From Allobosea robiniae (GTDB lineage: Bacteria; Pseudomonadota; Alphaproteobacteria; Rhizobiales; Beijerinckiaceae), in contig NZ_FNBZ01000005.1 of the NCBI RefSeq assembly GCF_900102525.1, positions 62,001 through 126,000 on the forward strand: 64,000 nt of DNA, written 5' to 3'. Of the stretch, positions 1 through 64,000 are shown one piece after another; the first letter of the stretch is position 1, and every line of letters begins with the position of its first letter. The notes beneath the pieces are model-generated. The model was not told the DNA's origin. It saw only the letters and a program-made list of their open reading frames with translations, and searched no databases. The translations under genes and the position numbers were made by a program.

Positions 1-1136
1 TGGGCGTGGTCGCGGAAATCGCCGACCATGTCCTCGTCATGCGCCGCGGCCGCGCGATCGAGCAGGGCACGGTCCACGAGGTCTTCTCCAACCCGCGCGA
101 CGCCTATACCCGCAGCCTGATCGCGGCGGCACCGAGCCTCGTCGGCAAGCTCGCGGACGGCACCATTCCCGCGCGCGGCGTCGAGGGTGTGCCGCTTTCC
201 TTCCGCGGCGATGCGCCGGTGCTGGAGGTGCGCGACCTCTCGGTCCGCTTCCCCTCGCGCGGCGGCCTGTTCGGCCGGCTCAAGGGCGAGGTCCATGCGG
301 TCGAGCAGGTCTCCTTCGCCATCGGCAAGGGGGAGACGCTCGGCCTCGTCGGCGAATCCGGCTCCGGCAAATCGACCATCGGCAAGGCGATCATCGATCT
401 GGCCCCGCGCCATTCCGGCGAGATCACCGTCGCCGGCCGCCGCATCGACTATGCCGACCCACGCAGCCTCGCGAGCTTGCGCCGCGATGTGCAGATGATC
501 TTCCAGGACCCGTTCGGCTCGCTCGACACCCGCCAGAGCATCGGCTCGGCGATCATCGAGCCCATGCAGGTCCACGGCATCGCCTCCGGCAAGGAGGCGC
601 GCGCCAAGATGGAATGGCTATTGGAGCGCGTCGGGCTCGATCCGGCCCGCGCCACGAGCCTGCCGCACGAATTCTCGGGCGGGCAGCGCCAGCGCATCTG
701 CATCGCCCGGGCGCTCGCGATGTCGCCGAAGCTGATCATCGCCGACGAGGCCGTCTCGGCGCTCGACGTCGCGATCAAGGCGCAGATCATCGACCTGATG
801 ATCGACCTGCAGAAGGAATTCGAGGTCTCCTATCTCTTCATCAGCCACGACATGGCGGCGGTCGAGCGCATCTGCGACCGCGTCGCAGTGATGTATTTCG
901 GCGAGATCGTCGAGATCGGCGCGCGCGACGACGTGATCGGCCGGCCCGGCCACGGCTATACGCAGCGGCTCCTCTCGGCGATCCCGATCACCCATCCCGA
1001 CCAGCGCAGCGCCCGGCCGCCCCAGCGCGTCGACGCCACGCCGCCGCGCAGCCCGATGAAGCCCGTCGGCTACCGCCCGCCACCGCAGAGCTGGGAGATG
1101 ATGGCTGAGGGCCATTTCATCCGCCGGGCGAGCTAG
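1..1136 (+). CDS. Peptide/opine-type ABC transporter ATP-binding protein, tandem ATPase (5' end outside window)
   Basis: The open frame runs in from the left edge, with the first full codon at 3 and no credible start inside the window. The first ~45 residues (EIADHVLVMRRGRAIEQG and the following DAYTRSLIAAAPS) are the tail of one oligopeptide-type ATPase. A second complete ATPase follows: Walker A GESGSGKST at about nt 350, signature FSGGQRQRICIARAL at about nt 675, Walker B LIIADEAVSALD at about nt 735, then a switch histidine in ISHD. This is the DppD-DppF fused layout seen in many Rhizobiales peptide, nickel or opine importers. It would energise uptake through inner-membrane permeases that must lie upstream. 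The MmgE/PrpD gene follows after 25 bp and a family 5 binding protein after that, so all three probably form one operon. The substrate cannot be told from sequence. Confidence 0.93.
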   Translation, partial: GVVAEIADHVLVMRRGRAIEQGTVHEVFSNPRDAYTRSLIAAAPSLVGKLADGTIPARGVEGVPLSFRGDAPVLEVRDLSVRFPSRGGLFGRLKGEVHAVEQVSFAIGKGETLGLVGESGSGKSTIGKAIIDLAPRHSGEITVAGRRIDYADPRSLASLRRDVQMIFQDPFGSLDTRQSIGSAIIEPMQVHGIASGKEARAKMEWLLERVGLDPARATSLPHEFSGGQRQRICIARALAMSPKLIIADEAVSALDVAIKAQIIDLMIDLQKEFEVSYLFISHDMAAVERICDRVAVMYFGEIVEIGARDDVIGRPGHGYTQRLLSAIPITHPDQRSARPPQRVDATPPRSPMKPVGYRPPPQSWEMMAEGHFIRRAS

Positions 1137-1161
1137 TCATCCAGGAGCCGGAACGCGAACC

Positions 1162-2514
1162 ATGCACGCCATCGAGGAACTCGCCGCCTTCGTCGCCGAC
1201 CACCCTGAGGGCGCCCTGCCGGAGGCGGCACAGGAAAGCGCCTCGCTCCTGGTCGCGGATCTGATCGGGGCCACCGCCGCAGGGCTCGATTCACGGCTCG
1301 CCATCGCCGCCCGAGCCGCCGCCGAACAGCTCTACGGCTCCGGCCCGGCCGGCATCTGGCTGACCGGCAGCAAGCTCAGTGTCGCTGGCGCCGCCATGGC
1401 CAATGCGGCAGCGGCGAGCGCACTCGATATCGACGACGGCCATCGCGGCGCCGCCGGCCATGCCGGGGCCGGCGTCATCCCGGCCGCCTTCGCCGTCGGC
1501 CAGGCGCTCGACGCCTCCGACGCGCGCATCTTCGACGCGATCGCGCTCGGCTACGACGTCGCGCTCCGGGTCGCGACATCGCGGCCGACGCCGACGATCG
1601 AGACCTATAGCAGCGGCCGCTGGGTGAATTACGGCGTTGCCGCCGCGGCCGGGCGCCTGCTCGGGCTCGACGCCGCGGCGCTCGCCCATGCCATGGCGAT
1701 CGCCGGGGCCGAAGGTCCGATCAGCTATCCGATGGGCACCTCGAAATACCAGGGCAGCACGGTGAAGGAGGTCATCCCGCCGGCCGTCGTCGCCGGGCTG
1801 ACCGGCGCCTACCGGGCGCGCGCCGGCGCGACCGGTCCGCGCGACCTGCTCGACCGCGACGACCGTTTTACCCGCAGCGTGCTGACGGGCGGGCTCGGCG
1901 AACGCTGGTGGCTGCAGGATTGCTACCTCAAGCCCTATGCCTGCTGCCGCTACATGCATGCCGCCGTCGATGCCATCCTCGCCTTGCGCGAGCCGGGCAA
2001 ACCGATCCTGTCGCTGCGGATCGAGACTTTTCCGCGCGGGCTTGGCCTCGCCAACGAGCGGGCACCGCAGACGCTCGAAGGGGGACAGTACAGCTATTAT
2101 TTCAGCTGCGCTCTGGCAGCGATCCATGGCGCCGCCGCCTTGCAGCCGGTCGATCCCGCGCATCTGCGCGATCCGCAGGTGCTCGAACTCGCCGCCCGGA
2201 TCGAGCTTTCGGCGCATGATGATTTCGCCGCCGCGTTCCCCAAGAGCACGCCCTGCCGCGTGATCATCGACCAGGGCGAGGGTCCGCGCAGCCTGAGCGT
2301 GCCCTACCCGCTCGGCGACGTCGCCAATCCGATGAACCGCGCGCAGGTCACCGAGAAATTCCGGCGCATCGGCGCGGCGAGCGTCGCGCCCGACTGGCAG
2401 GACGCGATCCTGACCGCGCTCGACGGTCTCACGCATGCCGGCTTCCGGCCACTTTTCGCCGCGCTTGGCACGCAGCCGGCGCGGCTGCGACTGGTTTCAA
2501 CAGGGGAAGGCTAA
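1162..2514 (+). CDS. MmgE/PrpD family protein
   Basis: 450 aa, cytoplasmic, with no signal peptide. The N-terminal helical domain carries the family's ALDIDDGHRGAAGHAGAG stretch (about residues 90-107), where DDxH and HxG lie near the predicted active site. The C-terminal alpha/beta part has the usual YPLGDVANPMNR-type segment. Known members are 2-methylcitrate dehydratase (PrpD) and aconitate decarboxylase. Family members beside peptide or opine transporters commonly act on unidentified hydroxy-acid substrates. No prpB or prpC lies nearby, so methylcitrate cycle function is unlikely. The next gene starts 3 bp after the stop, and its Shine-Dalgarno (GGGGAAGG) lies inside this gene's end, implying translational coupling. 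Exact reaction unknown. Confidence 0.9.
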   Translation: MHAIEELAAFVADHPEGALPEAAQESASLLVADLIGATAAGLDSRLAIAARAAAEQLYGSGPAGIWLTGSKLSVAGAAMANAAAASALDIDDGHRGAAGHAGAGVIPAAFAVGQALDASDARIFDAIALGYDVALRVATSRPTPTIETYSSGRWVNYGVAAAAGRLLGLDAAALAHAMAIAGAEGPISYPMGTSKYQGSTVKEVIPPAVVAGLTGAYRARAGATGPRDLLDRDDRFTRSVLTGGLGERWWLQDCYLKPYACCRYMHAAVDAILALREPGKPILSLRIETFPRGLGLANERAPQTLEGGQYSYYFSCALAAIHGAAALQPVDPAHLRDPQVLELAARIELSAHDDFAAAFPKSTPCRVIIDQGEGPRSLSVPYPLGDVANPMNRAQVTEKFRRIGAASVAPDWQDAILTALDGLTHAGFRPLFAALGTQPARLRLVSTGEG

Positions 2515-2516
2515 CA

Positions 2517-4082
2517 ATGAAAAACACCACATTCACAAAAGCTGGACTTCTCGCCGGCGTCCTCGGCTTCGGCCTGCTGGCATCGATGCCAGCCTTCGCC
2601 GCGAAGACCGAGCTCACTCTGGGTGCTGCCGCCGTCGATGTCGGCACGCTCGATCCGCATTACGCCAGCAGCACCTCGGACCGCATCCTCTCGGCCTGGA
2701 TCTTCGGCGGGCTTGTCCGCTTCGCCCCGGGCTCGACCGACCCGGCCACGATCGAGGCCGATCTCGCCGAGAGCTGGCAGGCGAGCGACGACCGCCTCGT
2801 CTGGACCTTCAAATTGCGCCCCGGCGTGAAATGGCAGCATGGCTATGGCGATGTCACCGCCGACGACGTCGTGTTCAGCCTCGACAAGGCACGCGATCCC
2901 AAGCGCTCGGCCTTCGCCAGCGACTATGCCGCCTTCCAGAAGGTCGAGGCGGTCGATCCGCAGACGGTCCGCATCACGCTGTCGAACCGCGTGCCGAGCC
3001 TGCTCGGCCTGCTCACCAACTATGCCGGCGGCTTCATCATCTCGAAGAAGGCCTTCGAGGAGCGCGGCGAGAACTTCCGGCGCAATCCCGTCGGCTTCGG
3101 GCCGTTCGCGCTCGAAGCGATCACCCCCGGCCAGGCCGTGACCTTCAAGGCGAACGACGCCTATTTCCGCGACAAGCCCAAGCTCAGCAAGATCACCTAC
3201 CGCTTCCTCAACAACAACGCCGCGCGCGACCTCGCCTTCGTCGCGGGCGAGGTCGATGCGGCGACCGGCCTCGCCGACCAGCGCTGGCTGCAGCGCACGC
3301 TCGCCAATCCCGGCGTGGTCGTCGACAGCTTCGACCCGGCCGAGCTGACGACGCTCAGCGTCAACGTGACGAAGCCGCCCTTCGACAACATCAAGGTTCG
3401 CCAGGCTCTCGCCCATGCGATCGATGCGCCCAAGATCGCCCAGTATCGCGGCCCCCGCTTCACCCGCGCCGGCAAATCCGCGATCCCCTCGAACAATCTC
3501 GGCTTCACCGAGGATGCCGGCGTCCTGCCGCATGATCCGGCCAAGGCCAAGGCGCTGCTGAAAGAGGCCGGATTCCCCAACGGCCTGACCGTGACCATGC
3601 TCGCCAGCCAGTTACCGAGCCTGGAATCGACGGCGCAGATCATTCAGGGGCAGGTTGCCGAAGCTGGCATTACGCTCAATCTTCAGCCGGTCGAGCACGC
3701 CACCTGGCACCAGATGATCCGCAAGGACCTGAGCCCGCTCGTCATGTACGGCGCCGCGCGCTTCCCGATCGCGGACAACTACCTGACGCAGTTCTACCAT
3801 TCGAAGAGCGCCATCGGCCAACCCGGGCAGGTCGTGAACTTCAGCCACTGCGACGTCGCCGACAAGCAGATCGAGGCGGCGCGCGGCGAGACCGATCCCA
3901 AGAAGCAGATCGCGCTCTGGCAGGAGGCGCAGAAGCTGATCATCGGCAATGTCTGCGTCATCCCGATCACCGAGACCGGGCAGGTCTGGGCTCGCCGGGA
4001 CAAGCTCAACTGGGGCTTCGACCTCAAGGGCTCGATGTCGCTCGGCCCGCTCGTGACCGAACAGACCCATTTCGTCGACTGA
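2517..4082 (+). CDS. ABC transporter substrate-binding protein, family 5 (peptide/opine type)
   Basis: 521 aa. A Sec signal peptide covers residues 1 to about 28 (hydrophobic LLAGVLGFGLLASMPAFA ending in AxA), so the mature protein is periplasmic. The mature part shows the SBP_bac_5 order: an early GTLDPHYASS segment, a LAESWQASDDRLVWTFKLRPGVKW block near residue 85 (family hallmark region), then VRQALAHAIDAPKIAQ near residue 298 and the C-terminal lobe. Length fits the family (500-550 aa). The ATG is preceded by GGGGAAGG. It probably delivers substrate to the transporter whose ATPase lies at the left edge. The nearby MmgE/PrpD and FAD oxidoreductase suggest an imported small organic acid or amino-acid conjugate. 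The ligand is not predictable. Confidence 0.92.
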   Translation: MKNTTFTKAGLLAGVLGFGLLASMPAFAAKTELTLGAAAVDVGTLDPHYASSTSDRILSAWIFGGLVRFAPGSTDPATIEADLAESWQASDDRLVWTFKLRPGVKWQHGYGDVTADDVVFSLDKARDPKRSAFASDYAAFQKVEAVDPQTVRITLSNRVPSLLGLLTNYAGGFIISKKAFEERGENFRRNPVGFGPFALEAITPGQAVTFKANDAYFRDKPKLSKITYRFLNNNAARDLAFVAGEVDAATGLADQRWLQRTLANPGVVVDSFDPAELTTLSVNVTKPPFDNIKVRQALAHAIDAPKIAQYRGPRFTRAGKSAIPSNNLGFTEDAGVLPHDPAKAKALLKEAGFPNGLTVTMLASQLPSLESTAQIIQGQVAEAGITLNLQPVEHATWHQMIRKDLSPLVMYGAARFPIADNYLTQFYHSKSAIGQPGQVVNFSHCDVADKQIEAARGETDPKKQIALWQEAQKLIIGNVCVIPITETGQVWARRDKLNWGFDLKGSMSLGPLVTEQTHFVD

Positions 4083-4089
4083 ACCGATC

Positions 4090-4113
4090 GGCCGCGCCCA
4101 TTCGGGCGTGGCC
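4090..4113 (+). terminator. GC-rich hairpin after the binding-protein gene
   Basis: Ten-base arms GGCCGCGCCC and GGGCGTGGCC around an ATTC loop pair fully except for one G-U wobble. The hairpin lies 7 bp after the stop and ends 21 bp before the next ATG. There is no U-tract, so it is either a weak intrinsic terminator or an mRNA-stabilising stem that keeps the abundant binding-protein message above that of the downstream gene. Confidence 0.5.
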
Positions 4114-4134
4114 CCCTCCATCTGCGGCCGAGCC

Positions 4135-5430
4135 ATGTCCAAGCTGACCTATCCGAACTACACCAACCATTGCGGCTGGAACGCGATGCTTCCCGCGCGT
4201 ACGCCGCAGGCCCCGCTGAGCGGGGACATCACCGTCGATTATGCCGTCGTCGGCGCCGGCTATACCGGAGTCGCGGCGGCCCGGCGCCTGCATGAGCTCG
4301 ACCCGCAGGCCCAGATCGTCCTGCTGGAGGCGACGACGGTCGGCGAAGGATCCTCGGCCCGCAATTCAGGCTTCACCGCCCCCGATGTCCTGCCTCGCAC
4401 GGCATCGATGGAGATGGCCGAGAAGGCCCGCAACCAGACCCGCCTCTTCACCGAAGCCTTCGACTGGCTGACCGGCATTCTCCGCGACAACGACATCTCC
4501 TGCGACATGCAAAAGGTCGGTTCGATCCGCACCGCCGCGACGGAGGCGGGCGAGGCTTCGCTGCGCAAGGTCGCGGACGTCGCCCGGGCCAACGACCTGC
4601 CGCACACGATCCTGAACCGGGCTGATATCCGCGAGCGGATCGGCGCCGATTACTATCGCTACGGCATCTACCTGCACGACACCTGGCTGCTGCAGCCGGC
4701 GGCGCTGATCCGCGGCCTCGCCGATGCGCTGCCGGGGGATGTCACGCTCCATGAAAACAGCCCGGTTCGCGAGATGCGCCGAGAAGGCTCCGATTGGCGC
4801 CTCGTCACCGAAGGCGGCTCCGTCCGCTGCCGGACGGTGGTCCTGGCCAATAACGGCTTCATCCCGAGGCTCGGCTTCCTGAAGTCAAGGATGGCGACGA
4901 TCTTCACCTATGCCGCCGTCACCGAAGCGGTGAAAGAGAGCGATATCGGGTATCTCGGCCAGTCCCCGGCCTGGGGCGTGCTGCCCTCGCACCGGCTCGG
5001 CACCACCTTGCGTCGCATCGGCCGCGACCGGCTCATGGTTCGCTCGCTCTATGCCCATGATCAGGAAATCGCACAGGCCACGGCGGTGCGGGAACTGCGC
5101 GATCGCTTCCACCGCCGCTGGCCCGGGCTGCGGCATGTCGATTTCGAGTTCGTCTGGGGCGGGACGACGGCCTTCACCATGAACGGCGCGCCCTGGTGGG
5201 GGAAGATCGAGGACGGGCTCTATGCCTCGGGCGGCTGCAATGGCAGCGGCATCGCCAAGGGCACGATGCTCGGCCGCAAGCTCGCCGATCTGATCCGTGG
5301 CGTCGGTACGCCCGGCGAGGTCGAGGCGGTCATGGGCGCGGCAAGCTGGATCGCGCCCGAGCCGTTCCGGTCGATCGGCTTCCAGATCATCTCGGCGCTG
5401 GAAAGCCGCAAGGCGGGGCTGGAGGCCTGA
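4135..5430 (+). CDS. FAD-dependent oxidoreductase (DAO/glycine oxidase-like)
   Basis: 431 aa from the ATG at 4135 (MSKLTYPNYTNHC). An in-frame GTG at 4108 lies inside the preceding hairpin and is unlikely to be the start. The dinucleotide-binding motif reads VVGAGYTGVAAARRLHEL (about residues 39-56), followed by the GEGSSARNSGF flavin-contact segment typical of the DadA/PuuB/glycine oxidase superfamily. A C-terminal GGCNGSGIAKGTMLGRKLA segment completes the FAD site. Members oxidise amines or amino acids with oxygen or a quinone. The gene follows a peptide-type importer and MmgE/PrpD on the same strand, which suggests oxidation of the imported compound. Substrate unknown. The RNB ribonuclease follows after 26 bp. 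Confidence 0.9.
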   Translation: MSKLTYPNYTNHCGWNAMLPARTPQAPLSGDITVDYAVVGAGYTGVAAARRLHELDPQAQIVLLEATTVGEGSSARNSGFTAPDVLPRTASMEMAEKARNQTRLFTEAFDWLTGILRDNDISCDMQKVGSIRTAATEAGEASLRKVADVARANDLPHTILNRADIRERIGADYYRYGIYLHDTWLLQPAALIRGLADALPGDVTLHENSPVREMRREGSDWRLVTEGGSVRCRTVVLANNGFIPRLGFLKSRMATIFTYAAVTEAVKESDIGYLGQSPAWGVLPSHRLGTTLRRIGRDRLMVRSLYAHDQEIAQATAVRELRDRFHRRWPGLRHVDFEFVWGGTTAFTMNGAPWWGKIEDGLYASGGCNGSGIAKGTMLGRKLADLIRGVGTPGEVEAVMGAASWIAPEPFRSIGFQIISALESRKAGLEA

Positions 5431-5456
5431 CGATTGTTCCGGTAACCCGGTAGACG

Positions 5457-6842
5457 ATGAAGACCCTGATCGACTCCACCCATGCGCTGATCGGCGGGCT
5501 GGCCGCGATCCGCCGGCAATTCAACGTTCCCGAGCAGTTTCCGCCCGCGGTCCTCGCGGCAGCCGACAGCGCGGCCCGGCGCCAGCCAACCGCGCATGCC
5601 GATCGCACGGACCGGCCGTTCGTCACGCTCGACCCGGCGACCTCGACGGATCTCGACCAGGCCTTCATGATCGAGCGCAGCGGCAACGACCTGCTGCTGC
5701 ATTACGCCATCGCCGATGTCGCCTGGTTCGTCGGGGATGGCGATGCGATCGACCGGGAAGCCTGGCAGCGCGGCACCACGATCTACCTGCCGGACGGCCG
5801 GGCCGGACTGTACCCGCCTGTTCTCGCCGAAGGAGCCGCGAGCCTGCTGCCCGCTGTCGCCCGGCCGGCCGTGATCTTCACGACCCGGATCGACGGGGAT
5901 GGCAATGCCCGCCTGGACGGTGCCGAGCGCGCCATCATCCGCAGCAGCGCCAAGCTCGCCTATGATACGGTCAAGGCTTCGGACCTGCCTGCCGATTTCG
6001 ATGAGCTGGCCCGCCGCATCGAGGCTGCCGAGAGCCGGCGCGGCGCAGCGCGCGTGGACCCGCCCGAGCAGGAGGTCGATGCTCTCGGAGACGGCCGCTA
6101 CCAATTGCTCTTTCGCCCGCGCCTGCGCTCCGAGGAGCAGAACGCGACCCTGTCGCTGGCCAGCAACATCGCCATCGCAGACGCGCTCCTGGCAGCCCGG
6201 ACCGGCCTGTTCCGGGTCATGCCCGAGCCGGACGAGCAGGCCGTGCAGCGCCTGCGCCAGAGCGCGCGGGCACTGGGGCTGTCCTGGCCTGAGATGGAAA
6301 CGCTCGTCCAGTTCGAGAAGAAGCTCGATCCCGCCGACAGCAGGCACGCGGCCTTCATGCTGGCGGTGCGCAGGGCCAGCGGCGGGGCGAGCTATGTGCC
6401 CTATCGCGACGGCATCGTGCCCTGGCATGCCCCGATGGCGGCGACCTATGCGCATGCGACGGCGCCGCTGCGACGCCTCGCGGACCGCTATGTCGTGCGT
6501 GCCGCGCTCGCGGTCGCCAACGGCCAGCCGGTGCCGCCGGAGGTATCGGCCGCGTTCGAGGAGCTGCCGGCGGTGATGGCGCGGGCCGATGCGCGCGACG
6601 GCCAGATCGACCGGAACGTGATCGATCTGGCCGAGGCCCTGATGCTTCAAGGCAGCGAGGGCACCACCTTCGATGCGGTGGTGACCGACGCGGACGAGCA
6701 CGGCCTGCGCATCCAGCTCTGCGAGTTGCCCATCGTCGCACGGGTTCGCGGGCCGGGCGAGAAGCCGGGCGACAGGATAAGGATCAAGCTGACATCAGCC
6801 GATCCGCTGCAGCGCAGGATCATCTTCGAACGCGCGGGCTGA
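5457..6842 (+). CDS. RNB domain-containing ribonuclease (RNase II/R family, compact form)
   Basis: 461 aa, shorter than RNase II (about 640) or RNase R (about 800) because the N-terminal cold-shock domains are missing. The RNB active-site segment reads VTLDPATSTDLDQAF at about residues 57-71. It keeps three of the four acidic residues of the RNase II centre, with Gln at the place of the last Asp, as I recall for the compact actinobacterial/alphaproteobacterial subgroup. A later APLRRLADRY segment (about residue 335) matches the conserved RNA-binding end of RNB. The last ~60 residues look like a small beta-rich OB/S1-like tail. Predicted to degrade RNA 3' to 5' in the cytoplasm. It lies 26 bp behind the oxidoreductase but is probably unrelated in function. 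Confidence 0.88.
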   Translation: MKTLIDSTHALIGGLAAIRRQFNVPEQFPPAVLAAADSAARRQPTAHADRTDRPFVTLDPATSTDLDQAFMIERSGNDLLLHYAIADVAWFVGDGDAIDREAWQRGTTIYLPDGRAGLYPPVLAEGAASLLPAVARPAVIFTTRIDGDGNARLDGAERAIIRSSAKLAYDTVKASDLPADFDELARRIEAAESRRGAARVDPPEQEVDALGDGRYQLLFRPRLRSEEQNATLSLASNIAIADALLAARTGLFRVMPEPDEQAVQRLRQSARALGLSWPEMETLVQFEKKLDPADSRHAAFMLAVRRASGGASYVPYRDGIVPWHAPMAATYAHATAPLRRLADRYVVRAALAVANGQPVPPEVSAAFEELPAVMARADARDGQIDRNVIDLAEALMLQGSEGTTFDAVVTDADEHGLRIQLCELPIVARVRGPGEKPGDRIRIKLTSADPLQRRIIFERAG

Positions 6843-6864
6843 CCCGGCATCATCGCGCGATGTT

Positions 6865-7488
6865 CTAACGCTTGGCCCAGGTAGAAACCGCCCCGGCCAT
6901 GGTCGCGAGATGATCGGCGGCTGAAAAGCCGGACACCCGCTTGCGGGGCTTCAGATCATGGTCGCCATCCTCCAGCCACAGGATGTCGATCTCAGGCGAA
7001 AGCCCGTAGGTCGGGACCTCCTCGCGGGTGCCGAACTCGTCCCGCGTTCCCTGCACGATCAGCGTCGGGGTCTTTAGCTCGGCGAGGTGCGCGGTTCGCA
7101 ATTGCCCGGGCTTGCCGGGCGGATGGAAGGGATAGCCGAGGCACAGAAGGCCACGGATCCGGCCCTGCGCGAACAGCTCGTCGGCCACCATGCTCGCGAC
7201 GCGGCCTCCCATCGACTTGCCGCCGATGATCAGCGGCCCCGTCGCGCCGAGCGCATCGACGGCGGCGATGTATTGGGGATTGAGCTTTTCGGCGCGCGGC
7301 GGCGGGGTCCGTGCCGTACCGGCCCGCCGCGCCGCCATGTAGTCGAACTCGAAGCGGGCCACGCGAAAACCGGCCCCGGCCAGCGCTTCTGCAGCCGCCG
7401 TCATCGAGGCCGAGTCCATCGGCGCCCCCGCTCCATGCGCCAGCAGGAGGGTGACATCAGCCTTCTCGGGACCGTCGAAAAGAAACAT
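6865..7488 (-). CDS. Alpha/beta hydrolase, KANL3/Tex30-like
   Basis: 207 aa with the compact alpha/beta-hydrolase core of the KANL3/TEX30 type. The N-terminal strand and oxyanion segment is LLLAHGAGAPMDSASM (about residues 14-29). The nucleophile elbow is GGKSMGGRVAS (about residues 87-97), and a final GDHDL near residue 175 supplies the likely catalytic His. A segment LIVQGTRDEFGT carries the likely acid. No signal peptide, so cytoplasmic. The gene points away from the marR operon and shares a 192 bp intergenic region with it. Substrate unknown; bacterial members are usually annotated as dienelactone hydrolase-like without proof. Confidence 0.87.
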   Translation of the reverse strand: MFLFDGPEKADVTLLLAHGAGAPMDSASMTAAAEALAGAGFRVARFEFDYMAARRAGTARTPPPRAEKLNPQYIAAVDALGATGPLIIGGKSMGGRVASMVADELFAQGRIRGLLCLGYPFHPPGKPGQLRTAHLAELKTPTLIVQGTRDEFGTREEVPTYGLSPEIDILWLEDGDHDLKPRKRVSGFSAADHLATMAGAVSTWAKR

Positions 7489-7644
7489 GGCGCTGTCCTG
7501 CTTCGGCGAGCCTTAGGGCCGGGCTGCCGCACGCCAACCTAGTCCAACAGCCCTGCCGCGTCGAAAGCTTCCTGGCAACCGGCGGCAGGTTTGCCGGCGC
7601 CTCGTCAAGGCGTCGGGTGCGCATCGGACCTGCCAAAGCTCGCG

Positions 7645-7691
7645 TTGACCCCTCGTCAGCCGAATTTTATATAGATGCTTATGATCAGCAT
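7645..7691 (+). promoter_or_regulatory. Sigma-70-type promoter and overlapping palindrome at marR start
   Basis: TTGACC at 7645-7650 and TATATA at 7668-7673 are spaced by 17 bp, a near-consensus housekeeping promoter. Directly after it lies the inverted repeat ATGCT-TATGATC-AGCAT (7675-7691), a plausible operator for the MarR protein encoded here. The expected transcription start (about 7680) falls on or beside the ATG at 7681, so the message may be leaderless. Confidence 0.6.
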
Positions 7692-8160
7692 GCCTAAGAC
7701 CCCGCCGCCGACCGTGGGCTTCCTGCTCCACGACGTCGCGCGCCTCCTGCGCAAGCGCTTCGAGCAGCATGCGCGCGATTCCGGGCTGACCCGTTCCCAG
7801 TGGCAGGTGCTGGCCTATCTCGACCAGAATGCCGGCATCCAGCAGGGCGCCCTGGCCGAGCTGATGGATGTCGAGCCGATCACCGTCGGGCGCATCCTCG
7901 ACAAGCTCGAAAGCTGCGGCCTGGCGGAACGCCGCCCGCACGCCACCGATCGCCGCATCTGGCAGCTCTACCTCACCGAGAAGGCCAGGCCGAAGCTGAC
8001 GGAACTCCGCGCGCTCGGCGACGTCACACGGTCCGAGGCCTTCGGCGCGATTTCAGCCGTCGATCGCGAGCAGCTTCTCGCGACGCTGGGGCAGATGAAA
8101 GCGAATCTCACGGCCGCCTGCCAGATGCCGGTGGCCGAAAGGCAGGCCCACCATGGATGA
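7681..8160 (+). CDS. MarR family transcriptional regulator
   Basis: About 159 aa. The winged-helix core covers residues ~30-100: LTRSQWQVLAYLDQN, then the recognition region LAELMDVEPITVGRILDKLE, then the wing ERRPHATDRRIWQLYLT with the usual D-R pair. Three in-frame ATGs (7675, 7681, 7690) are possible. The promoter -10 at 7668-7673 would place the RNA start near 7680, which excludes 7675 and favours 7681 or 7690. The stop overlaps the start of the HlyD/EmrA gene (8153), and the EmrB pump follows. This is the classical MarR-EmrA-EmrB arrangement, so the protein probably represses the operon and is released by a pump substrate. Confidence 0.92.
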   Translation: MISMPKTPPPTVGFLLHDVARLLRKRFEQHARDSGLTRSQWQVLAYLDQNAGIQQGALAELMDVEPITVGRILDKLESCGLAERRPHATDRRIWQLYLTEKARPKLTELRALGDVTRSEAFGAISAVDREQLLATLGQMKANLTAACQMPVAERQAHHG

Positions 8161-9394
8161 CGCAGCCAGAAACACCGAAGCGGCCGCCCGCGAGGAGGCC
8201 GAGCAAGGCTCCTCAGGCGGCGGGGCGGAAATCCGGCAATTCGAGCCGAAGACCTCGCCCCGCGCCGAAACGGTTGCGAAGGACGTGCCGGAGACGAAGC
8301 CGGAGATTCCTGCACAGGTCGCGCCCGGCCCGACGCCGCGGCACCGACGCAACCGCACGCGCCGGCTGCTCTTCGTGCTGCTGCCGATCGCATTCGTCGT
8401 CGGAGGCTATTACTACGTCACCGGCGGGCAGGTGATGTCGACCGACAACGCCTATGTGCAGGCGGATATCCTGGGCATCTCGACCGATGTCGCGGGCATC
8501 GTCGGCGAGATCGACGTGCGCGACAACCAGCCGGTGAAGGCCGGCGACGTGCTGTTCCGCCTCGACGACAGGCAGTTCCGCTTCGCGCTGGAGCGGGCCG
8601 ACGCCCAGATCGGCGTGGTCGGCAACGACCTCGCGGCGCTGAAGGCCAGCTACAAGGGCATGCAGAGCCAGATCGAGCAGGCCCATAGCGACATCGCCTT
8701 CTACGAAACCGCGTTCAAGCGCCAGCAGGACCTCGCCACCAAGTCGGTCGCCTCGCAGGCGACCTTCGACCAGGCCAGGCATGACCTCGACAGCGCCCGG
8801 CTGAAGCTGGCGCAGCTCGAAAGCCAGCTCGCCGGCATCGCCGCCAATCTCAACGGCAAGCCCGATGCACCGGCCGAGGATCACCCGCGCTACAAGGATG
8901 CCGTCGCGGCCCGCGCCGAGGCCCAGCGCCAGCTCGACCACACGACGGTGCGCGCGCCGATGGACGGCATCGTCACCAATGTGCCCTCCCTGCAGAAGGG
9001 CCAGTATCTGGAGGCGGCGACCAACGCTTTCAGCCTGGTCTCGACCGACCATGTCTGGGTCCAGGCCAATCCGAAGGAGACCGAGCTCACCTGGGTGAAG
9101 CCCGGCCAGGAGGCGGAGGTCTATGTCGACACCTATCCGGGCGCCGTCTGGAAGGGCACGGTGGACAGCATCAGCCCGGCCTCGGCCGCGAGCTTCTCGC
9201 TGCTGCCGGCGCAGAACACCAGCGGCAACTGGGTGAAGGTCGTGCAGCGCATCGCCATGCGCGTGAAGATCGAGACGCCGCCCGACCAGCCCCGGCTTCG
9301 TGCCGGCATGAGCGTGACGCTCGACATCGACACCGGCCATGCCCGCGGCCTGCCAGGCTTCGTCGGCGAGGCCGTCGGCAAGGTCAGCCAGTAG
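8153..9394 (+). CDS. HlyD/EmrA-type membrane fusion protein
   Basis: 413 aa. A charged, Pro-rich cytoplasmic N-terminus (about 65 residues) leads to one membrane helix, LLFVLLPIAFVVGGYYYV (about residues 70-87). The periplasmic part has the EmrA order: first lipoyl half with STDNAYVQADI, a coiled-coil hairpin (about residues 155-230), second lipoyl half with VRAPMDGIVTNV, and a beta-barrel with VWVQANPKETEL. It overlaps the marR stop by 8 nt and ends 15 bp before the MFS pump gene, so the three are co-transcribed. It would couple the EmrB-like pump to an outer-membrane channel; no TolC homologue lies in the window. Confidence 0.93.
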   Translation: MDDAARNTEAAAREEAEQGSSGGGAEIRQFEPKTSPRAETVAKDVPETKPEIPAQVAPGPTPRHRRNRTRRLLFVLLPIAFVVGGYYYVTGGQVMSTDNAYVQADILGISTDVAGIVGEIDVRDNQPVKAGDVLFRLDDRQFRFALERADAQIGVVGNDLAALKASYKGMQSQIEQAHSDIAFYETAFKRQQDLATKSVASQATFDQARHDLDSARLKLAQLESQLAGIAANLNGKPDAPAEDHPRYKDAVAARAEAQRQLDHTTVRAPMDGIVTNVPSLQKGQYLEAATNAFSLVSTDHVWVQANPKETELTWVKPGQEAEVYVDTYPGAVWKGTVDSISPASAASFSLLPAQNTSGNWVKVVQRIAMRVKIETPPDQPRLRAGMSVTLDIDTGHARGLPGFVGEAVGKVSQ

Positions 9395-9409
9395 AAGAGG
9401 CCGCCTGCC

Positions 9410-10960
9410 ATGGCCAGTGCCGCCACTCCGGCCGGAGCACCCGTCGCCAATCGTGGCGCCATCACCGCCTGCGTGATCCTCGCGGTCATCATGCAGGCGC
9501 TCGACACCACTATCGCCAATGTCGCGCTGCCCTATATCCAGGGCAGCGTCTCGGCGAGCGCGGACCAGATCAACTGGGTCCTGACCTCCTACATCGTCGC
9601 CGCGGCGATCATGACGCCGCCCTCCGGCTTCCTCGCTGCCCGCTTCGGCCGCAAGCGGGTGCTGTCCGTCGCGATCATCGGCTTCGTCGTGGCCTCGATC
9701 CTGTGCGGGGCAGCGCAATCGCTGACGCAGATCGTCGGCTTCCGGCTGATGCAGGGGTTTTTCGGAGCGTCGCTCGTGCCGCTTTCGCAGAGCATCCTGC
9801 TCGACATCTACACGCCGGAAGAGCGCGGCTCCGCCATGGCGCTGTTCGGCATCTCGGTCATGGTCGGGCCGGTGCTCGGGCCCGTGCTCGGCGGCTGGCT
9901 GACCGAGAACATCTCCTGGCGCTGGGTGTTCTACATCAACCTGCCGCTCGGCATCCTGGCGCTGGCCGGGGTCTCCGCCTTCGTCACGGAGACCAGGTCG
10001 AGCGCGCTGGCCAAGCTCGACTGGACCGGGTTCGGGGCGCTCAGCATCGCGATCGGCGCACTCCAGCTCTTCCTCGACCGCGGCGCCCAGCTCGACTGGT
10101 TCGACTCGCCGGAGATCATCGTCGAGGCGGCGATCTGCGTCGGGGCGCTCTACATCCTCGTCGTGCACACCTTCACGGCGGAGAATTCCTTCATCAAGCC
10201 GCGGCTCTTCCTCGACCGGAACTTCAATGTCGGCCTGATCTTCATCTTCATCGTCGGCATCTGCTACCTGGCCTCGCTCGCGCTGCTCACACCCTTCCTG
10301 CAGACGCTGCTGGGCTATCCCGTGGTGACCGCCGGCATCGTCATGGGCCCACGTGGCCTGGGCACGATGGCCTGCATGTTCCTGGTCGGCCGGCTGATCG
10401 GCAAGGTCGACACGCGCATCCTGCTCGGCGCCGGTTTCCTGGTCAGCGCCTGGGCGATGTACGACATGGCCGGCTGGACACCGGATGTCTCGCAGCAACG
10501 GATCATGTTCACCGGCTTCGTCCAGGGCGGCGGCCTCGGCCTGCTCTTCGTGCCGCTGACGACGATCACCTTCGCGACGCTGCCGGCGGAATATCGCGGC
10601 GACGGCACCGGCCTCTACAACCTCTCGCGCAATATCGGCTCCAGCGTCGGCATCTCGCTGGTCAGCTATCTCCTGACCCGCAACGTGCAGGTCAACCATG
10701 CCGAGATCGCCAATTACGTGACGCCCTATAACCGCCTCTTCGAAATCCCCGCGATCAAGCATGCCTGGGATCCGGCGACGCTCGCCGGACGCGCCGCGCT
10801 GGACGAGGTCATCACCCGCCAGGCGACGATCATCGCCTATATCGACGATTTCAAGCTCCTGATGATCCTCTGCCTCGCGGCCCTGCCCTTCCTCGTTTTG
10901 CTGCGCACGCCGCGCCAGGAGGCTGCGCCAGCCGACGATCACGCCATGGTCATGGAATAG
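9410..10960 (+). CDS. DHA2 family MFS multidrug efflux transporter (EmrB-like)
   Basis: 516 aa with about 14 hydrophobic helices, the DHA2 size. Helix 1 has the family motif LDTTIANVALPYI (about residues 31-43). Loop 2-3 has GFLAARFGRKRV (MFS motif A), and the helix 5 region has GPVLGPVLGGWL (motif C, typical of drug:H+ antiporters). It is the third gene of the marR-emrA-emrB unit. Predicted role: proton-driven export of hydrophobic toxic compounds together with the fusion protein. Nothing in the sequence gives the substrate. Confidence 0.93.
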   Translation: MASAATPAGAPVANRGAITACVILAVIMQALDTTIANVALPYIQGSVSASADQINWVLTSYIVAAAIMTPPSGFLAARFGRKRVLSVAIIGFVVASILCGAAQSLTQIVGFRLMQGFFGASLVPLSQSILLDIYTPEERGSAMALFGISVMVGPVLGPVLGGWLTENISWRWVFYINLPLGILALAGVSAFVTETRSSALAKLDWTGFGALSIAIGALQLFLDRGAQLDWFDSPEIIVEAAICVGALYILVVHTFTAENSFIKPRLFLDRNFNVGLIFIFIVGICYLASLALLTPFLQTLLGYPVVTAGIVMGPRGLGTMACMFLVGRLIGKVDTRILLGAGFLVSAWAMYDMAGWTPDVSQQRIMFTGFVQGGGLGLLFVPLTTITFATLPAEYRGDGTGLYNLSRNIGSSVGISLVSYLLTRNVQVNHAEIANYVTPYNRLFEIPAIKHAWDPATLAGRAALDEVITRQATIIAYIDDFKLLMILCLAALPFLVLLRTPRQEAAPADDHAMVME

Positions 10961-11110
10961 CGGAGAGCCGTGGCGGCACGCGCGGAACAAGGCAGGCATG
11001 GCCAAGGGCGCCGTCAAAAATAGTCAGTCCAACGAGCCTGCACATGGTTGCCGTGGCTCATCGAGCGGCGACGGGCGCGGGCCTTGCGGCGCGGCCTCTC
11101 AACTTCAGCG

Positions 11111-11305
11111 ATGTATCGCATCCTGCCCCTGACCGGACAAAGCGGCGGCCTCGCCACCATGCTGCTCTGCATCGGTCTGACCCTGGCGCTGTCCTGGCTC
11201 GTCTATCGCCTGGTCGAACGCCCGATGATCCGGTTCGGGCGCTCGCTATCGTCGATAGGCGATGCTCCCGCCGGCTATTCCATCGCCTTGAAGCGGTTCA
11301 GATAG
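11111..11305 (+). pseudogene. C-terminal remnant of an acyltransferase-3 (OafA/OpgC-like) gene
   Basis: A short frame (an ATG at 11111; open from 11048) encodes one membrane helix, then LSWLVYRLVERPMIRFGRSL. The YRxxERPxxRxGR ending is the hallmark C-terminus of acyltransferase family 3 proteins, which normally have 350-650 aa and ten helices. Nothing upstream in 10961-11110 supplies the missing body. The frame runs 31 bp into the convergent 3' end of the opgG-like gene. OpgC, which decorates periplasmic glucans, belongs to this family, so a decayed opgC-like gene next to opgG is a reasonable inference but not shown. The rest of 10961-11274 holds no recognisable gene. Confidence 0.5.
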
Positions 11306-13017
11306 GTTTCCTTGTTCGTCGCGGCCTGCGACGGCGGCAGCCTGAACTTCCAGGTCTCGGTCAGCGTGCGGTCGCCCAGCTTCAGGACCGCATCGAGATC
11401 GGACGAAGCGGCCGGGTTCTTCAGCTTGACCCGATAGGTGAGACGCCAGCCCTGGGTCGCCGGGTTGGGCTGCAATTCGGTGCCGACGATCTCGACATTG
11501 TCGCTGGCGTTGACCGCAGCGGTCGGCCGAACGCCTTTCGGCAGCTTGCGCAGCGACGGCCCCTGGAAATCGATCAGGAAGGCGAGCGTGCCGTCGCCGG
11601 CACGGATCAGGTTGGATTGATAGACCTCGCCGGTCGCGCGCATCGTCTGCGCGACATGGGAGACGTCGCCCTTCATCAGCGCCGGCTCGTCCATCGTCCA
11701 GTGCATGCGATAATCGAAGCGCATCGGCTCGCCGAACGGGGGCCTGTTCTCGGGCACCCAGAGCGTGACGATATTGTCGTTGGTCTCGTCGGCGGTGGGG
11801 ATCTCGACGAGGCGGACATTGCCCTTGCCCCAGTCGTTGGTCGGCTCGATCCAGGCGCTGGGGCGCAGATCGTAGCGATCCTTCAGGTCCTCATAGCGCG
11901 AGAATTCGCGCCCGCGCTGGAGCAGGCCGAAGCCCTTCGGATTCTCGGCCGCGATGTCGCTGATCGCCACCATCGACGGGTTGACCAGCGGGCGCCAGAT
12001 CCACTCGCCATTGCCGCCGCGGACGGCCAGCCCGTTGGAATCATGGATCGCAGGGCGGAAATTCGGGGTCTGCGACGGCTGCTGCGGACCGTAGAGGAAC
12101 ATGCTGGTCAAAGGCGCGATGCCGAGCGTCGTGGGCGACGCGCCCTGCCGCAGGAAAATGCGCGCCTTGACGCTGAGCACGGCGTCCGAGCCCGGCACCA
12201 GCGTGAACTCATAGGCGCCGGAAGCCCGCACCGAATCCATCAGGGCGTAGAAGGTCAGGTGCCGGTCCTTCGGCTTCGGGCGACGCAGCCAGAATTCGCG
12301 GAAGGCGGGGAACTCCTCGGCGATCGGCAAGCCGGTATCGATCGCAAGGCCACGCCCCGACAGGCCGTAGATCTGCTTCTTGCCGATGACGCGGAAATAG
12401 CTGGCGCCGAGCACGCTCATGATCTCGTCGAGCTTGCCGGGCTGGTTGATCGGGTAGACCACACGGAAACCCGCCCAGCCGAGCTTGCTCGTCGCCTCAC
12501 GGTCGAAATGCAGATCGGCAAAATCGAAGCGCCCGGCATCGTAGGGAATTTCATGCGCAGCGCCGTCGACGATCTCGCTGATCTTCACCGGCGTGTTGAA
12601 CTGCATGCCCTGATGGTAGAATGCCAGCTTGAAGGGCGTCTTGTATTCCATCCAGGCGAAGCGCTCGGGCTTGGGCTGCATCTTCTGGTAATCGGCGAAC
12701 TGCATCTTGCTGAAGACGTCGGGCAGGTTGCTGACCGGCGCGACATAAGGCGCATCCGCCAGCGCCTTGGCCTTGGCGACCACGTCGTCCAGCCCGAATT
12801 TCGGGCGCTGCTGCGCGAAAGCCGCCGACCCGGCGAAGGCCGCCACGGCCAGCCAGCCGAGCACCATGCCAAGTCGCGCCGTGCCAAGCCGCGCGACGCC
12901 GGGCCTGCCCCGGCCTGTTCCACACCAAGCCAGTACCGGCATCAGCAGGCTTCGAGCCGAGGACGAAAGCCGGGCCGCGATGCGGGCCCCGCCAGCGGAA
13001 CGGGTCGACAAGTTCAA
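11275..13017 (-). CDS. mdoG: Periplasmic glucan biosynthesis protein OpgG/MdoG
   Basis: 580 aa. The TTG at 13017 is chosen because AAGGAG stands 5 nt before it; this gives a long n-region ahead of the hydrophobic signal segment MVLGWLAVAAFAGSAAFA (residues 51-68). The mature protein has the MdoG order: an N-terminal beta-sandwich with FAWMEYKTPFKLAFYHQGM, GFRVVYPINQPGKLDE, SYFRVIGKKQIYGLSGRGL and PLTSMFLYGPQQ, then the Ig-like C-terminal domain. Known role: synthesis or modification of osmoregulated periplasmic beta-glucans together with the membrane glucosyltransferase OpgH. No opgH homologue is adjacent, and an acyltransferase-3 remnant abuts the 3' end. Divergent from the GH3 gene across 178 bp. 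Confidence 0.93.
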   Translation of the reverse strand: MNLSTRSAGGARIAARLSSSARSLLMPVLAWCGTGRGRPGVARLGTARLGMVLGWLAVAAFAGSAAFAQQRPKFGLDDVVAKAKALADAPYVAPVSNLPDVFSKMQFADYQKMQPKPERFAWMEYKTPFKLAFYHQGMQFNTPVKISEIVDGAAHEIPYDAGRFDFADLHFDREATSKLGWAGFRVVYPINQPGKLDEIMSVLGASYFRVIGKKQIYGLSGRGLAIDTGLPIAEEFPAFREFWLRRPKPKDRHLTFYALMDSVRASGAYEFTLVPGSDAVLSVKARIFLRQGASPTTLGIAPLTSMFLYGPQQPSQTPNFRPAIHDSNGLAVRGGNGEWIWRPLVNPSMVAISDIAAENPKGFGLLQRGREFSRYEDLKDRYDLRPSAWIEPTNDWGKGNVRLVEIPTADETNDNIVTLWVPENRPPFGEPMRFDYRMHWTMDEPALMKGDVSHVAQTMRATGEVYQSNLIRAGDGTLAFLIDFQGPSLRKLPKGVRPTAAVNASDNVEIVGTELQPNPATQGWRLTYRVKLKNPAASSDLDAVLKLGDRTLTETWKFRLPPSQAATNKETYLNRFKAME

Positions 13018-13195
13018 GCTAGCTCCTTAAAGGTGACATCGACGGGACGGAGCGCGCCCGCCCTATCTTGGCAGTGGCGCACCCGAGCACAAATGCCCAT
13101 CATCGCCACAAGGGTCAAGGAATGAGCGCCGTTCTCCCCGAACCGCTCCCGCGCTATTCTTCGCCGCCCTCCATCCAGCCGCCCTCTCTTCTCAA

Positions 13196-15610
13196 GTGAA
13201 CGAACTCAGCATGGATCATTCGAACGGTGCGCCGGCTTCCCGCGAGCTGGAGACGGTGTCCTGCCAGGACGAGACAGGGAACGGCCTGTCCCGCCGACAG
13301 GCGCTCGGCGCCATGGCGACGGCCGCCTTTGCGGCCGGAATGGCCGTGTTTCCCGCCGCTGCAAGGCCCAAAATGGCCCGCACCGCCGATCCGGCCGCCA
13401 CGAAGAAGGCCTTCGTCGACAAGCTGATCGCCCGGATGACGGTCGACGAGAAGGTCGGCCAATTGCGGCTGATCAGTATCGGCCCGGAAATGCCCCATGC
13501 CAAGCTGATGGACGAGGTCGCGGCCGGGCGGATCGCCGGTTCGTTCAACACCGTGGTCCGGCGCGACAATCGGCCGCTCCAGGAGGCCGCCGTCAACCGC
13601 AGCCGCCTGAAGATCCCGCTCTTCTTTGCCTATGACGTGGTGCATGGCCATCGCACCACCTTCCCGATCCCGCTCGGCCTCGCGGCAAGCTTCGACATGG
13701 CCGTGATCGAGCGCATGGCCCGCGTCTCGGCGGTCGAGGCCTGCAATGACGGCGTCGACATGACCTTCGCGCCGATGGTCGACATCAGCCGCGATCCGCG
13801 CTGGGGCCGCACCTCGGAGGGCTTCGGCGAGGATCCCTATCTCGTCAGCGAATGCGCCCGGGCCAGCGTGCGCGGTTTCCAGGGCACCTCGCCCGACCAG
13901 CCGGACACGATCATGGCCGCGGTGAAGCATTTCGCGCTCTACGGCGCGGTCGAGGGCGGGCGCGACTACAACACGGTCGACATGAGCCCGCTGCGCATGC
14001 ACCAGGTTTATCTGCCGCCCTACAAGGCGGCGATCGACGCGGGTTCCGGTGGCGTCATGGTCGCGCTCAACTCGGTCAACGGCGTGCCGGCCACCTCCAA
14101 TACCTGGCTGATGCAGGATCTGCTGCGCAAGCAATGGGGCTTCAAGGGCGTCACCGTCAGCGACCATGGCGCGATCACGGAGCTGACGCGCCATGGCGTC
14201 GCCCGCGACAACCGCGAGGCCGCCAAGCTCGCGATCAAGGCCGGCATCGACCTCAGCATGGCTGATCAGGTCTATCTCGCCGAGGTTCCCGGCCTGATCG
14301 CCTCGGGCGAGATCAAGATGGCCGAGCTCGACGCCTGCGTGCGCGAGGTGCTCGGCGCCAAATACGACATGGGCCTGTTCGCCAACCCGTTCCTGCGCAT
14401 GGGCAAGGCGGAGGACGATCCCGTCGATGTGCGCTCGAACGACCGCCTGCATCGCGAGCCGGCCCGCGAAATCGCCCGCGAGACCATCGTGCTGCTGGAG
14501 AACCGCAACCAGACCCTGCCGCTGAAGAAGCAGGGCACGATCGCGCTCGTCGGGCCGCTGGCCGATTCCGGACTCGACATCCTCGGCAGCTGGTCGGCGC
14601 AGGGCGTCGCCGAGCAGGCCGTCACGGTCAAAGCCGGCATCGAGAAGGCGATCGAGGGCAAGGCCAAGCTCCTGACCGCGCGCGGCGCTAACGTGCTCGA
14701 CGACCCGAAGATCGTCGAATACCTGAACTTCCTGAACTGGGACAAACCCGAGGTCATCCAGGACCCGCGCCCGATCGACGTGATGATCGAGGAGGCCGTC
14801 ACTGTGGCCAACCAGGCCGATGTGGTGATCGCGGTCGTCGGCGAGGTCCGCGGCATGTCGCATGAATCATCGAGCCGCGTCACGATCGAGATGCCGGGCT
14901 CGCAGCGCAAGCTGCTCCAGGCGCTGAAGGCGACCGGCAAGCCGCTCGTCGTCCTGCTGATGAACGGCCGCCCGCTCGCGATCGGCTGGGAAAAGGACAA
15001 TGCCGACGCGCTGCTGGAGACCTGGTACACCGGCACCGAGGGCGGCAACGCCATCGCCGACATCCTGTTCGGCGACCACAACCCCTCGGCCAAGCTGCCG
15101 ATCAGCTTCCCGCGCTCGGCCGGGCAGATCCCGACCTATTACAACGCGCTGCGGATCGGGCGCCCCTATACGGAGGGCAAGCCCGGCAACTACACCTCGC
15201 AGTATTTCGAGGAGGAGCAGGGCGCGCTCTATCCGTTCGGCTTCGGACTGAGCTTCAGCACGTTCACCCTGACCGACCTCAAGCTCTCGGCCAGCCGCAT
15301 CAAGCGCGGCGAGAAACTGACCGCCGAGGCGACGCTGACCAATGCCGGCAGCTTCGAAGGCGCCAATGTCGTCCAGCTCTATATCGCCGATCCCTATGCC
15401 TCGATCGCCCGGCCGGTGAAGGAGCTGAAGGGCTTCCAGAAGGTCTCGCTCAAGCCCGGCGAAGCCAGAGTCGTGCGTTTCGAGATCGGCCCCGACCAGC
15501 TCAAATTCGTCAACGGCGACCTGAAGGAGGTCGTCGAGAACGGGCAGTTCAACGTCCAGCTCGGCCTCGATTCCCGCAATGTGCTGGAGCAGTCGTTCCT
15601 GCTGGGGTGA
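13196..15610 (+). CDS. bglX: Glycoside hydrolase family 3 beta-glucosidase (BglX-like), probably Tat-exported
   Basis: 804 aa from a GTG; an ATG at 13211 is an alternative and neither has a clear Shine-Dalgarno. A twin-arginine segment LSRRQALGAM (RR at residues 33-34) precedes a hydrophobic stretch ending VFPAAA, indicating Tat export to the periplasm. The GH3 N-domain contains DMTFAPMVDISRDPRWGRTS and the catalytic segment GVTVSDHGAITEL, with the nucleophile Asp at about residue 323. The GH3 C-domain and a fibronectin-III-like domain (about residues 690-800) follow, as in E. coli BglX. Beta-glucosides are released from the non-reducing end. Its position beside the periplasmic glucan gene opgG raises the possibility of glucan trimming or recycling. 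Confidence 0.93.
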   Translation: MNELSMDHSNGAPASRELETVSCQDETGNGLSRRQALGAMATAAFAAGMAVFPAAARPKMARTADPAATKKAFVDKLIARMTVDEKVGQLRLISIGPEMPHAKLMDEVAAGRIAGSFNTVVRRDNRPLQEAAVNRSRLKIPLFFAYDVVHGHRTTFPIPLGLAASFDMAVIERMARVSAVEACNDGVDMTFAPMVDISRDPRWGRTSEGFGEDPYLVSECARASVRGFQGTSPDQPDTIMAAVKHFALYGAVEGGRDYNTVDMSPLRMHQVYLPPYKAAIDAGSGGVMVALNSVNGVPATSNTWLMQDLLRKQWGFKGVTVSDHGAITELTRHGVARDNREAAKLAIKAGIDLSMADQVYLAEVPGLIASGEIKMAELDACVREVLGAKYDMGLFANPFLRMGKAEDDPVDVRSNDRLHREPAREIARETIVLLENRNQTLPLKKQGTIALVGPLADSGLDILGSWSAQGVAEQAVTVKAGIEKAIEGKAKLLTARGANVLDDPKIVEYLNFLNWDKPEVIQDPRPIDVMIEEAVTVANQADVVIAVVGEVRGMSHESSSRVTIEMPGSQRKLLQALKATGKPLVVLLMNGRPLAIGWEKDNADALLETWYTGTEGGNAIADILFGDHNPSAKLPISFPRSAGQIPTYYNALRIGRPYTEGKPGNYTSQYFEEEQGALYPFGFGLSFSTFTLTDLKLSASRIKRGEKLTAEATLTNAGSFEGANVVQLYIADPYASIARPVKELKGFQKVSLKPGEARVVRFEIGPDQLKFVNGDLKEVVENGQFNVQLGLDSRNVLEQSFLLG

Positions 15611-15635
15611 GCGGGCCAGGCAGGCGCTCAGGTCG

Positions 15636-15689
15636 CGATCGCAGCATGGGCACCATGCCGCGATCGGAGCGCTGCATGAGGGCGCTCCG
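15636..15689 (+). terminator. Two consecutive hairpins after bglX
   Basis: Hairpin 1 (15636-15666) pairs CGATCGC-A-GCATGG with CCATGC-C-GCGATCG around a GCA loop. Hairpin 2 (15665-15689) pairs CGGAGCGC with GCGCTCCG around a 9 nt loop. They overlap by two bases, so they may compete. There is no U-tract. Probable transcription end of bglX, 26 bp after its stop. Confidence 0.55.
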
Positions 15690-15824
15690 TGTCGCGTAAC
15701 GTCGTGGAAAGGCTACCTGCGGTATTGTGAGGCCACACTCCAAGAGTTCTCCTGACTCATGGAGTGATCGCTCGATATGCTCGATCGAACGCCCGCAATA
15801 GAGAGTCGTGCAGGTCTATCGCCC

Positions 15825-17237
15825 ATGTCTTCGAAGATTATACCTGTCGTGATGTGTGGCGGCTCCGGGACCCGGCTGTGGCCGGTTTCGCGCGACACGA
15901 TGCCGAAGCAGTTCATTTCGCTTTTCGGCCAGGATTCCACCTTCCAGCGGGTCATGAGGCTGGTTTCGAACGACAAGGTCTTCGCGCCTGCGATCGTCAT
16001 CACCAATGTCGCGTATCGCTTCACGGTTCAGGAGCAGATTCAGGCCTGCGGGGCGACGGGGCAGATCGTGCTCGAACCGATGCGGCGTGATTCCGCGGCA
16101 GCCGTCGCAGCGGCGACCGAGCTTGCGCTTGCCCGCGACCCCGACGCCATCGTCGGCGTTTTCGCGGCCGACCATGTCGTCCAGGATGGCGATCTTTTCG
16201 TCGAAACCTGCCGCATCGCGGGGCTCGTCGCCGCACAGGGGCAGATCGTCACGATCGGCATCCCTCCGACCTCTCCAGCCACCGGCTACGGCTATATCCA
16301 GCCCGGGGACGAGCTCCAGGACGGAGCCCGCCGCATCGCCGCCTTCGTCGAGAAGCCCGATGCCAGGCGCGCAGCACAATACCTGCTGGACGGATATCTC
16401 TGGAACTCCGGCAATTTCATTTTCGACGCGGCCACCATGCGGGCTGAACTCGAGACGTTCGAGCCGGATGTCATGGCCCCGGTTTCCGAGGCCATTGCCC
16501 GGGCCGAGCCCGATCTCGATTTCCTGCTGCTGGATTCCACAGCCTTCGGCCAGGCCAAGACCATCTCGATCGACTATGCGGTGATGGAACGCACCCGGAA
16601 AGCGGCCGTCGTCGCCGGCAATTTCGGCTGGTCGGATGTCGGCGGCTGGTCGGCGGTCTGGGAGCTTTCCGAAAAGGACCCGGACGGTAACGTCATCGAC
16701 GGGCGCGGCTATGTGCTGAACGGCGCGAACAACCTCATCCGGTCCGAAGATGCGGTGGTGGCGGTGATTGGCCTCGACGACATCGCGGTCATTTCGACAC
16801 GCGACGCCGTTCTCGTCGCGCCCAAGGCGAAGGCCGACCAGGTCAAGGAGATGGTGGCGCTGATCACCGCCCATGGCGAGTCGGAAGCCGGTGCCCATCG
16901 CGAAATCCAGCGCCCCTGGGGGAAATATCTCTCGGTCGACACGGGCGCGCGCTATCAGGTGAAACGCATCACCGTGAAGCCGGGCGGCGTTCTTTCACTG
17001 CAGAAGCACTATCACCGCGCCGAGCATTGGGTGGTGGTGCGCGGCACCGCCGAAGTGACGCGCAACGACGAGACCATCATCGTGCATGAGACGGAATCGA
17101 TCTATCTGCCGATCGGCTGCCTGCATCGCATGGCCAATCCCGGCAAGATACCGCTCGAGCTGATCGAGGTTCAGGTCGGCTCCTATCTCGGCGAAGACGA
17201 CATCGTTCGTATCGAGGACATCTACAGGCGCGTCTGA
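15825..17237 (+). CDS. manC: Mannose-1-phosphate guanylyltransferase / mannose-6-phosphate isomerase, bifunctional
   Basis: 470 aa from the ATG at 15825 (MSSKIIPVVMCGG), where the family usually starts; an in-frame ATG at 15777 adds 16 unconserved residues. The nucleotidyltransferase part opens with MCGGSGTRLWPVSRD, followed by MPKQF (pyrophosphorylase signature), and contains FVEKPD and WNSGNF. The C-terminal cupin (about residue 365 on) has RPWGKYLSVD and LQKHYHRAEHWVVV, the metal-binding type II phosphomannose isomerase site. The protein makes GDP-mannose from fructose-6-phosphate with a phosphomannomutase encoded elsewhere, supplying surface polysaccharides. It stands alone between hairpins and is not joined to the capsule locus 26 kb downstream. 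Confidence 0.94.
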   Translation: MSSKIIPVVMCGGSGTRLWPVSRDTMPKQFISLFGQDSTFQRVMRLVSNDKVFAPAIVITNVAYRFTVQEQIQACGATGQIVLEPMRRDSAAAVAAATELALARDPDAIVGVFAADHVVQDGDLFVETCRIAGLVAAQGQIVTIGIPPTSPATGYGYIQPGDELQDGARRIAAFVEKPDARRAAQYLLDGYLWNSGNFIFDAATMRAELETFEPDVMAPVSEAIARAEPDLDFLLLDSTAFGQAKTISIDYAVMERTRKAAVVAGNFGWSDVGGWSAVWELSEKDPDGNVIDGRGYVLNGANNLIRSEDAVVAVIGLDDIAVISTRDAVLVAPKAKADQVKEMVALITAHGESEAGAHREIQRPWGKYLSVDTGARYQVKRITVKPGGVLSLQKHYHRAEHWVVVRGTAEVTRNDETIIVHETESIYLPIGCLHRMANPGKIPLELIEVQVGSYLGEDDIVRIEDIYRRV

Positions 17238-17261
17238 GAGGCGCTGCGAAGCACCTCTCAG
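17234..17261 (+). terminator. Hairpin at the end of manC
   Basis: Eight-base arms CTGAGAGG and CCTCTCAG enclose a 12 nt loop. The stem includes the manC stop codon and lies just before the convergent 3' end of the VOC gene, so it may end transcription from both sides. No U-tract. Confidence 0.5.
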
Positions 17262-17289
17262 GATCGCGTCGGATTTCTGAAGCTGCGGC

Positions 17290-17736
17290 TCAGCCCTGCG
17301 CCGGCTTCCAGTCGGCAGCGGGGATGGTGTTGATCATCCAGGGGATGCCGAATTTATCGACGAGCGAGCCGAAGCCCGGCGACCAGAAGGTTTCGCTGAA
17401 CGGCATGACGGCCCGCCCGCCCGCGCCGAGCTGGTCGAACCAGCGCTGCCCCTCTGCCTTGTCGCCGGTATGCAGGGTGACGTCGAAGCCGTTCTTGGGC
17501 TTGTCGACATTGGGGGCCCAGGCGGTATCCATATCGGCGCCCATCAGGGCCTGGTCACCGACCTCCAGCCAGCAATGCATCAGCCAGGTCTTGTACTTCT
17601 CGTCGGTGATCGGCATCCCCGGCGGCGCGTCGCCATAGGGTATGGCGGCGGTGATCTTTCCGCCGAGGACCTGGGCGTAGAAATCGAATGCCGCCCGGCA
17701 CTCTCCTCGGAAGCTCAAGCTGGTCACGATCTTCAT
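17290..17736 (-). CDS. VOC family protein (PhnB-like)
   Basis: 148 aa, close to the usual PhnB/YjdN length. It starts MKIVTSLSFRGECRAAFDFY, the classic opening of this glyoxalase-fold group, continues with YAQVLGGKITAAIPYGDAP and ends with FGSLVDKFGIPWMIN, the conserved GxLxDxFGxxWxI block. Cytoplasmic. Despite the PhnB label, these proteins have no proven role in phosphonate use, and the typical metal ligands are not obvious. It points away from the carboxylase operon across 282 bp. Confidence 0.9.
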   Translation of the reverse strand: MKIVTSLSFRGECRAAFDFYAQVLGGKITAAIPYGDAPPGMPITDEKYKTWLMHCWLEVGDQALMGADMDTAWAPNVDKPKNGFDVTLHTGDKAEGQRWFDQLGAGGRAVMPFSETFWSPGFGSLVDKFGIPWMINTIPAADWKPAQG

Positions 17737-17943
17737 GGTCGTCTCCCTTCTGTTGGGGCCTCGGCGCTCCTCCGGCGGAGCCGAGGAGCGCGACAGCTCC
17801 CCGATTGGATTGATATCAAGATATTCACCCCAAGCATGTCAGCATACGAATTCCGGCCACGACCGAACGTTCCCTGAAAGCCGGAAGCGCACATCCCATC
17901 ACCCACCGGGATGGCAGCACCATCGTTTCCTCTTGCTCAACTG

Positions 17944-17959
17944 CCTACCGGCAGGTAGG
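17944..17959. promoter_or_regulatory. Palindromic operator-like site upstream of the carboxylase operon
   Basis: CCTACC-GGCA-GGTAGG is a perfect 6-base inverted repeat with a 4-base centre, flanked by TG and TA so that the right side reads GGTAGGTA. The layout resembles TetR-family operators. It lies 60 bp before the ATG at 18019. No TetR gene lies in the window. Confidence 0.45.
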
Positions 17960-18018
17960 TAATGAATGCACCCTGCTGGCGAGCTGGCCGACAGGAGCGT
18001 CCGCGGAGGCTCAGACAC

Positions 18019-19614
<1,596 letters not shown>

Positions 19615-19619
19615 TCCCG

Positions 19620-21614
<1,995 letters not shown>

Positions 21615-21699
21615 AGCACCAGCGCAATTGTTCTCTCCTTGCGAGATGGTCAGAAAGGTGTCTTTTTTCGGCGATTAGAACCAGCACAGTAAAGAAGCG

Positions 21700-22629
21700 A
21701 TGGCTGACATGAGCGACGCGCCCCGCCCCGGAAAGGCTGCGGCCAAGCCGAGCGGGCTGCATCTCTCGCTGGCAAGGCGCATTGCGGCGCTGGCCGCCGA
21801 GCGGCGCTGGCCCGCCGGCTTCCATCTGCGCGAGATGGAGATCGCCCGCACCTTCGAGGTGTCGCGAACGCCGGTCCGGGCAGCGCTTGGCGTGCTGGCC
21901 GCCCAGGGCCTGGTCGAGAACCGCACCAATCTAGGCTTTTTCCTGTCGCGCGAGGGCGCCGAGCTCGAAACAGCGGAACGATCGCTGCCTGCGGCGCAGG
22001 AAGACGATGTGCTCCGCGCCATCCTGCGCGACCGCGAGGCCGGGCGGCTCCCGGAGCAATTGATCGAGACCGATCTGCAGGAGAGCTACGGCATCGGCCG
22101 CAGCGGTTTGCGCAAGGTCCTGCTGCAACTCGCCGAAGACGGGCTGATCAAGCGGCGCAGGGGCCATGGCTGGAGTTTCGTGCCGTCGCTCGCTTCGACC
22201 GAGGCCCGCGAGGAGAGTTATCGCTTCCGCCTGATCATCGAATGCATGGGGCTTCAGGAGCCCGGCTTCCGTGTCGACAGGCACCAGTTCGCACGCAGCC
22301 GGGCGGCGCATGAAGCCTTCATCGCCGACCTGCATCGCTCGCCCTCCGTCGAGCGCTTCTTCGAGATCAATGCCGGCTTCCACGCCATGCTCGCGGCCTG
22401 CTCCGGCAACCGCTTCCTGCTGCAGGCCATGGAGGCGCAGAACGCGCTGCGGCGGCTGACCGAATATGCCGATTACGGCGAGCTCGACGCCGCGGCACTG
22501 CTCAAGTCCTGCCGCGAGCATCTCGCCATCCTCGACGCGCTCGAGCAGGGCGACCTCAACTGGGCGGTGATCCTGATGCGCCAGCACCTGACCCGACCGG
22601 TAAACGGCGCGCCGCCGCCCGCAGGCTGA
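21700..22629 (+). CDS. GntR family transcriptional regulator with two winged-helix-like segments
   Basis: 309 aa, longer than ordinary FadR/FCD members (about 230-250). The first GntR winged helix spans about residues 22-85 (LHLSLARRIAALAAERRW, EIARTFEVSRTPVRAALGVL, then GLVENRTNLGFFLS). A second similar block spans about 103-165 (AILRDREAGRLPEQLIETD, SYGIGRSGLRKVLLQLAEDG, then LIKRRRGHGWSFVP). An FCD-like helical domain follows, with EINAGFHAMLAACSGNRFLL. It stands 104 bp before the aminotransferase gene on the same strand and may control that operon or the carboxylase upstream. The ligand is probably a small carboxylate, by family. Confidence 0.88.
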   Translation: MADMSDAPRPGKAAAKPSGLHLSLARRIAALAAERRWPAGFHLREMEIARTFEVSRTPVRAALGVLAAQGLVENRTNLGFFLSREGAELETAERSLPAAQEDDVLRAILRDREAGRLPEQLIETDLQESYGIGRSGLRKVLLQLAEDGLIKRRRGHGWSFVPSLASTEAREESYRFRLIIECMGLQEPGFRVDRHQFARSRAAHEAFIADLHRSPSVERFFEINAGFHAMLAACSGNRFLLQAMEAQNALRRLTEYADYGELDAAALLKSCREHLAILDALEQGDLNWAVILMRQHLTRPVNGAPPPAG

Positions 22630-22672
22630 TCACAGCAGCGACAGCACTTTTCTGATCGACTCGCACGCTCGC

Positions 22673-22700
22673 TTGACATTGTATTTTTTCTGCAAATAAT
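22673..22700 (+). promoter_or_regulatory. Promoter of the aminotransferase operon
   Basis: TTGACA at 22673-22678 and AATAAT at 22695-22700 are separated by 16 bp, in a locally AT-rich patch. The expected RNA start (about 22707) lies 27 bp before the GTG start at 22734. An excellent sigma-70 match for this GC-rich DNA. Confidence 0.65.
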
Positions 22701-22733
22701 TCATTTCATCATCATCCAGCAGCGAGACCGAAC

Positions 22734-24059
22734 GTGCCCGCCACCGCCGCCCGCCCCAATGATCTCGATGCGCATTGGATGCCCTTCACCGCGAACCGCC
22801 GCTTCAAGAGTGCGCCGCGGCTCTTCGTCGGGGCGGAGGGCAACTATTATCTCTCGTCAGACGGGCGCCGGATCCTCGACGGCATGGCCGGGCTGTGGTG
22901 CGTCAATGCCGGCCACGGCCATCCCCGCATCCGCGAGGCGATCAAGGCCCAGGCCGACGGGCTCGACTACGTTTCCTGCTTCCAGATGGGACATCCGGAC
23001 GCCTTCACGCTGGCAAACCGCATGGTCGGCATGCTGCCTGACGGGCTCGACCATGTCCTGTTCTCCAATTCGGGCTCGGAAGCCGTCGATACTGCCCTGA
23101 AGGTCGCGCTGGCCTATCACCGCCAGCGCGGCGAAGGCGGCCGCTATCGCCTGATCGGACGGGCGCGCGGCTATCACGGCATGGGCTTCGGCGGGTTGTC
23201 CGTCGCCGGCATCAGCCGCCACCGCCGCGATTTCGGGCCGCTGCTGCCCGGCGCCGCGCATCTGCCGCATACGCTCGACCTCGCACGCAACGCGTTCTCG
23301 CGCGGCGAGCCGGAGCATGGCGTCGAGCTTGCCGACGATCTCGAGCGGCTCGTCCAGATCCATGACGCCTCGACCATCGCCGCCGTGATTGTCGAGCCCG
23401 TCGCCGGATCGACCGGCGTGCTGCCGCCGCCCAAGGGCTATCTCAAGCGCCTGCGCGAAATCTGCGACAAACACGGCATCCTGCTGATCTTCGACGAGGT
23501 GATTTCGGGCTTCGGGCGGCTCGGCGCCTCCTGCGCGGCGGAGGCCTTCGGCGTCACGCCCGACATGATCACCTGTGCCAAGGGCCTCACTAACGGTGCC
23601 GTGCCGATGGGCGCGACCGTCGTCGGCAAGCATGTCTACGACGCCTTCATGACCGGGCCGGAATCCGCGATCGAGCTGTTCCATGGCTTCACCTATTCGG
23701 GCCATCCGCTGGCCTGCGCCGCCGGGCTCGCAACCTTGCAGGTCTACGAGGAGGAAGGGCTCTTCGAGCGCACCCGCAAGATCGCCGATCATTGGGAGCA
23801 GGCGGCGCATGCGCTGAAGGGCGCGCCGCATGTCATCGACATCCGCAATATCGGCCTCGTCGCCGCGATCGAATTCGCCCCGCGGCCCGGCGGCCCCGGC
23901 CAGCGCAGCGCCGAATGCGCCGAGACCTGCTACCAGGACGGCGTGCTCGTGCGGGCCGGAGCCGATCTCATCGTGCTGTCGCCGCCGCTTACCATCGAGC
24001 CCGACGAGATCGACCGGATCTTCGCCAGCATCCGCAAGGCGCTCGACACGATCGCCTGA
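22734..24059 (+). CDS. Class III aminotransferase (omega-amino acid:pyruvate type)
   Basis: 441 aa from a GTG (protein MPATAARPNDLDAHWMPFT). The opening HWMPFTANRRFK and the block LDGMAGLWCVNAGHGHPRI are typical of beta-alanine/omega-amino acid:pyruvate transaminases. The phosphate-binding LFSNSGSEAVDTALK lies near residue 105, LLIFDEVISGFGRLG near 250, and the PLP lysine is K283 in CAKGLTNGAVPMG. A dimeric cytoplasmic PLP enzyme moving an amino group from an omega-amino acid or amine to pyruvate. A good sigma-70 promoter lies directly upstream. Co-transcription with the hydrolase (41 bp) and a peptide-type binding protein suggests breakdown of an imported amine-containing compound. Confidence 0.93.
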   Translation: MPATAARPNDLDAHWMPFTANRRFKSAPRLFVGAEGNYYLSSDGRRILDGMAGLWCVNAGHGHPRIREAIKAQADGLDYVSCFQMGHPDAFTLANRMVGMLPDGLDHVLFSNSGSEAVDTALKVALAYHRQRGEGGRYRLIGRARGYHGMGFGGLSVAGISRHRRDFGPLLPGAAHLPHTLDLARNAFSRGEPEHGVELADDLERLVQIHDASTIAAVIVEPVAGSTGVLPPPKGYLKRLREICDKHGILLIFDEVISGFGRLGASCAAEAFGVTPDMITCAKGLTNGAVPMGATVVGKHVYDAFMTGPESAIELFHGFTYSGHPLACAAGLATLQVYEEEGLFERTRKIADHWEQAAHALKGAPHVIDIRNIGLVAAIEFAPRPGGPGQRSAECAETCYQDGVLVRAGADLIVLSPPLTIEPDEIDRIFASIRKALDTIA

Positions 24060-24100
24060 GCCATCAGACCAGCCAAGGGGCTCATTGAAGAGAGGGCGGA

Positions 24101-24940
24101 ATGCGCAAGGGACACGGCCAGACCATCTCCTACTACCTGATGGGCCGCACAGCGCTCTCCGCCTGCCAGGCCGACCAGCGCTTCTCCTATTGCTGCTACC
24201 TGCCCGAAAGCTATGAGGAGACCGGCACGCAGCGCTATCCGCTCGCCGTTCTCGTCCATGGCAGCCTGCGCGATGCGACGAACCTGCGCGACCAGTTCAT
24301 CGATTTCGCCGAGGCCAATCAGTGCGTGCTGCTGGCGCCGCTCTTCCCCTGCGGGATCGAGGAACCCGGGGATACCCATAACTACAAGCGCATCCTCTAT
24401 CGCGGCATCCGCTACGATGAGATCCTGCTCTCGATGATCGACGAGATCGCTGGTCTCTACCGACTGGAGACCGACAAGCTGCTGATGCACGGCTTCTCGG
24501 GCGGCGGCCAGTTCGTGCACCGCTTCTTCTATCTCTATCCCGAGCGGCTTGCCGCCGTGTCGATCGGCGCGCCGGGCGTGGTGACATTGCCGGATCCGGA
24601 CAAGCCGTGGTGGCGCGGCACCGGCGACATGAAAGCGATCTTCGGCCGCGAACCCGACCTTGCGGCAATGCGCGAGGTCGCCGTGCAGATGGTCGTCGGC
24701 GGCGACGATATCGAGACCTGGGACGTGACGGTTTCCCCGAAATCCTCGAACTGGATGGAGGGGATCAACGAGACCGGGGCGACGCGCGTCGAGCGCCTGC
24801 GCTCGCTCGAAGCCGCCTTCCTGACGCGCGGCATTGCCGTGCGCTTCGATGTCGTGCCCGGCGTCGAGCATATCGGCTACCTCGTTCACCCGCCGGTGAA
24901 GGATTTCTTCGCCGACATGCTGCGCCGCCGGCGGGACTAG
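24101..24940 (+). CDS. Alpha/beta hydrolase (esterase/depolymerase-like)
   Basis: 279 aa, no signal peptide. The alpha/beta hydrolase landmarks are LAVLVHGSLRDATNLRDQF (strand 3 and oxyanion loop, about residues 48-66), the nucleophile elbow LLMHGFSGGGQFVHRF (Ser near residue 132) and a terminal GVEHIGYL with the catalytic His. The layout resembles PHB-depolymerase/esterase-like hydrolases, but it is cytoplasmic. It is the second gene behind the aminotransferase and before a family 5 binding protein, so it may split an ester or amide of the imported compound. The role is inferred from context only. Confidence 0.83.
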   Translation: MRKGHGQTISYYLMGRTALSACQADQRFSYCCYLPESYEETGTQRYPLAVLVHGSLRDATNLRDQFIDFAEANQCVLLAPLFPCGIEEPGDTHNYKRILYRGIRYDEILLSMIDEIAGLYRLETDKLLMHGFSGGGQFVHRFFYLYPERLAAVSIGAPGVVTLPDPDKPWWRGTGDMKAIFGREPDLAAMREVAVQMVVGGDDIETWDVTVSPKSSNWMEGINETGATRVERLRSLEAAFLTRGIAVRFDVVPGVEHIGYLVHPPVKDFFADMLRRRRD

Positions 24941-25010
24941 CGGCGGCGCGGATTAACGATTTCTGCGGTGACACCGGAAAGCCGGGCCCGCCTCTTGGGA
25001 GAAGCAGACC

Positions 25011-26564
25011 ATGAAGCTTGGATGGCTCGCGGCCGTCGCCGCATTCGCTTGCCTCACGCCCGCCGCCGCGCAGGAACCGAAATCCGGTGGCGAATTGCGG
25101 ATCGCGATCTCCGGCGACATCACCAGCAGCGAGCCGGGCGTGCGCCGCAGCGGCGATGCCGACACGGTCCTGCACCATGTCGTCGAGGCGCTGGTCGCCT
25201 ATCGCGAGGATCTCAGCATCGCGCCGATGCTGGCGGAGAGCTACGCGATGTCGCCGGACGGGCGCAGCTACACCTTCAAGCTGCGCGACGGCATCACCTT
25301 CCATAATGGCGCGCCGATGACCTCCGCCGACGTCAAGTGGAGCTGGGATCGGATGCTCGACCCGGCGACGCGCTGGCAATGCCGCGGCTGGTATGACGGC
25401 ACGCAGGACATGAAGATCGAAGCGATCGAGACACCCGATCCGAAGACCGTAGTGTTCCGGCTGGCGGCCCCCTCGGCGCTGTTCCTGCACTATGTCGCCA
25501 ATATCCAGTGCATGACCGGCATCCTGCATCGCGATTCCGTCAATGCCGCCGGCGAATGGGTGAAGCCGATCGGCACCGGCCCCTTCGCCTTCACGGAATG
25601 GCGCAAGAACAGCTTCATCCTGCTCAAGAAATTTGCCGACTACAAATCCCGCAGCGAGCCGACGAGCGGCTATGCCGGGGCGCGCAAGGCCTATGTCGAC
25701 CAGGTGCGCTGGATGGTGGTGCCCGACGATGCGACGCGGCGCGCCGGTTTGCAGGCCGGGCAGATCGACTGGATCATCACCGATGTCGCCGATATCGTCG
25801 AATTGCGTGCAGCCAAGGGCGTCAAGGTCGCGACGGCGCAGGGGCTGAGCTGGAACGTCCTGCTGATCCAGACCCGCGACCCGCTCCTCGCCGATCCCCG
25901 TATCCGCAAGGCGCTGGCCCATGCGATCGACCTGAAGACGCTGGTCGAGAACCGCACGGACGGGCTCGGCAAGCCCAATCCCTCGGCCATCCCGACGACC
26001 AGCGGGAGCCATACGGCCGTGCATGACCAGGGCTACACATACGACCCCGACCTCGCCCGCAAGCTGCTGAAGGAGGCCGGTTATGACGGGCGTCCGATCA
26101 AGCTGCAGACCTCGCAGAAGCTGGTCCATCTCTACGACACCGCCATCATCCTGCAGGCAATGCTCAAGCAGGCCGGCTTCAACGTCGAGCTCGACATGCT
26201 GGAATGGGCGACGCAGCTCGACCGCTACAGCAAGGGCAATTTCCAGCTTCAGTCCTTCCGTTTCACCGCGCGCTTCGACCCGTCGTTCAACTACAAGACC
26301 TTCGTCGGCTCGAAGGACGAGGATGCCGACGTGCAATGGGAGGACAAGCGTGCGGTCGAACTGCTGCTGGCCTCGGCGACCGAGCTCGACCCGGCCAAAC
26401 GACAGGCCATGTTCGACGAGATGCACCAGCGCATGATCGAGCAGGTGCCGATCATCAGCCTCTACAACACCCCGCTCGTCGAGGCCTCGACCGACCGCAT
26501 CGCCGGCGTCGAACTCACCAGTTCCGGCAAGACGCGGGCCTGGGGCGTCTGGGTCACGAAGTAA
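25011..26564 (+). CDS. ABC transporter substrate-binding protein, family 5
   Basis: 517 aa. The signal peptide is MKLGWLAAVAAFACLTPAAA, with cleavage before QEPKSGG, so the mature protein is periplasmic. The conserved SBP_bac_5 block LAESYAMSPDGRSYTFKLRD lies near residue 75, GAPMTSADVKWSWDRML near 102, and RIRKALAHAIDLKTLVEN near 300. It is a second, clearly different, peptide-type binding protein in the window. No permease or ATPase gene lies beside it, so it must share a transporter encoded elsewhere. Linked with the aminotransferase and hydrolase genes upstream, and closed by a strong hairpin. Confidence 0.91.
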   Translation: MKLGWLAAVAAFACLTPAAAQEPKSGGELRIAISGDITSSEPGVRRSGDADTVLHHVVEALVAYREDLSIAPMLAESYAMSPDGRSYTFKLRDGITFHNGAPMTSADVKWSWDRMLDPATRWQCRGWYDGTQDMKIEAIETPDPKTVVFRLAAPSALFLHYVANIQCMTGILHRDSVNAAGEWVKPIGTGPFAFTEWRKNSFILLKKFADYKSRSEPTSGYAGARKAYVDQVRWMVVPDDATRRAGLQAGQIDWIITDVADIVELRAAKGVKVATAQGLSWNVLLIQTRDPLLADPRIRKALAHAIDLKTLVENRTDGLGKPNPSAIPTTSGSHTAVHDQGYTYDPDLARKLLKEAGYDGRPIKLQTSQKLVHLYDTAIILQAMLKQAGFNVELDMLEWATQLDRYSKGNFQLQSFRFTARFDPSFNYKTFVGSKDEDADVQWEDKRAVELLLASATELDPAKRQAMFDEMHQRMIEQVPIISLYNTPLVEASTDRIAGVELTSSGKTRAWGVWVTK

Positions 26565-26576
26565 GGACGGCAAGAA

Positions 26577-26613
26577 GGGCTGCGCGGGAGCGTGCATGCT
26601 CCTGGCGCAGCCC
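26577..26613 (+). terminator. Strong hairpin after the family 5 binding-protein gene
   Basis: GGGCTGCGC pairs with GCGCAGCCC and, inside, GGAGC with GCTCC around a 6 nt loop, with one small internal bulge. The stem starts 13 bp after the stop codon and separates this unit from the MFS gene. No U-tract follows. Confidence 0.6.
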
Positions 26614-26740
26614 CGTCAGCCCATCAATCCATCTCGACCGCTCGCGGCCCTTGCCGGAAGAACGATCCGACGCCGCCGTTTTCACCCGCTCGCATCCTGA
26701 AGCGGGACGAGCGCGCGGCGACGGGATCGGGGGAACCGTC

Positions 26741-27952
26741 TTGAAGCTGCCTTTGTGGGGAAGCGCGCTCAGCGCCACTCTGCTCGTCCAGGTCGTGAGT
26801 TCGTTCGCCGGGGCCGCCATCCCGCTTCTCGGCCCGCTCCTGACCCTGCGCTGGGGCCTTGCGCCCGAAAGCATCGGCTATGTTTCGGCCGTGGTCTCGA
26901 CGGGCATCTGCTGGTTCCTCGCCTGCGGCAATCCGATGCTCGACCATCACGGCCCGGTTCGGGCGCTGCAGATCGGCCTGGCCTTCGTCGCCGCCGGCCT
27001 TCTGCTGCTGTCGCAGCCCTTCGGGCTGATCGGCCTTGCCGGCGCGCTGCTGGTCGGGCTCGGCCTCGCGCCCAACACTCCGGCCGGAAGCCAGATCCTG
27101 ATGCGCACGGCGCCAGTCGACCACCGGACCCTCGTCTTCTCGATCAAGCAAGCCGGCGTCCCCCTCGGCGGCGCCATCGCGGGCTTCGCCGTCGCGCCCA
27201 TGGTCCTGGGTTTCGGCTTCACCGGGGCGATCTGGGCCGTGGTCGCCATCGTCCTGGTCAGCGCGCTGGCGGTCCAGCCCTTCCGCGGGAGTCTCGACGC
27301 GGAGAAAGGCACGCAGAACCGCGCCTGGGCCCGGATGTTCCTGTCGCCGTCGTCGCTGGCGCGATCGGCGCGGGTGCTGAGCTCCCACTCCTCGCTGCCG
27401 ATGCTCACCGCGCTCGGTGTCTCCTTCTCGATCACGCAGGCCTGCATCACCGCCTTCACCGCGACCTATATGGTGACCCAGCACGGCAAGACGCTGGCTG
27501 AGGCCGGGCACCTCGTCGCGGCCCTGCTGGTGGCGAGCACGATCGCGCGCATCTTCTTCGGCTGGCTGGCGGACCGGATGGGCGGCGGCCTGCGACTGCT
27601 CTGCCTGCTGGCGCTCGCCGCCGGCTCGACCATCGCCCTGCTGATCGGCACGGCAAGCACGAGCCCCTGGCTGATCTATCCCTGCATGGCCCTGGTCGGT
27701 GCGACCTCGATGGGCTGGAACGGCGTCCACATGGCCGAGCTGGCGCGCGTCTCGCCGCCCGCGCTGATCGGCGACGTCACCTCCGGGGCGAGCCTGTTCG
27801 GCTTCGTCGGCTCGATCTGCGGGCCGCTGGTCTTTGCCGTGATCGCAAACCGGACCGGCAGCTTCAACTGGCCCTTCCTGCTGGTCGCCGGCCAGCTTGC
27901 CGTGTTCGGGGCCTTCGCTCTCTGGTATCTGCGCCGTTCGGCGCAGGTCTGA
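26741..27952 (+). CDS. MFS transporter
   Basis: 403 aa with about 12 hydrophobic helices, the usual MFS size. The TTG at 26741 (MKLPLWGSALSATLLVQ) is chosen because GGGGGAA stands just before it and hydrophobic helix 1 begins right after; the frame is open far upstream but there it overlaps the binding-protein gene and a terminator hairpin. The second half contains FFGWLADRMGGGLRL, an MFS motif-A loop. The best overall resemblance is to the CynX/NNP-like or oxalate-type 12-helix group, without certainty. Substrate unknown. It precedes the (thio)hydantoin-type island but is separated from it by a LysR-box-containing gap. Confidence 0.85.
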   Translation: MKLPLWGSALSATLLVQVVSSFAGAAIPLLGPLLTLRWGLAPESIGYVSAVVSTGICWFLACGNPMLDHHGPVRALQIGLAFVAAGLLLLSQPFGLIGLAGALLVGLGLAPNTPAGSQILMRTAPVDHRTLVFSIKQAGVPLGGAIAGFAVAPMVLGFGFTGAIWAVVAIVLVSALAVQPFRGSLDAEKGTQNRAWARMFLSPSSLARSARVLSSHSSLPMLTALGVSFSITQACITAFTATYMVTQHGKTLAEAGHLVAALLVASTIARIFFGWLADRMGGGLRLLCLLALAAGSTIALLIGTASTSPWLIYPCMALVGATSMGWNGVHMAELARVSPPALIGDVTSGASLFGFVGSICGPLVFAVIANRTGSFNWPFLLVAGQLAVFGAFALWYLRRSAQV

Positions 27953-27969
27953 TCGCTCCGCAAATCCGG

Positions 27970-28007
27970 ATAACATCAGGTTATACCTGATCCCGAATAA
28001 AGCATGA
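27970..28007 (+). promoter_or_regulatory. Two-part LysR-type element upstream of the carbamoylase gene
   Basis: ATAAC-ATCAG-GTTAT (27970-27984) is a perfect 5-base inverted repeat with T-N11-A geometry. AATAAAGCATGA begins 26 bp after the box start (27996). An overlapping perfect repeat ATCAGGT-TAT-ACCTGAT occupies 27975-27991. The same box and downstream AT-rich segment recur at 34557-34593 and 35521-35558. Confidence 0.65.
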
Positions 28008-28098
28008 GAACAATGGAGGCGGGGCCTCTAGACCTTATCCTGGGGTTCGGCCCGTCGCGTCCGGTCCCGAGGTCATACGCCAATCCAGGAATCCGTCG

Positions 28099-29046
28099 AT
28101 GTCCCGCCTCATCACCGTTGCCGCCGCACAGTTGGGTCCGATCCAGCGAGCCGACAGCCGCAAGCAGGTCATCGACCGGATGATCGCGCTGCTGGAGAAG
28201 GCCAAGGCGCAAGGCGCGACCTTCGTCGTGTTTCCCGAGCTCGCGCTGACCACCTTCTTCCCGCGCTGGTACCATGAGGATCGCGCCGAGGCGGATCAAT
28301 GGTTCGAGCGCAGCATGCCCGGCCCGGATACGCAGGCACTGTTCGACAAGGCGAAGGAGCTCGGCCTCGCCATGAGCTTCGGCTATGCCGAGCTGACGCC
28401 CGAAGGCCGGCATTTCAACAGCTCGATCCTGGTCGACCGCGGCGGCCGTATCGTCGCCAAATACCGCAAGATCCACCTGCCTGGCCATGTCGAGTTCGAC
28501 GCCGAGCGGACGCATCAGCATCTCGAGAAGCGCTATTTCGAGCCGGGCGATCTCGGCTTCCCGGTCTGGGAATTCGAAGGCGGGCTGTTCGGTATGGCGA
28601 TCTGCAACGACCGGCGCTGGCCCGAGACCTATCGCGTCATGGGGCTGCAGGGCGTCGAGATGGTCGTGCTCGGCTACAACACCCCGTCCGCCAATTCGCA
28701 ATCGCCCAACGAGACGGCAGCCGACCGGCTGTTCCACCACCGCCTGTCGGTGCAGGCCGGCGCCTACCAGAACTCGACCTGGGTCGTGGCCGTCGGCAAG
28801 GCCGGAACCGAAGACGGGCACCATCTTTTCGGGGGAACGCTGATCGCGGCGCCGGACGGCAAGATCGTCGGGGAGATCGACCATGAGGAGGACGGCGTGC
28901 TCGTCCATCCCTGCGATCTCGACGATACCCGCTTCGGCAAGGCGACGATCTTTGATTTCATCCGCCATCGCCGTGTCGAGCATTACGGCCTGATCACCGA
29001 ACGCACCGGCGTCGGCGCGCCGCTCGGAAAGCCCGAGGGCGCCTGA
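28099..29046 (+). CDS. N-carbamoyl-D-amino acid hydrolase (nitrilase superfamily)
   Basis: 315 aa, the length of Agrobacterium D-carbamoylase (about 304), with close agreement along the whole chain: FPELALTTFFPRW, KYRKIHLPGH, HLEKRYFEPGDLGFPV, AICNDRRWPE, RVMGLQGVE and a QHYGLI-like HYGLI end. The catalytic triad is Glu47, Lys124 and Cys169. It hydrolyses N-carbamoyl-D-amino acids to the D-amino acid, ammonia and CO2, the step after D-hydantoinase. The hydantoinase gene lies convergently just downstream. A LysR-type box ends 115 bp before the ATG, so expression is probably inducible together with the importer and the DUF917 operon. Confidence 0.92.
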   Translation: MSRLITVAAAQLGPIQRADSRKQVIDRMIALLEKAKAQGATFVVFPELALTTFFPRWYHEDRAEADQWFERSMPGPDTQALFDKAKELGLAMSFGYAELTPEGRHFNSSILVDRGGRIVAKYRKIHLPGHVEFDAERTHQHLEKRYFEPGDLGFPVWEFEGGLFGMAICNDRRWPETYRVMGLQGVEMVVLGYNTPSANSQSPNETAADRLFHHRLSVQAGAYQNSTWVVAVGKAGTEDGHHLFGGTLIAAPDGKIVGEIDHEEDGVLVHPCDLDDTRFGKATIFDFIRHRRVEHYGLITERTGVGAPLGKPEGA

Positions 29047-29055
29047 GCGCCCTCG
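29034..29055. terminator. Bidirectional hairpin between carbamoylase and hydantoinase genes
   Basis: CGAGGGCGC and GCGCCCTCG form a perfect 9-base stem with a CTGA loop. It covers the carbamoylase stop codon and ends 10 bp before the convergent hydantoinase stop, serving both strands. Confidence 0.6.
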
Positions 29056-29064
29056 TTGCCGGCT

Positions 29065-30507
29065 TTACCGGAACGGGTCGAACGGGGTCGGGAAGCGACC
29101 GGTCGGCGTGATCTCGGCGTAAGGCGCGCGCGCCAGCAACTGCCCTTGCCCCGGCTGCGCCAACACCCGCTCGCCATCGAAGACGAGGCAGCCGCGCTGA
29201 TAGGTCGCCGCCGGATAGCCCTGCACCGCCATGCCCTCATAAGGCGTGTAGTCGCTGCCATGATGCTGCATGGCATTGGTCAGCGTGACGCGCCGGTTGG
29301 GATCGAACAGCACGATATCGGCATCGGCCCCGACCGCGAGCGCGCCCTTGCGTGGCGCCAACCCGAAACGCCGCGCCGGATTGGTCGCGACGAGATCGAC
29401 GAAGCGGCGCAGGTCGATGCGCCCCTTGGCGACACCCTCCGAGTAGAGAATGGGCAGGCGTGCGGCGAGACCGGGCACGCCGTTCGGGATCTTGTTGAAA
29501 GGTGCGCCCTCGCCGTGCTGCTTCTTGCCGCGCGGGTCGTCGTAGCGCAGCGGCGAATGGTCGGACGAGACGATGTCGATGACGCCGTCGCGCAGGAACT
29601 GCCAGAGCGCCTCCTGGTCGGCGGTCGAGCGCAGCGCCGGCGAGATCATGAACTTGGCGCCCTCGAAGCCCGGGCGATCCATGTCGGCCTCGTCGAGCAC
29701 GAGATATTGCGTGCAGGTCTCGGCCCAGGCCTTCTGCCCGCGCTTCTGCGCCCGCTCGACCTCTTCGCCGGACTGCCGGCCCGAGACGTGGAAGACCTGG
29801 ATCGGCGTATCCAGCGCCTCGGCCAGGGCGAGAATGCGATGCGTCGCCTCGCGTTCGACCACCATGGGCTTCGCCCAGGCGAGATGGCGCGGCGCCGTCT
29901 GGCCCGCCGCCAGCAGCGCCTGCGTCAGCCAAGTGATCAGTTCGTGATGCTCGGCATGGACGCAGACGAGCGCGCCGGCGCGCCGCGCCGCGGCCAGCGT
30001 CTGCAGGATCTGCGCATCGCCGAGACGGTTGCTGTCATAGGTCATGAAGATCTTGACCGAGCGATGCCCGGCCTCGACCAGCGCCGGCAATTCGGTGTCC
30101 AGCACCTCCGGAGTGGGATCGTTGACCAGAAGATGGAAGGCATGGTCGATCCGGGCCTGCTTCGCCTTCTCGGCATAGGCGGCAACCGCGCCGGCGAGCG
30201 AGCCGCCGCGAACCTGAGGTGCATGGCAGACGACCGTGGTCGTGCCGCCCGCCGCGGCAGAGGCCGTGCCGCTATCGAAGCCGTCGGCGATGTCGGCGCC
30301 CGAGGAGAAGGGCTGGTTGAGATGGACATGACTGTCGACCCCGCCGGGCAGGACGAGCAGGCCCTTTGCATCGACCTCCTCCTTGCCACGCGGCAGCCCC
30401 GCGCCGATCGCGGCGATGACACCGCCGGCAATACCGATATCGAAAGCTCCGATGGAGGAGGCGGTGACGGCCGTGCCGCCGCGGATGACGAGATCGAAAT
30501 CGCTCAT
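29065..30507 (-). CDS. hydA: D-hydantoinase / dihydropyrimidinase
   Basis: 480 aa from the ATG at 30507 (MSDFDLVIRGG); GGAGAGAAAG just before it acts as Shine-Dalgarno, so the ATG at 30522 is not needed. Amidohydrolase metal site: His60 and His62 in VDSHVHLNQ, the carboxylated Lys152 in SVKIFMTYD, His184 in VHAEHHEL, His240 in HVSGRQ and Asp316 in SSDHSP. All are present, so the enzyme should be active. It opens 5-substituted hydantoins or dihydropyrimidines to N-carbamoyl amino acids. It stands alone on the minus strand, convergent with the D-carbamoylase gene and divergent from the NHL-repeat gene across 71 bp. A start MSDFDLVLRG is shared with the second amidohydrolase at 36838. Confidence 0.93.
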   Translation of the reverse strand: MSDFDLVIRGGTAVTASSIGAFDIGIAGGVIAAIGAGLPRGKEEVDAKGLLVLPGGVDSHVHLNQPFSSGADIADGFDSGTASAAAGGTTTVVCHAPQVRGGSLAGAVAAYAEKAKQARIDHAFHLLVNDPTPEVLDTELPALVEAGHRSVKIFMTYDSNRLGDAQILQTLAAARRAGALVCVHAEHHELITWLTQALLAAGQTAPRHLAWAKPMVVEREATHRILALAEALDTPIQVFHVSGRQSGEEVERAQKRGQKAWAETCTQYLVLDEADMDRPGFEGAKFMISPALRSTADQEALWQFLRDGVIDIVSSDHSPLRYDDPRGKKQHGEGAPFNKIPNGVPGLAARLPILYSEGVAKGRIDLRRFVDLVATNPARRFGLAPRKGALAVGADADIVLFDPNRRVTLTNAMQHHGSDYTPYEGMAVQGYPAATYQRGCLVFDGERVLAQPGQGQLLARAPYAEITPTGRFPTPFDPFR

Positions 30508-30578
30508 GGTCTTTCTCTCCATGCGACGGGGGCCGTGAAACGGCAGCCCGCAGCGCGCGAAACAGCGACGAGGTCAGG

Positions 30579-31430
30579 ATGAAAACGGAACTGCGCGTCG
30601 CGCTCGGCGACAGGCTCTATGGCATCGAGCGTCCCTGGGGCGCCCTGCCGGCGACGCCGGGGCGGATCACCGATCTCACAGTCGGCAAGGACGGGCTGGT
30701 GCATGTCCTGCTGCGCCGCGACAGCGCCGTCGATCCCGAGGGGCCCTGCGTGATCACGCTCGCGAGCGATGGCAGCTTCGTCAGGAGCTGGGGCGAAAAG
30801 CTCTGCGTCGATGCTCACAAGATCGCGGCGATGCCCAATGGCGGCCTTGCCATCGTCGACCGCGACGCCCACCGCATCTTCTTCTGCGATGATGAGGGAC
30901 GCATACGGCAGCAGATCGGCGAGAGCCATCGGCCCGGCCAGCCCTTCAACCATCCGAGCGATATCGCCTTTGCGCCCGATGGCGGCTTCTATGTCACCGA
31001 TGGCTATGGCAATGGCCGCATCCGTCGCTACGACTCCGGCGGCAGCCTGATCGCGAGCTGGGGCTCGGTCGGGACGGCGCCGGGCGCGTTCCTGACGCCG
31101 CACGGCATCTGCGTGCTCGGCGACGGTCGCGTCATCGTCGCCGATCGCGAGAACAGCCGCGTGCAGAGCTTCACGGCCGGGGGCGAACTTCTCGCGGTCT
31201 GGGATGCGTTCCTGCGCCCGCAGGATGTCGTCGCCGATGCGGATGATCGAATCTATGTCTGCGACTCGATCCCGACGCTGAGCCTGCTCTCGGCGGATGG
31301 CGCCCTGCTCGGCCGCTGCCGGCCGGTGCTCAACGGCGCCCATGGCCTGTGGCTTGGAACGGCCGGCGATATCTTCCTCGCGGAGACCAACCCCAACCGC
31401 ATCACGCGGCTTTTCCCCGTCGCGAGCTGA
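30579..31430 (+). CDS. NHL-repeat beta-propeller protein
   Basis: 283 aa, no signal peptide seen. At least five NHL-type repeats are visible with the pattern xPxDIAxxPDGxxYVTDxxNxRI: DAHKIAAMPNGGLAIVDRDA, HPSDIAFAPDGGFYVTDGYG, LTPHGICVLGDGRVIVADRE, RPQDVVADADDRIYVCDS and NGAHGLWLGTAGDIFLAET. A six-bladed propeller is likely. Related proteins include the lyase part of peptidyl-glycine alpha-amidating enzyme and sugar lactonase-like hydrolases. It lies inside the hydantoin island, between the hydantoinase and the amino acid importer, so it may act on a lactone or hydroxyglycine-type intermediate, but this is a guess. Confidence 0.78.
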   Translation: MKTELRVALGDRLYGIERPWGALPATPGRITDLTVGKDGLVHVLLRRDSAVDPEGPCVITLASDGSFVRSWGEKLCVDAHKIAAMPNGGLAIVDRDAHRIFFCDDEGRIRQQIGESHRPGQPFNHPSDIAFAPDGGFYVTDGYGNGRIRRYDSGGSLIASWGSVGTAPGAFLTPHGICVLGDGRVIVADRENSRVQSFTAGGELLAVWDAFLRPQDVVADADDRIYVCDSIPTLSLLSADGALLGRCRPVLNGAHGLWLGTAGDIFLAETNPNRITRLFPVAS

Positions 31431-31450
31431 CGCGACGGGCCACCGCGCCC

Positions 31451-32128
31451 TCATGCGGCGGAGACGGCCGTGCGGTTCTGCAGGCGCGAGACCAGCCGCA
31501 CGAAGGGCCAGAACATCAGGAAGTAGACGATCGCCACTGCGATCAATGGCGTTGGGTTGTAGAGCAGGCCCTGGGCAAGCTGGGCCGAACGCAGCAGTTC
31601 CTGAAGTGCGACGGCGGATGCGATCGAGGTCTGCTTCACCAGCTCGACCGTGTTGCTGATCAGGTCCGGCAGCACGTTGCGCGTGCCCTGCGGCACCACG
31701 ACATGGATCATGCTCTTGTACCAGCTCAAGCCCGTGGAGCGGGCCGCTTCGCGCTGGCCCTTCGGCACGGATTCGATGCCGGCGCGGAAGATCTCGGCGA
31801 AATAGCTCGAGCCGTTCAGCGTCAGCGCCAGCACGGCGGCCGTGAACTCGTTGAGCTTCAGGCCGAGGAAGGGCAGGCCGAAGAAGATGAAGATCAGCAG
31901 CACCAGCGGCGGGATGGCGCGCATCACGTCGACATAGGCGATCAGCAGGAAGCGCAGCAGCCGGTTCGGCACGTCCTGCGCCATGGCGATGGCGATACCA
32001 CTGACGACCGAAAGCGGCACGGCGACGGCGGCCAATGCCAGCGTCATCCAGAAGCCCTGCAGCAGCAGCGGCCAGACCTGCTTGAGAACGTCGATATTGA
32101 GGAACGTCGTGACGAGATCGTCCATCAT
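31451..32128 (-). CDS. Polar amino acid ABC transporter permease 2
   Basis: 225 aa. The ATG at 32128 overlaps the stop of the upstream permease (ATGA), so the much longer open frame further upstream is not used. About five membrane helices; the EAA loop is NVLPDLISNTVELVKQTSIASAVA after STGLSWYKSMIHVVVPQ (HisM/GlnP type). It forms the inner-membrane channel with the sister permease. Last gene of the four-gene importer unit (binding protein, ATPase, two permeases). Confidence 0.92.
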   Translation of the reverse strand: MMDDLVTTFLNIDVLKQVWPLLLQGFWMTLALAAVAVPLSVVSGIAIAMAQDVPNRLLRFLLIAYVDVMRAIPPLVLLIFIFFGLPFLGLKLNEFTAAVLALTLNGSSYFAEIFRAGIESVPKGQREAARSTGLSWYKSMIHVVVPQGTRNVLPDLISNTVELVKQTSIASAVALQELLRSAQLAQGLLYNPTPLIAVAIVYFLMFWPFVRLVSRLQNRTAVSAA

Positions 32129-32799
32129 GACCTCGGATGCGCATAGGCGCGTTCGAGCCAGCGCGTGAAGCGCACGAAGGGCAGGAACAGCACGAGGAAG
32201 AGCAAGGCGCCGACGGTCAGCGCGGTCGGGTTGGCGACGTTGGACTGGATGCTGGAGGTCACGTTGAGCAGTTCCGGCACGGCCACGACCGAGCCCAGCG
32301 TGGTGCCCTTGCTGATGCCGATGGCGCGGTTGGTCAGAGGCGGGATCGAGATGCGCACCACCTGTGGCAGGATGATGTAGGCAAGCGTCTTGCTGAAGCT
32401 GAGGCCGGTCGAGCGCCCAGCTTCCCATTGTCCCTTGTGCACGGCGTTGATGCCGGCCCAGAAGATCTCCTCGGCGAAGGCCGAGAGCACGATCGCCAGC
32501 GCCAGCACCGTCGCGGTGATGGGCTCCAGCACCAGCCCGAAATAGGGCAGCGCGAAATAGGCCAGCACGATCAGGACGAGCTGCGGGATCGAGCGGAAGA
32601 AATCGATGTAGAAGATGATCAGCCAGTTCAGCGGCCGGATGCCGTAGAGCCTGAGGATCGCCAATGCGAGGCCGAGCGGGATGCCGATCAGAACCGTCAG
32701 GATCGACATCTGGACGGTGATCAGGAAGCCGCGCAGGATGTCCGGCCAATAGGCCGACATCAGCGAAAAATCGAAGAAATAACGGACGATCTGGTCCAT
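32125..32799 (-). CDS. Polar amino acid ABC transporter permease 1
   Basis: 224 aa, His/Glu/Gln/Arg/opine permease type with about five helices (for example LITVQMSILTVLIGIPLGLALA at 24-45). The EAA-like loop carries STGLSFSKTLAYIILPQVVR and ALTNRAIGISKGTTL-type residues in the order typical of HisQ/M proteins. The gene starts 6 bp after the ATPase stop and ends inside the next permease start. With its partner it should form a heterodimeric channel for an amino acid or amino-acid-like ring compound. Confidence 0.92.
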   Translation of the reverse strand: MDQIVRYFFDFSLMSAYWPDILRGFLITVQMSILTVLIGIPLGLALAILRLYGIRPLNWLIIFYIDFFRSIPQLVLIVLAYFALPYFGLVLEPITATVLALAIVLSAFAEEIFWAGINAVHKGQWEAGRSTGLSFSKTLAYIILPQVVRISIPPLTNRAIGISKGTTLGSVVAVPELLNVTSSIQSNVANPTALTVGALLFLVLFLPFVRFTRWLERAYAHPRS

Positions 32800-32805
32800 G
32801 CGCCG

Positions 32806-33555
32806 TCAGCCGTGCGAGCGCATCACGAAGTCGCGGATGCGCTGGTGCTGCGGATTGATCAGGATCTCCTGCGGCGTGCCCTCGGCCAGAATCGCGCCAT
32901 GATCCATGAAGACGACGCGGTCGGCGACATCGCGCGCGAACTTCATCTCATGGGTCACGACGATCATGGTCATGCCCATTTCCTTGGTCCGGACCATGAC
33001 GTTGAGGACTTCGCCGACGAGCTCGGGGTCGAGCGCCGAGGTCGGCTCGTCGAAGAGCATGACCTGCGGCTCCAATGCCATGGCGCGAGCGATGCCGACG
33101 CGCTGCTGCTGGCCGCCGGACAGCTCGGCCGGATAGGCGTCGGCCTTGTGGGCAAGGCCGACGACTTCGAGATGGTGGCGGGCCTTCGCCTCGGCCTCCT
33201 GCTTGCTCAAGCCGACGACCTTGCGCAGCGCGAGCGAGACGTTCCCCAGCGCCGTCTTGTGCGGGTAGAGATGGATACCCTGGAAGACCATGCCGATGCC
33301 GCGGCGCAGGCGGTCGAGATCGACCTTGGGGCCGGTGACCTCCTGCCCGCCGAGGCGGATCGTGCCCGCCGTCGGCTCCTCAAGCCGGTTGATGCAGCGC
33401 AGGCAGGTGCTCTTGCCCGAACCGGAGGAGCCGACGATCACGACGGCCTCGCCCTTGCCGACCTTGAGGTCGACACCGCGCAGAACCTCGACATTGCCGA
33501 AGCTCTTGCGCAAGCCCTCGATCGAAACGATCGTTTCGGAAGGCGTGGCCGTCAT
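32806..33555 (-). CDS. Polar amino acid ABC transporter ATP-binding protein
   Basis: 249 aa from the ATG at 33555; a GTG at 33573 that overlaps the binding-protein stop (GTGA) would add six residues and is equally possible. Walker [11 protein letters not shown]-loop [12 protein letters not shown], signature [16 protein letters not shown], Walker [15 protein letters not shown] and switch His in VTHEM. The GIHLYPHKT form is characteristic of the GlnQ/HisP family (usually QxFNLFPHxT). It powers the importer encoded by the adjacent permease genes. Confidence 0.94.
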
Positions 33556-33569
33556 GGCGGGCGCTGAGG

Positions 33570-34445
33570 TCACTTGCAGGCGGCCTTGTGCGGGGTCGCG
33601 TCGTAACCCTCGAAATCCGGCGCGCCGATGCCCGGATAAACCTTGGCGCTGGAGGAATCGGCCGCCGGCTTCACGCCGAACCACTTCTCATGGATCGCGG
33701 CCAGCGTGCCGTCGCTCTTGATGCATTCCAGCGCGGCCTCGACCTTGGCGCGGAACGCCGCATCCTCCTTGCGGAAAGCGATGCCGAAATTGTTGCCGCT
33801 GTTGAGCACGAATGCGACCTCGGCCATCGGCGTCTGCGTCGAGACATAGCGCGAGACCGGGACGTCGGCGACATTGGCGAAGGCGCGCCCGATCATCACG
33901 GCCTGCACGGCGTCGGCGTTCTTGTTGTAGCGCTGGATGGTGTAGCCGTATTTGGCTTCGTTGTCGGTCAGCCACTTGTCGGAGATCGAGCCGTTATTGA
34001 CGGTCAGCGCCTTGCCCTTCAGCTCCTCCAGATTGGCGATCTTGGCGCCCTTCTTGACGAGGAAGCCGAGACCCGTCGGCATATAGGGCTCGCTGAACAG
34101 CATCTGCGCGGCGCGGTCTTTCGTGATGTTGGTCGGCGCCGGGATCATCTCGTAGCGCTTGGAGAACAGGCCCGCGAAAATCGCCGAGAAATTGGAATCC
34201 GTGACCTCGACGCCGGGGCGCCCGAGCTGCTTCGCCAGTGCAGCCGACATGTCGTAGGTGAAGCCCGTCGCCTCGCCGGCCGGCGTCTTGAAGCAGAACG
34301 GCGCGAAGCCGAGATCGCAGGCCACCTTCAGCTTCTCGCCCTGCGGATGGTCGGCATCCTGCGCCAGGGCCGGCATGGCGAGCATGGCGCCGAGCACGGC
34401 GCCCGCTGCAAAGGCACGCGTCAGCTTGATCGAATTCAGCTTCAT
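33570..34445 (-). CDS. Amino acid ABC transporter substrate-binding protein (family 3)
   Basis: 291 aa. The signal peptide is residues 1-28 ([18 protein letters not shown]), with cleavage before QDADH; periplasmic. The family 3 core shows [51 protein letters not shown] and [20 protein letters not shown]. First gene of the importer unit; GGGAAAG precedes the ATG. A LysR-type two-part element lies 112-148 bp upstream. Close linkage with two hydantoinase-type genes, a racemase and carbamoylases suggests uptake of a hydantoin, carbamoyl-amino acid or amino acid. Confidence 0.92.
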
Positions 34446-34556
34446 CTTTCCCGCTCCCGTTATGCGTTGTGGCTACGCCGCGATTGCTGCCCCCTGTCCC
34501 TGCAACAATCCGGCCATGTCCAAGGGGAGCCTAACAGGGCGAAATCATGCCCAGCC

Positions 34557-34593
34557 AATCATTTATTGTCGGGTGGCCATAACCTGATGTTAA
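34557..34593 (-). promoter_or_regulatory. Two-part LysR-type element upstream of the amino acid importer
   Basis: Read on the minus strand: TTAAC-ATCAG-GTTAT (34593-34579), then CAATAAATGATT (34568-34557), with AATAAA beginning 26 bp from the box start. The box differs from the copy at 27970-27984 by one base. It overlaps the last codons of the lysR gene, so the importer promoter lies partly inside lysR. Confidence 0.62.
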
Positions 34594-35516
34594 GTTCCAA
34601 CCTCGCCGTCCTCGCCGGAGGCAGCGGGAGGCGACGGTACCAGGCCGCGCAGAATATCGACGAAAGCACTCGCCGTGCGTGACAGCGGCTCGAAGCGCGG
34701 CGTCAGCAGATGGGCGCGGACGCGCGTCTTGGGTGCGAGCGGGCGCGATACCAGTTCCGGCCAGGTCCGCCCACGCAGCACGAACTCGTCGACGACCCCG
34801 ACGCCCGCCCCCGCACGCACCATCGCGCAGGCAACCGGCGTGAAACGGACGACGGTGCTGATCCTGAGCGGCGCGGATTTCAATGTGAGGGCACGCCCGA
34901 CGACATCGCCATAGGGCGTCTGCGGCCCGAACCCGATCAGCGGATAAGGCGCGAGATCGGCCGGGCGGACCACGCGCAATCGCGCCAGCGCATGGTCGCG
35001 CGGCATGATCACCATCAGCCGCCCTTCCGTCAGGATCTCCGTATTGAGCGTCGGCTCGTCGACCGGGATGATCGAGACGCCGAGATCGGCACGGCCGGCC
35101 ACGACCTTGGCGACGACCTCCAGCAGGGTCAGCACCTCGAACTCGACGCGCAGGTCCGGGAAGCGCTCGCGCAGCCGCGCGATGGCATCCGGCACCAGCG
35201 CCTGGCCGACGCTCGGGCTCGCGACGATCCGCACCGACCCGGTACCGCGCTCGCGCAATTCATCGGCGAGCTCGTTGACCCTGACCACGCCCTGATGGAC
35301 CTGATCGACCTCCTGGAACAGGCGGCGCGCCTCGGGCGTCGGCTGGACACGGCCGCGCACGCGCTCGAACAGGCGCAGCGCCAATCGGTCCTCGGTATAG
35401 GCCAGCAGGCGGCTGATCGCCGGCTGCGAGACCGAGAGCAGGCGGGCCGCGCCGCTGATCGATCCGGTGATCATGATGGCCCGGAAGACTTCGATCTGCC
35501 GAAGATTGAGGCGCAT
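34590..35516 (-). CDS. LysR family transcriptional regulator
   Basis: 308 aa. The N-terminal winged helix-turn-helix is typical: LNLRQIEVFRAIMITGS, then SGAARLLSVSQPAISRLLAY (about residues 18-37). The effector domain starts around residue 90 with GSVRIVASPSVGQALVPDAI, and contains PLIGFGPQTPYGDVV and a late RAGAGVGVVDEFV. It sits between the amino acid importer (same strand, downstream) and the DUF917 operon (divergent). A box matching its presumed site begins 5 bp upstream of its own ATG and is shared with the DUF917 promoter, so it probably represses itself while activating the operon on a pathway intermediate. Confidence 0.93.
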   Translation of the reverse strand: MRLNLRQIEVFRAIMITGSISGAARLLSVSQPAISRLLAYTEDRLALRLFERVRGRVQPTPEARRLFQEVDQVHQGVVRVNELADELRERGTGSVRIVASPSVGQALVPDAIARLRERFPDLRVEFEVLTLLEVVAKVVAGRADLGVSIIPVDEPTLNTEILTEGRLMVIMPRDHALARLRVVRPADLAPYPLIGFGPQTPYGDVVGRALTLKSAPLRISTVVRFTPVACAMVRAGAGVGVVDEFVLRGRTWPELVSRPLAPKTRVRAHLLTPRFEPLSRTASAFVDILRGLVPSPPAASGEDGEVGT

Positions 35517-35520
35517 GGCA

Positions 35521-35558
35521 ATAACATCCGTTTATGGTCGGCCGCATAATAAGCATGA
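35521..35558 (+). promoter_or_regulatory. Two-part LysR-type element between lysR and DUF917 gene
   Basis: ATAAC-ATCCG-TTTAT (35521-35535) matches the 27970 box at 12 of 15 bases. AATAAGCATGA begins at 35548, and its GCATGA starts exactly 32 bp from the box start, as at 27970. It lies 5 bp before the lysR ATG and 134-171 bp before the DUF917 ATG. Confidence 0.58.
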
Positions 35559-35624
35559 TTCATTTCGCGCCTAGCGTTCTAAGCTCGACCTCGTGCCGGC
35601 AACGACCGGCTCGCCGAGCATGGC

Positions 35625-35651
35625 GCGAAAAAGTGGGAACCGGTTTTTCGC
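35625..35651. repeat. Rhizobiales-type intergenic palindrome
   Basis: GCGAAAAA and TTTTTCGC are perfect 8-base arms around GTGGGAACCGG. I recall the pattern GCGAAAA-GTGG-ACCGG-TTTTCGC as a common intergenic palindrome in Rhizobiales genomes. Here it lies in the leader of the DUF917 operon, 40 bp before the ATG. Confidence 0.6.
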
Positions 35652-35691
35652 TTCAGCAATGCTCCCAACCAAAGCAGGGTGAGGCCGGCCG

Positions 35692-36789
35692 ATGAGACGC
35701 TTTCTGACGAGCAGGGATGTCGAGGCCGCCGTGGCCGGCGGCTCCGTCTTCGCAGCGGGCGGCGGCGGCTGGGCCGATCACGGACGCATGCTCGGCACCG
35801 CCGCGGTCAACACCGGCAGGCCCGAGCTCGTCACGATGGACGAGATTCCCGACGACGCGATCATCGCCACCGCCGCCGCCATCGGCGCGCCCGGCGGCAC
35901 GACCGAGTGGGAGATGTGGGGCATCGACTACGTCAAGGCCGTGCAATTGCTGCAGGAGGCGCTGGGCAAGCCGATCTACGGCCTGATCATCGGCCAGAAC
36001 GGCATGTCGAGCACGCTGAACGCCTGGCTCCCGAGCGCGATCCTCGGCATCAAGGTGGTCGATGCCGTCGGCGATATCCGCGCCCATCCCACCGGCGACA
36101 TGGGCTCGATCGGTCTTGCCAACAGCCCGGAAGCGACGATCCAGGTCGCGGTCGGCGGCAATCGTTCGAAGAACCAGTATATCGAGCTGGTGACGCGCGG
36201 CGCCACCGCCAAGGTCTCGCCGATCCTGCGCACGGCCTCGGACATGTCGGGCGGCTTCATCGCCTCCTGCCGCAATCCCGTTTCGGCGGCCTATGTCCGG
36301 AAGAACGCGGCGCTCGGCGGCATCTCGATGGCGCTGGCCTTGGGCGAGCGCATTCTCGCCGCCAAGCCGAAGGGCGGCAGCGCGGTCATCGACGCGATCT
36401 GCGACGAGACCGGCGGCTCGATCATCGCGCGCGGGACCGTGGCGAAGAAGGATGTGCGCTACACCAACGAGGCCTTCGACATCGGCACGATCCAGGTCGG
36501 GACCGGCGCCGCCGCCCGCGTCATCCATGTCATGAACGAATACATGGCCGTGACCGATCCCGACGGCGCCCGGCATGCCTGCTTCCCGGACGTGATCACC
36601 ACGCTCGACGCCGACGGCCAACCGGTCAGCTCCGGCCATGTCCGCGAGGGCATGGAACTCTCGGTGCTGCGCGTGCCCAAGGACAAGATCCCGCTGAGCT
36701 CCAGCGTGACCGACCCCAGCGTCTATCCGATCGTCGAGAAGGCGCTCGGCATGAATTTCACCGACTACGCGCTCGGCCGCGCGGACTAG
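35692..36789 (+). CDS. DUF917 family protein (S-methyl-thiohydantoin desulfurase-like)
   Basis: 365 aa, cytoplasmic. It matches the DUF917 layout: a Gly-rich opening AAVAGGSVFAAGGGGWADHG, PELVTMDEIPDDAIIATAAAIGAPG, the central VVDAVGDIRAHPTGDMGSIGL and a C-terminal AFDIGTIQVGTGAAARVIHVMNEYM strand block. The family (Pfam DUF917) often neighbours hydantoinase HyuA/HyuB genes. From memory the domain has been renamed after an S-methyl-thiohydantoin desulfurase; please verify. First gene of a five-gene run with a second hydantoinase-like protein, a carbamoylase, a flavin reductase and a racemase. Predicted role: an early step on a hydantoin or thiohydantoin ring. Confidence 0.82.
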   Translation: MRRFLTSRDVEAAVAGGSVFAAGGGGWADHGRMLGTAAVNTGRPELVTMDEIPDDAIIATAAAIGAPGGTTEWEMWGIDYVKAVQLLQEALGKPIYGLIIGQNGMSSTLNAWLPSAILGIKVVDAVGDIRAHPTGDMGSIGLANSPEATIQVAVGGNRSKNQYIELVTRGATAKVSPILRTASDMSGGFIASCRNPVSAAYVRKNAALGGISMALALGERILAAKPKGGSAVIDAICDETGGSIIARGTVAKKDVRYTNEAFDIGTIQVGTGAAARVIHVMNEYMAVTDPDGARHACFPDVITTLDADGQPVSSGHVREGMELSVLRVPKDKIPLSSSVTDPSVYPIVEKALGMNFTDYALGRAD

Positions 36790-36837
36790 TCCGCACGGCT
36801 CTCCGTCCACCCCTCAGGATCAACCGGATACCCGACC

Positions 36838-38187
36838 ATGAGCGATTTCGATCTCGTCCTCCGCGGCAATATCGTGCTGTCCGACCGGATCATCGAGGAC
36901 GGCTATGTCGCCGTCAGCGGCGGCAAGATCGGCAAGGTCGGCTCGGGCACGCCGCCCTCGGCCCGCGAGACCCAGGATTTCCGCGGCCAGTGGATCATTC
37001 CCGGCGTCATCGATGGACAGGTCCATTCCGGCAGCCAGGCTAATCACGAGGGCATCGGCATGTGCTCGCGGGCGGCGGCGGCCGGCGGCGTCACCGTGAT
37101 GGTCGACATGCCCTATGACGAGCCGGAGCCCGTCACCAGCGCAAAACTCTTCAACGAGAAGGTCGCGGTGGTCGAGCGCGACGCCCATGTCGATGTCGCC
37201 CTCTACGCCACGATCACCATCGAGAACGGGCTCCATGCCATTCCCGGGCTGGTCGAGGCCGGCGCCTGCGCCTTCAAGTTCTCGACCTTCGAGGCCAATC
37301 CGACGCGCTTTCCCCGCATCGGCGACGACACGCTCTACGAGGCCTTCAAGCTGATCGAGCCGACCGGGCTGCTCTGCGGCGTCCATAACCAGGACCAGGA
37401 GATGACAAGGCGCAATATCGCCCGGCTGATCGAGGCTGGCGATACCGGCCCGGACGCCTTCCTGCGCGCCCATCCCCCGCTCGTCGAGAACCTCGCCACC
37501 GCCCGGATCTACGAGATCGGCGCCGAGACCGGGGCGCGTGCGCACGCCGTCCACGTCTCGACCTCGCGCGGCTTCGAGATCTGCAACATGTACAAGCAGG
37601 CCGGGTACAAGGCGACGGTCGAGAGCTGCGTGCAGTATTTCATGCTCAATGCCGAGGAGCACGGCCCGCGCTTCGGTGCCAAGATCAAACATTACCCGCC
37701 GATCCGCCCGAAGGCCGAGAGCGACCTGCTCTGGAGCCATCTCGCCGCCGGCCATTGCGACTTCATCTCGTCGGATCACGTCTCCTGGGGGCTGGAGAAG
37801 AAGGGCGACCCGATGATCTTCAAGAACACCTCGGGCGGGCCCGGCATCGAAACCCTGCTGCCGGCGCTCTGGACCGGCTGCGAGGAGCACGGCCTGTCGC
37901 CGACCATCGTGGTGAAGCAGCTCTGCGAGGGGCCGGCCAAGGCCTTCCTGCTCGCCGACAAGGGCCGGCTCGAAGCCGGCGCCGATGCCGATATCACCGT
38001 GCTGGAGCCCGGCCGCTTCATCCACGACCCCAGCAAGAGCCTCGCGGCGGTGAAGTGGAGCTCGATGGAGGGTCGCGAATTCCGCGTCCGCGTCGCTGCG
38101 ACCTATGTCCGCGGCCAGCTCGCCTGGGACGGCAAGGAGATCCGCAACAAGGCCGGCGACGGCCGCTTCCTGCGCCCGGCGGCGTGA
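36838..38187 (+). CDS. Hydantoinase/dihydroorotase-like amidohydrolase with altered metal site
   Basis: 449 aa, cyclic amidohydrolase family (hydantoinase, allantoinase, dihydroorotase). The usual DxHxH metal motif reads VIDGQVHSGSQ, so the first His is Gln61 and only His63 remains. The other ligands are present: Lys147 in ACAFKFSTF, His183 in GVHNQDQ, His239 in HAVHVSTSRG and Asp313 in ISSDHVSWG. A one-metal or otherwise altered centre is likely. The gene follows DUF917 by 48 bp and precedes the M20-type carbamoylase by 5 bp. It may open the ring produced by the DUF917 enzyme. Clearly a paralogue, not a copy, of the hydantoinase at 29065. Confidence 0.87.
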   Translation: MSDFDLVLRGNIVLSDRIIEDGYVAVSGGKIGKVGSGTPPSARETQDFRGQWIIPGVIDGQVHSGSQANHEGIGMCSRAAAAGGVTVMVDMPYDEPEPVTSAKLFNEKVAVVERDAHVDVALYATITIENGLHAIPGLVEAGACAFKFSTFEANPTRFPRIGDDTLYEAFKLIEPTGLLCGVHNQDQEMTRRNIARLIEAGDTGPDAFLRAHPPLVENLATARIYEIGAETGARAHAVHVSTSRGFEICNMYKQAGYKATVESCVQYFMLNAEEHGPRFGAKIKHYPPIRPKAESDLLWSHLAAGHCDFISSDHVSWGLEKKGDPMIFKNTSGGPGIETLLPALWTGCEEHGLSPTIVVKQLCEGPAKAFLLADKGRLEAGADADITVLEPGRFIHDPSKSLAAVKWSSMEGREFRVRVAATYVRGQLAWDGKEIRNKAGDGRFLRPAA

Positions 38188-38192
38188 TCACC

Positions 38193-39437
38193 ATGTCGAT
38201 CGATCAGGACCGGCTCTGGCGCCGTATCGAGGCGCTCTCGGGGATCACCGACCCGGAGCGCCCGTGGACGCGCCGCTCCTTCACCCCGCGCTTCCTCGAA
38301 GGGCGGGAATGGTTGACGGCAGCATTCCGCGAAGCCGGGCTGGAGACGGAACTCGATGCCGCCGGCAATCTGATCGGCCGGCTCGCGGGCGCCGATCCGA
38401 GCCTGAAGCCGATCCTGATCGGCTCGCATTCCGACACGGTGCCCTCGGGCGGGCGCTATGACGGTATTCTGGGCGTGCTCGCCGCGCTTGAGGTCGCGCA
38501 GAGCTTCAGCGAGCGCGGCGACCGCCTGCGCCATACGCTGGAGGTCGTCGACTTCCTCGCCGAGGAGCCGAGCGAGTTCGGCCTCTCCTGCATCGGCAGC
38601 CGCGCGCTCGCCGGAACGCTGAGCGAAGAGCATCTGGCAATGACCCGCCCCGACGGCATGACGCTGCGCGAGGGCATCGCTTTCGTCGGCGGGCGGCCGG
38701 CGGAGCTGGCCTCGGTCAGGCGGCCGGCAGACGGCATCGCGGCCTATGTCGAGGTCCATATCGAGCAGGGCCGCGTGCTGGAGAACGAGCGCATCCCGAT
38801 CGGCATCGTCACCGATATCGTCGGGATCCGCCGCGAGCGCATCATCGTCACCGGCCGGGCCGACCATGCCGGCGCGACGCCGATGCCGCTGCGGGCCGAT
38901 GCATTGGTCGGCGCCGCCAAGCTGATCGAGGCCGCCTACAAGCGCGCGCTTTCGACTGCGCGCGACAACCAGCCGCTCGTTGCCACCTTCGGGCGCATCG
39001 AGGTCAGCCCCAACGCGTCGAACGCCGTGCCGGGCGAGGCCATGATGACGCTCGAAGTCCGCTCCGGCAACGAAGCCGCGGTCAAGGCCTTCGGCGAGGC
39101 GCTGGTACGCGATCTGCGCCCTGCCTTGGAGGAACTGCGCCTCACCATCGCCGTCGAGCCGATCAGCCATGTCGCGCCGACGGCCTGTGCTCGGCAAGTC
39201 CGCTCCGCCATCGCCAATGCCTCGGCTTCGCTCGGGCTCGCCACGCGCGACCTGCCGAGCGGCGCCGGCCATGACGGCGTCCATATCGCCCATATCGGCC
39301 CGGTCGGGATGATCTTCGTGCCCTGTCTCGAGGGGCGCAGCCATGCGCCGGAGGAATCCATCACGCCGGACCAGGCCGGCGACGGCGCCCGCGTGCTCGC
39401 CGAAACGGTGCGCCTGCTCGATGCGCAGCTAGGCTGA
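38193..39437 (+). CDS. M20-family amidase (N-carbamoyl-L-amino acid hydrolase / allantoate amidohydrolase type)
   Basis: 414 aa from the ATG at 38193 (MSIDQDRLWRRIEAL); the open frame upstream overlaps the amidohydrolase gene. Metal and catalytic segments: IGSHSDTVPSGGRYDG (His79 and Asp90), FLAEEPSEFG (Glu124/Glu125; family form EEGSRF), YVEVHIEQGRVLE, the dimer-domain GRADHAGATPM, and the late SGAGHDGVHIAH and SHAPEESI. This is the hydantoinase/carbamoylase subgroup of M20 peptidases. It removes the carbamoyl group, in family members with L-stereospecificity, so the island encodes carbamoylases of two unrelated folds. The next gene starts 4 bp after the stop. Confidence 0.92.
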   Translation: MSIDQDRLWRRIEALSGITDPERPWTRRSFTPRFLEGREWLTAAFREAGLETELDAAGNLIGRLAGADPSLKPILIGSHSDTVPSGGRYDGILGVLAALEVAQSFSERGDRLRHTLEVVDFLAEEPSEFGLSCIGSRALAGTLSEEHLAMTRPDGMTLREGIAFVGGRPAELASVRRPADGIAAYVEVHIEQGRVLENERIPIGIVTDIVGIRRERIIVTGRADHAGATPMPLRADALVGAAKLIEAAYKRALSTARDNQPLVATFGRIEVSPNASNAVPGEAMMTLEVRSGNEAAVKAFGEALVRDLRPALEELRLTIAVEPISHVAPTACARQVRSAIANASASLGLATRDLPSGAGHDGVHIAHIGPVGMIFVPCLEGRSHAPEESITPDQAGDGARVLAETVRLLDAQLG

Positions 39438-39441
39438 GGCG

Positions 39442-40104
39442 ATGGATTGGGCCGCGAGCGACCTCAAGGAACGCGATCTCTACAAGCTCCTCGTCAACAC
39501 GGTGCTGCCGCGCCCGATCGCACTCGTCACCACGGTCGACGCGGAGGGACGCGCCAATTCCGCGCCCTTCAGCTTCTTCAACGTCTTCAGCCATGCCCCG
39601 CCGCTGGTGGTGCTCGGCATCGAGGGCCGCAGCGGCACCGAGCCGCTGAAGGACACGATGCGCAATATCCGCGAGACCGGCAGCTTCGTCGTCAATCTCG
39701 TCGACCGGGCGATGGTTGCAGCCATGCAGGTCTGCGCCATCGACTTCCCCTCCGAGATCGACGAGATCGCAGCGGCCGGGCTCGACACTGTGGCGAGCGC
39801 CAAGGTCGCGGCGCCGCGGCTTGCCGCCTCGCCTGTCCAGCTCGAATGCCGCGAGACGGTCTCGCTCTCGTTCGGCGCCAAGCATCGTAATCTCGTCGTC
39901 GGCGAGATCGTCCATCTTCATATCCGCGACGGCATCGTCGACGAGCGGCTGCATATCGATATCGACAAGCTCGATCTCGTTGGTCGGCTGCATGGCGCCG
40001 ACTGGTATCTTGGCCTGGGCGATCGTTTCCAAGAACCGCGCCAGACGCTGGACGGCTGGCGCGAGCGGGGCCGACCCACCATTCCCGAAGGAGAGACCTC
40101 GTGA
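39442..40104 (+). CDS. Flavin reductase family protein
   Basis: 220 aa, FMN-binding split barrel. Typical residues: LLVNTVLPRPIALVTTVDAEGRANSAPFSFFNVFSHAPPLVVLG in pieces (positions about 12-55, with PRPIALVTT and NSAPFSFFN as key motifs), then the DTMRNIRETGSFVVNLV block and the HLHIRDGIVDERLHID end. Members reduce flavin for a partner monooxygenase or bind FMN themselves. No two-component oxygenase lies in the window. Its place between carbamoylase and racemase genes (4 bp gap, then a GTGA overlap) makes it part of the island operon. Confidence 0.9.
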   Translation: MDWAASDLKERDLYKLLVNTVLPRPIALVTTVDAEGRANSAPFSFFNVFSHAPPLVVLGIEGRSGTEPLKDTMRNIRETGSFVVNLVDRAMVAAMQVCAIDFPSEIDEIAAAGLDTVASAKVAAPRLAASPVQLECRETVSLSFGAKHRNLVVGEIVHLHIRDGIVDERLHIDIDKLDLVGRLHGADWYLGLGDRFQEPRQTLDGWRERGRPTIPEGETS

Positions 40105-40784
40105 GCGGCACGATCTACGTCATCAACCCGAACTCGACCGAGCGGGTGACACGGGGCATCGATGAGGCCGTCGCGCCGCTGCGCATGGCCGGCGGGCCGG
40201 CGATCGAATGCCTGACGCTGGCCGACGGCCCGCCCGGCATCCAGTCGCAGCGCGATGTCGACGGGCTGATCCCGGCCTTGCTGAAACGCGCCGCCGCGCT
40301 GGAGACCGAAGCCGCCGCCTTCGTCGTCGCCTGCTTCTCCGATCCCGGCATGCACTCGCTGCGCGAGCAGAGCACGAAGCCGGTGCTCGGCATCGCCGAA
40401 TGCGGCGTGCTGACGGCGCTTACTCTCGGCCAGCGCTTCGGCATCATCGCGATGCTGGAGAATTCGATCCCGCGTCATCTGCGCTATCTTGGCGCCATGG
40501 GCATGATGGACCGTTTCGCCGGCGACCTGCCTGTGAACCTCACCATCCAGGAAATGGCCGACGAGCGGATCACGCTGGAACGCATGATCGGCGTCGGCCG
40601 GGCCTTGCGCGATACGCACCATGCCGATGTGCTGGTGATGGGCTGCGCCGGCATGGCGCGCTTCCGCGAGCCGCTCGAGCGCGAGCTCGGCGTGCCGGTC
40701 GTCGAGCCGACGCAGGCCGCGGTGACGATGGCGGTCGGGCGCGTCCGGCTAGGCTGGGGCGGGCGCCCCCTCACCCGAGGCTGA
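40101..40784 (+). CDS. Aspartate/glutamate racemase superfamily protein (hydantoin racemase-like)
   Basis: 227 aa from a GTG that overlaps the preceding TGA (GTGA). It opens with IYVINPNSTERVTRGID, the hydantoin-racemase/maleate-isomerase style start. The two catalytic cysteines are present in VVACFSDPGM (about residue 77) and VMGCAGMARF (about residue 178), as expected for a two-base racemase. Predicted to interconvert the D and L forms of a 5-substituted hydantoin or related acid, so that both stereospecific hydrolases can finish the material. Last gene of the tight DUF917 run; 228 bp follow before the next gene, with only a 24-codon frame of no clear meaning at 40788. Confidence 0.9.
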   Translation: MSGTIYVINPNSTERVTRGIDEAVAPLRMAGGPAIECLTLADGPPGIQSQRDVDGLIPALLKRAAALETEAAAFVVACFSDPGMHSLREQSTKPVLGIAECGVLTALTLGQRFGIIAMLENSIPRHLRYLGAMGMMDRFAGDLPVNLTIQEMADERITLERMIGVGRALRDTHHADVLVMGCAGMARFREPLERELGVPVVEPTQAAVTMAVGRVRLGWGGRPLTRG

Positions 40785-41012
40785 AGCATGGACAGCTTTC
40801 CCGACCGGCATCCCGGCAAGATCGCGTGCATCATCCCGCTGCCAGCTTATCGCTTATAGGACTGAAGAGCATTTGCAATAAGAGCCTCCCGCGAACGCCG
40901 TGAGGCATGAGATCGCGCGAACAGGCACGGACGCACCCGCTCCGGCCAGGCTCGCGGGGCGTTTCAATCCAGGCAGGCTCCTGCCTCTTTCCACCAGCAA
41001 CTGAGGACCATC

Positions 41013-41942
41013 ATGGCACTGCTCGATGAAACCGCAGATGGCGTCTACGTCATCGCGGTGACCCCGTTCACCGAAACCGGCGCACTCGATCTCGACAGCA
41101 CCGACCGCATGGTCGATTTCTACCTGGAGAAGGGCGCGACCGGGCTCACCGTGCTGGGCATGATGGGCGAAGCGCCGAAGCTGACGGCGGAAGAATCCCG
41201 CATCTTCGTGCGTCGCGTGCTGAAGCGAGTCGACGGCCGCGTGCCGGTCGTCGCCGGCGTCTCCGCTTCCGGCTTCGCCGCGATGGCCGAGCTCAGCGAG
41301 AGCGTGATGGGCGACGGCGCTGCGGGCGTCATGGTCGCGCCGCCGTCCAATCTGCGCACCGACGACCAGATCGTCTCCTACTATGCCATGGTCGCGGAGA
41401 CGCTGGGGCCGAAGATGCCTTTCGTGCTGCAGGATTTCCCGCTGGTGACGCAGGTGCAGATCACGCCGGCTGTCATCCTGAAGATCGTCGCCGCCCACCC
41501 GTCCTGCGTCATGCTCAAGCATGAGGATTGGCCGGGCCTCGCCAAGATCTCGGCCCTGCGCGCGGCCAGTGACAAGGGCGGCAGGCGCATCTCGATCCTC
41601 GTCGGCAATGGCGGCATGTTCCTGCCGGAGGAACTGTCGCGCGGTGCCGACGGCGCCATGACCGGCTTCGCCTATCCCGAGATGATGGTCGATGTCTGGA
41701 AGGCGCATGCCGCCGGCCAGGTCGAGCGGGCACATGACCTGTTCGACGCCTATCTGCCGCTGGCGCGCTACGAGCAGCAGCCCGGCCTCGGCCTCGCCAT
41801 CCGCAAATATACACTGGCGAAGCGCGGCGCGATCGCCGCGGCCACACTGCGCAAGCCAGGCGGGGCATTGTCGAAGGTGGATATCGCCGATATCGAACGG
41901 CTCGTCGCGCGGCAGGAGCGCCGCCTCAAGGAGATCGGCTGA
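41013..41942 (+). CDS. Dihydrodipicolinate synthase family protein
   Basis: 309 aa TIM-barrel aldolase/lyase of the DapA/NanA group. Opening [20 protein letters not shown], then [20 protein letters not shown] (family GxxGE motif; Met replaces the usual Thr-Thr pair), [11 protein letters not shown], and the Schiff-base lysine in [12 protein letters not shown]. Because the TTGE threonines are replaced and the gene lies in a catabolic island, a real DapA role is unlikely. A pyruvate-forming aldolase or hydratase-aldolase is more plausible. It is coupled to the following SDR gene through a TGATG overlap. Confidence 0.9.
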
Positions 41943-42727
41943 TGGATCTGGGACTTCTCGGAAAGCGCGCCCTGGTATTGGGCGCCAGCCGCGGGCTCGG
42001 CGCGGTGATCGCGCAGACGCTCGCCGCTGAAGGCGCGACGGTGATCGCCGCGGCGCGCAGCAGCGATGCGACGGAGAGCTGGATCGCCGGCCTGCCGGCC
42101 GATCAGCGCGGCCGCGCCAGCGCCGCGAAGCTCGACCTCACCGATCTCTTTTCGGTCGACGCCCTCGCTGAAAAACTGATCGCTGAAGGCGGCGTCGATA
42201 TCCTGATCGGCAATTCCGGCGGCCCGCCGCCCGGCGAGGCGCGAGACGCCAAGCGCGAGGACTGGCTGAAGCATTTCGAGGGCATGGCGGCCAACCTGTT
42301 CCATCTGGTGCAGCGCCTCCTGCCCGGCATGACGGAGCGCGGCTTCGGCCGCATCGTCACGATCGCTTCCTCCGGCGTCGAGCAGCCGATTCCGCGGCTT
42401 GCTCTCTCCAACGGCATCCGCGCCGCCGTGATCGGCTGGTCGAAGACGTTGGCCTCGGAGGTCGCGGGCAGCGGGGTCACGGTCAATGTCGTGCTTCCCG
42501 GCCGCATCCATACCGAGCGCGTCGACCAGCTCGACGATGCTGCCGCAGCCCGCAGCGGCGGCACCCGCGATGCGATCGCCAAAGCATCGATCGCGACGAT
42601 TCCCGCCGGGCGCTACGGCAAGCCGCAGGAATTCGCCGATGTCGTCACCTTCCTCGCCAGCGAACGCGCGAGCTATGTGACGGGCGCGAAAATCCGCATC
42701 GACGGCGGTTTGATCAGAAGTGTCTGA
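41942..42727 (+). CDS. SDR family oxidoreductase
   Basis: 261 aa, classical short-chain dehydrogenase fold. Cofactor loop [19 protein letters not shown] (about residues 11-29), then [14 protein letters not shown] in the place of the NNAG motif and [26 protein letters not shown], in which the usual catalytic Tyr of YxxxK is not obvious: the position reads [12 protein letters not shown]-terminal [22 protein letters not shown] is standard. The start overlaps the DapA-like gene's stop (TGATG), so both are co-expressed. The missing Tyr suggests an atypical or non-redox SDR, similar to the 3-oxoacyl-ACP reductase-like group with GNSGGP motifs. Confidence 0.88.
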
Positions 42728-43066
42728 GGCCAGCTTGATAGAAGCGCACCTCATGCAACAGTGTCAGCATGCCGACCCCGCGCGCGCTCCGAATCTCGCT
42801 CCTGCTCACTCGTCTCGCCACGCGCCGAACGCGCCAAAACAGAAGCCGTGATTGAATGCTGCCCGCGAAGCCAGGTGCAATCTCGTCAAACTACAAACGC
42901 CTGACAGTATCTTGCATGCACATGTACGGGGCGCCGGGCCTCGCGATCGTAACGCGTAAAGGGTGAACCTTATCCGGACCGTCTCGGCGACCACTCAAGC
43001 CTCGCTCCACCTCGACCGAGCGTCGTGGAGTTGCCCGGCCTCGGCGATCCGAATAGGAAAAGCAGT
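42728..43066. other. Intergenic region, 339 bp, nothing recognised
   Basis: Separates the catabolic island from the surface-polysaccharide locus. Small frames here have no family resemblance. The only functional site seen is the Shine-Dalgarno AGGAAAA just before the next gene's ATG. GC falls after this point, consistent with a junction to more recently acquired DNA. Confidence 0.4.
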
Positions 43067-44086
43067 ATGGATATTGTCGCTGTCGGCTACCCCAGCCCCT
43101 TGACCAAATGGGCATTTCTTTTCCTTGAGAAGGCACTCCGTCAGATCGTGCCAGATTTATCGGTCCTCCGGTTCGATCGCTTCGACACCCTCGCCGATAA
43201 ACCATCCAGTACGGAGAACCGACTTATCCTCTCGATGTTTCCCAACCCCGCATTCGCTGAAGATTATCTCAAAACCGGTCAGCGGTGTCTGGTTTTTGCC
43301 GACGACTTGATAGAGGCGGTGCGACACACCCAAGCCACGCATCGCATTTCGCCCTATGAGGCGCTTCGTCCGATCTCAGCGGGATTGGTTCTGGCCCGCC
43401 CCTTCGCCCAATCCCCGCTCTGCAAGATTGTAGGAAGAGACGTCCGCGGTACGCCGGTCGATATCCTCAATATGTTCCTTGAGCACTTTGGCCTCGAAAT
43501 CTCCAATGACATCGTCCAGGGCATCTCCCGAGGAATTGGCTTTGAAGACGTCAGTTTGTCCGCCAAACTCCGTGAAGATACGCGCGACCTCGCCGAAACA
43601 AGCGATGAGGATCGTGATGTGATCGCCCAGGTGCTCGGCGGGTTGTATAGAAGCCTGGGACACTCTACCCCCGGAGAAATCACTTGGCCACGGCAGTGCT
43701 TCCTGTTGGGAGACCGACCGAATTCGGTAACTCCCGTCGCAATCGACTTGACCGGGCGCGCCCGCATCATGTTCTACGGACCGTATTTCCACCTTCCACG
43801 CGGCCGATGGAAGGTGCGCGTTTTGGTCGGCTTCTCGCAGAATATTCAGGGCATGCCCTTCTCAATTGATGTCCACAGCAGGGAGTCGCTTGGCAAAGCG
43901 CGGATATTTGCGAAGCATGGTGGCATCTTCGACTTCGAATTCGAGGCTAAAGTGACGACCCCTCATGAGCCGATCGAGGTTAGAATTATGAGCGAACAGG
44001 GAGCTATCGAGGGGCACATGGGACTAGTTGGCATCGATTTCAAAGAATGGAGCCTTCTTCCCAAAGATATGGCATCGGCCACATAG
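43067..44086 (+). CDS. Hypothetical protein at the edge of the capsule locus
   Basis: 339 aa from the ATG at 43067 (MDIVAVGYPSPLTKWAF), with AGGAAAA before it; the frame is also open to 43025. Not recognised as a named family. The first ~200 residues look alpha/beta and mostly soluble. The last ~110 look like a beta-sandwich: RIMFYGPYFHLPRGRWKVRV, GMPFSIDVHSRESLG and GHMGLVGIDF. I have seen this GPYxHLPxGxWxxxV pattern in proteins linked to alphaproteobacterial polysaccharide loci, which suggests a carbohydrate-related C-domain. It is the only plus-strand gene before the export genes and shows lower GC than the catabolic island. Confidence 0.7.
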   Translation: MDIVAVGYPSPLTKWAFLFLEKALRQIVPDLSVLRFDRFDTLADKPSSTENRLILSMFPNPAFAEDYLKTGQRCLVFADDLIEAVRHTQATHRISPYEALRPISAGLVLARPFAQSPLCKIVGRDVRGTPVDILNMFLEHFGLEISNDIVQGISRGIGFEDVSLSAKLREDTRDLAETSDEDRDVIAQVLGGLYRSLGHSTPGEITWPRQCFLLGDRPNSVTPVAIDLTGRARIMFYGPYFHLPRGRWKVRVLVGFSQNIQGMPFSIDVHSRESLGKARIFAKHGGIFDFEFEAKVTTPHEPIEVRIMSEQGAIEGHMGLVGIDFKEWSLLPKDMASAT

Positions 44087-44247
44087 GCCGTGTCACCATC
44101 GCGGTTGACCTCTACTCGCTATTCGCCCTGCCTTGACGCGCCCGAAGGGAGGTAGGCCTCTTTGCATGCCAGCGGGGGCCGCACCGAGGAACCTTCTAAC
44201 TCCAGCTTCGATCCTGCACTCGTGCGGACCAAACCGAAACCGACCGG

Positions 44248-45450
44248 CTATGCTGAATGCGATGCGGAATGTTCCCGAATGCCGCTGCTAACCGTCCAAA
44301 ATACGAGATAAAATAGCAGTGACCAGCCGAACACGGTCAGGGAATTTCCCAATCGCCTTGGCTCCGTCGATTTGTCTGGCAGATTGGGCTCTACGATGCG
44401 TTGCAAAAAGACTTGCTGACGCCGTGCTTCCGTCTGGGCCACAGTCAACGAAGCGACCGCCGAGGCAAGTCGTCGCGCGGCGAACTGCTGCTGCAGAACC
44501 AAGCGCTCATATTGCGCAACTTTGTCGGCTAGTCCCGTGCCACTGGCCGCGATCAGCTCGCTTTGAGATGCGATCTGCTGCCGAAGAGAAGATATTCGCG
44601 CTATCAATGGCGCCAACTGCGGGCTGTTGGAGGCTCCCTGCCGCAGCTGCTCGGCCTGTGCCATCGTCGTCGCCAGTTCCGTATTCAGTTTGCCGATAAG
44701 CTCCGTCAGCAACGCTGCATTCTGCTGCGGGTCGAGTAGGAGTTCGCGGTTGCGGAACTGAGTCAAGGCAACCTGACTCGCGACCAAAGCCTCCTCGCCA
44801 CGTGTCATTTCTTCATCGGCAGTCTTGATTGCATCGGCCCGAACACGCTGGTTGAGGCGATTAACCATCTCCTCAGCCAAATCGAGCAGTGTCACCGCCA
44901 TCCGCTTTGCAGCAGCAGGATCGAACGCTTCGACCGTCACGGTCAGGACGCCGGTCTCCTGACTGGGTATCGCGCTTATCATCCTCTTGTAATAGCGGTA
45001 GAACTCCTCGTCCGAATCGCCGTAGATCCAGGATGGCCATCGTGCCAAGAAATCTGCTTGGGGTACGTCAAAGTAGCTTTTGACCGGCAATCTGACGCTA
45101 AGTGAGCTCAAAGCATCGCGAGAGACAAGGTAGGCCTGCACCGAACTTGTTTCATCAGCCCCGCCGGAGAGGCCCGTCGTCTTCAAAAATGAAGCGAGTC
45201 CTCCCATTGGGGCTGACTCGGAGGCCCTGCGAACAACGATTTGAGCTTCGGAAACATAGCGATCGGCAGCGACCAAGCCATAATAAAGGCTGGTCAAAAC
45301 GGTCGGCAAGATGACTAGAAGCGCAAACCATTTGTAGGGCAGCAGTTTCGCGAGCCGAAAAGGCCTCCGCACTGGACGAGCCACAGCAGTTTCGGCGGGC
45401 GGCGAGGCATCCCGGAACGGGACAATACGTGACGAATGATCTTGGCTCAT
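44248..45450 (-). CDS. KpsE-like capsule export inner-membrane protein (second copy)
   Basis: 400 aa. The ATG at 45450 (MSQDHSSRIV) is chosen; another at 45462 has its AGG directly abutting. Order: cytoplasmic Pro-rich head, helix 1 KWFALLVILPTVLTSLYYGL (about residues 40-59), then the ADRYVSEAQIVVR signature of the KpsE/BexC/CtrB group, a long coiled coil (about 215-340) and a C-terminal membrane helix. The PxxPDKSTEPRR segment before the last helix corresponds to the family's Pro-rich element. It would bridge the KpsMT transporter to the outer-membrane export channel. It is a diverged paralogue of the protein at 46255, which sits on the other side of the ATPase gene. Confidence 0.88.
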   Translation of the reverse strand: MSQDHSSRIVPFRDASPPAETAVARPVRRPFRLAKLLPYKWFALLVILPTVLTSLYYGLVAADRYVSEAQIVVRRASESAPMGGLASFLKTTGLSGGADETSSVQAYLVSRDALSSLSVRLPVKSYFDVPQADFLARWPSWIYGDSDEEFYRYYKRMISAIPSQETGVLTVTVEAFDPAAAKRMAVTLLDLAEEMVNRLNQRVRADAIKTADEEMTRGEEALVASQVALTQFRNRELLLDPQQNAALLTELIGKLNTELATTMAQAEQLRQGASNSPQLAPLIARISSLRQQIASQSELIAASGTGLADKVAQYERLVLQQQFAARRLASAVASLTVAQTEARRQQVFLQRIVEPNLPDKSTEPRRLGNSLTVFGWSLLFYLVFWTVSSGIREHSASHSA

Positions 45451-45478
45451 TTTGGTCTGCATCCTGCGGCACGCGCCG

Positions 45479-46258
45479 TCAGAGCGAAGCGTAAATCTCG
45501 GTTGCGAGGTCAACGTCGTGGAACACCCGCCCCCGGCCGCCCTTCAGAACCAGAGCCGCCGTGCAATGTTCACGGACGAAGCCAGCGTCGTGAATTGCCA
45601 CGATCATCGCACAATGCTTTCGACGCACGAAAAGCTCATCATAACATCTCTGGTGGAAGCGCTGGTCTCCGACCGCGAGAACCTCGTCGATCAGAATGCA
45701 GTCAAAATCGATGGCGAAGGATAGCGCGAAGGCCAGCCGCGCGCGCATGCCCGTAGAGTAAAATCGCATCGGCAGATGAAGCTGCCGGCCCAACTCCGCG
45801 AATGCCTGAATGTAATCCAGCTTCTCTTCGAAGGGGACACCATATATTCGCAGGATGAACCGCACATAATCATAGCCGGTCATCTCGCCTTGAACCACGC
45901 CGTCAATCGCGATGGGCCACGACATTGACAGGCCACGGTGAATGATCCCGCTGCTCGGAAACTGCAATCCGCACAAAAGGCTGATCAAGGTCGATTTGCC
46001 GGCGCCGTTGCGGCCGAGGATGGCCAACCGCTCGCCCATGCTAACTTCGAAGGAGATACCATCGAGGACCCGGCGTCGACCGATTTCCGTATTGAATTCC
46101 ATGACGATGTCGTCAGCAACGATTGCCGCCTGAGGACGGGCTTCTGCTTCTTCCCCCCCTCGCGCACCGCCTCGAGGGCGGCCATGCCACAGCACCAGAC
46201 GGCGCCTGACGCCTGCCTGGAGATCCTGCAGCCACCCCGATTGATGCGCCATGTTCAT
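45479..46258 (-). CDS. KpsT-like polysaccharide ABC transporter ATP-binding protein
   Basis: 259 aa from the ATG at 46258, which overlaps the stop of the upstream KpsE-like gene (ATGA). Walker A GRNGAGKST, a long Q-loop segment, signature RFYSTGMRARLAFALSF and Walker B CILIDEVLAVGD match the KpsT/CtrD/RfbE family that exports capsule or O-antigen. About 45 extra residues precede the ATPase core (QSGWLQDLQAGVRRRLVLWH); usual KpsT is about 220 aa. Its permease partner is probably the KpsM-like protein encoded divergently at 47965. Confidence 0.92.
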   Translation of the reverse strand: MNMAHQSGWLQDLQAGVRRRLVLWHGRPRGGARGGEEAEARPQAAIVADDIVMEFNTEIGRRRVLDGISFEVSMGERLAILGRNGAGKSTLISLLCGLQFPSSGIIHRGLSMSWPIAIDGVVQGEMTGYDYVRFILRIYGVPFEEKLDYIQAFAELGRQLHLPMRFYSTGMRARLAFALSFAIDFDCILIDEVLAVGDQRFHQRCYDELFVRRKHCAMIVAIHDAGFVREHCTAALVLKGGRGRVFHDVDLATEIYASL

Positions 46259-47562
46259 CGACCGTGATGAGCCCGCGAATCCCGGGCAACCCATCTCACG
46301 ATCCCGAACAGAGATAAAGCGATTATGACAACCAGCGCGATCAGCAGCAGGCGCCGCGGCTCGATCGCGTAATCGGGCAACGTCGGCCCAGAAATCCGTT
46401 CGATGAACACGTGCTGGCGTGACGCCTGCAACCTTGCCGTTTCCGCTTGCTCCAATGCAGCGGTATAGATCCGGTCAGCGAATTCGCGTTGAAGGCTCAA
46501 TTGCTGATATTCTGCAAGAGCGGGCGTCATCGATCCGTCCGGCCCCGCTAGCTTGCGCTGTTGTACAGCGACTTGCTCATCGATTGCAGCGATCTGGCTA
46601 CGCAACACTGCCCCCTGATTGCTTGCGGGAGCCGTCTTGGTGAGGTCTGACAATTGCGCTTTGAGCGCCACGCTTTGCGTCGCGAGTTCGGTTATCGTCT
46701 TGATGACAACGCCTGACATCGCGACAGGGTCCATCATCTTCTCGCGCAGGCGAAATGCGGTCAGATTAGCCTGAGCCTCGACGATCTCCTTATGGGCCGC
46801 GGCGACCTGATCCGAGGCCGCCCGTATCGCATCCTGCCGGGTGCGAGTATCCATCCGGTTGACCAGCGCTTCCGCTCTCGACAGCAAGTGCTCGCTGATC
46901 GCCCTTGCGTCCTCGGGACGGAAAGCCTCGGTCGTCAGCTTCACCACACCAGTCATCGGATCATAGTCGACATTGACCATGCGCGAGAAATACTGCTTAA
47001 GGCGATACTCGCTGTCGCCGCGGAAAGGCCCAGGGTAGACCGCCCAGAAGTCGGCTTCGCCCCGGGAGAATACCTTGCGGAGATTGAGAGATTCATCGAT
47101 CGCGCTCATGCCGTCCTGCGACTTCATAAAGGTCACGACAACCTGCGAATCGCTATCGCCTGCACCGCCACTAGTCGACGACGCGGCACCAGCTTGGGCC
47201 GAGATCATCGAAGCCAGCCGGCCGCCCCCCGGGCTTTCGGTGTTGCGGACTATGAATTCACTCTGAGAGACATAGCGATCGGCCGCTATCAGGCCGAAGT
47301 AAAACACTCCACAGAGGATCGGCAGCACAACCAGCAAGACCCAGCCGAGAATGCCGTCAATATCGGTCCAACGCCGCCTTCGCAGCATGCCGCCATACAA
47401 ATCGTAACCACCCTGGACAGCAGCCGAGCGCAACGGCCGCAGCACTACGTATTCGGGTGGCGGCGCCTGAACCGACCGATGAGCTGCGACCTGCTTGCGC
47501 GCAGAGCTCACGCGCGTCGCGATAAGCTCCTGAATCTGCGGTAGTTTGAAGCGCTTCAGCAT
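46255..47562 (-). CDS. KpsE-like capsule export inner-membrane protein (first copy)
   Basis: 435 aa. A 70-residue basic cytoplasmic head precedes helix 1 (GWVLLVVLPILCGVFYFGLI), then ADRYVSQSEFIVRNTESP, the KpsE/BexC signature. A coiled-coil region spans about 250-380, and GPTLPDYAIEPRR leads into the C-terminal helix LLLIALVVIIALSLFGIV. First gene of a three-gene unit KpsE-KpsT-KpsE joined by an ATGA overlap and a 28 bp gap. No outer-membrane KpsD/Wza gene is in the window. Confidence 0.9.
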   Translation of the reverse strand: MLKRFKLPQIQELIATRVSSARKQVAAHRSVQAPPPEYVVLRPLRSAAVQGGYDLYGGMLRRRRWTDIDGILGWVLLVVLPILCGVFYFGLIAADRYVSQSEFIVRNTESPGGGRLASMISAQAGAASSTSGGAGDSDSQVVVTFMKSQDGMSAIDESLNLRKVFSRGEADFWAVYPGPFRGDSEYRLKQYFSRMVNVDYDPMTGVVKLTTEAFRPEDARAISEHLLSRAEALVNRMDTRTRQDAIRAASDQVAAAHKEIVEAQANLTAFRLREKMMDPVAMSGVVIKTITELATQSVALKAQLSDLTKTAPASNQGAVLRSQIAAIDEQVAVQQRKLAGPDGSMTPALAEYQQLSLQREFADRIYTAALEQAETARLQASRQHVFIERISGPTLPDYAIEPRRLLLIALVVIIALSLFGIVRWVARDSRAHHGR

Positions 47563-47964
47563 ACGTCGGTTATCGCCCGCTGATGAAAAGAGTGCGAATA
47601 GTGCGAACTACGCATATCAGATTTCCAGGCAACTCGTCATGACCAAGATAGTCGCGTATCGATCGGCACCCACTTGAGAAGCCGCGCCAGCAACGGAATG
47701 CTCAACGTCACGCCGCAACGGGAAGATGGATGCCGGCGCAGCCGACCGCACACCACCGTTTGCGACCACGGCATGAATTGATCTTTACGGCTATCCCGCG
47801 GGGAACCAGCGGACCGATACAGAACGCCATCAGTTGGCGAAGGGCGCAACCACTCACTCGACATCCGTGCCGCCCGACCTTAAGTTTCCGCTCTCGCAGC
47901 GCTTCGACAGCTTTCGTGGAATACTCCTGACGGGGTCGGACGAAACCCCATTCAACGAGGAACA
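47563..47964. other. Divergent intergenic region between kpsE-like and kpsM-like genes, 402 bp
   Basis: Holds the promoters for both capsule-export directions, but no convincing -35/-10 pair stands out. Small open frames have no family resemblance. The Shine-Dalgarno GAGGAA of the permease gene ends the region, preceded by a weak GGGGT...ACCCC stem at about 47934-47951. Confidence 0.4.
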
Positions 47965-48798
47965 ATGCAGCCGCCCCCCCCCGAAACCTCCGGCCGCTCG
48001 TCGAGATCTCCGGTATCGGTCGAGCCCCGACTCGTCACTAGGCTGTCGATCCAGTTTCAAGTTATCGCCGCATTGATCGTCCGCAATGTGATGGCCAGAT
48101 ACGGCCGCGGCAATCTGGGCTTCTTGTGGTTGGTCGTGGAACCGATTTTCCTTGTCAGCGGCGTGATGGCTGTCTGGACACTTCTTCATCGGTCCGGGCA
48201 CGGCGTTCCGATAGCTGCGTTCGTTTTTAGTAGCTACATTCCGTTGACATTATGGCGCCATCTTTCGACAGCCCCCCGTGTTCTCTCCGGGAATTTTGGC
48301 CTTCTCTACCACCGTCGGATCACCGTGTTCGATATCATGGTCGCGCGCGCGCTAACAGATATCGCCGGCGTCAGCTCAGCGGGTCTCGTCGTTTACTTCC
48401 TTTTGCTTTCCGTCGGAGCACTCGATTGGATAGCCGACCCATCACTTGTGCTAACCGGCTGGCTGCTAATGTGCCTATTCGGCTTTGGAGTCGGATGCGT
48501 TACCGCTAGCTTGTCCGAGAAGTCCGAAGTAATTGAGAATCTCATACAGCCGATTCAATATTTACTTTTGCCTATCTCTGGAATATTCTTTATGGTTTCT
48601 TGGATTCCCAAAAAATATCAAGAATACCTTCTGTGGGTTCCAATGATTCATATTTATGAGATCATCAGAGCGGGCATCTTTGGAAAAAAAATCTCTACAC
48701 ATTATGATATAAATTACATTTTATTGTGGTCTGTATTTGTGATATTTATTGGCATTATGGGCATCAATTCGTCGCGAAAAAAGCTGAAAACCAGATAA
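47965..48798 (+). CDS. KpsM-like polysaccharide ABC transporter permease
   Basis: 277 aa, ABC-2 permease with about six helices. The family-typical N-terminal amphipathic segment ALIVRNVMARYGRGNLGFLW (about residues 34-53) precedes helix 1 (LVVEPIFLVSGVMAVWTLL). The helix 5 region has LLLPISGIFFMVSWIP, followed by a YLLWVPMIHIYEIIRAGIFG loop typical of KpsM/CtrC. It exports a completed lipid-linked polysaccharide with the KpsT-like ATPase. DNA from about 48530 to the stop is markedly AT-rich (AAA, ATT and TAT codons) compared with the 5' half, which suggests a mosaic gene. Confidence 0.92.
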   Translation: MQPPPPETSGRSSRSPVSVEPRLVTRLSIQFQVIAALIVRNVMARYGRGNLGFLWLVVEPIFLVSGVMAVWTLLHRSGHGVPIAAFVFSSYIPLTLWRHLSTAPRVLSGNFGLLYHRRITVFDIMVARALTDIAGVSSAGLVVYFLLLSVGALDWIADPSLVLTGWLLMCLFGFGVGCVTASLSEKSEVIENLIQPIQYLLLPISGIFFMVSWIPKKYQEYLLWVPMIHIYEIIRAGIFGKKISTHYDINYILLWSVFVIFIGIMGINSSRKKLKTR

Positions 48799-48999
48799 GG
48801 ATTAGCGGCGATCAAAATACCCTTGTCTTACACCGCTATCCAATGGCAGAACTAATAGGTCGACACGCCTTATCAGCACCCTGGTAAACTAACCTTCCAG
48901 AAAGTGGTAATTCGCCAAAGTACTGCAAGCGGTGAAATGCCCTTCCTCAAGCGCAGAGAACTGCCGCAATCGAAGCCGGTAGACGTTACACGGCCGCGC

Positions 49000-51597
49000 T
49001 TATTCCCATGTTTTCTTCCTGGCGCGCAGATCGCGCCAGCCTTCGGCGATGCGGGCCGCGATGATCTTCCAGTCGTGTTCGGCCTCGACGAATGCTCGCC
49101 CAGCTGCCCCCACGACCGCAAGGCCGCCGCGATTCGCCGCTGCCTTGCGCAACGCCGCCTTCAGAGCCTCAAGGTTACCCTTCTCGAACAACCAGCCCGT
49201 CCGCCCCTCCTGGATGATTTCGGCGATGGCCGCGACGTCCGAGCCGATCACGGGCTTGCCCATCGCCATCGCCTCGAACGGCTTCAGCGGCGAGACCATC
49301 TCGGTGATCCGAGTCGGTGTGCGCGGGAAAACCGCAACGTCGATTAGGGAATAATAACGCGGCGCCTCAGCGAAGGGCACGCGCCCCGTCAATACGATCG
49401 ACCCAGTCCGATCATTCGCGGCGACGAAGGCCCGCGCCTCCTCGTAGACCGGCCCGTCGCCGACCAGCAGCAGGCGGAAATCGAGGCCCTCCCCCGCAAG
49501 ATCCACCGCCGCACGGCAGAGGTCCATGAGCCCTTCGTACTTGGCGAAGGTGCCGATATAGCCGAAGACGAGCCGTCCACCGATGCCGAGCTCGTCAGCC
49601 AGCGCCATGTCCCGCGATAGATCGTGGAAACGGGCCGTCTCGACGCCGTTCGGGGCGATCCGCATCCGCGAAACGTCAACCCCGCGCGATGCCATCTCCT
49701 CCCGAACCTGATGCGTGATCGTGAAGACCAGATCCGCGTGGCGCGCAACATGCGCCTCCATCGCTGAAAAGAGATCGAATTGATCGCTCTTCTCATAGGC
49801 GGGCTCGTACGAGGCGTGCGTCACTTCCCACAGGCCGCGTATTTCATAGCAGAACGGCAGACCGGTGAGCCGTGCAGCACGCAAGGCCGGCAAGGCCGCC
49901 AGCCAGTTCGAGGCCGAGTGAATGATGTCGGCGCCACTCGCAGCGGCAAGATGCGCAATCCGTTCCGCACACTCCTCGACATAACTCGTCAGCGGCATCG
50001 TGCCACGATTGGCGAGCGGCCCTCCGAGCCGGGCATAGGTGACACCATCGCATTCCTCGACCGCGGCCTCGGCGGGCCGCTTGCCTTCCGCATCCCAGGG
50101 ATAGCCGAAGCGAGTAACCGCCAGCACGTCCTCGCCGGCCGCCTGCAATCCCCGCAGCAGGTAATGCGAGCGCATCGCGTAACCGTTACTGTCATAAGGC
50201 GGGCTGCGCCAGAGAACATAAAGCCCACGACGCTTAAGGCCAGAAAGCCGGACAGCCGGCGCTGCCGGCAGCTCCGTCAGCAAATCTCGTCGCGCCCAGG
50301 ACGCGATGACGTCAAAATGGCGCGCCTCCTCGAGCGTTTCAGGGCTCTTCAAGCAAAGCTTACGACGGCACGCTTCGATCGGAAGGTCGATAAGATGGTT
50401 GCGCCGCCCCGCCGTCATCAACGCGCTGAGCATTTTTTGATCGACCTCATCGTCGATGAGCCGCGCTATAGCGCCACGCTCTTCGGGATGATCAAGATAA
50501 AGCGGCAGAAATTGCTCTATGATCTCTGCAATCAGCGCGTCATGCCCGATCGCAGCTGCTCTCGCCGCGATCGCCTTATAAACCTTTGTCAGTTGAGTAT
50601 CCTGCGAGGAAGCCGCCACTTCGCTGAGCACCGATGCTTTCGCGGGCGCCACCTGCTGCCAATCGCGCTGGGCCTTCAGAGCGCGAAGACGCATCTGGAG
50701 GGCGGTCAGTCGATCGAGCGTCTCCTGAAGGAACTCGGGGCCAAAAAGCACAGGCATTCCGCCTTTCGGCGAGAGATGGCCTAATGCAGCCCGCTCCAAT
50801 CCCTGGATCAGCGCGTGGCTTGCCGCGCGAGCATCGGCGTAATGAGGCCCCAGCCGACGCCCGCTGCTGCTTGGCAGCCTGCCTCCGCCCACCTGCGCCA
50901 TCCTCGTCAGGTCATGCAGATTGTGGTCAGGCAGCCAAGGGTCGAACAGATTCTGGTTTTCCAGGGCAGCTACGCTTTCTGGCAGGGCAAGCGTCGTATC
51001 GGTCCCGTGGATGCGAAAGACGAGATCGTTGAGTCTCGCGCTAGGTCCCAGGAACGCAGCGAGTGGGATATCAAATCCACAAACTGCGGCATTATCCGGC
51101 CGAGATTGCGCACAAGGCCAGGCAAATAGCAGCCTCCCATCGCGCTCGATCGCCAGATGAACAGCCGCTCCCCACCGCCCGAGGACCCAGCCTTTGAGCC
51201 GCCCATCGGATACCGTTTCAATGGCCCCTCTCGACGCGATATCGGAATGCGTCAGACTAGTGGGCAGAGGAACGACACTTCCTGCGATATGCGCTTCGAT
51301 CGCTCCCTTCGGAAGAAGGCCATCGAAGTGAAGAGCGAAGCCGTGCGCGCCGTCGCCCACCGCTGCGAGTCTCAGATCCTCACGAAACACATTTGCCCGG
51401 CCTGCGGCCAACAATCGATCGCCGCACCAAACTTCGACAGACAGCCTTGTCTCGGGATCATCCGGATCAAAAGCCCAACCGGTCCAAACGCCATCGACCA
51501 AGGCCTCGAGACGGCCGACAAGGCGCGCACGCGCCTGCCTGCCCCTCTGTCCGAAAGCAGGCGATGACGCCGAGGCTGAAGGCGTTGCTCGGCTCAT
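49000..51597 (-). CDS. Large glycosyltransferase (GT4) with N-terminal accessory repeats, copy A
   Basis: 865 aa from the ATG at 51597, which overlaps the stop of the small gene upstream (ATGA). N-terminus: two degenerate repeats of about 70 residues, the first with WTGWAFDPDDPETRLSVEV...FREDLRLAAVGDGAHGF (about residues 35-100), the second with GRLKGWVLGRWGAAVHLAIE. A helical middle part of unknown function reaches to about residue 450. The GT-B domain has RRGLYVLWRSPPYDSNGYA, IIHSASNWLAALPAL, RIAPNGVETARFHDL, GYIGTFAKYEGLMDL and PLKPFEAMAMGKPVIGSD, a GT4-type nucleotide-sugar site. It probably builds the exported polysaccharide in the cytoplasm. The GT-B half is shared almost exactly with the gene at 53571. 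Confidence 0.88.
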   Translation of the reverse strand: MSRATPSASASSPAFGQRGRQARARLVGRLEALVDGVWTGWAFDPDDPETRLSVEVWCGDRLLAAGRANVFREDLRLAAVGDGAHGFALHFDGLLPKGAIEAHIAGSVVPLPTSLTHSDIASRGAIETVSDGRLKGWVLGRWGAAVHLAIERDGRLLFAWPCAQSRPDNAAVCGFDIPLAAFLGPSARLNDLVFRIHGTDTTLALPESVAALENQNLFDPWLPDHNLHDLTRMAQVGGGRLPSSSGRRLGPHYADARAASHALIQGLERAALGHLSPKGGMPVLFGPEFLQETLDRLTALQMRLRALKAQRDWQQVAPAKASVLSEVAASSQDTQLTKVYKAIAARAAAIGHDALIAEIIEQFLPLYLDHPEERGAIARLIDDEVDQKMLSALMTAGRRNHLIDLPIEACRRKLCLKSPETLEEARHFDVIASWARRDLLTELPAAPAVRLSGLKRRGLYVLWRSPPYDSNGYAMRSHYLLRGLQAAGEDVLAVTRFGYPWDAEGKRPAEAAVEECDGVTYARLGGPLANRGTMPLTSYVEECAERIAHLAAASGADIIHSASNWLAALPALRAARLTGLPFCYEIRGLWEVTHASYEPAYEKSDQFDLFSAMEAHVARHADLVFTITHQVREEMASRGVDVSRMRIAPNGVETARFHDLSRDMALADELGIGGRLVFGYIGTFAKYEGLMDLCRAAVDLAGEGLDFRLLLVGDGPVYEEARAFVAANDRTGSIVLTGRVPFAEAPRYYSLIDVAVFPRTPTRITEMVSPLKPFEAMAMGKPVIGSDVAAIAEIIQEGRTGWLFEKGNLEALKAALRKAAANRGGLAVVGAAGRAFVEAEHDWKIIAARIAEGWRDLRARKKTWE
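49021..49932 (-). repeat. Duplicated 912 bp block, copy A (identical to 53586-54497)
   Basis: By eye comparison every base from 49021 to 49932 equals 53586 to 54497 (offset 4565). The block codes for the last ~300 residues of the glycosyltransferase. Similarity continues to about 50250 with only scattered, mostly third-position changes. At the 3' edge identity stops abruptly six codons before the stop. Confidence 0.85.
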
Positions 51598-51800
51598 GGT
51601 GCTTCCGTGGCAGGCACGTCCTTGTCTAGAAGTAGATCCAACTCCTCGCGGGCAATCAACATGGCCAGACGCCGTTGGGTCTCGAGCAGTTCCTGACAAG
51701 TTTCGACATCGACGGGAATTGGCTTAGCGGGCGCCGGCGCGTCCAGAAATGAAACGGTCATCGAGCCGGACGGAGCGGAAAGGTGAAGGCGATCAGTCAT
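51594..51800 (-). CDS. Small conserved protein of the glycosyltransferase module, copy A
   Basis: 68 aa, acidic, no membrane segment or signal. It starts MTDRLHLSAPSGSMTVSFLD, followed by a Pro/Ala linker and a helix ETCQELLETQRRLAMLIARE. ATGA overlaps exist at both ends, with the TPR gene upstream and the glycosyltransferase gene downstream, so it is certainly translated with them. The paralogue at 56079 shares the MTD start, the SPSG-type turn, the short beta-like run ending in LD, and LLxTxRRL. No family is recognised. A regulatory or scaffold partner of the enzyme is a reasonable guess. Confidence 0.72.
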   Translation of the reverse strand: MTDRLHLSAPSGSMTVSFLDAPAPAKPIPVDVETCQELLETQRRLAMLIAREELDLLLDKDVPATEAP

Positions 51801-52327
51801 AGCCAATACGGAGAGAGATGCAGAAGACGAAGGCGATTGAGTTCGGCTTGGGCAACTATGCCTAGCTCCTGCTCCGGAGCTTCGGCGATAACGGCTTGGT
51901 AGAACGCCGCCGCTTCACCATGATCTTGGAGATTCAGCAATGCGCGAGCGCATTGCAAGCGAATGTCGGCACGCGCCAGCCCTGCCGGTTCAATGCACTC
52001 CGCGACACGATAAACAATAGTGGCTTCCTTCAATCGCCCAGCGTCCTTCAACATGTTGGCGCGTTGGACACGAAGATCGTTACGAACAGGCATGAGAAAC
52101 AGAGCAGCAGCATAAGCTTCGGCCGCCTCAGCATAGCGACCAGCGTCACGTAAAGCGTCGGCCGTGATCACCGCGTCCTGCTCGCTGGCCGGACGGCTCC
52201 TTGAACCATCATCAAGCCCTTGACCATTGGCGGCGATACGCGCCGATTTCGGGATCCAGTCATGGATGCTGGCGCCAACCCCTCGGAAAATCCCAGCGAG
52301 CCAGCGATACATTCCAATCCCTTTCAT
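51797..52327 (-). CDS. TPR-repeat protein of the glycosyltransferase module, copy A
   Basis: 176 aa from the ATG at 52327 (MKGIGMYRWLAG), which overlaps the preceding stop (ATGA). About three tetratricopeptide repeats cover residues 65-165: DALRDAGRYAEAAEAYAAAL, then VQRANMLKDAGRLKEATIVY and CARALLNLQDHGEAAAFYQA. The same NMLKDxG repeat is found in the protein at 56493 and in the N-terminus of the large fusion at 61159. Probably a protein-protein interaction partner of the glycosyltransferase. Cytoplasmic. Confidence 0.82.
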   Translation of the reverse strand: MKGIGMYRWLAGIFRGVGASIHDWIPKSARIAANGQGLDDGSRSRPASEQDAVITADALRDAGRYAEAAEAYAAALFLMPVRNDLRVQRANMLKDAGRLKEATIVYRVAECIEPAGLARADIRLQCARALLNLQDHGEAAAFYQAVIAEAPEQELGIVAQAELNRLRLLHLSPYWL

Positions 52328-53571
52328 CGGCCTTCGGCCAAGCCAAGCACACCGTTTGGTCGCCCCCAAAACAGGCCAAGCGTGACATCTTGTGTCCAGC
52401 TTTTGGGATCACTGGTCCGATCGAGACACAGCGCGGCAGAGGCTGGCAAAACCTGGCGCAGAGCGCAATGATAGGCCGCGCAAAAGGTTGCGCTATAAGG
52501 CCAGCGTCCACCGCCTTGGCAGCTTTCCGCTTCTCTTGAAGCGGCCGCAGCCATAACCTCGCGAATTTTAGCCGCACCGAGTCCCGCCCGCCGGAGAGCC
52601 TTCGGCGCGACAGCGCCGATCAACGCTAGAGCCCGTGCCTCCAGACCCAAATGCTCAAAACAGCTATTGCCGGACCCTGTATCGACCCGGCAACGCCAGC
52701 CCTTCGAGCCATTCACCTGAGCCACAGAAATATAGCCGCCACGCTCAGTAACGCGGTCATCGCCGCGTCCATAATAAGCTAGATTGGCAGAGCCCTGCGC
52801 TTCGTTCAGTTCGTCATGTTCTGCCCGCAACAAGGTCGCAAGGCGCTCAGCATAGCGCGGATTGGGCTCCTGTGAATTCGCGAGCGCCAGAACTGCCGCC
52901 ATCATCATATTGATGTTCTTGACATGAAAGCCAGCGTCGCATGGCCCTTTCGTCTTGAAATAGTAGAATCCACCGCCAGGTATTGGCGCACCAAGGTTCC
53001 AGGTCGCTGTGAGCATCGCTTTCACCGCGTCCGAAAAGCGCGTTTCGCTAGTCACCTGATGCAAATCGAGCAGAAAGTGGCCGATCCGAGCATCATCATA
53101 GAGCTCATCGGCATATGGCCCGTTGCGTGGCAGAGTGCAGTTCCGCGAAAATGTCGTATTGGATCCGTCGCCCGGACGGCTTGTTCCTGCGGCGGGCGAC
53201 CAAAAGCGCCCCCAGCCAATCTTGCCATCATTGTCGAGATCGGCATTGACGAGCAGATCATCGCCCGCTTGTCGGGCCATATTAAGGAATTTATCCCCAC
53301 CGCCAGCTCGATAAGCTTCAAGCAGCAAATGGGCTGTAACGGCAACCGTCGAGGCAGCCCGTTCATCGGACCGCCTCTGCGGAGCAAAGCGATACAATGT
53401 CGGTCGCGCATATTTGCCGGCGCTCTCCAAAGCCCGAGCCAACAGTACGGTTTCAATCTCTTTCGCGCTCTGCCCTTTCGAGAGCTCCGGTGTCTGCCCA
53501 ACAGCCGAAGCGGCAAGCGCGAGGCCAACTAGCCACGCAAGAGCACCGATCATGCCGCTTTTTTTGCGCAT
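52324..53571 (-). CDS. Secreted protein, alpha/alpha-toroid-like (possible polysaccharide hydrolase or lyase)
   Basis: 415 aa from the ATG at 53571, coupled to the glycosyltransferase stop by TGATG; a GTG one codon earlier is also possible. Signal peptide: MIGALAWLVGLALAASAVG, with cleavage near QTPEL, so periplasmic or exported. The body is helix-rich with repeating aromatic/His/Asp segments (YDDARIGHFLLDLHQVTSE, GPCDAGFHVKNINMMMAAVL, GSKGWRCRVDTGSGNSCFEH), like alpha/alpha-toroid carbohydrate enzymes, and several cysteines. No catalytic signature is certain. Placed between the two glycosyltransferase modules, it may trim or release the polysaccharide. Confidence 0.75.
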   Translation of the reverse strand: MRKKSGMIGALAWLVGLALAASAVGQTPELSKGQSAKEIETVLLARALESAGKYARPTLYRFAPQRRSDERAASTVAVTAHLLLEAYRAGGGDKFLNMARQAGDDLLVNADLDNDGKIGWGRFWSPAAGTSRPGDGSNTTFSRNCTLPRNGPYADELYDDARIGHFLLDLHQVTSETRFSDAVKAMLTATWNLGAPIPGGGFYYFKTKGPCDAGFHVKNINMMMAAVLALANSQEPNPRYAERLATLLRAEHDELNEAQGSANLAYYGRGDDRVTERGGYISVAQVNGSKGWRCRVDTGSGNSCFEHLGLEARALALIGAVAPKALRRAGLGAAKIREVMAAAASREAESCQGGGRWPYSATFCAAYHCALRQVLPASAALCLDRTSDPKSWTQDVTLGLFWGRPNGVLGLAEGR

Positions 53572-56075
53572 CACATTTTTTTTCCGGCGCGCAGATCGCG
53601 CCAGCCTTCGGCGATGCGGGCCGCGATGATCTTCCAGTCGTGTTCGGCCTCGACGAATGCTCGCCCAGCTGCCCCCACGACCGCAAGGCCGCCGCGATTC
53701 GCCGCTGCCTTGCGCAACGCCGCCTTCAGAGCCTCAAGGTTACCCTTCTCGAACAACCAGCCCGTCCGCCCCTCCTGGATGATTTCGGCGATGGCCGCGA
53801 CGTCCGAGCCGATCACGGGCTTGCCCATCGCCATCGCCTCGAACGGCTTCAGCGGCGAGACCATCTCGGTGATCCGAGTCGGTGTGCGCGGGAAAACCGC
53901 AACGTCGATTAGGGAATAATAACGCGGCGCCTCAGCGAAGGGCACGCGCCCCGTCAATACGATCGACCCAGTCCGATCATTCGCGGCGACGAAGGCCCGC
54001 GCCTCCTCGTAGACCGGCCCGTCGCCGACCAGCAGCAGGCGGAAATCGAGGCCCTCCCCCGCAAGATCCACCGCCGCACGGCAGAGGTCCATGAGCCCTT
54101 CGTACTTGGCGAAGGTGCCGATATAGCCGAAGACGAGCCGTCCACCGATGCCGAGCTCGTCAGCCAGCGCCATGTCCCGCGATAGATCGTGGAAACGGGC
54201 CGTCTCGACGCCGTTCGGGGCGATCCGCATCCGCGAAACGTCAACCCCGCGCGATGCCATCTCCTCCCGAACCTGATGCGTGATCGTGAAGACCAGATCC
54301 GCGTGGCGCGCAACATGCGCCTCCATCGCTGAAAAGAGATCGAATTGATCGCTCTTCTCATAGGCGGGCTCGTACGAGGCGTGCGTCACTTCCCACAGGC
54401 CGCGTATTTCATAGCAGAACGGCAGACCGGTGAGCCGTGCAGCACGCAAGGCCGGCAAGGCCGCCAGCCAGTTCGAGGCCGAGTGAATGATGTCGGCACC
54501 GCTCGCAGCGGCAAGATGCGCAATCCGCTCCGCACATTCCTCGACATAACTCGTCAGCGGCATCGTGCCTCGATTGGCGAGCGGCCCTCCGAGCCGTGCA
54601 TAGGTTACGCCGTCGCATTCCTCGACGGCTGCCTCGGCGGGCCGCTTTCCTTCCGCATCCCAGGGATAGCCGAAGCGAGTAACCGCCAGCACGTCCTCGC
54701 CGGCCGCCTGCAATCCCCGCAGCAGGTAATGCGAGCGCATCGCGTAACCGTTACTGTCGTAAGGCGGGCTGCGCCAGAGAACGTAGAGACCACGACGCTT
54801 GAGACCCGAAAGCCGAACCGCAGGTGCAGATGGCAATCTGGCAAGCCGCGAGCGATCCGTCCAAGACGACAGCAGGGCTGCGTGCCGTGACTGCTGCACG
54901 GTTACTGCCCCGGCGACGAGCAGCGATCTCTCGTAGGCGACAGCGGCCGCCTCCAAGAAATCGTAGCGACGCAAAATCTTCGAAAGACTTCGCAGTAACT
55001 TGATACGGCTCTCGTCTCCAAGAACAGCCTGCCAGCAGGCAGGCTGTTCAATGACGGCAAGCCAAGCCGGGAGAAAATTCTTATCAGCCCAGCTATCAAA
55101 GGCCTTATCGGTCAAATGCTCGATGGCATTGGCGAGATCATCGAGCACGCTGGCGAAATCGCGCTCTACTTGCGGTCGCACGCGCCGACCTCGGCCAGTC
55201 CGCCTCGGCTTCTGAGCGCCCCGACTAGCCCAGGAAGCCACGCCCGATGTCTGCTGCCTGGACTGTTCCAGCACAGACAACCGATCCAGTAAACTTTGCA
55301 GGAGAGCTGCCGAAACGCGCACAGGCTGCTCGCCAGCCGTAGACCGGCGCCCCAGTGCAGCCGAACGCAAGCCTTCGATCAGACCTTCGCGCGCTTCTCG
55401 CGGGCCAGGAAAACAGGGCTTGAATGACAGCATCGCGTCGCCGACCACGATGGCATTGTCGACCTCGACAAGATGGCTGGGAAAAGCCAAATCGACCCCT
55501 GCCCCTGCGATTGTCAGACGCAGCCGATGCGTCTCAACACGACCTTGGACAATATGCCCAATCGGTATGGAAAAGGCATGCTTACCCGAGCCGATGCCAG
55601 CCCGGCGCAGATCATCGCGCTCCAAGCCGCAGGGCCATTCCAGAAGGAGCACGCCGTCAAGGCGCAGTTCGATAGCCGCCGGCGCATAATCCTCGCCATG
55701 TGCCCAGCCAATCAATCGGCCAGAGCGTAACCCGTCGATTCGACCCTCCGGTGGCCGCGCTCGTCGAAGAATGGAAGGCAGGTTCGCAACGGAGCTTACG
55801 GGCCGAACCTCGACTGTCTCCGACTTAGAGAGAGCTCTTTCCAGCACGATCTCGAAAGCATGCGCGCCATCGCCGACGCAGGCGAAATCAAGATCCTTTC
55901 GATAACGATCCGCCCTCGCCCGGCCGATCACCTCGTCACCACTCAGCGCCTCCACCTCGATCCGCGCGTCAGGCCTGGCCTGGTCGAACGCCCAACCCAC
56001 CACCTTCTGGCAGTCGATCCGCTCCAGACATCCCACGACGTCGGCACTGACGGACATGTCGATCGCCGCAATCAA
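53571..56075 (-). CDS. Large glycosyltransferase (GT4) with N-terminal accessory repeats, copy B
   Basis: 834 aa from a TTG at 56075 that has GGGAGG at good spacing; an ATG at 56057 lacks one. Two N-terminal repeats: CQKVVGWAFDQARPDARIEV with YRKDLDFACVGDGAHAFEIV (about residues 22-80), and GRLIGWAHGEDYAPAAIELR with RDDLRRAGIGSGKHAFSI (about 118-170). The helical middle part to about residue 415 differs entirely from copy A. From PAVRLSGLKRRGLYVLWRSP onward (about residue 423) the protein equals copy A almost to its end, including the GT4 site PLKPFEAMAMGKPVIGSD. Same catalytic part with different specificity or partner domain is the simplest reading. It starts 3 bp after the small gene. Confidence 0.88.
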   Translation of the reverse strand: MIAAIDMSVSADVVGCLERIDCQKVVGWAFDQARPDARIEVEALSGDEVIGRARADRYRKDLDFACVGDGAHAFEIVLERALSKSETVEVRPVSSVANLPSILRRARPPEGRIDGLRSGRLIGWAHGEDYAPAAIELRLDGVLLLEWPCGLERDDLRRAGIGSGKHAFSIPIGHIVQGRVETHRLRLTIAGAGVDLAFPSHLVEVDNAIVVGDAMLSFKPCFPGPREAREGLIEGLRSAALGRRSTAGEQPVRVSAALLQSLLDRLSVLEQSRQQTSGVASWASRGAQKPRRTGRGRRVRPQVERDFASVLDDLANAIEHLTDKAFDSWADKNFLPAWLAVIEQPACWQAVLGDESRIKLLRSLSKILRRYDFLEAAAVAYERSLLVAGAVTVQQSRHAALLSSWTDRSRLARLPSAPAVRLSGLKRRGLYVLWRSPPYDSNGYAMRSHYLLRGLQAAGEDVLAVTRFGYPWDAEGKRPAEAAVEECDGVTYARLGGPLANRGTMPLTSYVEECAERIAHLAAASGADIIHSASNWLAALPALRAARLTGLPFCYEIRGLWEVTHASYEPAYEKSDQFDLFSAMEAHVARHADLVFTITHQVREEMASRGVDVSRMRIAPNGVETARFHDLSRDMALADELGIGGRLVFGYIGTFAKYEGLMDLCRAAVDLAGEGLDFRLLLVGDGPVYEEARAFVAANDRTGSIVLTGRVPFAEAPRYYSLIDVAVFPRTPTRITEMVSPLKPFEAMAMGKPVIGSDVAAIAEIIQEGRTGWLFEKGNLEALKAALRKAAANRGGLAVVGAAGRAFVEAEHDWKIIAARIAEGWRDLRAGKKM
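53586..54497 (-). repeat. Duplicated 912 bp block, copy B (identical to 49021-49932)
   Basis: Partner of the block at 49021-49932. The first mismatch on the upstream side is 54498 (A) against 49933 (G); on the downstream side 53585 (C) against 49020 (T). The sharp change from identity to roughly 93% similarity suggests recent gene conversion inside an older duplication. Confidence 0.85.
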
Positions 56076-56078
56076 AGG

Positions 56079-56294
56079 CTACCTCCCGATAGAATACGGT
56101 TGAACGTCCCATTCAGGATCCTCGGTGCCTTCATCTCGCGCAGCATCGAGAGCCCCAGCCAGCCGCTCCCGTAAAGCCTCGAGCCTCAGGCGCCGCTCGG
56201 TATTCAAAAGCTTGATTAGAACGCGCATATCGAGGGCAATCAGAGTATCGCCCGAAGGAGATTCGAGGAAATTTCTAGATAGTTCATCCGTCAT
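56079..56294 (-). CDS. Small conserved protein of the glycosyltransferase module, copy B
   Basis: 71 aa: MTDELSRNFLESPSGDTLIA opens the protein and a helix with LLNTERRLRLEALRERLAG follows, ending in an acidic tail. It is clearly related in layout to the 68 aa protein at 51594, which also lies between a TPR gene and a glycosyltransferase gene. No signal, no membrane segment, no known family. The stop TAG lies 3 bp before the glycosyltransferase TTG, and the glycosyltransferase Shine-Dalgarno is inside this gene. A 198 bp gap without any recognised site separates it from the TPR gene upstream. Confidence 0.7.
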   Translation of the reverse strand: MTDELSRNFLESPSGDTLIALDMRVLIKLLNTERRLRLEALRERLAGALDAARDEGTEDPEWDVQPYSIGR

Positions 56295-56492
56295 GGTACG
56301 TTAACCCAGTATTCTCAGGCACAGCAGGGACCGCGCGATCGGCAGTGGCGCATACACCTGCCAAGGACATTATACCAGCCTCTGAACCGTTGTCTCATTT
56401 CTCCGAGGCGCGGCTATGGCTCAAGCACTTGACTTACCAGTTATCATCCGCGCTCCAGAGTTCACTTCAATCGAGGTGCTGAAGCCTCGTCT

Positions 56493-56942
56493 TCAGCCAA
56501 GAGCTGCCAACTCGACCGCAGCAACATTGGCACATTCGCCCTTGGCAATGCCGAGACATTGCCAATAGGCGTCCCGCGCCTCCCCTCTCCGTCCGCCTTG
56601 ATCAAGCGCCCGAGCCATCTGCAACAAGACGTCAGCACGCACATCGTCGCCGACGCTGAACGCAAGCGCGATACGGTACACATCCGCTGCGCGCTCACAG
56701 CTTCCACTGTCTTTCAGCATGTTCCCCATCTGCACCCGTAGATCATTGCGAGCGGGCTGAATGCGGAGGGCAGCCTGATAGCCTTCAGCCGCCTGAGCGC
56801 AAAGCCCCGCATCTCGCAATGCATCGGCCTCAGCCACGAGGTTTTCGATTAGCGACAGCGCGTGTCGCAGCCTCCCATCACTGTCCAACCGGCGCGATGA
56901 CGGCCGGCCGACCAGTGAACGGAAAACCTCGCCCAGACTCAT
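56493..56942 (-). CDS. TPR-repeat protein of the glycosyltransferase module, copy B
   Basis: 149 aa. About three TPR units from residue 35: EADALRDAGLCAQAAEGYQA, VQMGNMLKDSGSCERAADVY and MARALDQGGRRGEARDAYWQ. Related to the TPR protein at 51797 and to the N-terminal part of the fusion at 61159 (shared NMLKD). The ATG overlaps the methyltransferase stop (ATGA), so it is translated with that gene. Cytoplasmic, likely an interaction module. Confidence 0.82.
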   Translation of the reverse strand: MSLGEVFRSLVGRPSSRRLDSDGRLRHALSLIENLVAEADALRDAGLCAQAAEGYQAALRIQPARNDLRVQMGNMLKDSGSCERAADVYRIALAFSVGDDVRADVLLQMARALDQGGRRGEARDAYWQCLGIAKGECANVAAVELAALG

Positions 56943-57922
56943 GCCACGCCCTGATCAAGCTCCGCCTCTTCCGGGCTATGCACCGCCAGAGGTGGGAAGC
57001 TCTCAACTATCAGCCTCTGCTTGGGCCGGAACGCAGATTCACGACGAGCGGCAGCGCCTGTAAAAAAGTAGGAGCCGTACTTCAATTTAACAAAATCATC
57101 CGACCGCGTGGCGACGTCATTGTCAAAATCATCGCGGAACTTAACGATACGCTCTCGCGCCAGTCGAGCGATGTCTGTGCCCGGGTATGCGAAATCGCGG
57201 GACTTTTCAAAGATCGACTTAATTTGCCTACGAATTTTCTGGGCTGTGAAACGGCGCAAGACATCTTCGTCGTCAAACAACTCCATTTGCTTGAAGCCGA
57301 AATGTGAAAAAAGCGCCATAAAATACGGAAAAGGCCTGTAGAATATCGAAGCCCTCTTCGGGTAAAGGTAAAACCAACAATCTGGATCCAGCAGAGTTAA
57401 CGCAAATATCTTACGATGCCCCTCCGAAAGGATGAACCTTGGCGACATCCCATTCGGAACTTTAAAGTATACAGCTCCATCATCGTCAAGAAGATAATCG
57501 AGCGTTTCAAACAGCGTTGTCGTATCGTATATATGCTCAAGAACATCGTTCAAGATAACAAGGTTGAACGACTTTGGCGGGAACGCTCTCCGTAGTGAGC
57601 TCCCGGCAGCATCGTGAACCTCGAAACGAATGTCGTGGACCCCACTGGCATTCGCCTTGGCATACTCGATCAACTTTGGGCTGACGTCGATGCCAACCAC
57701 CTGCGCACCCCGATCGGCCAGCGCAAGCGCGTATCCACCATAGGCGCAGCCGACATCCAGCGCGCGTATACTCCGAAAATCGACATCGAATCGCTGGTCG
57801 AGGAGCGAGGCAAAAGCCTCACCGCGCTCATTGGTGCTAACCGGAAATGAAAGCGGCGTTTCAGAAAGCAGAATCTCGGGAGTCTTTTTGACGTCCCGAG
57901 CGTACATCTCAATGAAATTCAT
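56939..57922 (-). CDS. Class I SAM-dependent methyltransferase
   Basis: 327 aa from the ATG at 57922 (MNFIEMYARDVKK); the frame is open 114 nt further but that part looks non-coding. SAM-binding motif I is ALDVGCAYGGYALALAD (about residue 54), followed by VVGIDVSPKLIEYAKAN and motif II/III FNLVILNDVLEHIYDTTTLF, the Methyltransf_11/23 pattern. A longer C-terminal half with basic helices is unassigned. It probably methylates a sugar residue or lipid carrier of the exported polysaccharide. Coding DNA has lower GC than the neighbouring glycosyltransferase genes. Confidence 0.88.
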   Translation of the reverse strand: MNFIEMYARDVKKTPEILLSETPLSFPVSTNERGEAFASLLDQRFDVDFRSIRALDVGCAYGGYALALADRGAQVVGIDVSPKLIEYAKANASGVHDIRFEVHDAAGSSLRRAFPPKSFNLVILNDVLEHIYDTTTLFETLDYLLDDDGAVYFKVPNGMSPRFILSEGHRKIFALTLLDPDCWFYLYPKRASIFYRPFPYFMALFSHFGFKQMELFDDEDVLRRFTAQKIRRQIKSIFEKSRDFAYPGTDIARLARERIVKFRDDFDNDVATRSDDFVKLKYGSYFFTGAAARRESAFRPKQRLIVESFPPLAVHSPEEAELDQGVA

Positions 57923-58355
57923 ATAAGCCACGATAAAAGACCCCCTTTTTCGGATCTCGAGCGGATGCGGAGGTATGTCAACACTGTCACTGTCGACAGT
58001 TTGACCCGGCCCACGCAGCAACACGCAAAACACCACACCACGCTCGCGAAGCTAGCTCCCACTTTATAGCCTAATGGTCAAGCTCAAAGGTATGCCGCAA
58101 CTCTTCCAAAAACCGAGCAAGCGAAGTCCTCAGTCGCAGGTTCTCACATTATATTTCGAAGGTTCCAGACACACTCGAACCCAGTCAAAACCTCATTTAC
58201 AGGCTCGCCCCTTTTCGGTTGTGTCTGTGTTCCGGTCAGCCTTGCATGCGCAGCGTGGACAACCGGAAGCCGCATCGAGATTACAGCATAACCCGCTCGC
58301 TTACACCGCCCCAGTCCCGAACGTGGCAACACAGGCCCTTGCTCACATTGCGCGG
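57923..58355. other. Intergenic region, 433 bp, nothing recognised
   Basis: Lies between the wecC stop and the methyltransferase start, both on the minus strand, so it should contain the promoter of the methyltransferase-glycosyltransferase unit. No clear promoter, hairpin or repeat was found. Small frames (for example 58074-58412) overlap wecC antisense and have no family resemblance. Confidence 0.4.
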
Positions 58356-59618
58356 TCAAGCGCGGTCATACATGAGTCCGATCGTATCGATCACGACCTT
58401 ATTGAAGAATAGCTTTGGATCGAGGCGCTGGAAGGCACGGTGCCCCACAAGACAGACGATGATATCCGCCTCGGCGCGCGCTGTGTCGAGATCGACGAGC
58501 GAGACGTTTGCGTGATCGGCCAAGCTTGACGGCAGCACTTTCACCATCGGGTCACAAACGAGTATTTTCTGCTGCGAATTCGCAGCCAAGTGCCCGATAA
58601 TCTCGAGGGCCGGACTCTCGCGCAAATCCTCGACATCATTCTTATAGGTGACGCCGAGGCAGGCGATCACGGGGTCGCGAAAGCGCGAGGCAGCCTTCTC
58701 AATCTTTTCCGTTACGTAACGGGTCTTTTCGAGATTGACCTCGCGACTTTGGCGAATAACCCGACTTTGCTCGGGTGCGCTGTCGATGACGAACCAGGGG
58801 TCGACGGCAATGCAATGACCGCCAACTCCAGGTCCCGGCCGCAGGATTGACACGCGGGGGTGCTTGTTTGCGAGGTTGATAGCCTCCCAGACATCAAGAT
58901 CGAGATGATCGCAGATCATCGACATCTCGTTTGCAAAGGCAATATTGACGTCACGATACGAATTCTCGATCAGCTTGACGAACTCAGCCGTGCGGCTGTC
59001 TGTCAGAAACGTCTGACCTTTGACAAAACTATCGTACACCGACCGCGCCGCGTCGGCGCACATCTCGCTGATACCACCAACCACACGATCGTTGGCGACA
59101 AGCTCGCGGATCATCTGTCCAGGCAGAATGCGTTCGGGACAGTGAGCGATGCGCAATTGTCCCGGGGAACCCGCCTCCTTGAAGCGAGGGGTCCGCAGAT
59201 CGGCGCGTGCTGCACAGATGCGATCGCAAATGCGCTCTGTTGTCCCAACCGGAGAGGTCGATTCGAGGATGACGATGTCGTCTGCCTTCAAGAGCGGAAT
59301 GATCGAGTCGGTCGCCGCATCGACATAGGACATATCTGGCTTGTTCCCATCTTTGAACGGAGTTGGGACGGCCAGGATGTAAACATCGGCAGATTCCTGC
59401 GCCCCCAGGGTCGCGCGAAAGCGCCCGGTCTGAGCCGCGGCCGCCATCAGCATACCGAGGTCAGGCTCCTCGAAATGAGCGCGGCCGGCATTCAGGCTCT
59501 CGACAACATCGGGATTGATGTCGACGCCAACAACTTCGTGGCCGCGGCTGGCGAACATGGCTGCAGTCGGCAGGCCGATATAGCCCAACCCAACTACGCA
59601 GATCTTCTTTTGGCTCAT
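58356..59618 (-). CDS. wecC: UDP-N-acetyl-D-mannosamine dehydrogenase
   Basis: 420 aa. The NAD loop is VVGLGYIGLPTAAMFASRGH (residues 8-27), with Asp at VDINP. The segment DIVILESTSPVGTTERI, the NSYRDVNIAFANEM helix and the catalytic Cys269 in GPGVGGHCIAVDPW follow. The C-terminal UDP-binding domain has VTYKNDVEDLRESPA. The four-residue GPGVGGHCIAVDPWF form and ESTSPVGTTE point to WecC rather than UDP-glucose dehydrogenase. It oxidises UDP-ManNAc to UDP-ManNAcA, using two NAD+. Its start overlaps the wecB stop by one base, so both are co-translated and give UDP-ManNAcA for the capsule. Confidence 0.94.
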   Translation of the reverse strand: MSQKKICVVGLGYIGLPTAAMFASRGHEVVGVDINPDVVESLNAGRAHFEEPDLGMLMAAAAQTGRFRATLGAQESADVYILAVPTPFKDGNKPDMSYVDAATDSIIPLLKADDIVILESTSPVGTTERICDRICAARADLRTPRFKEAGSPGQLRIAHCPERILPGQMIRELVANDRVVGGISEMCADAARSVYDSFVKGQTFLTDSRTAEFVKLIENSYRDVNIAFANEMSMICDHLDLDVWEAINLANKHPRVSILRPGPGVGGHCIAVDPWFVIDSAPEQSRVIRQSREVNLEKTRYVTEKIEKAASRFRDPVIACLGVTYKNDVEDLRESPALEIIGHLAANSQQKILVCDPMVKVLPSSLADHANVSLVDLDTARAEADIIVCLVGHRAFQRLDPKLFFNKVVIDTIGLMYDRA

Positions 59619-60751
59619 TACGCCAACTCCATCTCAAGGCGCTCGACAATACGTTGCGCTGCCGCGCCGTCCCCGTACGGGAAGACAGGCCGAGCACGGC
59701 GGCTATATTCTTGGGAATCGTCAAGCAAACTGCCGACCTCCCGACGTATGACATCGGGATCCGTCCCAACAAGACGGGCAACTCCGGTCGCAACAGCCTC
59801 CGGGCGCTCGGTGACGTCACGCATAACGAGAACCGGTTTGCCGAGAGCCGGCGCCTCTTCCTGCATCCCGCCGGAATCCGTCAGAATTATCGCGGCCCGC
59901 TTCATCAAATAGATGATGTCGCGATACTCAACCGGGTCAATCAGATGGACCCCCGCGCGCGCACCTAGACGCTCCGAAACGATGCGGCGGACATTCGGGT
60001 TGAGATGCACCGGATAGAGAATCTCCACGTCATCACGCTCGGCGATCGAAGCCAGTCCTGAGCATATGCGCTCAAATCCTTCCCCGAAGCTCTCACGCCG
60101 ATGGCCCGTCACAAGCACGAGACGCTTGTCAGAATCGAGGAAGCCATATCGTTCACTCAGCGTCATCCCCAACGCAGCGTCGGCCTCGAGGATTTTTGCC
60201 ATCTGCAGCACAGCATCGATGCCGGTGTTTCCAGTCACCAGGATGCCATCCGGCCGCGTGTATTCCCTCCTAAGGTTTTCGGCAGCAGTCTCCGTGGGAG
60301 CGAAAAGCAGATCGGCGATCGCATCGATTGCGACGCGATTGAACTCCTCCGGCCATGGATTTCGAAGATCATGGGATCGCAGCCCCGCCTCGACATGGCC
60401 GATCCTGACGCGCGCGTAGAAGGCAGCAGTCGCCGCGGCCATCGCCGATGTTGTATCGCCGTGAACGAGCACCATCGCCGGACGCTCGGTCTCAAAGACC
60501 TCGCCCATCCGCGTCATGACGCGGGCGGTGATTTGCGCCAAGCTCTGGTTAGGCGTCATAAGATCGAGATCGACATCAGCTTTCTCGCCAAACGCCTGAA
60601 GTACTTGATCAAGCATGGAGCGGTGCTGCCCGGTGACGGCGACCCTGACGTCAAGAGCCGAAGAGGCACGCAAAGCTTTGACGACCGGCATCATCTTGAT
60701 GCCCTCTGGCCGCGTACCAAAAACCACGAGCACCAATGGCCTCCGGGTCAC
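59618..60751 (-). CDS. wecB: UDP-N-acetylglucosamine 2-epimerase (non-hydrolysing)
   Basis: 377 aa from a GTG at 60751 with GGAGAG five bases before it. GT-B-like fold with VVFGTRPEGIKMMPVVKAL (start signature), VHGDTTSAMAAATAAFY, GHVEAGLRSHD, VTGHRRESFGEGFERI and ILTDSGGMQEEAPALGKPVL, all hallmarks of WecB/MnaA. It converts UDP-GlcNAc to UDP-ManNAc in the cytoplasm. Followed directly by wecC, so the locus can make UDP-ManNAcA. An AT-rich stretch with a long inverted repeat lies upstream. Confidence 0.95.
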   Translation of the reverse strand: MTRRPLVLVVFGTRPEGIKMMPVVKALRASSALDVRVAVTGQHRSMLDQVLQAFGEKADVDLDLMTPNQSLAQITARVMTRMGEVFETERPAMVLVHGDTTSAMAAATAAFYARVRIGHVEAGLRSHDLRNPWPEEFNRVAIDAIADLLFAPTETAAENLRREYTRPDGILVTGNTGIDAVLQMAKILEADAALGMTLSERYGFLDSDKRLVLVTGHRRESFGEGFERICSGLASIAERDDVEILYPVHLNPNVRRIVSERLGARAGVHLIDPVEYRDIIYLMKRAAIILTDSGGMQEEAPALGKPVLVMRDVTERPEAVATGVARLVGTDPDVIRREVGSLLDDSQEYSRRARPVFPYGDGAAAQRIVERLEMELA

Positions 60752-61158
60752 TTTGCTCTCCTATCAAAGCCGATTCGAATCTCAGATGCTCTAGGTGACC
60801 GCTCTATCACCTGCATCAGGGATTTACGACATTTCGCTCAGCAGCGGCATTAAAAGTCACGCCGTGCCTTTTTGACCACAGCCTCATTCGAGATCAAAAA
60901 TTTGGCCTTGAAACTCGATATGACTTTCCAACCAGAAATAATTCGGGGAATTTAGTTTCGCCTATTTTTTCGATTAGGTATCTTTAATCAAGACAAATTA
61001 CATTCCCTTAATCGAAAAACAGCCCTATACAGCAAACCTTATCTTACAGAAATCTAGATTTTATTTCAATCATAGAACGACAACACATAGACGATGTCTC
61101 CCGACCTTTGACGACTGACTAAAGGAAAGCCCCGTCAGGAACACGAAGCTTCCGTACA
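60752..61158. other. AT-rich intergenic region with long inverted repeat, 407 bp
   Basis: Bases 60890-61085 are much more AT-rich than the rest of the window. TTTTTCGATTA (60966-60976) and TAATCGAAAAA (61009-61019) form a perfect 11-base inverted repeat with a 32 nt centre. It lies upstream of wecB and downstream of the large fusion gene, both minus strand. It could hold an operator pair, a promoter region bound by a nucleoid protein, or a terminator for the upstream gene. No coding potential seen. Confidence 0.55.
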
Positions 61159-64000
61159 TTATCGGGTGCCGGCGATATCGAGTTTCGCGCCGATCTCGAC
61201 ATAGAGCTCGCCGTAACGGGCAGCCATCGCCGCCGTTGTAAGCCGAGCCCCTTCCCCCCGACACCAGGCGCGCGCCGCCTCAGCTGCCTCAGAAAGGCGT
61301 TCCGGTGCGCCAACAAGAGTAGAGAGCAGGTCCAAAAGGAGCTGTGGGTCGGGACGCTCGAGGACCCAGCCGGCACCGCTACCGCGCACCCGTTCCGCCG
61401 TAGCGCCGAAATCGAGCGTCACGGCCGGGAGCCCCGCTGCCCACATTTCGGTCAAGGCGTGACACCATGTTTCCGGCCAAATCGATAGGACGAGCCCGAT
61501 ATCAGCGTTCAACTCGTTGAGAAGAGCGGGCAAATCGTCACGACGAAACGGCCCATGTCGATGCAAACCAGGGCGCTCCGGTAGATCACACTCGCCCAAT
61601 ACATGCACTTCGAACTGAGCGCCTCGATCTGCTTCGAGCAACGCTTCAATCAGATCACGCCCCTTGGCCGGGGTCAGGTTGCCGATCGTCAGCAACCGCA
61701 GCTTCCGCCCCCCCGCATAAGCCAGGCTCGGATCACGAGCTTGCGCCAAAGGAAAATCCCGACCGTGAGGAATCAGCGCGAAGCGCGCCACTTCAAGTTG
61801 CGGAAGGGACCTAATCAGCAAATCGCGAGCCGAAGCGCTCGTCGTCACGAAAGCCGAGCAGGGCAACAGGGCGTGCGCGAAGTTTGCACGCCATTGATGG
61901 ACGAAACGATGCTTCAGGGGAGGATGCGCCGCACCCGGCCAAAGGTCCGGCTCGCAAGGTGTCGAGCCATCGGTGCACAGACCGCCGCAATGACGCCCCT
62001 CACCATCAATCAGCTTCACCGTCGGGCAAACTGCGTAAAAATCGTGGAAAGACAAGACAACAGGGATACCGAGCCCTGAGGCAAGTCTGGGCAATGCGAG
62101 TCCGTGCCAAGCAAGATGGCGGATATGGACGATCTCAAAATGTCGCCTCAGAAGCCACGTCCAGACGATTTCGTCGTACTCGCTCGAACGGTGAGGCGCA
62201 AATGCAATCGGATTCGCAAGAGTATAGGAGTCTTCAAGGCGGTCATTTTCAGGAAAAGCTCTGAACAGTCGCAAAGTCCGCCCATCGCAATGAAGCAACC
62301 ACGGCTCGACAATACCTTCGAGGCCGCCCATCAGGTCTCTATTCGTCAGCGGCGTACCGCCGGTCAGTGTGGACACGACGAAAAGTGCGCGCGGTGCGGT
62401 GCTTTCAGCGGATGCAGCCGATCGTAGCGCTCCGACAAGGCGCCTGCGCACATCAGACACGACGATATTGCTGGCAAACCGGTCGGCAGCACCGTCGAAT
62501 TCGGCATGTCGGAGCGTAAGATCGCGCCAATCCGGCAGCATGGCGGGATCTGAGCCGGCCGCACGCGCAGGCGAAGCGTAGGTGCGATCGTCGAGAACGA
62601 CGGGGCGCCCCCGCAAAAAGGCACGCAAGCACCAATCGAGATGGGCTGCGCCGATATCAGCGTGAAAAACTTCGGCCTCGAAGAAACCGATCTCAGCGAG
62701 CGCATCGGCGCGATAATAGAAGCACGAACTCTGGACAGCCGGCAGATCGGGCAGATGGGCGCCACTGGCGTGGCGAACGAGGCGGCTTGCTCGCAAGATC
62801 GCAGCGGCGTGAGAAGCTGACGATGGATCGGCAGCAGCAAGAGGGTCATCAGCCGGCGCAAGCAGCGCAAAAGGACCTTCAGCCGCCGAGACGGCGCCCG
62901 CTCCAGCTGCCTCGGCACGCGCGTAAGCGGCTGCCCGTAATCCGCCGAGCCAGCTTGGTCCAACTCTTGCTCCGGGAGCCAGCCAGACAAGATCTTTGCC
63001 TTGAGCCGCCAAGATCGCTCGATTTGCAAGTGCGACGGCCGCCTCGCCGGGATGGGCGACCAGATGAACGATGTTGTGGCTCCGCTCTTCAAAAAGATCG
63101 ACAACAACGGCAGAGTTTTTGGCCTCGTCGGGCTCGACAAGGATCAACTTGGTGCGAAGCTCCGAACTTGTGGCAGTTGCCTGAAGCAGAGCTTCGATAT
63201 CAGCGCGGGCAACCGCAGAGGAGCTATCCAGCACCAGGACCACGGCAATCTCTCGGCCCTCCATGGCGCGCTGCATCGCATAGGCTTGAAGATGGCGGCG
63301 CGCGGAGGTCGTGGCGCAGAAGGCCCCCCCGGCAAGAGTTGCCCCATCCGTCATCTGCAATTCCACGGTAGCCCCGTCAAGACCGGGAGGCAGACACAGC
63401 CGAAACCCTCCGCCAACAAGGCCAGGACACAGGGCAGTAAGATCGGGGCGCGGGATGTCGGCAAGGATACACTTCAACCGGTCGCCGTTAATGAGGACTT
63501 CGATCTCAAGCGGCTTTCCAGGCTCGGCCGCATTGAACGCGAACCCTGTTACGCATTCACCGTCGCGGTGCTCCACCGCGCCTTGACCTCGCACCGCGGA
63601 AGAGGCGTGCTGTGCCGTTTGCAAAGGCAGCTTAGCAAGTTCGATGACTGCAACGGTGTCCTCCGGATCAAGACGTGAAGCTTCGACAAGAGCCACGCGG
63701 GCGCGAGCAACCTCACCGGCAAGGCGGAAAGCACGCCCAAGTTGGAGGTGAGTGTCTGCGGTAACGCGCAGAGCCAGAGCACCGGCATAAGCTTCCACTG
63801 CCTCACGAAACTGACCTGCATCCTTAAGCATGTTGCCTAGCTGCACGTGAAGATCGTCACGATCCGGTAGCCGGGCGAGCGCCACCCGATACAACGTGGC
63901 GGCCTTGGCCGGGTCACCGGAATCCCGGGCGGCGTCTGCAGATGCCACAAGCGCTTCGGCAGTCCCTCGCGCTCGTCCAAACCAGAATGCAGAAAATCCG
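61159..64000 (-). CDS. TPR - accessory domain - GT2-like - GT4 glycosyltransferase fusion (5' end outside window)
   Basis: The frame is open to the right edge, so the true start lies outside; a GTG at 63948 is internal to the TPR part. At least 946 codons remain. Domains from the edge: TPR units with VQLGNMLKDAGQFREAVEAY; an accessory repeat with VTGFAFNAAEPGKPLEIEVL and ADIPRPDLTALCPGLVGGGF; a degenerate GT2-like (GT-A) region with ANRAILAAQGKDLVWLAPGA, LAEIGFFEAEVF and DWCLRAFLRGRPVV; then a GT-B domain with RLLTIGNLTPAKGRDLIEAL and EMWAAGLPAVTLDFGATAE. It joins in one chain the parts encoded separately at 49-57 kb. Likely builds the same or a related polysaccharide. Confidence 0.86.
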   Translation of the reverse strand, partial: GFSAFWFGRARGTAEALVASADAARDSGDPAKAATLYRVALARLPDRDDLHVQLGNMLKDAGQFREAVEAYAGALALRVTADTHLQLGRAFRLAGEVARARVALVEASRLDPEDTVAVIELAKLPLQTAQHASSAVRGQGAVEHRDGECVTGFAFNAAEPGKPLEIEVLINGDRLKCILADIPRPDLTALCPGLVGGGFRLCLPPGLDGATVELQMTDGATLAGGAFCATTSARRHLQAYAMQRAMEGREIAVVLVLDSSSAVARADIEALLQATATSSELRTKLILVEPDEAKNSAVVVDLFEERSHNIVHLVAHPGEAAVALANRAILAAQGKDLVWLAPGARVGPSWLGGLRAAAYARAEAAGAGAVSAAEGPFALLAPADDPLAAADPSSASHAAAILRASRLVRHASGAHLPDLPAVQSSCFYYRADALAEIGFFEAEVFHADIGAAHLDWCLRAFLRGRPVVLDDRTYASPARAAGSDPAMLPDWRDLTLRHAEFDGAADRFASNIVVSDVRRRLVGALRSAASAESTAPRALFVVSTLTGGTPLTNRDLMGGLEGIVEPWLLHCDGRTLRLFRAFPENDRLEDSYTLANPIAFAPHRSSEYDEIVWTWLLRRHFEIVHIRHLAWHGLALPRLASGLGIPVVLSFHDFYAVCPTVKLIDGEGRHCGGLCTDGSTPCEPDLWPGAAHPPLKHRFVHQWRANFAHALLPCSAFVTTSASARDLLIRSLPQLEVARFALIPHGRDFPLAQARDPSLAYAGGRKLRLLTIGNLTPAKGRDLIEALLEADRGAQFEVHVLGECDLPERPGLHRHGPFRRDDLPALLNELNADIGLVLSIWPETWCHALTEMWAAGLPAVTLDFGATAERVRGSGAGWVLERPDPQLLLDLLSTLVGAPERLSEAAEAARAWCRGEGARLTTAAMAARYGELYVEIGAKLDIAGTR

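What the first reader, a model, noticed from the sequence alone, without database searches (positions are those of the whole stretch)
28099..40784. Possible thiohydantoin or unusual hydantoin degradation island
Two hydantoinase-type enzymes, two carbamoylases of unrelated folds (nitrilase type and M20 type), a hydantoin-racemase-like protein, DUF917, flavin reductase, NHL propeller protein and a dedicated amino acid importer are encoded together. Classical D-hydantoin clusters lack DUF917 and the second amidohydrolase. From memory DUF917 has been linked to S-methyl-thiohydantoin desulfuration in ergothioneine breakdown, yet the ergothionase and urocanase-like genes of that route are absent here. 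A different sulfur- or amine-substituted hydantoin may be the substrate.
Basis: partly seen in the sequence, partly recalled or inferred. Interest (0 to 1): 0.78.

Follow-up and report, generated by a model that had tools for sequence, protein, structure and literature searches.

The report
Tail-only thiohydantoin breakdown operon, Bosea
This bacterium carries the last three enzymes of a known route for breaking down the antioxidant ergothioneine, plus a hydantoin racemase and an importer, but not the enzyme that makes their sulfur-containing starting compound, so it probably feeds on that compound when others make it.

Summary
The island is real. The DUF917 protein is a thiohydantoin desulfurase (NF058529, 597.8 bits, cut-off 440), not the S-methyl type (280.8, cut-off 450). 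The second amidohydrolase and the M20 carbamoylase pass the curated cut-offs for ErtD and ErtE. So the core is the known tail of ergothioneine utilisation, in one tight operon with a flavin-reductase-like protein and a hydantoin racemase, beside an amino-acid-type ABC importer; D-hydantoinase and D-carbamoylase accompany it in 12 and 13 of 16 loci.

The step before is missing: thiourocanate hydratase is over cut-off in 0 of 67 genomes of the genus, while 17 of 67 carry the desulfurase. Elsewhere the hydratase lies in 21 of 22 desulfurase loci. Bosea keeps 116 of 120 positions invariant in those 22; an S-methyl-like control keeps 70. Median omega is 0.05-0.18. Best reading: uptake of (thio)hydantoin-5-propionate made elsewhere, giving sulfide and glutamate. 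A different substrate is not excluded, but conservation speaks against it. Ergothionase is clearly absent only in some of these genomes; the own genome has one unlinked candidate lyase. New variant of a known kind.

The parts
28099..29046 (+). N-carbamoyl-D-amino acid hydrolase (nitrilase fold)
   Evidence: PF00795; best solved relatives are N-carbamoyl-D-amino acid hydrolases, 6lei E 3.8e-115, 1erz 6.7e-105; in 13 of 16 loci
29065..30522 (-). D-hydantoinase / dihydropyrimidinase
   Evidence: TIGR02033 486.4 bits, cut-off 393.25; 1nfg E 1.8e-112; in 12 of 16 loci
30579..31430 (+). NHL-repeat protein, role unknown
   Evidence: PF01436 E 8e-29; in 15 of 16 loci
31451..32128 (-). polar-amino-acid-type ABC permease B
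   Evidence: translation; TIGR01726 92.6 bits, cut-off 42.2; 16 of 16 loci
32125..32799 (-). polar-amino-acid-type ABC permease A
   Evidence: ORF; family by similarity of arrangement; 16 of 16 loci
32806..33684 (-). ABC ATPase of the importer (ORF; true start probably further in)
   Evidence: best NCBIfam GlnQ 301.3 bits, below its cut-off 379; 16 of 16 loci
33570..34445 (-). periplasmic binding protein, SBP_bac_3, with C-terminal tail YPGIGxPxxxGYD
   Evidence: PF00497 E 1.2e-30; tail shared with the binding protein beside desulfurase and hydratase in L033
34590..35516 (-). LysR-type regulator, divergent from the operon
   Evidence: 44-47% identical to the LysR beside the desulfurase in 10 betaproteobacterial loci
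35692..36789 (+). thiohydantoin desulfurase (DUF917)
   Evidence: NF058529 597.8 bits, cut-off 440; model pLDDT 90 with the fold of 2o3i
36838..38187 (+). ErtD, hydantoin-5-propionate amidohydrolase
   Evidence: NF058538 673 bits, cut-off 600
38193..39437 (+). ErtE, N-carbamoyl-L-glutamate amidohydrolase (M20)
   Evidence: NF058540 595.9 bits, cut-off 520; start
39442..40104 (+). flavin-reductase-like protein, role open
   Evidence: PF01613 E 9.9e-27; 4z85 2-nitrobenzoate nitroreductase E 2.5e-36; 16 of 16 loci
40101..40784 (+). hydantoin racemase (overlaps the preceding gene by 4 bases)
   Evidence: PF01177 E 1.4e-56; 3qvj putative hydantoin racemase E 2.1e-20, both Cys-containing motifs aligned; 16 of 16 loci
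41013..41942 (+). DapA-family protein, conserved flank, link to the operon unproven
   Evidence: 14 of 16 loci
41942..42727 (+). short-chain dehydrogenase, conserved flank, link unproven
   Evidence: 13 of 16 loci

Best explanation
A tail-only thiohydantoin scavenging module. An ABC importer takes up 2-thiohydantoin-5-propionate and/or hydantoin-5-propionate made by other organisms or by chemistry (inferred). The desulfurase replaces the ring sulfur by oxygen and releases sulfide; ErtD opens the hydantoin ring to N-carbamoyl-L-glutamate; ErtE releases L-glutamate, CO2 and ammonia (all three inferred from family membership). The racemase rescues the wrong-handed hydantoin, and the linked D-hydantoinase and D-carbamoylase, present in most relatives, give an optional D-branch (inferred). 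Shown here: gene content and order, family membership, absence of thiourocanate hydratase from the genus, conservation, purifying selection.
For: Three core enzymes over curated equivalog cut-offs. Desulfurase in 17 of 67 genomes of the genus; thiourocanate hydratase over cut-off in 0 of 67. In 4 of the 17 (G018, G049, G063, G080) the ergothionase query finds one histidase-family gene, the one beside hutU (in G063 only 19 of 26 first-look candidates were scored, in the other three all). EgtD (ergothioneine synthesis) in 0 of those 17, so no internal source by that route. Conservation 116/120, 47/49, 75/77 against 70/120 for an S-methyl-like control. Median omega 0.05-0.18 over 14 genes. Bosea desulfurases form one clade (95/89), with hydratase-linked homologues on both sides of it in a tree rooted on one very long branch, so loss of the hydratase link is the simpler reading. 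Hydratase-linked clusters L062, L074, L075 carry another ABC system, read by eye as the OpuC (betaine) type; Bosea has an amino-acid type. A truncation one step earlier is seen in three Pandoraea genomes: hydratase present, only MIO-type histidases.
Against: No transport or enzyme assay. The binding protein keeps the Arg and Asp that amino-acid binders of its fold use for carboxylate and alpha-amino group (alignment; roles recalled), which suits a true alpha-amino acid better than a hydantoin; its L033 relative lacks that Asp. Two desulfurase-bearing genomes hold an unlinked histidase-family lyase without the MIO motif: the own genome (C18) and G078 (L079, 35% over 87% of the query), so ergothionase-like activity is not ruled out there; histidase paralogues of 11 further genomes were not examined. 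HutU could in principle accept thiourocanate. The flavin-reductase-like protein, present in 16 of 16 loci, has no role in this scheme.
Confidence: 0.58

Rival explanations
1. The operon is the back half of a complete but scattered ergothioneine pathway: an unlinked MIO-less lyase acts as ergothionase and HutU doubles as thiourocanate hydratase.
For: MIO-less histidase-family proteins, unlinked, in the own genome (C18:581448-582872, 28-31% identical to the Achromobacter candidate ergothionase) and in G078. HutU scores 682.8 bits on the hydratase model.
Against: Own HutU scores 963 bits on hutU and is below the 930 cut-off of the hydratase; 67 of 67 genomes have such a sub-cut-off match, with or without the desulfurase. 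Four desulfurase-bearing genomes show no histidase-family gene besides the one beside hutU (candidate list of G063 not scored in full). Neighbours of the C18 lyase look like CoA-ester catabolism (read by eye).
Confidence: 0.14
2. The operon degrades another 5-substituted 2-thiohydantoin, or an amino acid turned into one, with the flavin-reductase-like protein in the entry step.
For: Flavin-reductase-like protein and racemase are in 16 of 16 Bosea loci and matched in none of the 22 non-Bosea loci. Binding protein keeps the amino-acid pair. Fixed differences: one in the desulfurase (A220R), one in ErtD, two in ErtE.
Against: 116/120, 47/49 and 75/77 invariant positions kept; three enzymes over equivalog cut-offs.
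Confidence: 0.18
3. An ordinary hydantoin or dihydropyrimidine utilisation cluster in which the desulfurase has little to do.
For: D-hydantoinase, D-carbamoylase and racemase form the classical trio.
Against: D-hydantoinase is missing from 4 of 16 loci and D-carbamoylase from 3 of 16, desulfurase-ErtD-ErtE from none; desulfurase omega 0.08.
Confidence: 0.1

Closest known systems
Ergothioneine utilisation (Ert) pathway: ergothionase, thiourocanate hydratase, thiohydantoin desulfurase, ErtD, ErtE (NCBIfam NF058530, NF058529, NF058538, NF058540; the five-step order is recalled)
   Same: Last three enzymes, over cut-off; a LysR regulator 44-47% identical beside the desulfurase
   Different: No thiourocanate hydratase in the genus, no linked ergothionase; other importer class than L062, L074, L075; added racemase, flavin-reductase-like protein and D-branch
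S-methyl-thiohydantoin desulfurase (NF058532)
   Same: Same Pfam families PF06032 and PF20906
   Different: 280.8 bits against cut-off 450; an S-methyl-like homologue keeps only 70 of 120 invariant positions
Classical D-hydantoin cluster (D-hydantoinase, D-carbamoylase, racemase)
   Same: The three enzyme families are present
   Different: Across the genus the D-hydantoinase and D-carbamoylase come and go; the Ert tail and racemase are the constant part

Membership tests
Ergothioneine utilisation (Ert) pathway | thiohydantoin desulfurase | tested here: met
   NF058529 597.8 bits, cut-off 440
Ergothioneine utilisation (Ert) pathway | ErtD hydantoin-5-propionate amidohydrolase | tested here: met
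   NF058538 673 bits, cut-off 600
Ergothioneine utilisation (Ert) pathway | ErtE N-carbamoyl-L-glutamate amidohydrolase | tested here: met
   NF058540 595.9 bits, cut-off 520
Ergothioneine utilisation (Ert) pathway | thiourocanate hydratase | tested here: not met
   NF058530 over cut-off in 0 of 67 genomes of the genus; own genome 683.6 bits against 930, and that gene is HutU
Ergothioneine utilisation (Ert) pathway | ergothionase (MIO-less histidase-family lyase) | tested here: inconclusive
   None in 16 of 16 loci; single hut-linked histidase in 4 of 17 genomes; own genome and G078 have a distant MIO-less paralogue. No NCBIfam ergothionase model turned up with the Achromobacter candidate, so the label rests on linkage and recall
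S-methyl-thiohydantoin desulfurase | score over the NF058532 cut-off | tested here: not met
   280.8 against 450 bits
Classical D-hydantoin cluster | D-hydantoinase, D-carbamoylase and racemase together | tested here: met
   the racemase by family only
Ergothioneine utilisation or D-hydantoin cluster | substrate and product shown by assay | not testable with these tools
   needs enzymes and metabolites

The most novel reading that the evidence does not exclude
Ergothioneine breakdown is split along a food chain: full degraders (for example Achromobacter, Bordetella trematum), thiourocanate users that lack ergothionase (Pandoraea), and, as the last tier, thiohydantoin users such as these Bosea that lack the hydratase as well, with importer class and an added racemase adapted to the tier.
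Probability: 0.33. Interest if true: 0.65.

Novelty: new variant of a known kind. Interest (0 to 1): 0.5.

Why it matters
If right, intermediates of ergothioneine breakdown, not only ergothioneine, are free nutrients in soil, and there are gene markers for each tier. Cross-feeding of thiourocanate between gut bacteria is reported (passages of PMC13405746, citing Zhou et al. 2025, which I could not open); a thiohydantoin-only tier would extend this. It also warns that desulfurase-ErtD-ErtE alone should not be annotated as ergothioneine use.

Tried and rejected
Rejected: an in-frame TGA in three desulfurases (G043, G047, G076) as something special; it is the normal terminal stop. Rejected: S-methyl-thiohydantoin as substrate. 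Rejected: endogenous ergothioneine as source, EgtD in 0 of 17 desulfurase-bearing genomes. Rejected: a decaying relic, median omega 0.05-0.18 in 14 genes (12 of the 16 loci were given, 9-11 comparisons per gene). The one omega of 0.985 (D-hydantoinase) I put down to loci that lack that gene, where the script took a 30-31% paralogue.

Dropped or doubled rows: G004, a 27% match over residues 52-196, was left out of the 17. G021, whose cluster is split over small contigs, is in the 17 but not in the 16-locus table. L019/L059, L021/L060 and L022/L061 are the same genomes, and by coordinates L018/G048, L020/G018 and L037/G078 too. L059-L061 were removed for the tree and the 16-locus table, but not for the invariance count (19 Bosea rows from 16 genomes; 18 for ErtE). 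L077 was left out of the 22 non-Bosea homologues and used as control; its S-methyl type is inferred from similarity, not from NF058532. G468 (L033) has a hydratase and desulfurase and one distant MIO-less lyase, so I put it in no tier.

Full report
Observation. The closest named relative of the window's desulfurase is in Bosea sp. 67-29 (99%), and genomes matching named Bosea records count as the same genus as the window's. The genes 35692-40784 lie on one strand with 48, 5 and 4 bases between them and one overlap of 4 bases, which suggests one transcript (coordinates).

What the parts are. NCBIfam places the DUF917 protein over the cut-off of thiohydantoin desulfurase (597.8 against 440 bits) and under that of the S-methyl enzyme (280.8 against 450). 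The second amidohydrolase is ErtD (673 against 600) and the M20 protein ErtE (595.9 against 520). The other amidohydrolase is a D-hydantoinase (486.4 against 393.25; 1nfg), the nitrilase-fold protein an N-carbamoyl-D-amino acid hydrolase, and the racemase is closest to solved hydantoin and allantoin racemases. The flavin-reductase-like protein is closest to 2-nitrobenzoate nitroreductase and nitrilotriacetate monooxygenase component B; its role is open.

Is the pathway complete? The own genome has one urocanase-family gene, and it is HutU (963.1 bits on hutU; 682.8 on the thiourocanate hydratase model with cut-off 930). Over the genus the hydratase model is over cut-off in 0 of 67 genomes, while 17 of 67 carry the desulfurase (18 in the tally, one of them a 27% partial match that I left out). 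For ergothionase I used the histidase-family protein of Achromobacter marplatensis that lies in one locus with desulfurase and hydratase; the label is inferred from that linkage and from its missing MIO triad, a trait of ergothionase that I recall. With it, G018, G049, G063 and G080 give one match each, beside hutU (for G063 19 of 26 candidates were scored). The own genome gives the hut histidase and one MIO-less protein at C18; G078 also holds an MIO-less one (L079). So the hydratase is absent from the genus, but an ergothionase is excluded only for part of these genomes; paralogues of 11 others were not examined. EgtD is over cut-off in 1 of 67 genomes, which is not among the 17.

Comparison with other loci. 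Of 16 unfragmented Bosea loci, 16 hold the four importer genes, desulfurase, ErtD, ErtE, flavin-reductase-like protein and racemase; 14 a LysR at 60% identity or more; 15 the NHL protein; 13 the D-carbamoylase; 12 the D-hydantoinase; 0 a hydratase or a histidase-family gene (E up to 1e-15, 40% of the query; stretches of 17-26 kb, some cut by contig ends). In the desulfurase tree the Bosea proteins form one clade (95/89), sister with weaker support (88/79) to hydratase-linked proteobacterial proteins, with hydratase-linked Paenibacillus outside. The root sits on one very long branch, so loss of the link in the Bosea line is the simplest reading, not a proof.

Same substrate or another? Of positions invariant in the non-Bosea homologues, Bosea keeps 116 of 120 in the desulfurase (22 homologues), 47 of 49 in ErtD (19) and 75 of 77 in ErtE (17). 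The S-methyl-like homologue L077 keeps 70 of the 120. This favours the same substrate, 2-thiohydantoin-5-propionate, but conservation is no assay. Median omega against the window gene is 0.08 for the desulfurase, 0.05 ErtD, 0.10 ErtE, 0.18 flavin-reductase-like, 0.17 racemase, as for working genes.

Importer. The binding protein shares 36% identity and a C-terminal tail (YPGIGxPxxxGYD) with the one beside desulfurase and hydratase in L033, which ties this importer type to the pathway. Clusters L062, L074 and L075, which also hold an MIO-less lyase, have another ABC system, read by eye as the OpuC betaine type. Against the reading, the Bosea binding protein keeps the Arg and Asp of amino-acid binders (roles recalled).

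Wider pattern. Three Pandoraea genomes (G472, G473, and the MAG G479) have hydratase and desulfurase but only MIO-type histidases. Two Methylobacteriaceae MAGs and one Eremiobacterota MAG have the hydratase and no histidase-family match, at unknown completeness. Nine genomes, the query's own included, hold a candidate ergothionase of 41% identity or more, and four alphaproteobacterial ones a more distant MIO-less lyase near the cluster. This fits a tiered use of ergothioneine intermediates; thiourocanate cross-feeding in the gut is reported (passages of PMC13405746).

Verdict. A real, conserved variant carried by 17 of 67 genomes of the genus: the tail of ergothioneine utilisation without the hydratase that feeds it, with a racemase and an optional D-branch. 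The chemistry is known; the stand-alone arrangement and its likely ecology are the new part.

Noticed in passing
   Followed up: partly
L006:8916-10457 (own genome, C18:581448-582872): Unlinked MIO-less histidase-family lyase beside genes that look by eye like GntR regulators, aldehyde dehydrogenase, two enoyl-CoA hydratases and a CoA-transferase; perhaps a lyase for another amino-acid betaine.
   Followed up: partly
L079:4770-6158 (G078, a desulfurase-bearing Bosea): MIO-less histidase-family lyase (35% to the Achromobacter candidate ergothionase) next to an ABC transporter ATPase.
   Followed up: no
   Followed up: no
window 40784-41013: In 11 of 16 loci a GlcD-type FAD oxidoreductase gene lies between racemase and DapA; the window lacks it.
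   Followed up: partly
window 43025-64000: Third-position GC of the called genes drops from about 0.85 to about 0.65 right of the island.
   Followed up: no
window 22734-27952: Omega-aminotransferase (AptA, 705 bits, cut-off 500), hydrolase, peptide-type binding protein and MFS gene precede the island; among the 16 loci as fetched only G059 shares the first three.
   Followed up: no
L027:8 onward: A second, distant desulfurase homologue (37%) lies about 8 kb from the main one in a Methylobacteriaceae MAG.
   Followed up: no
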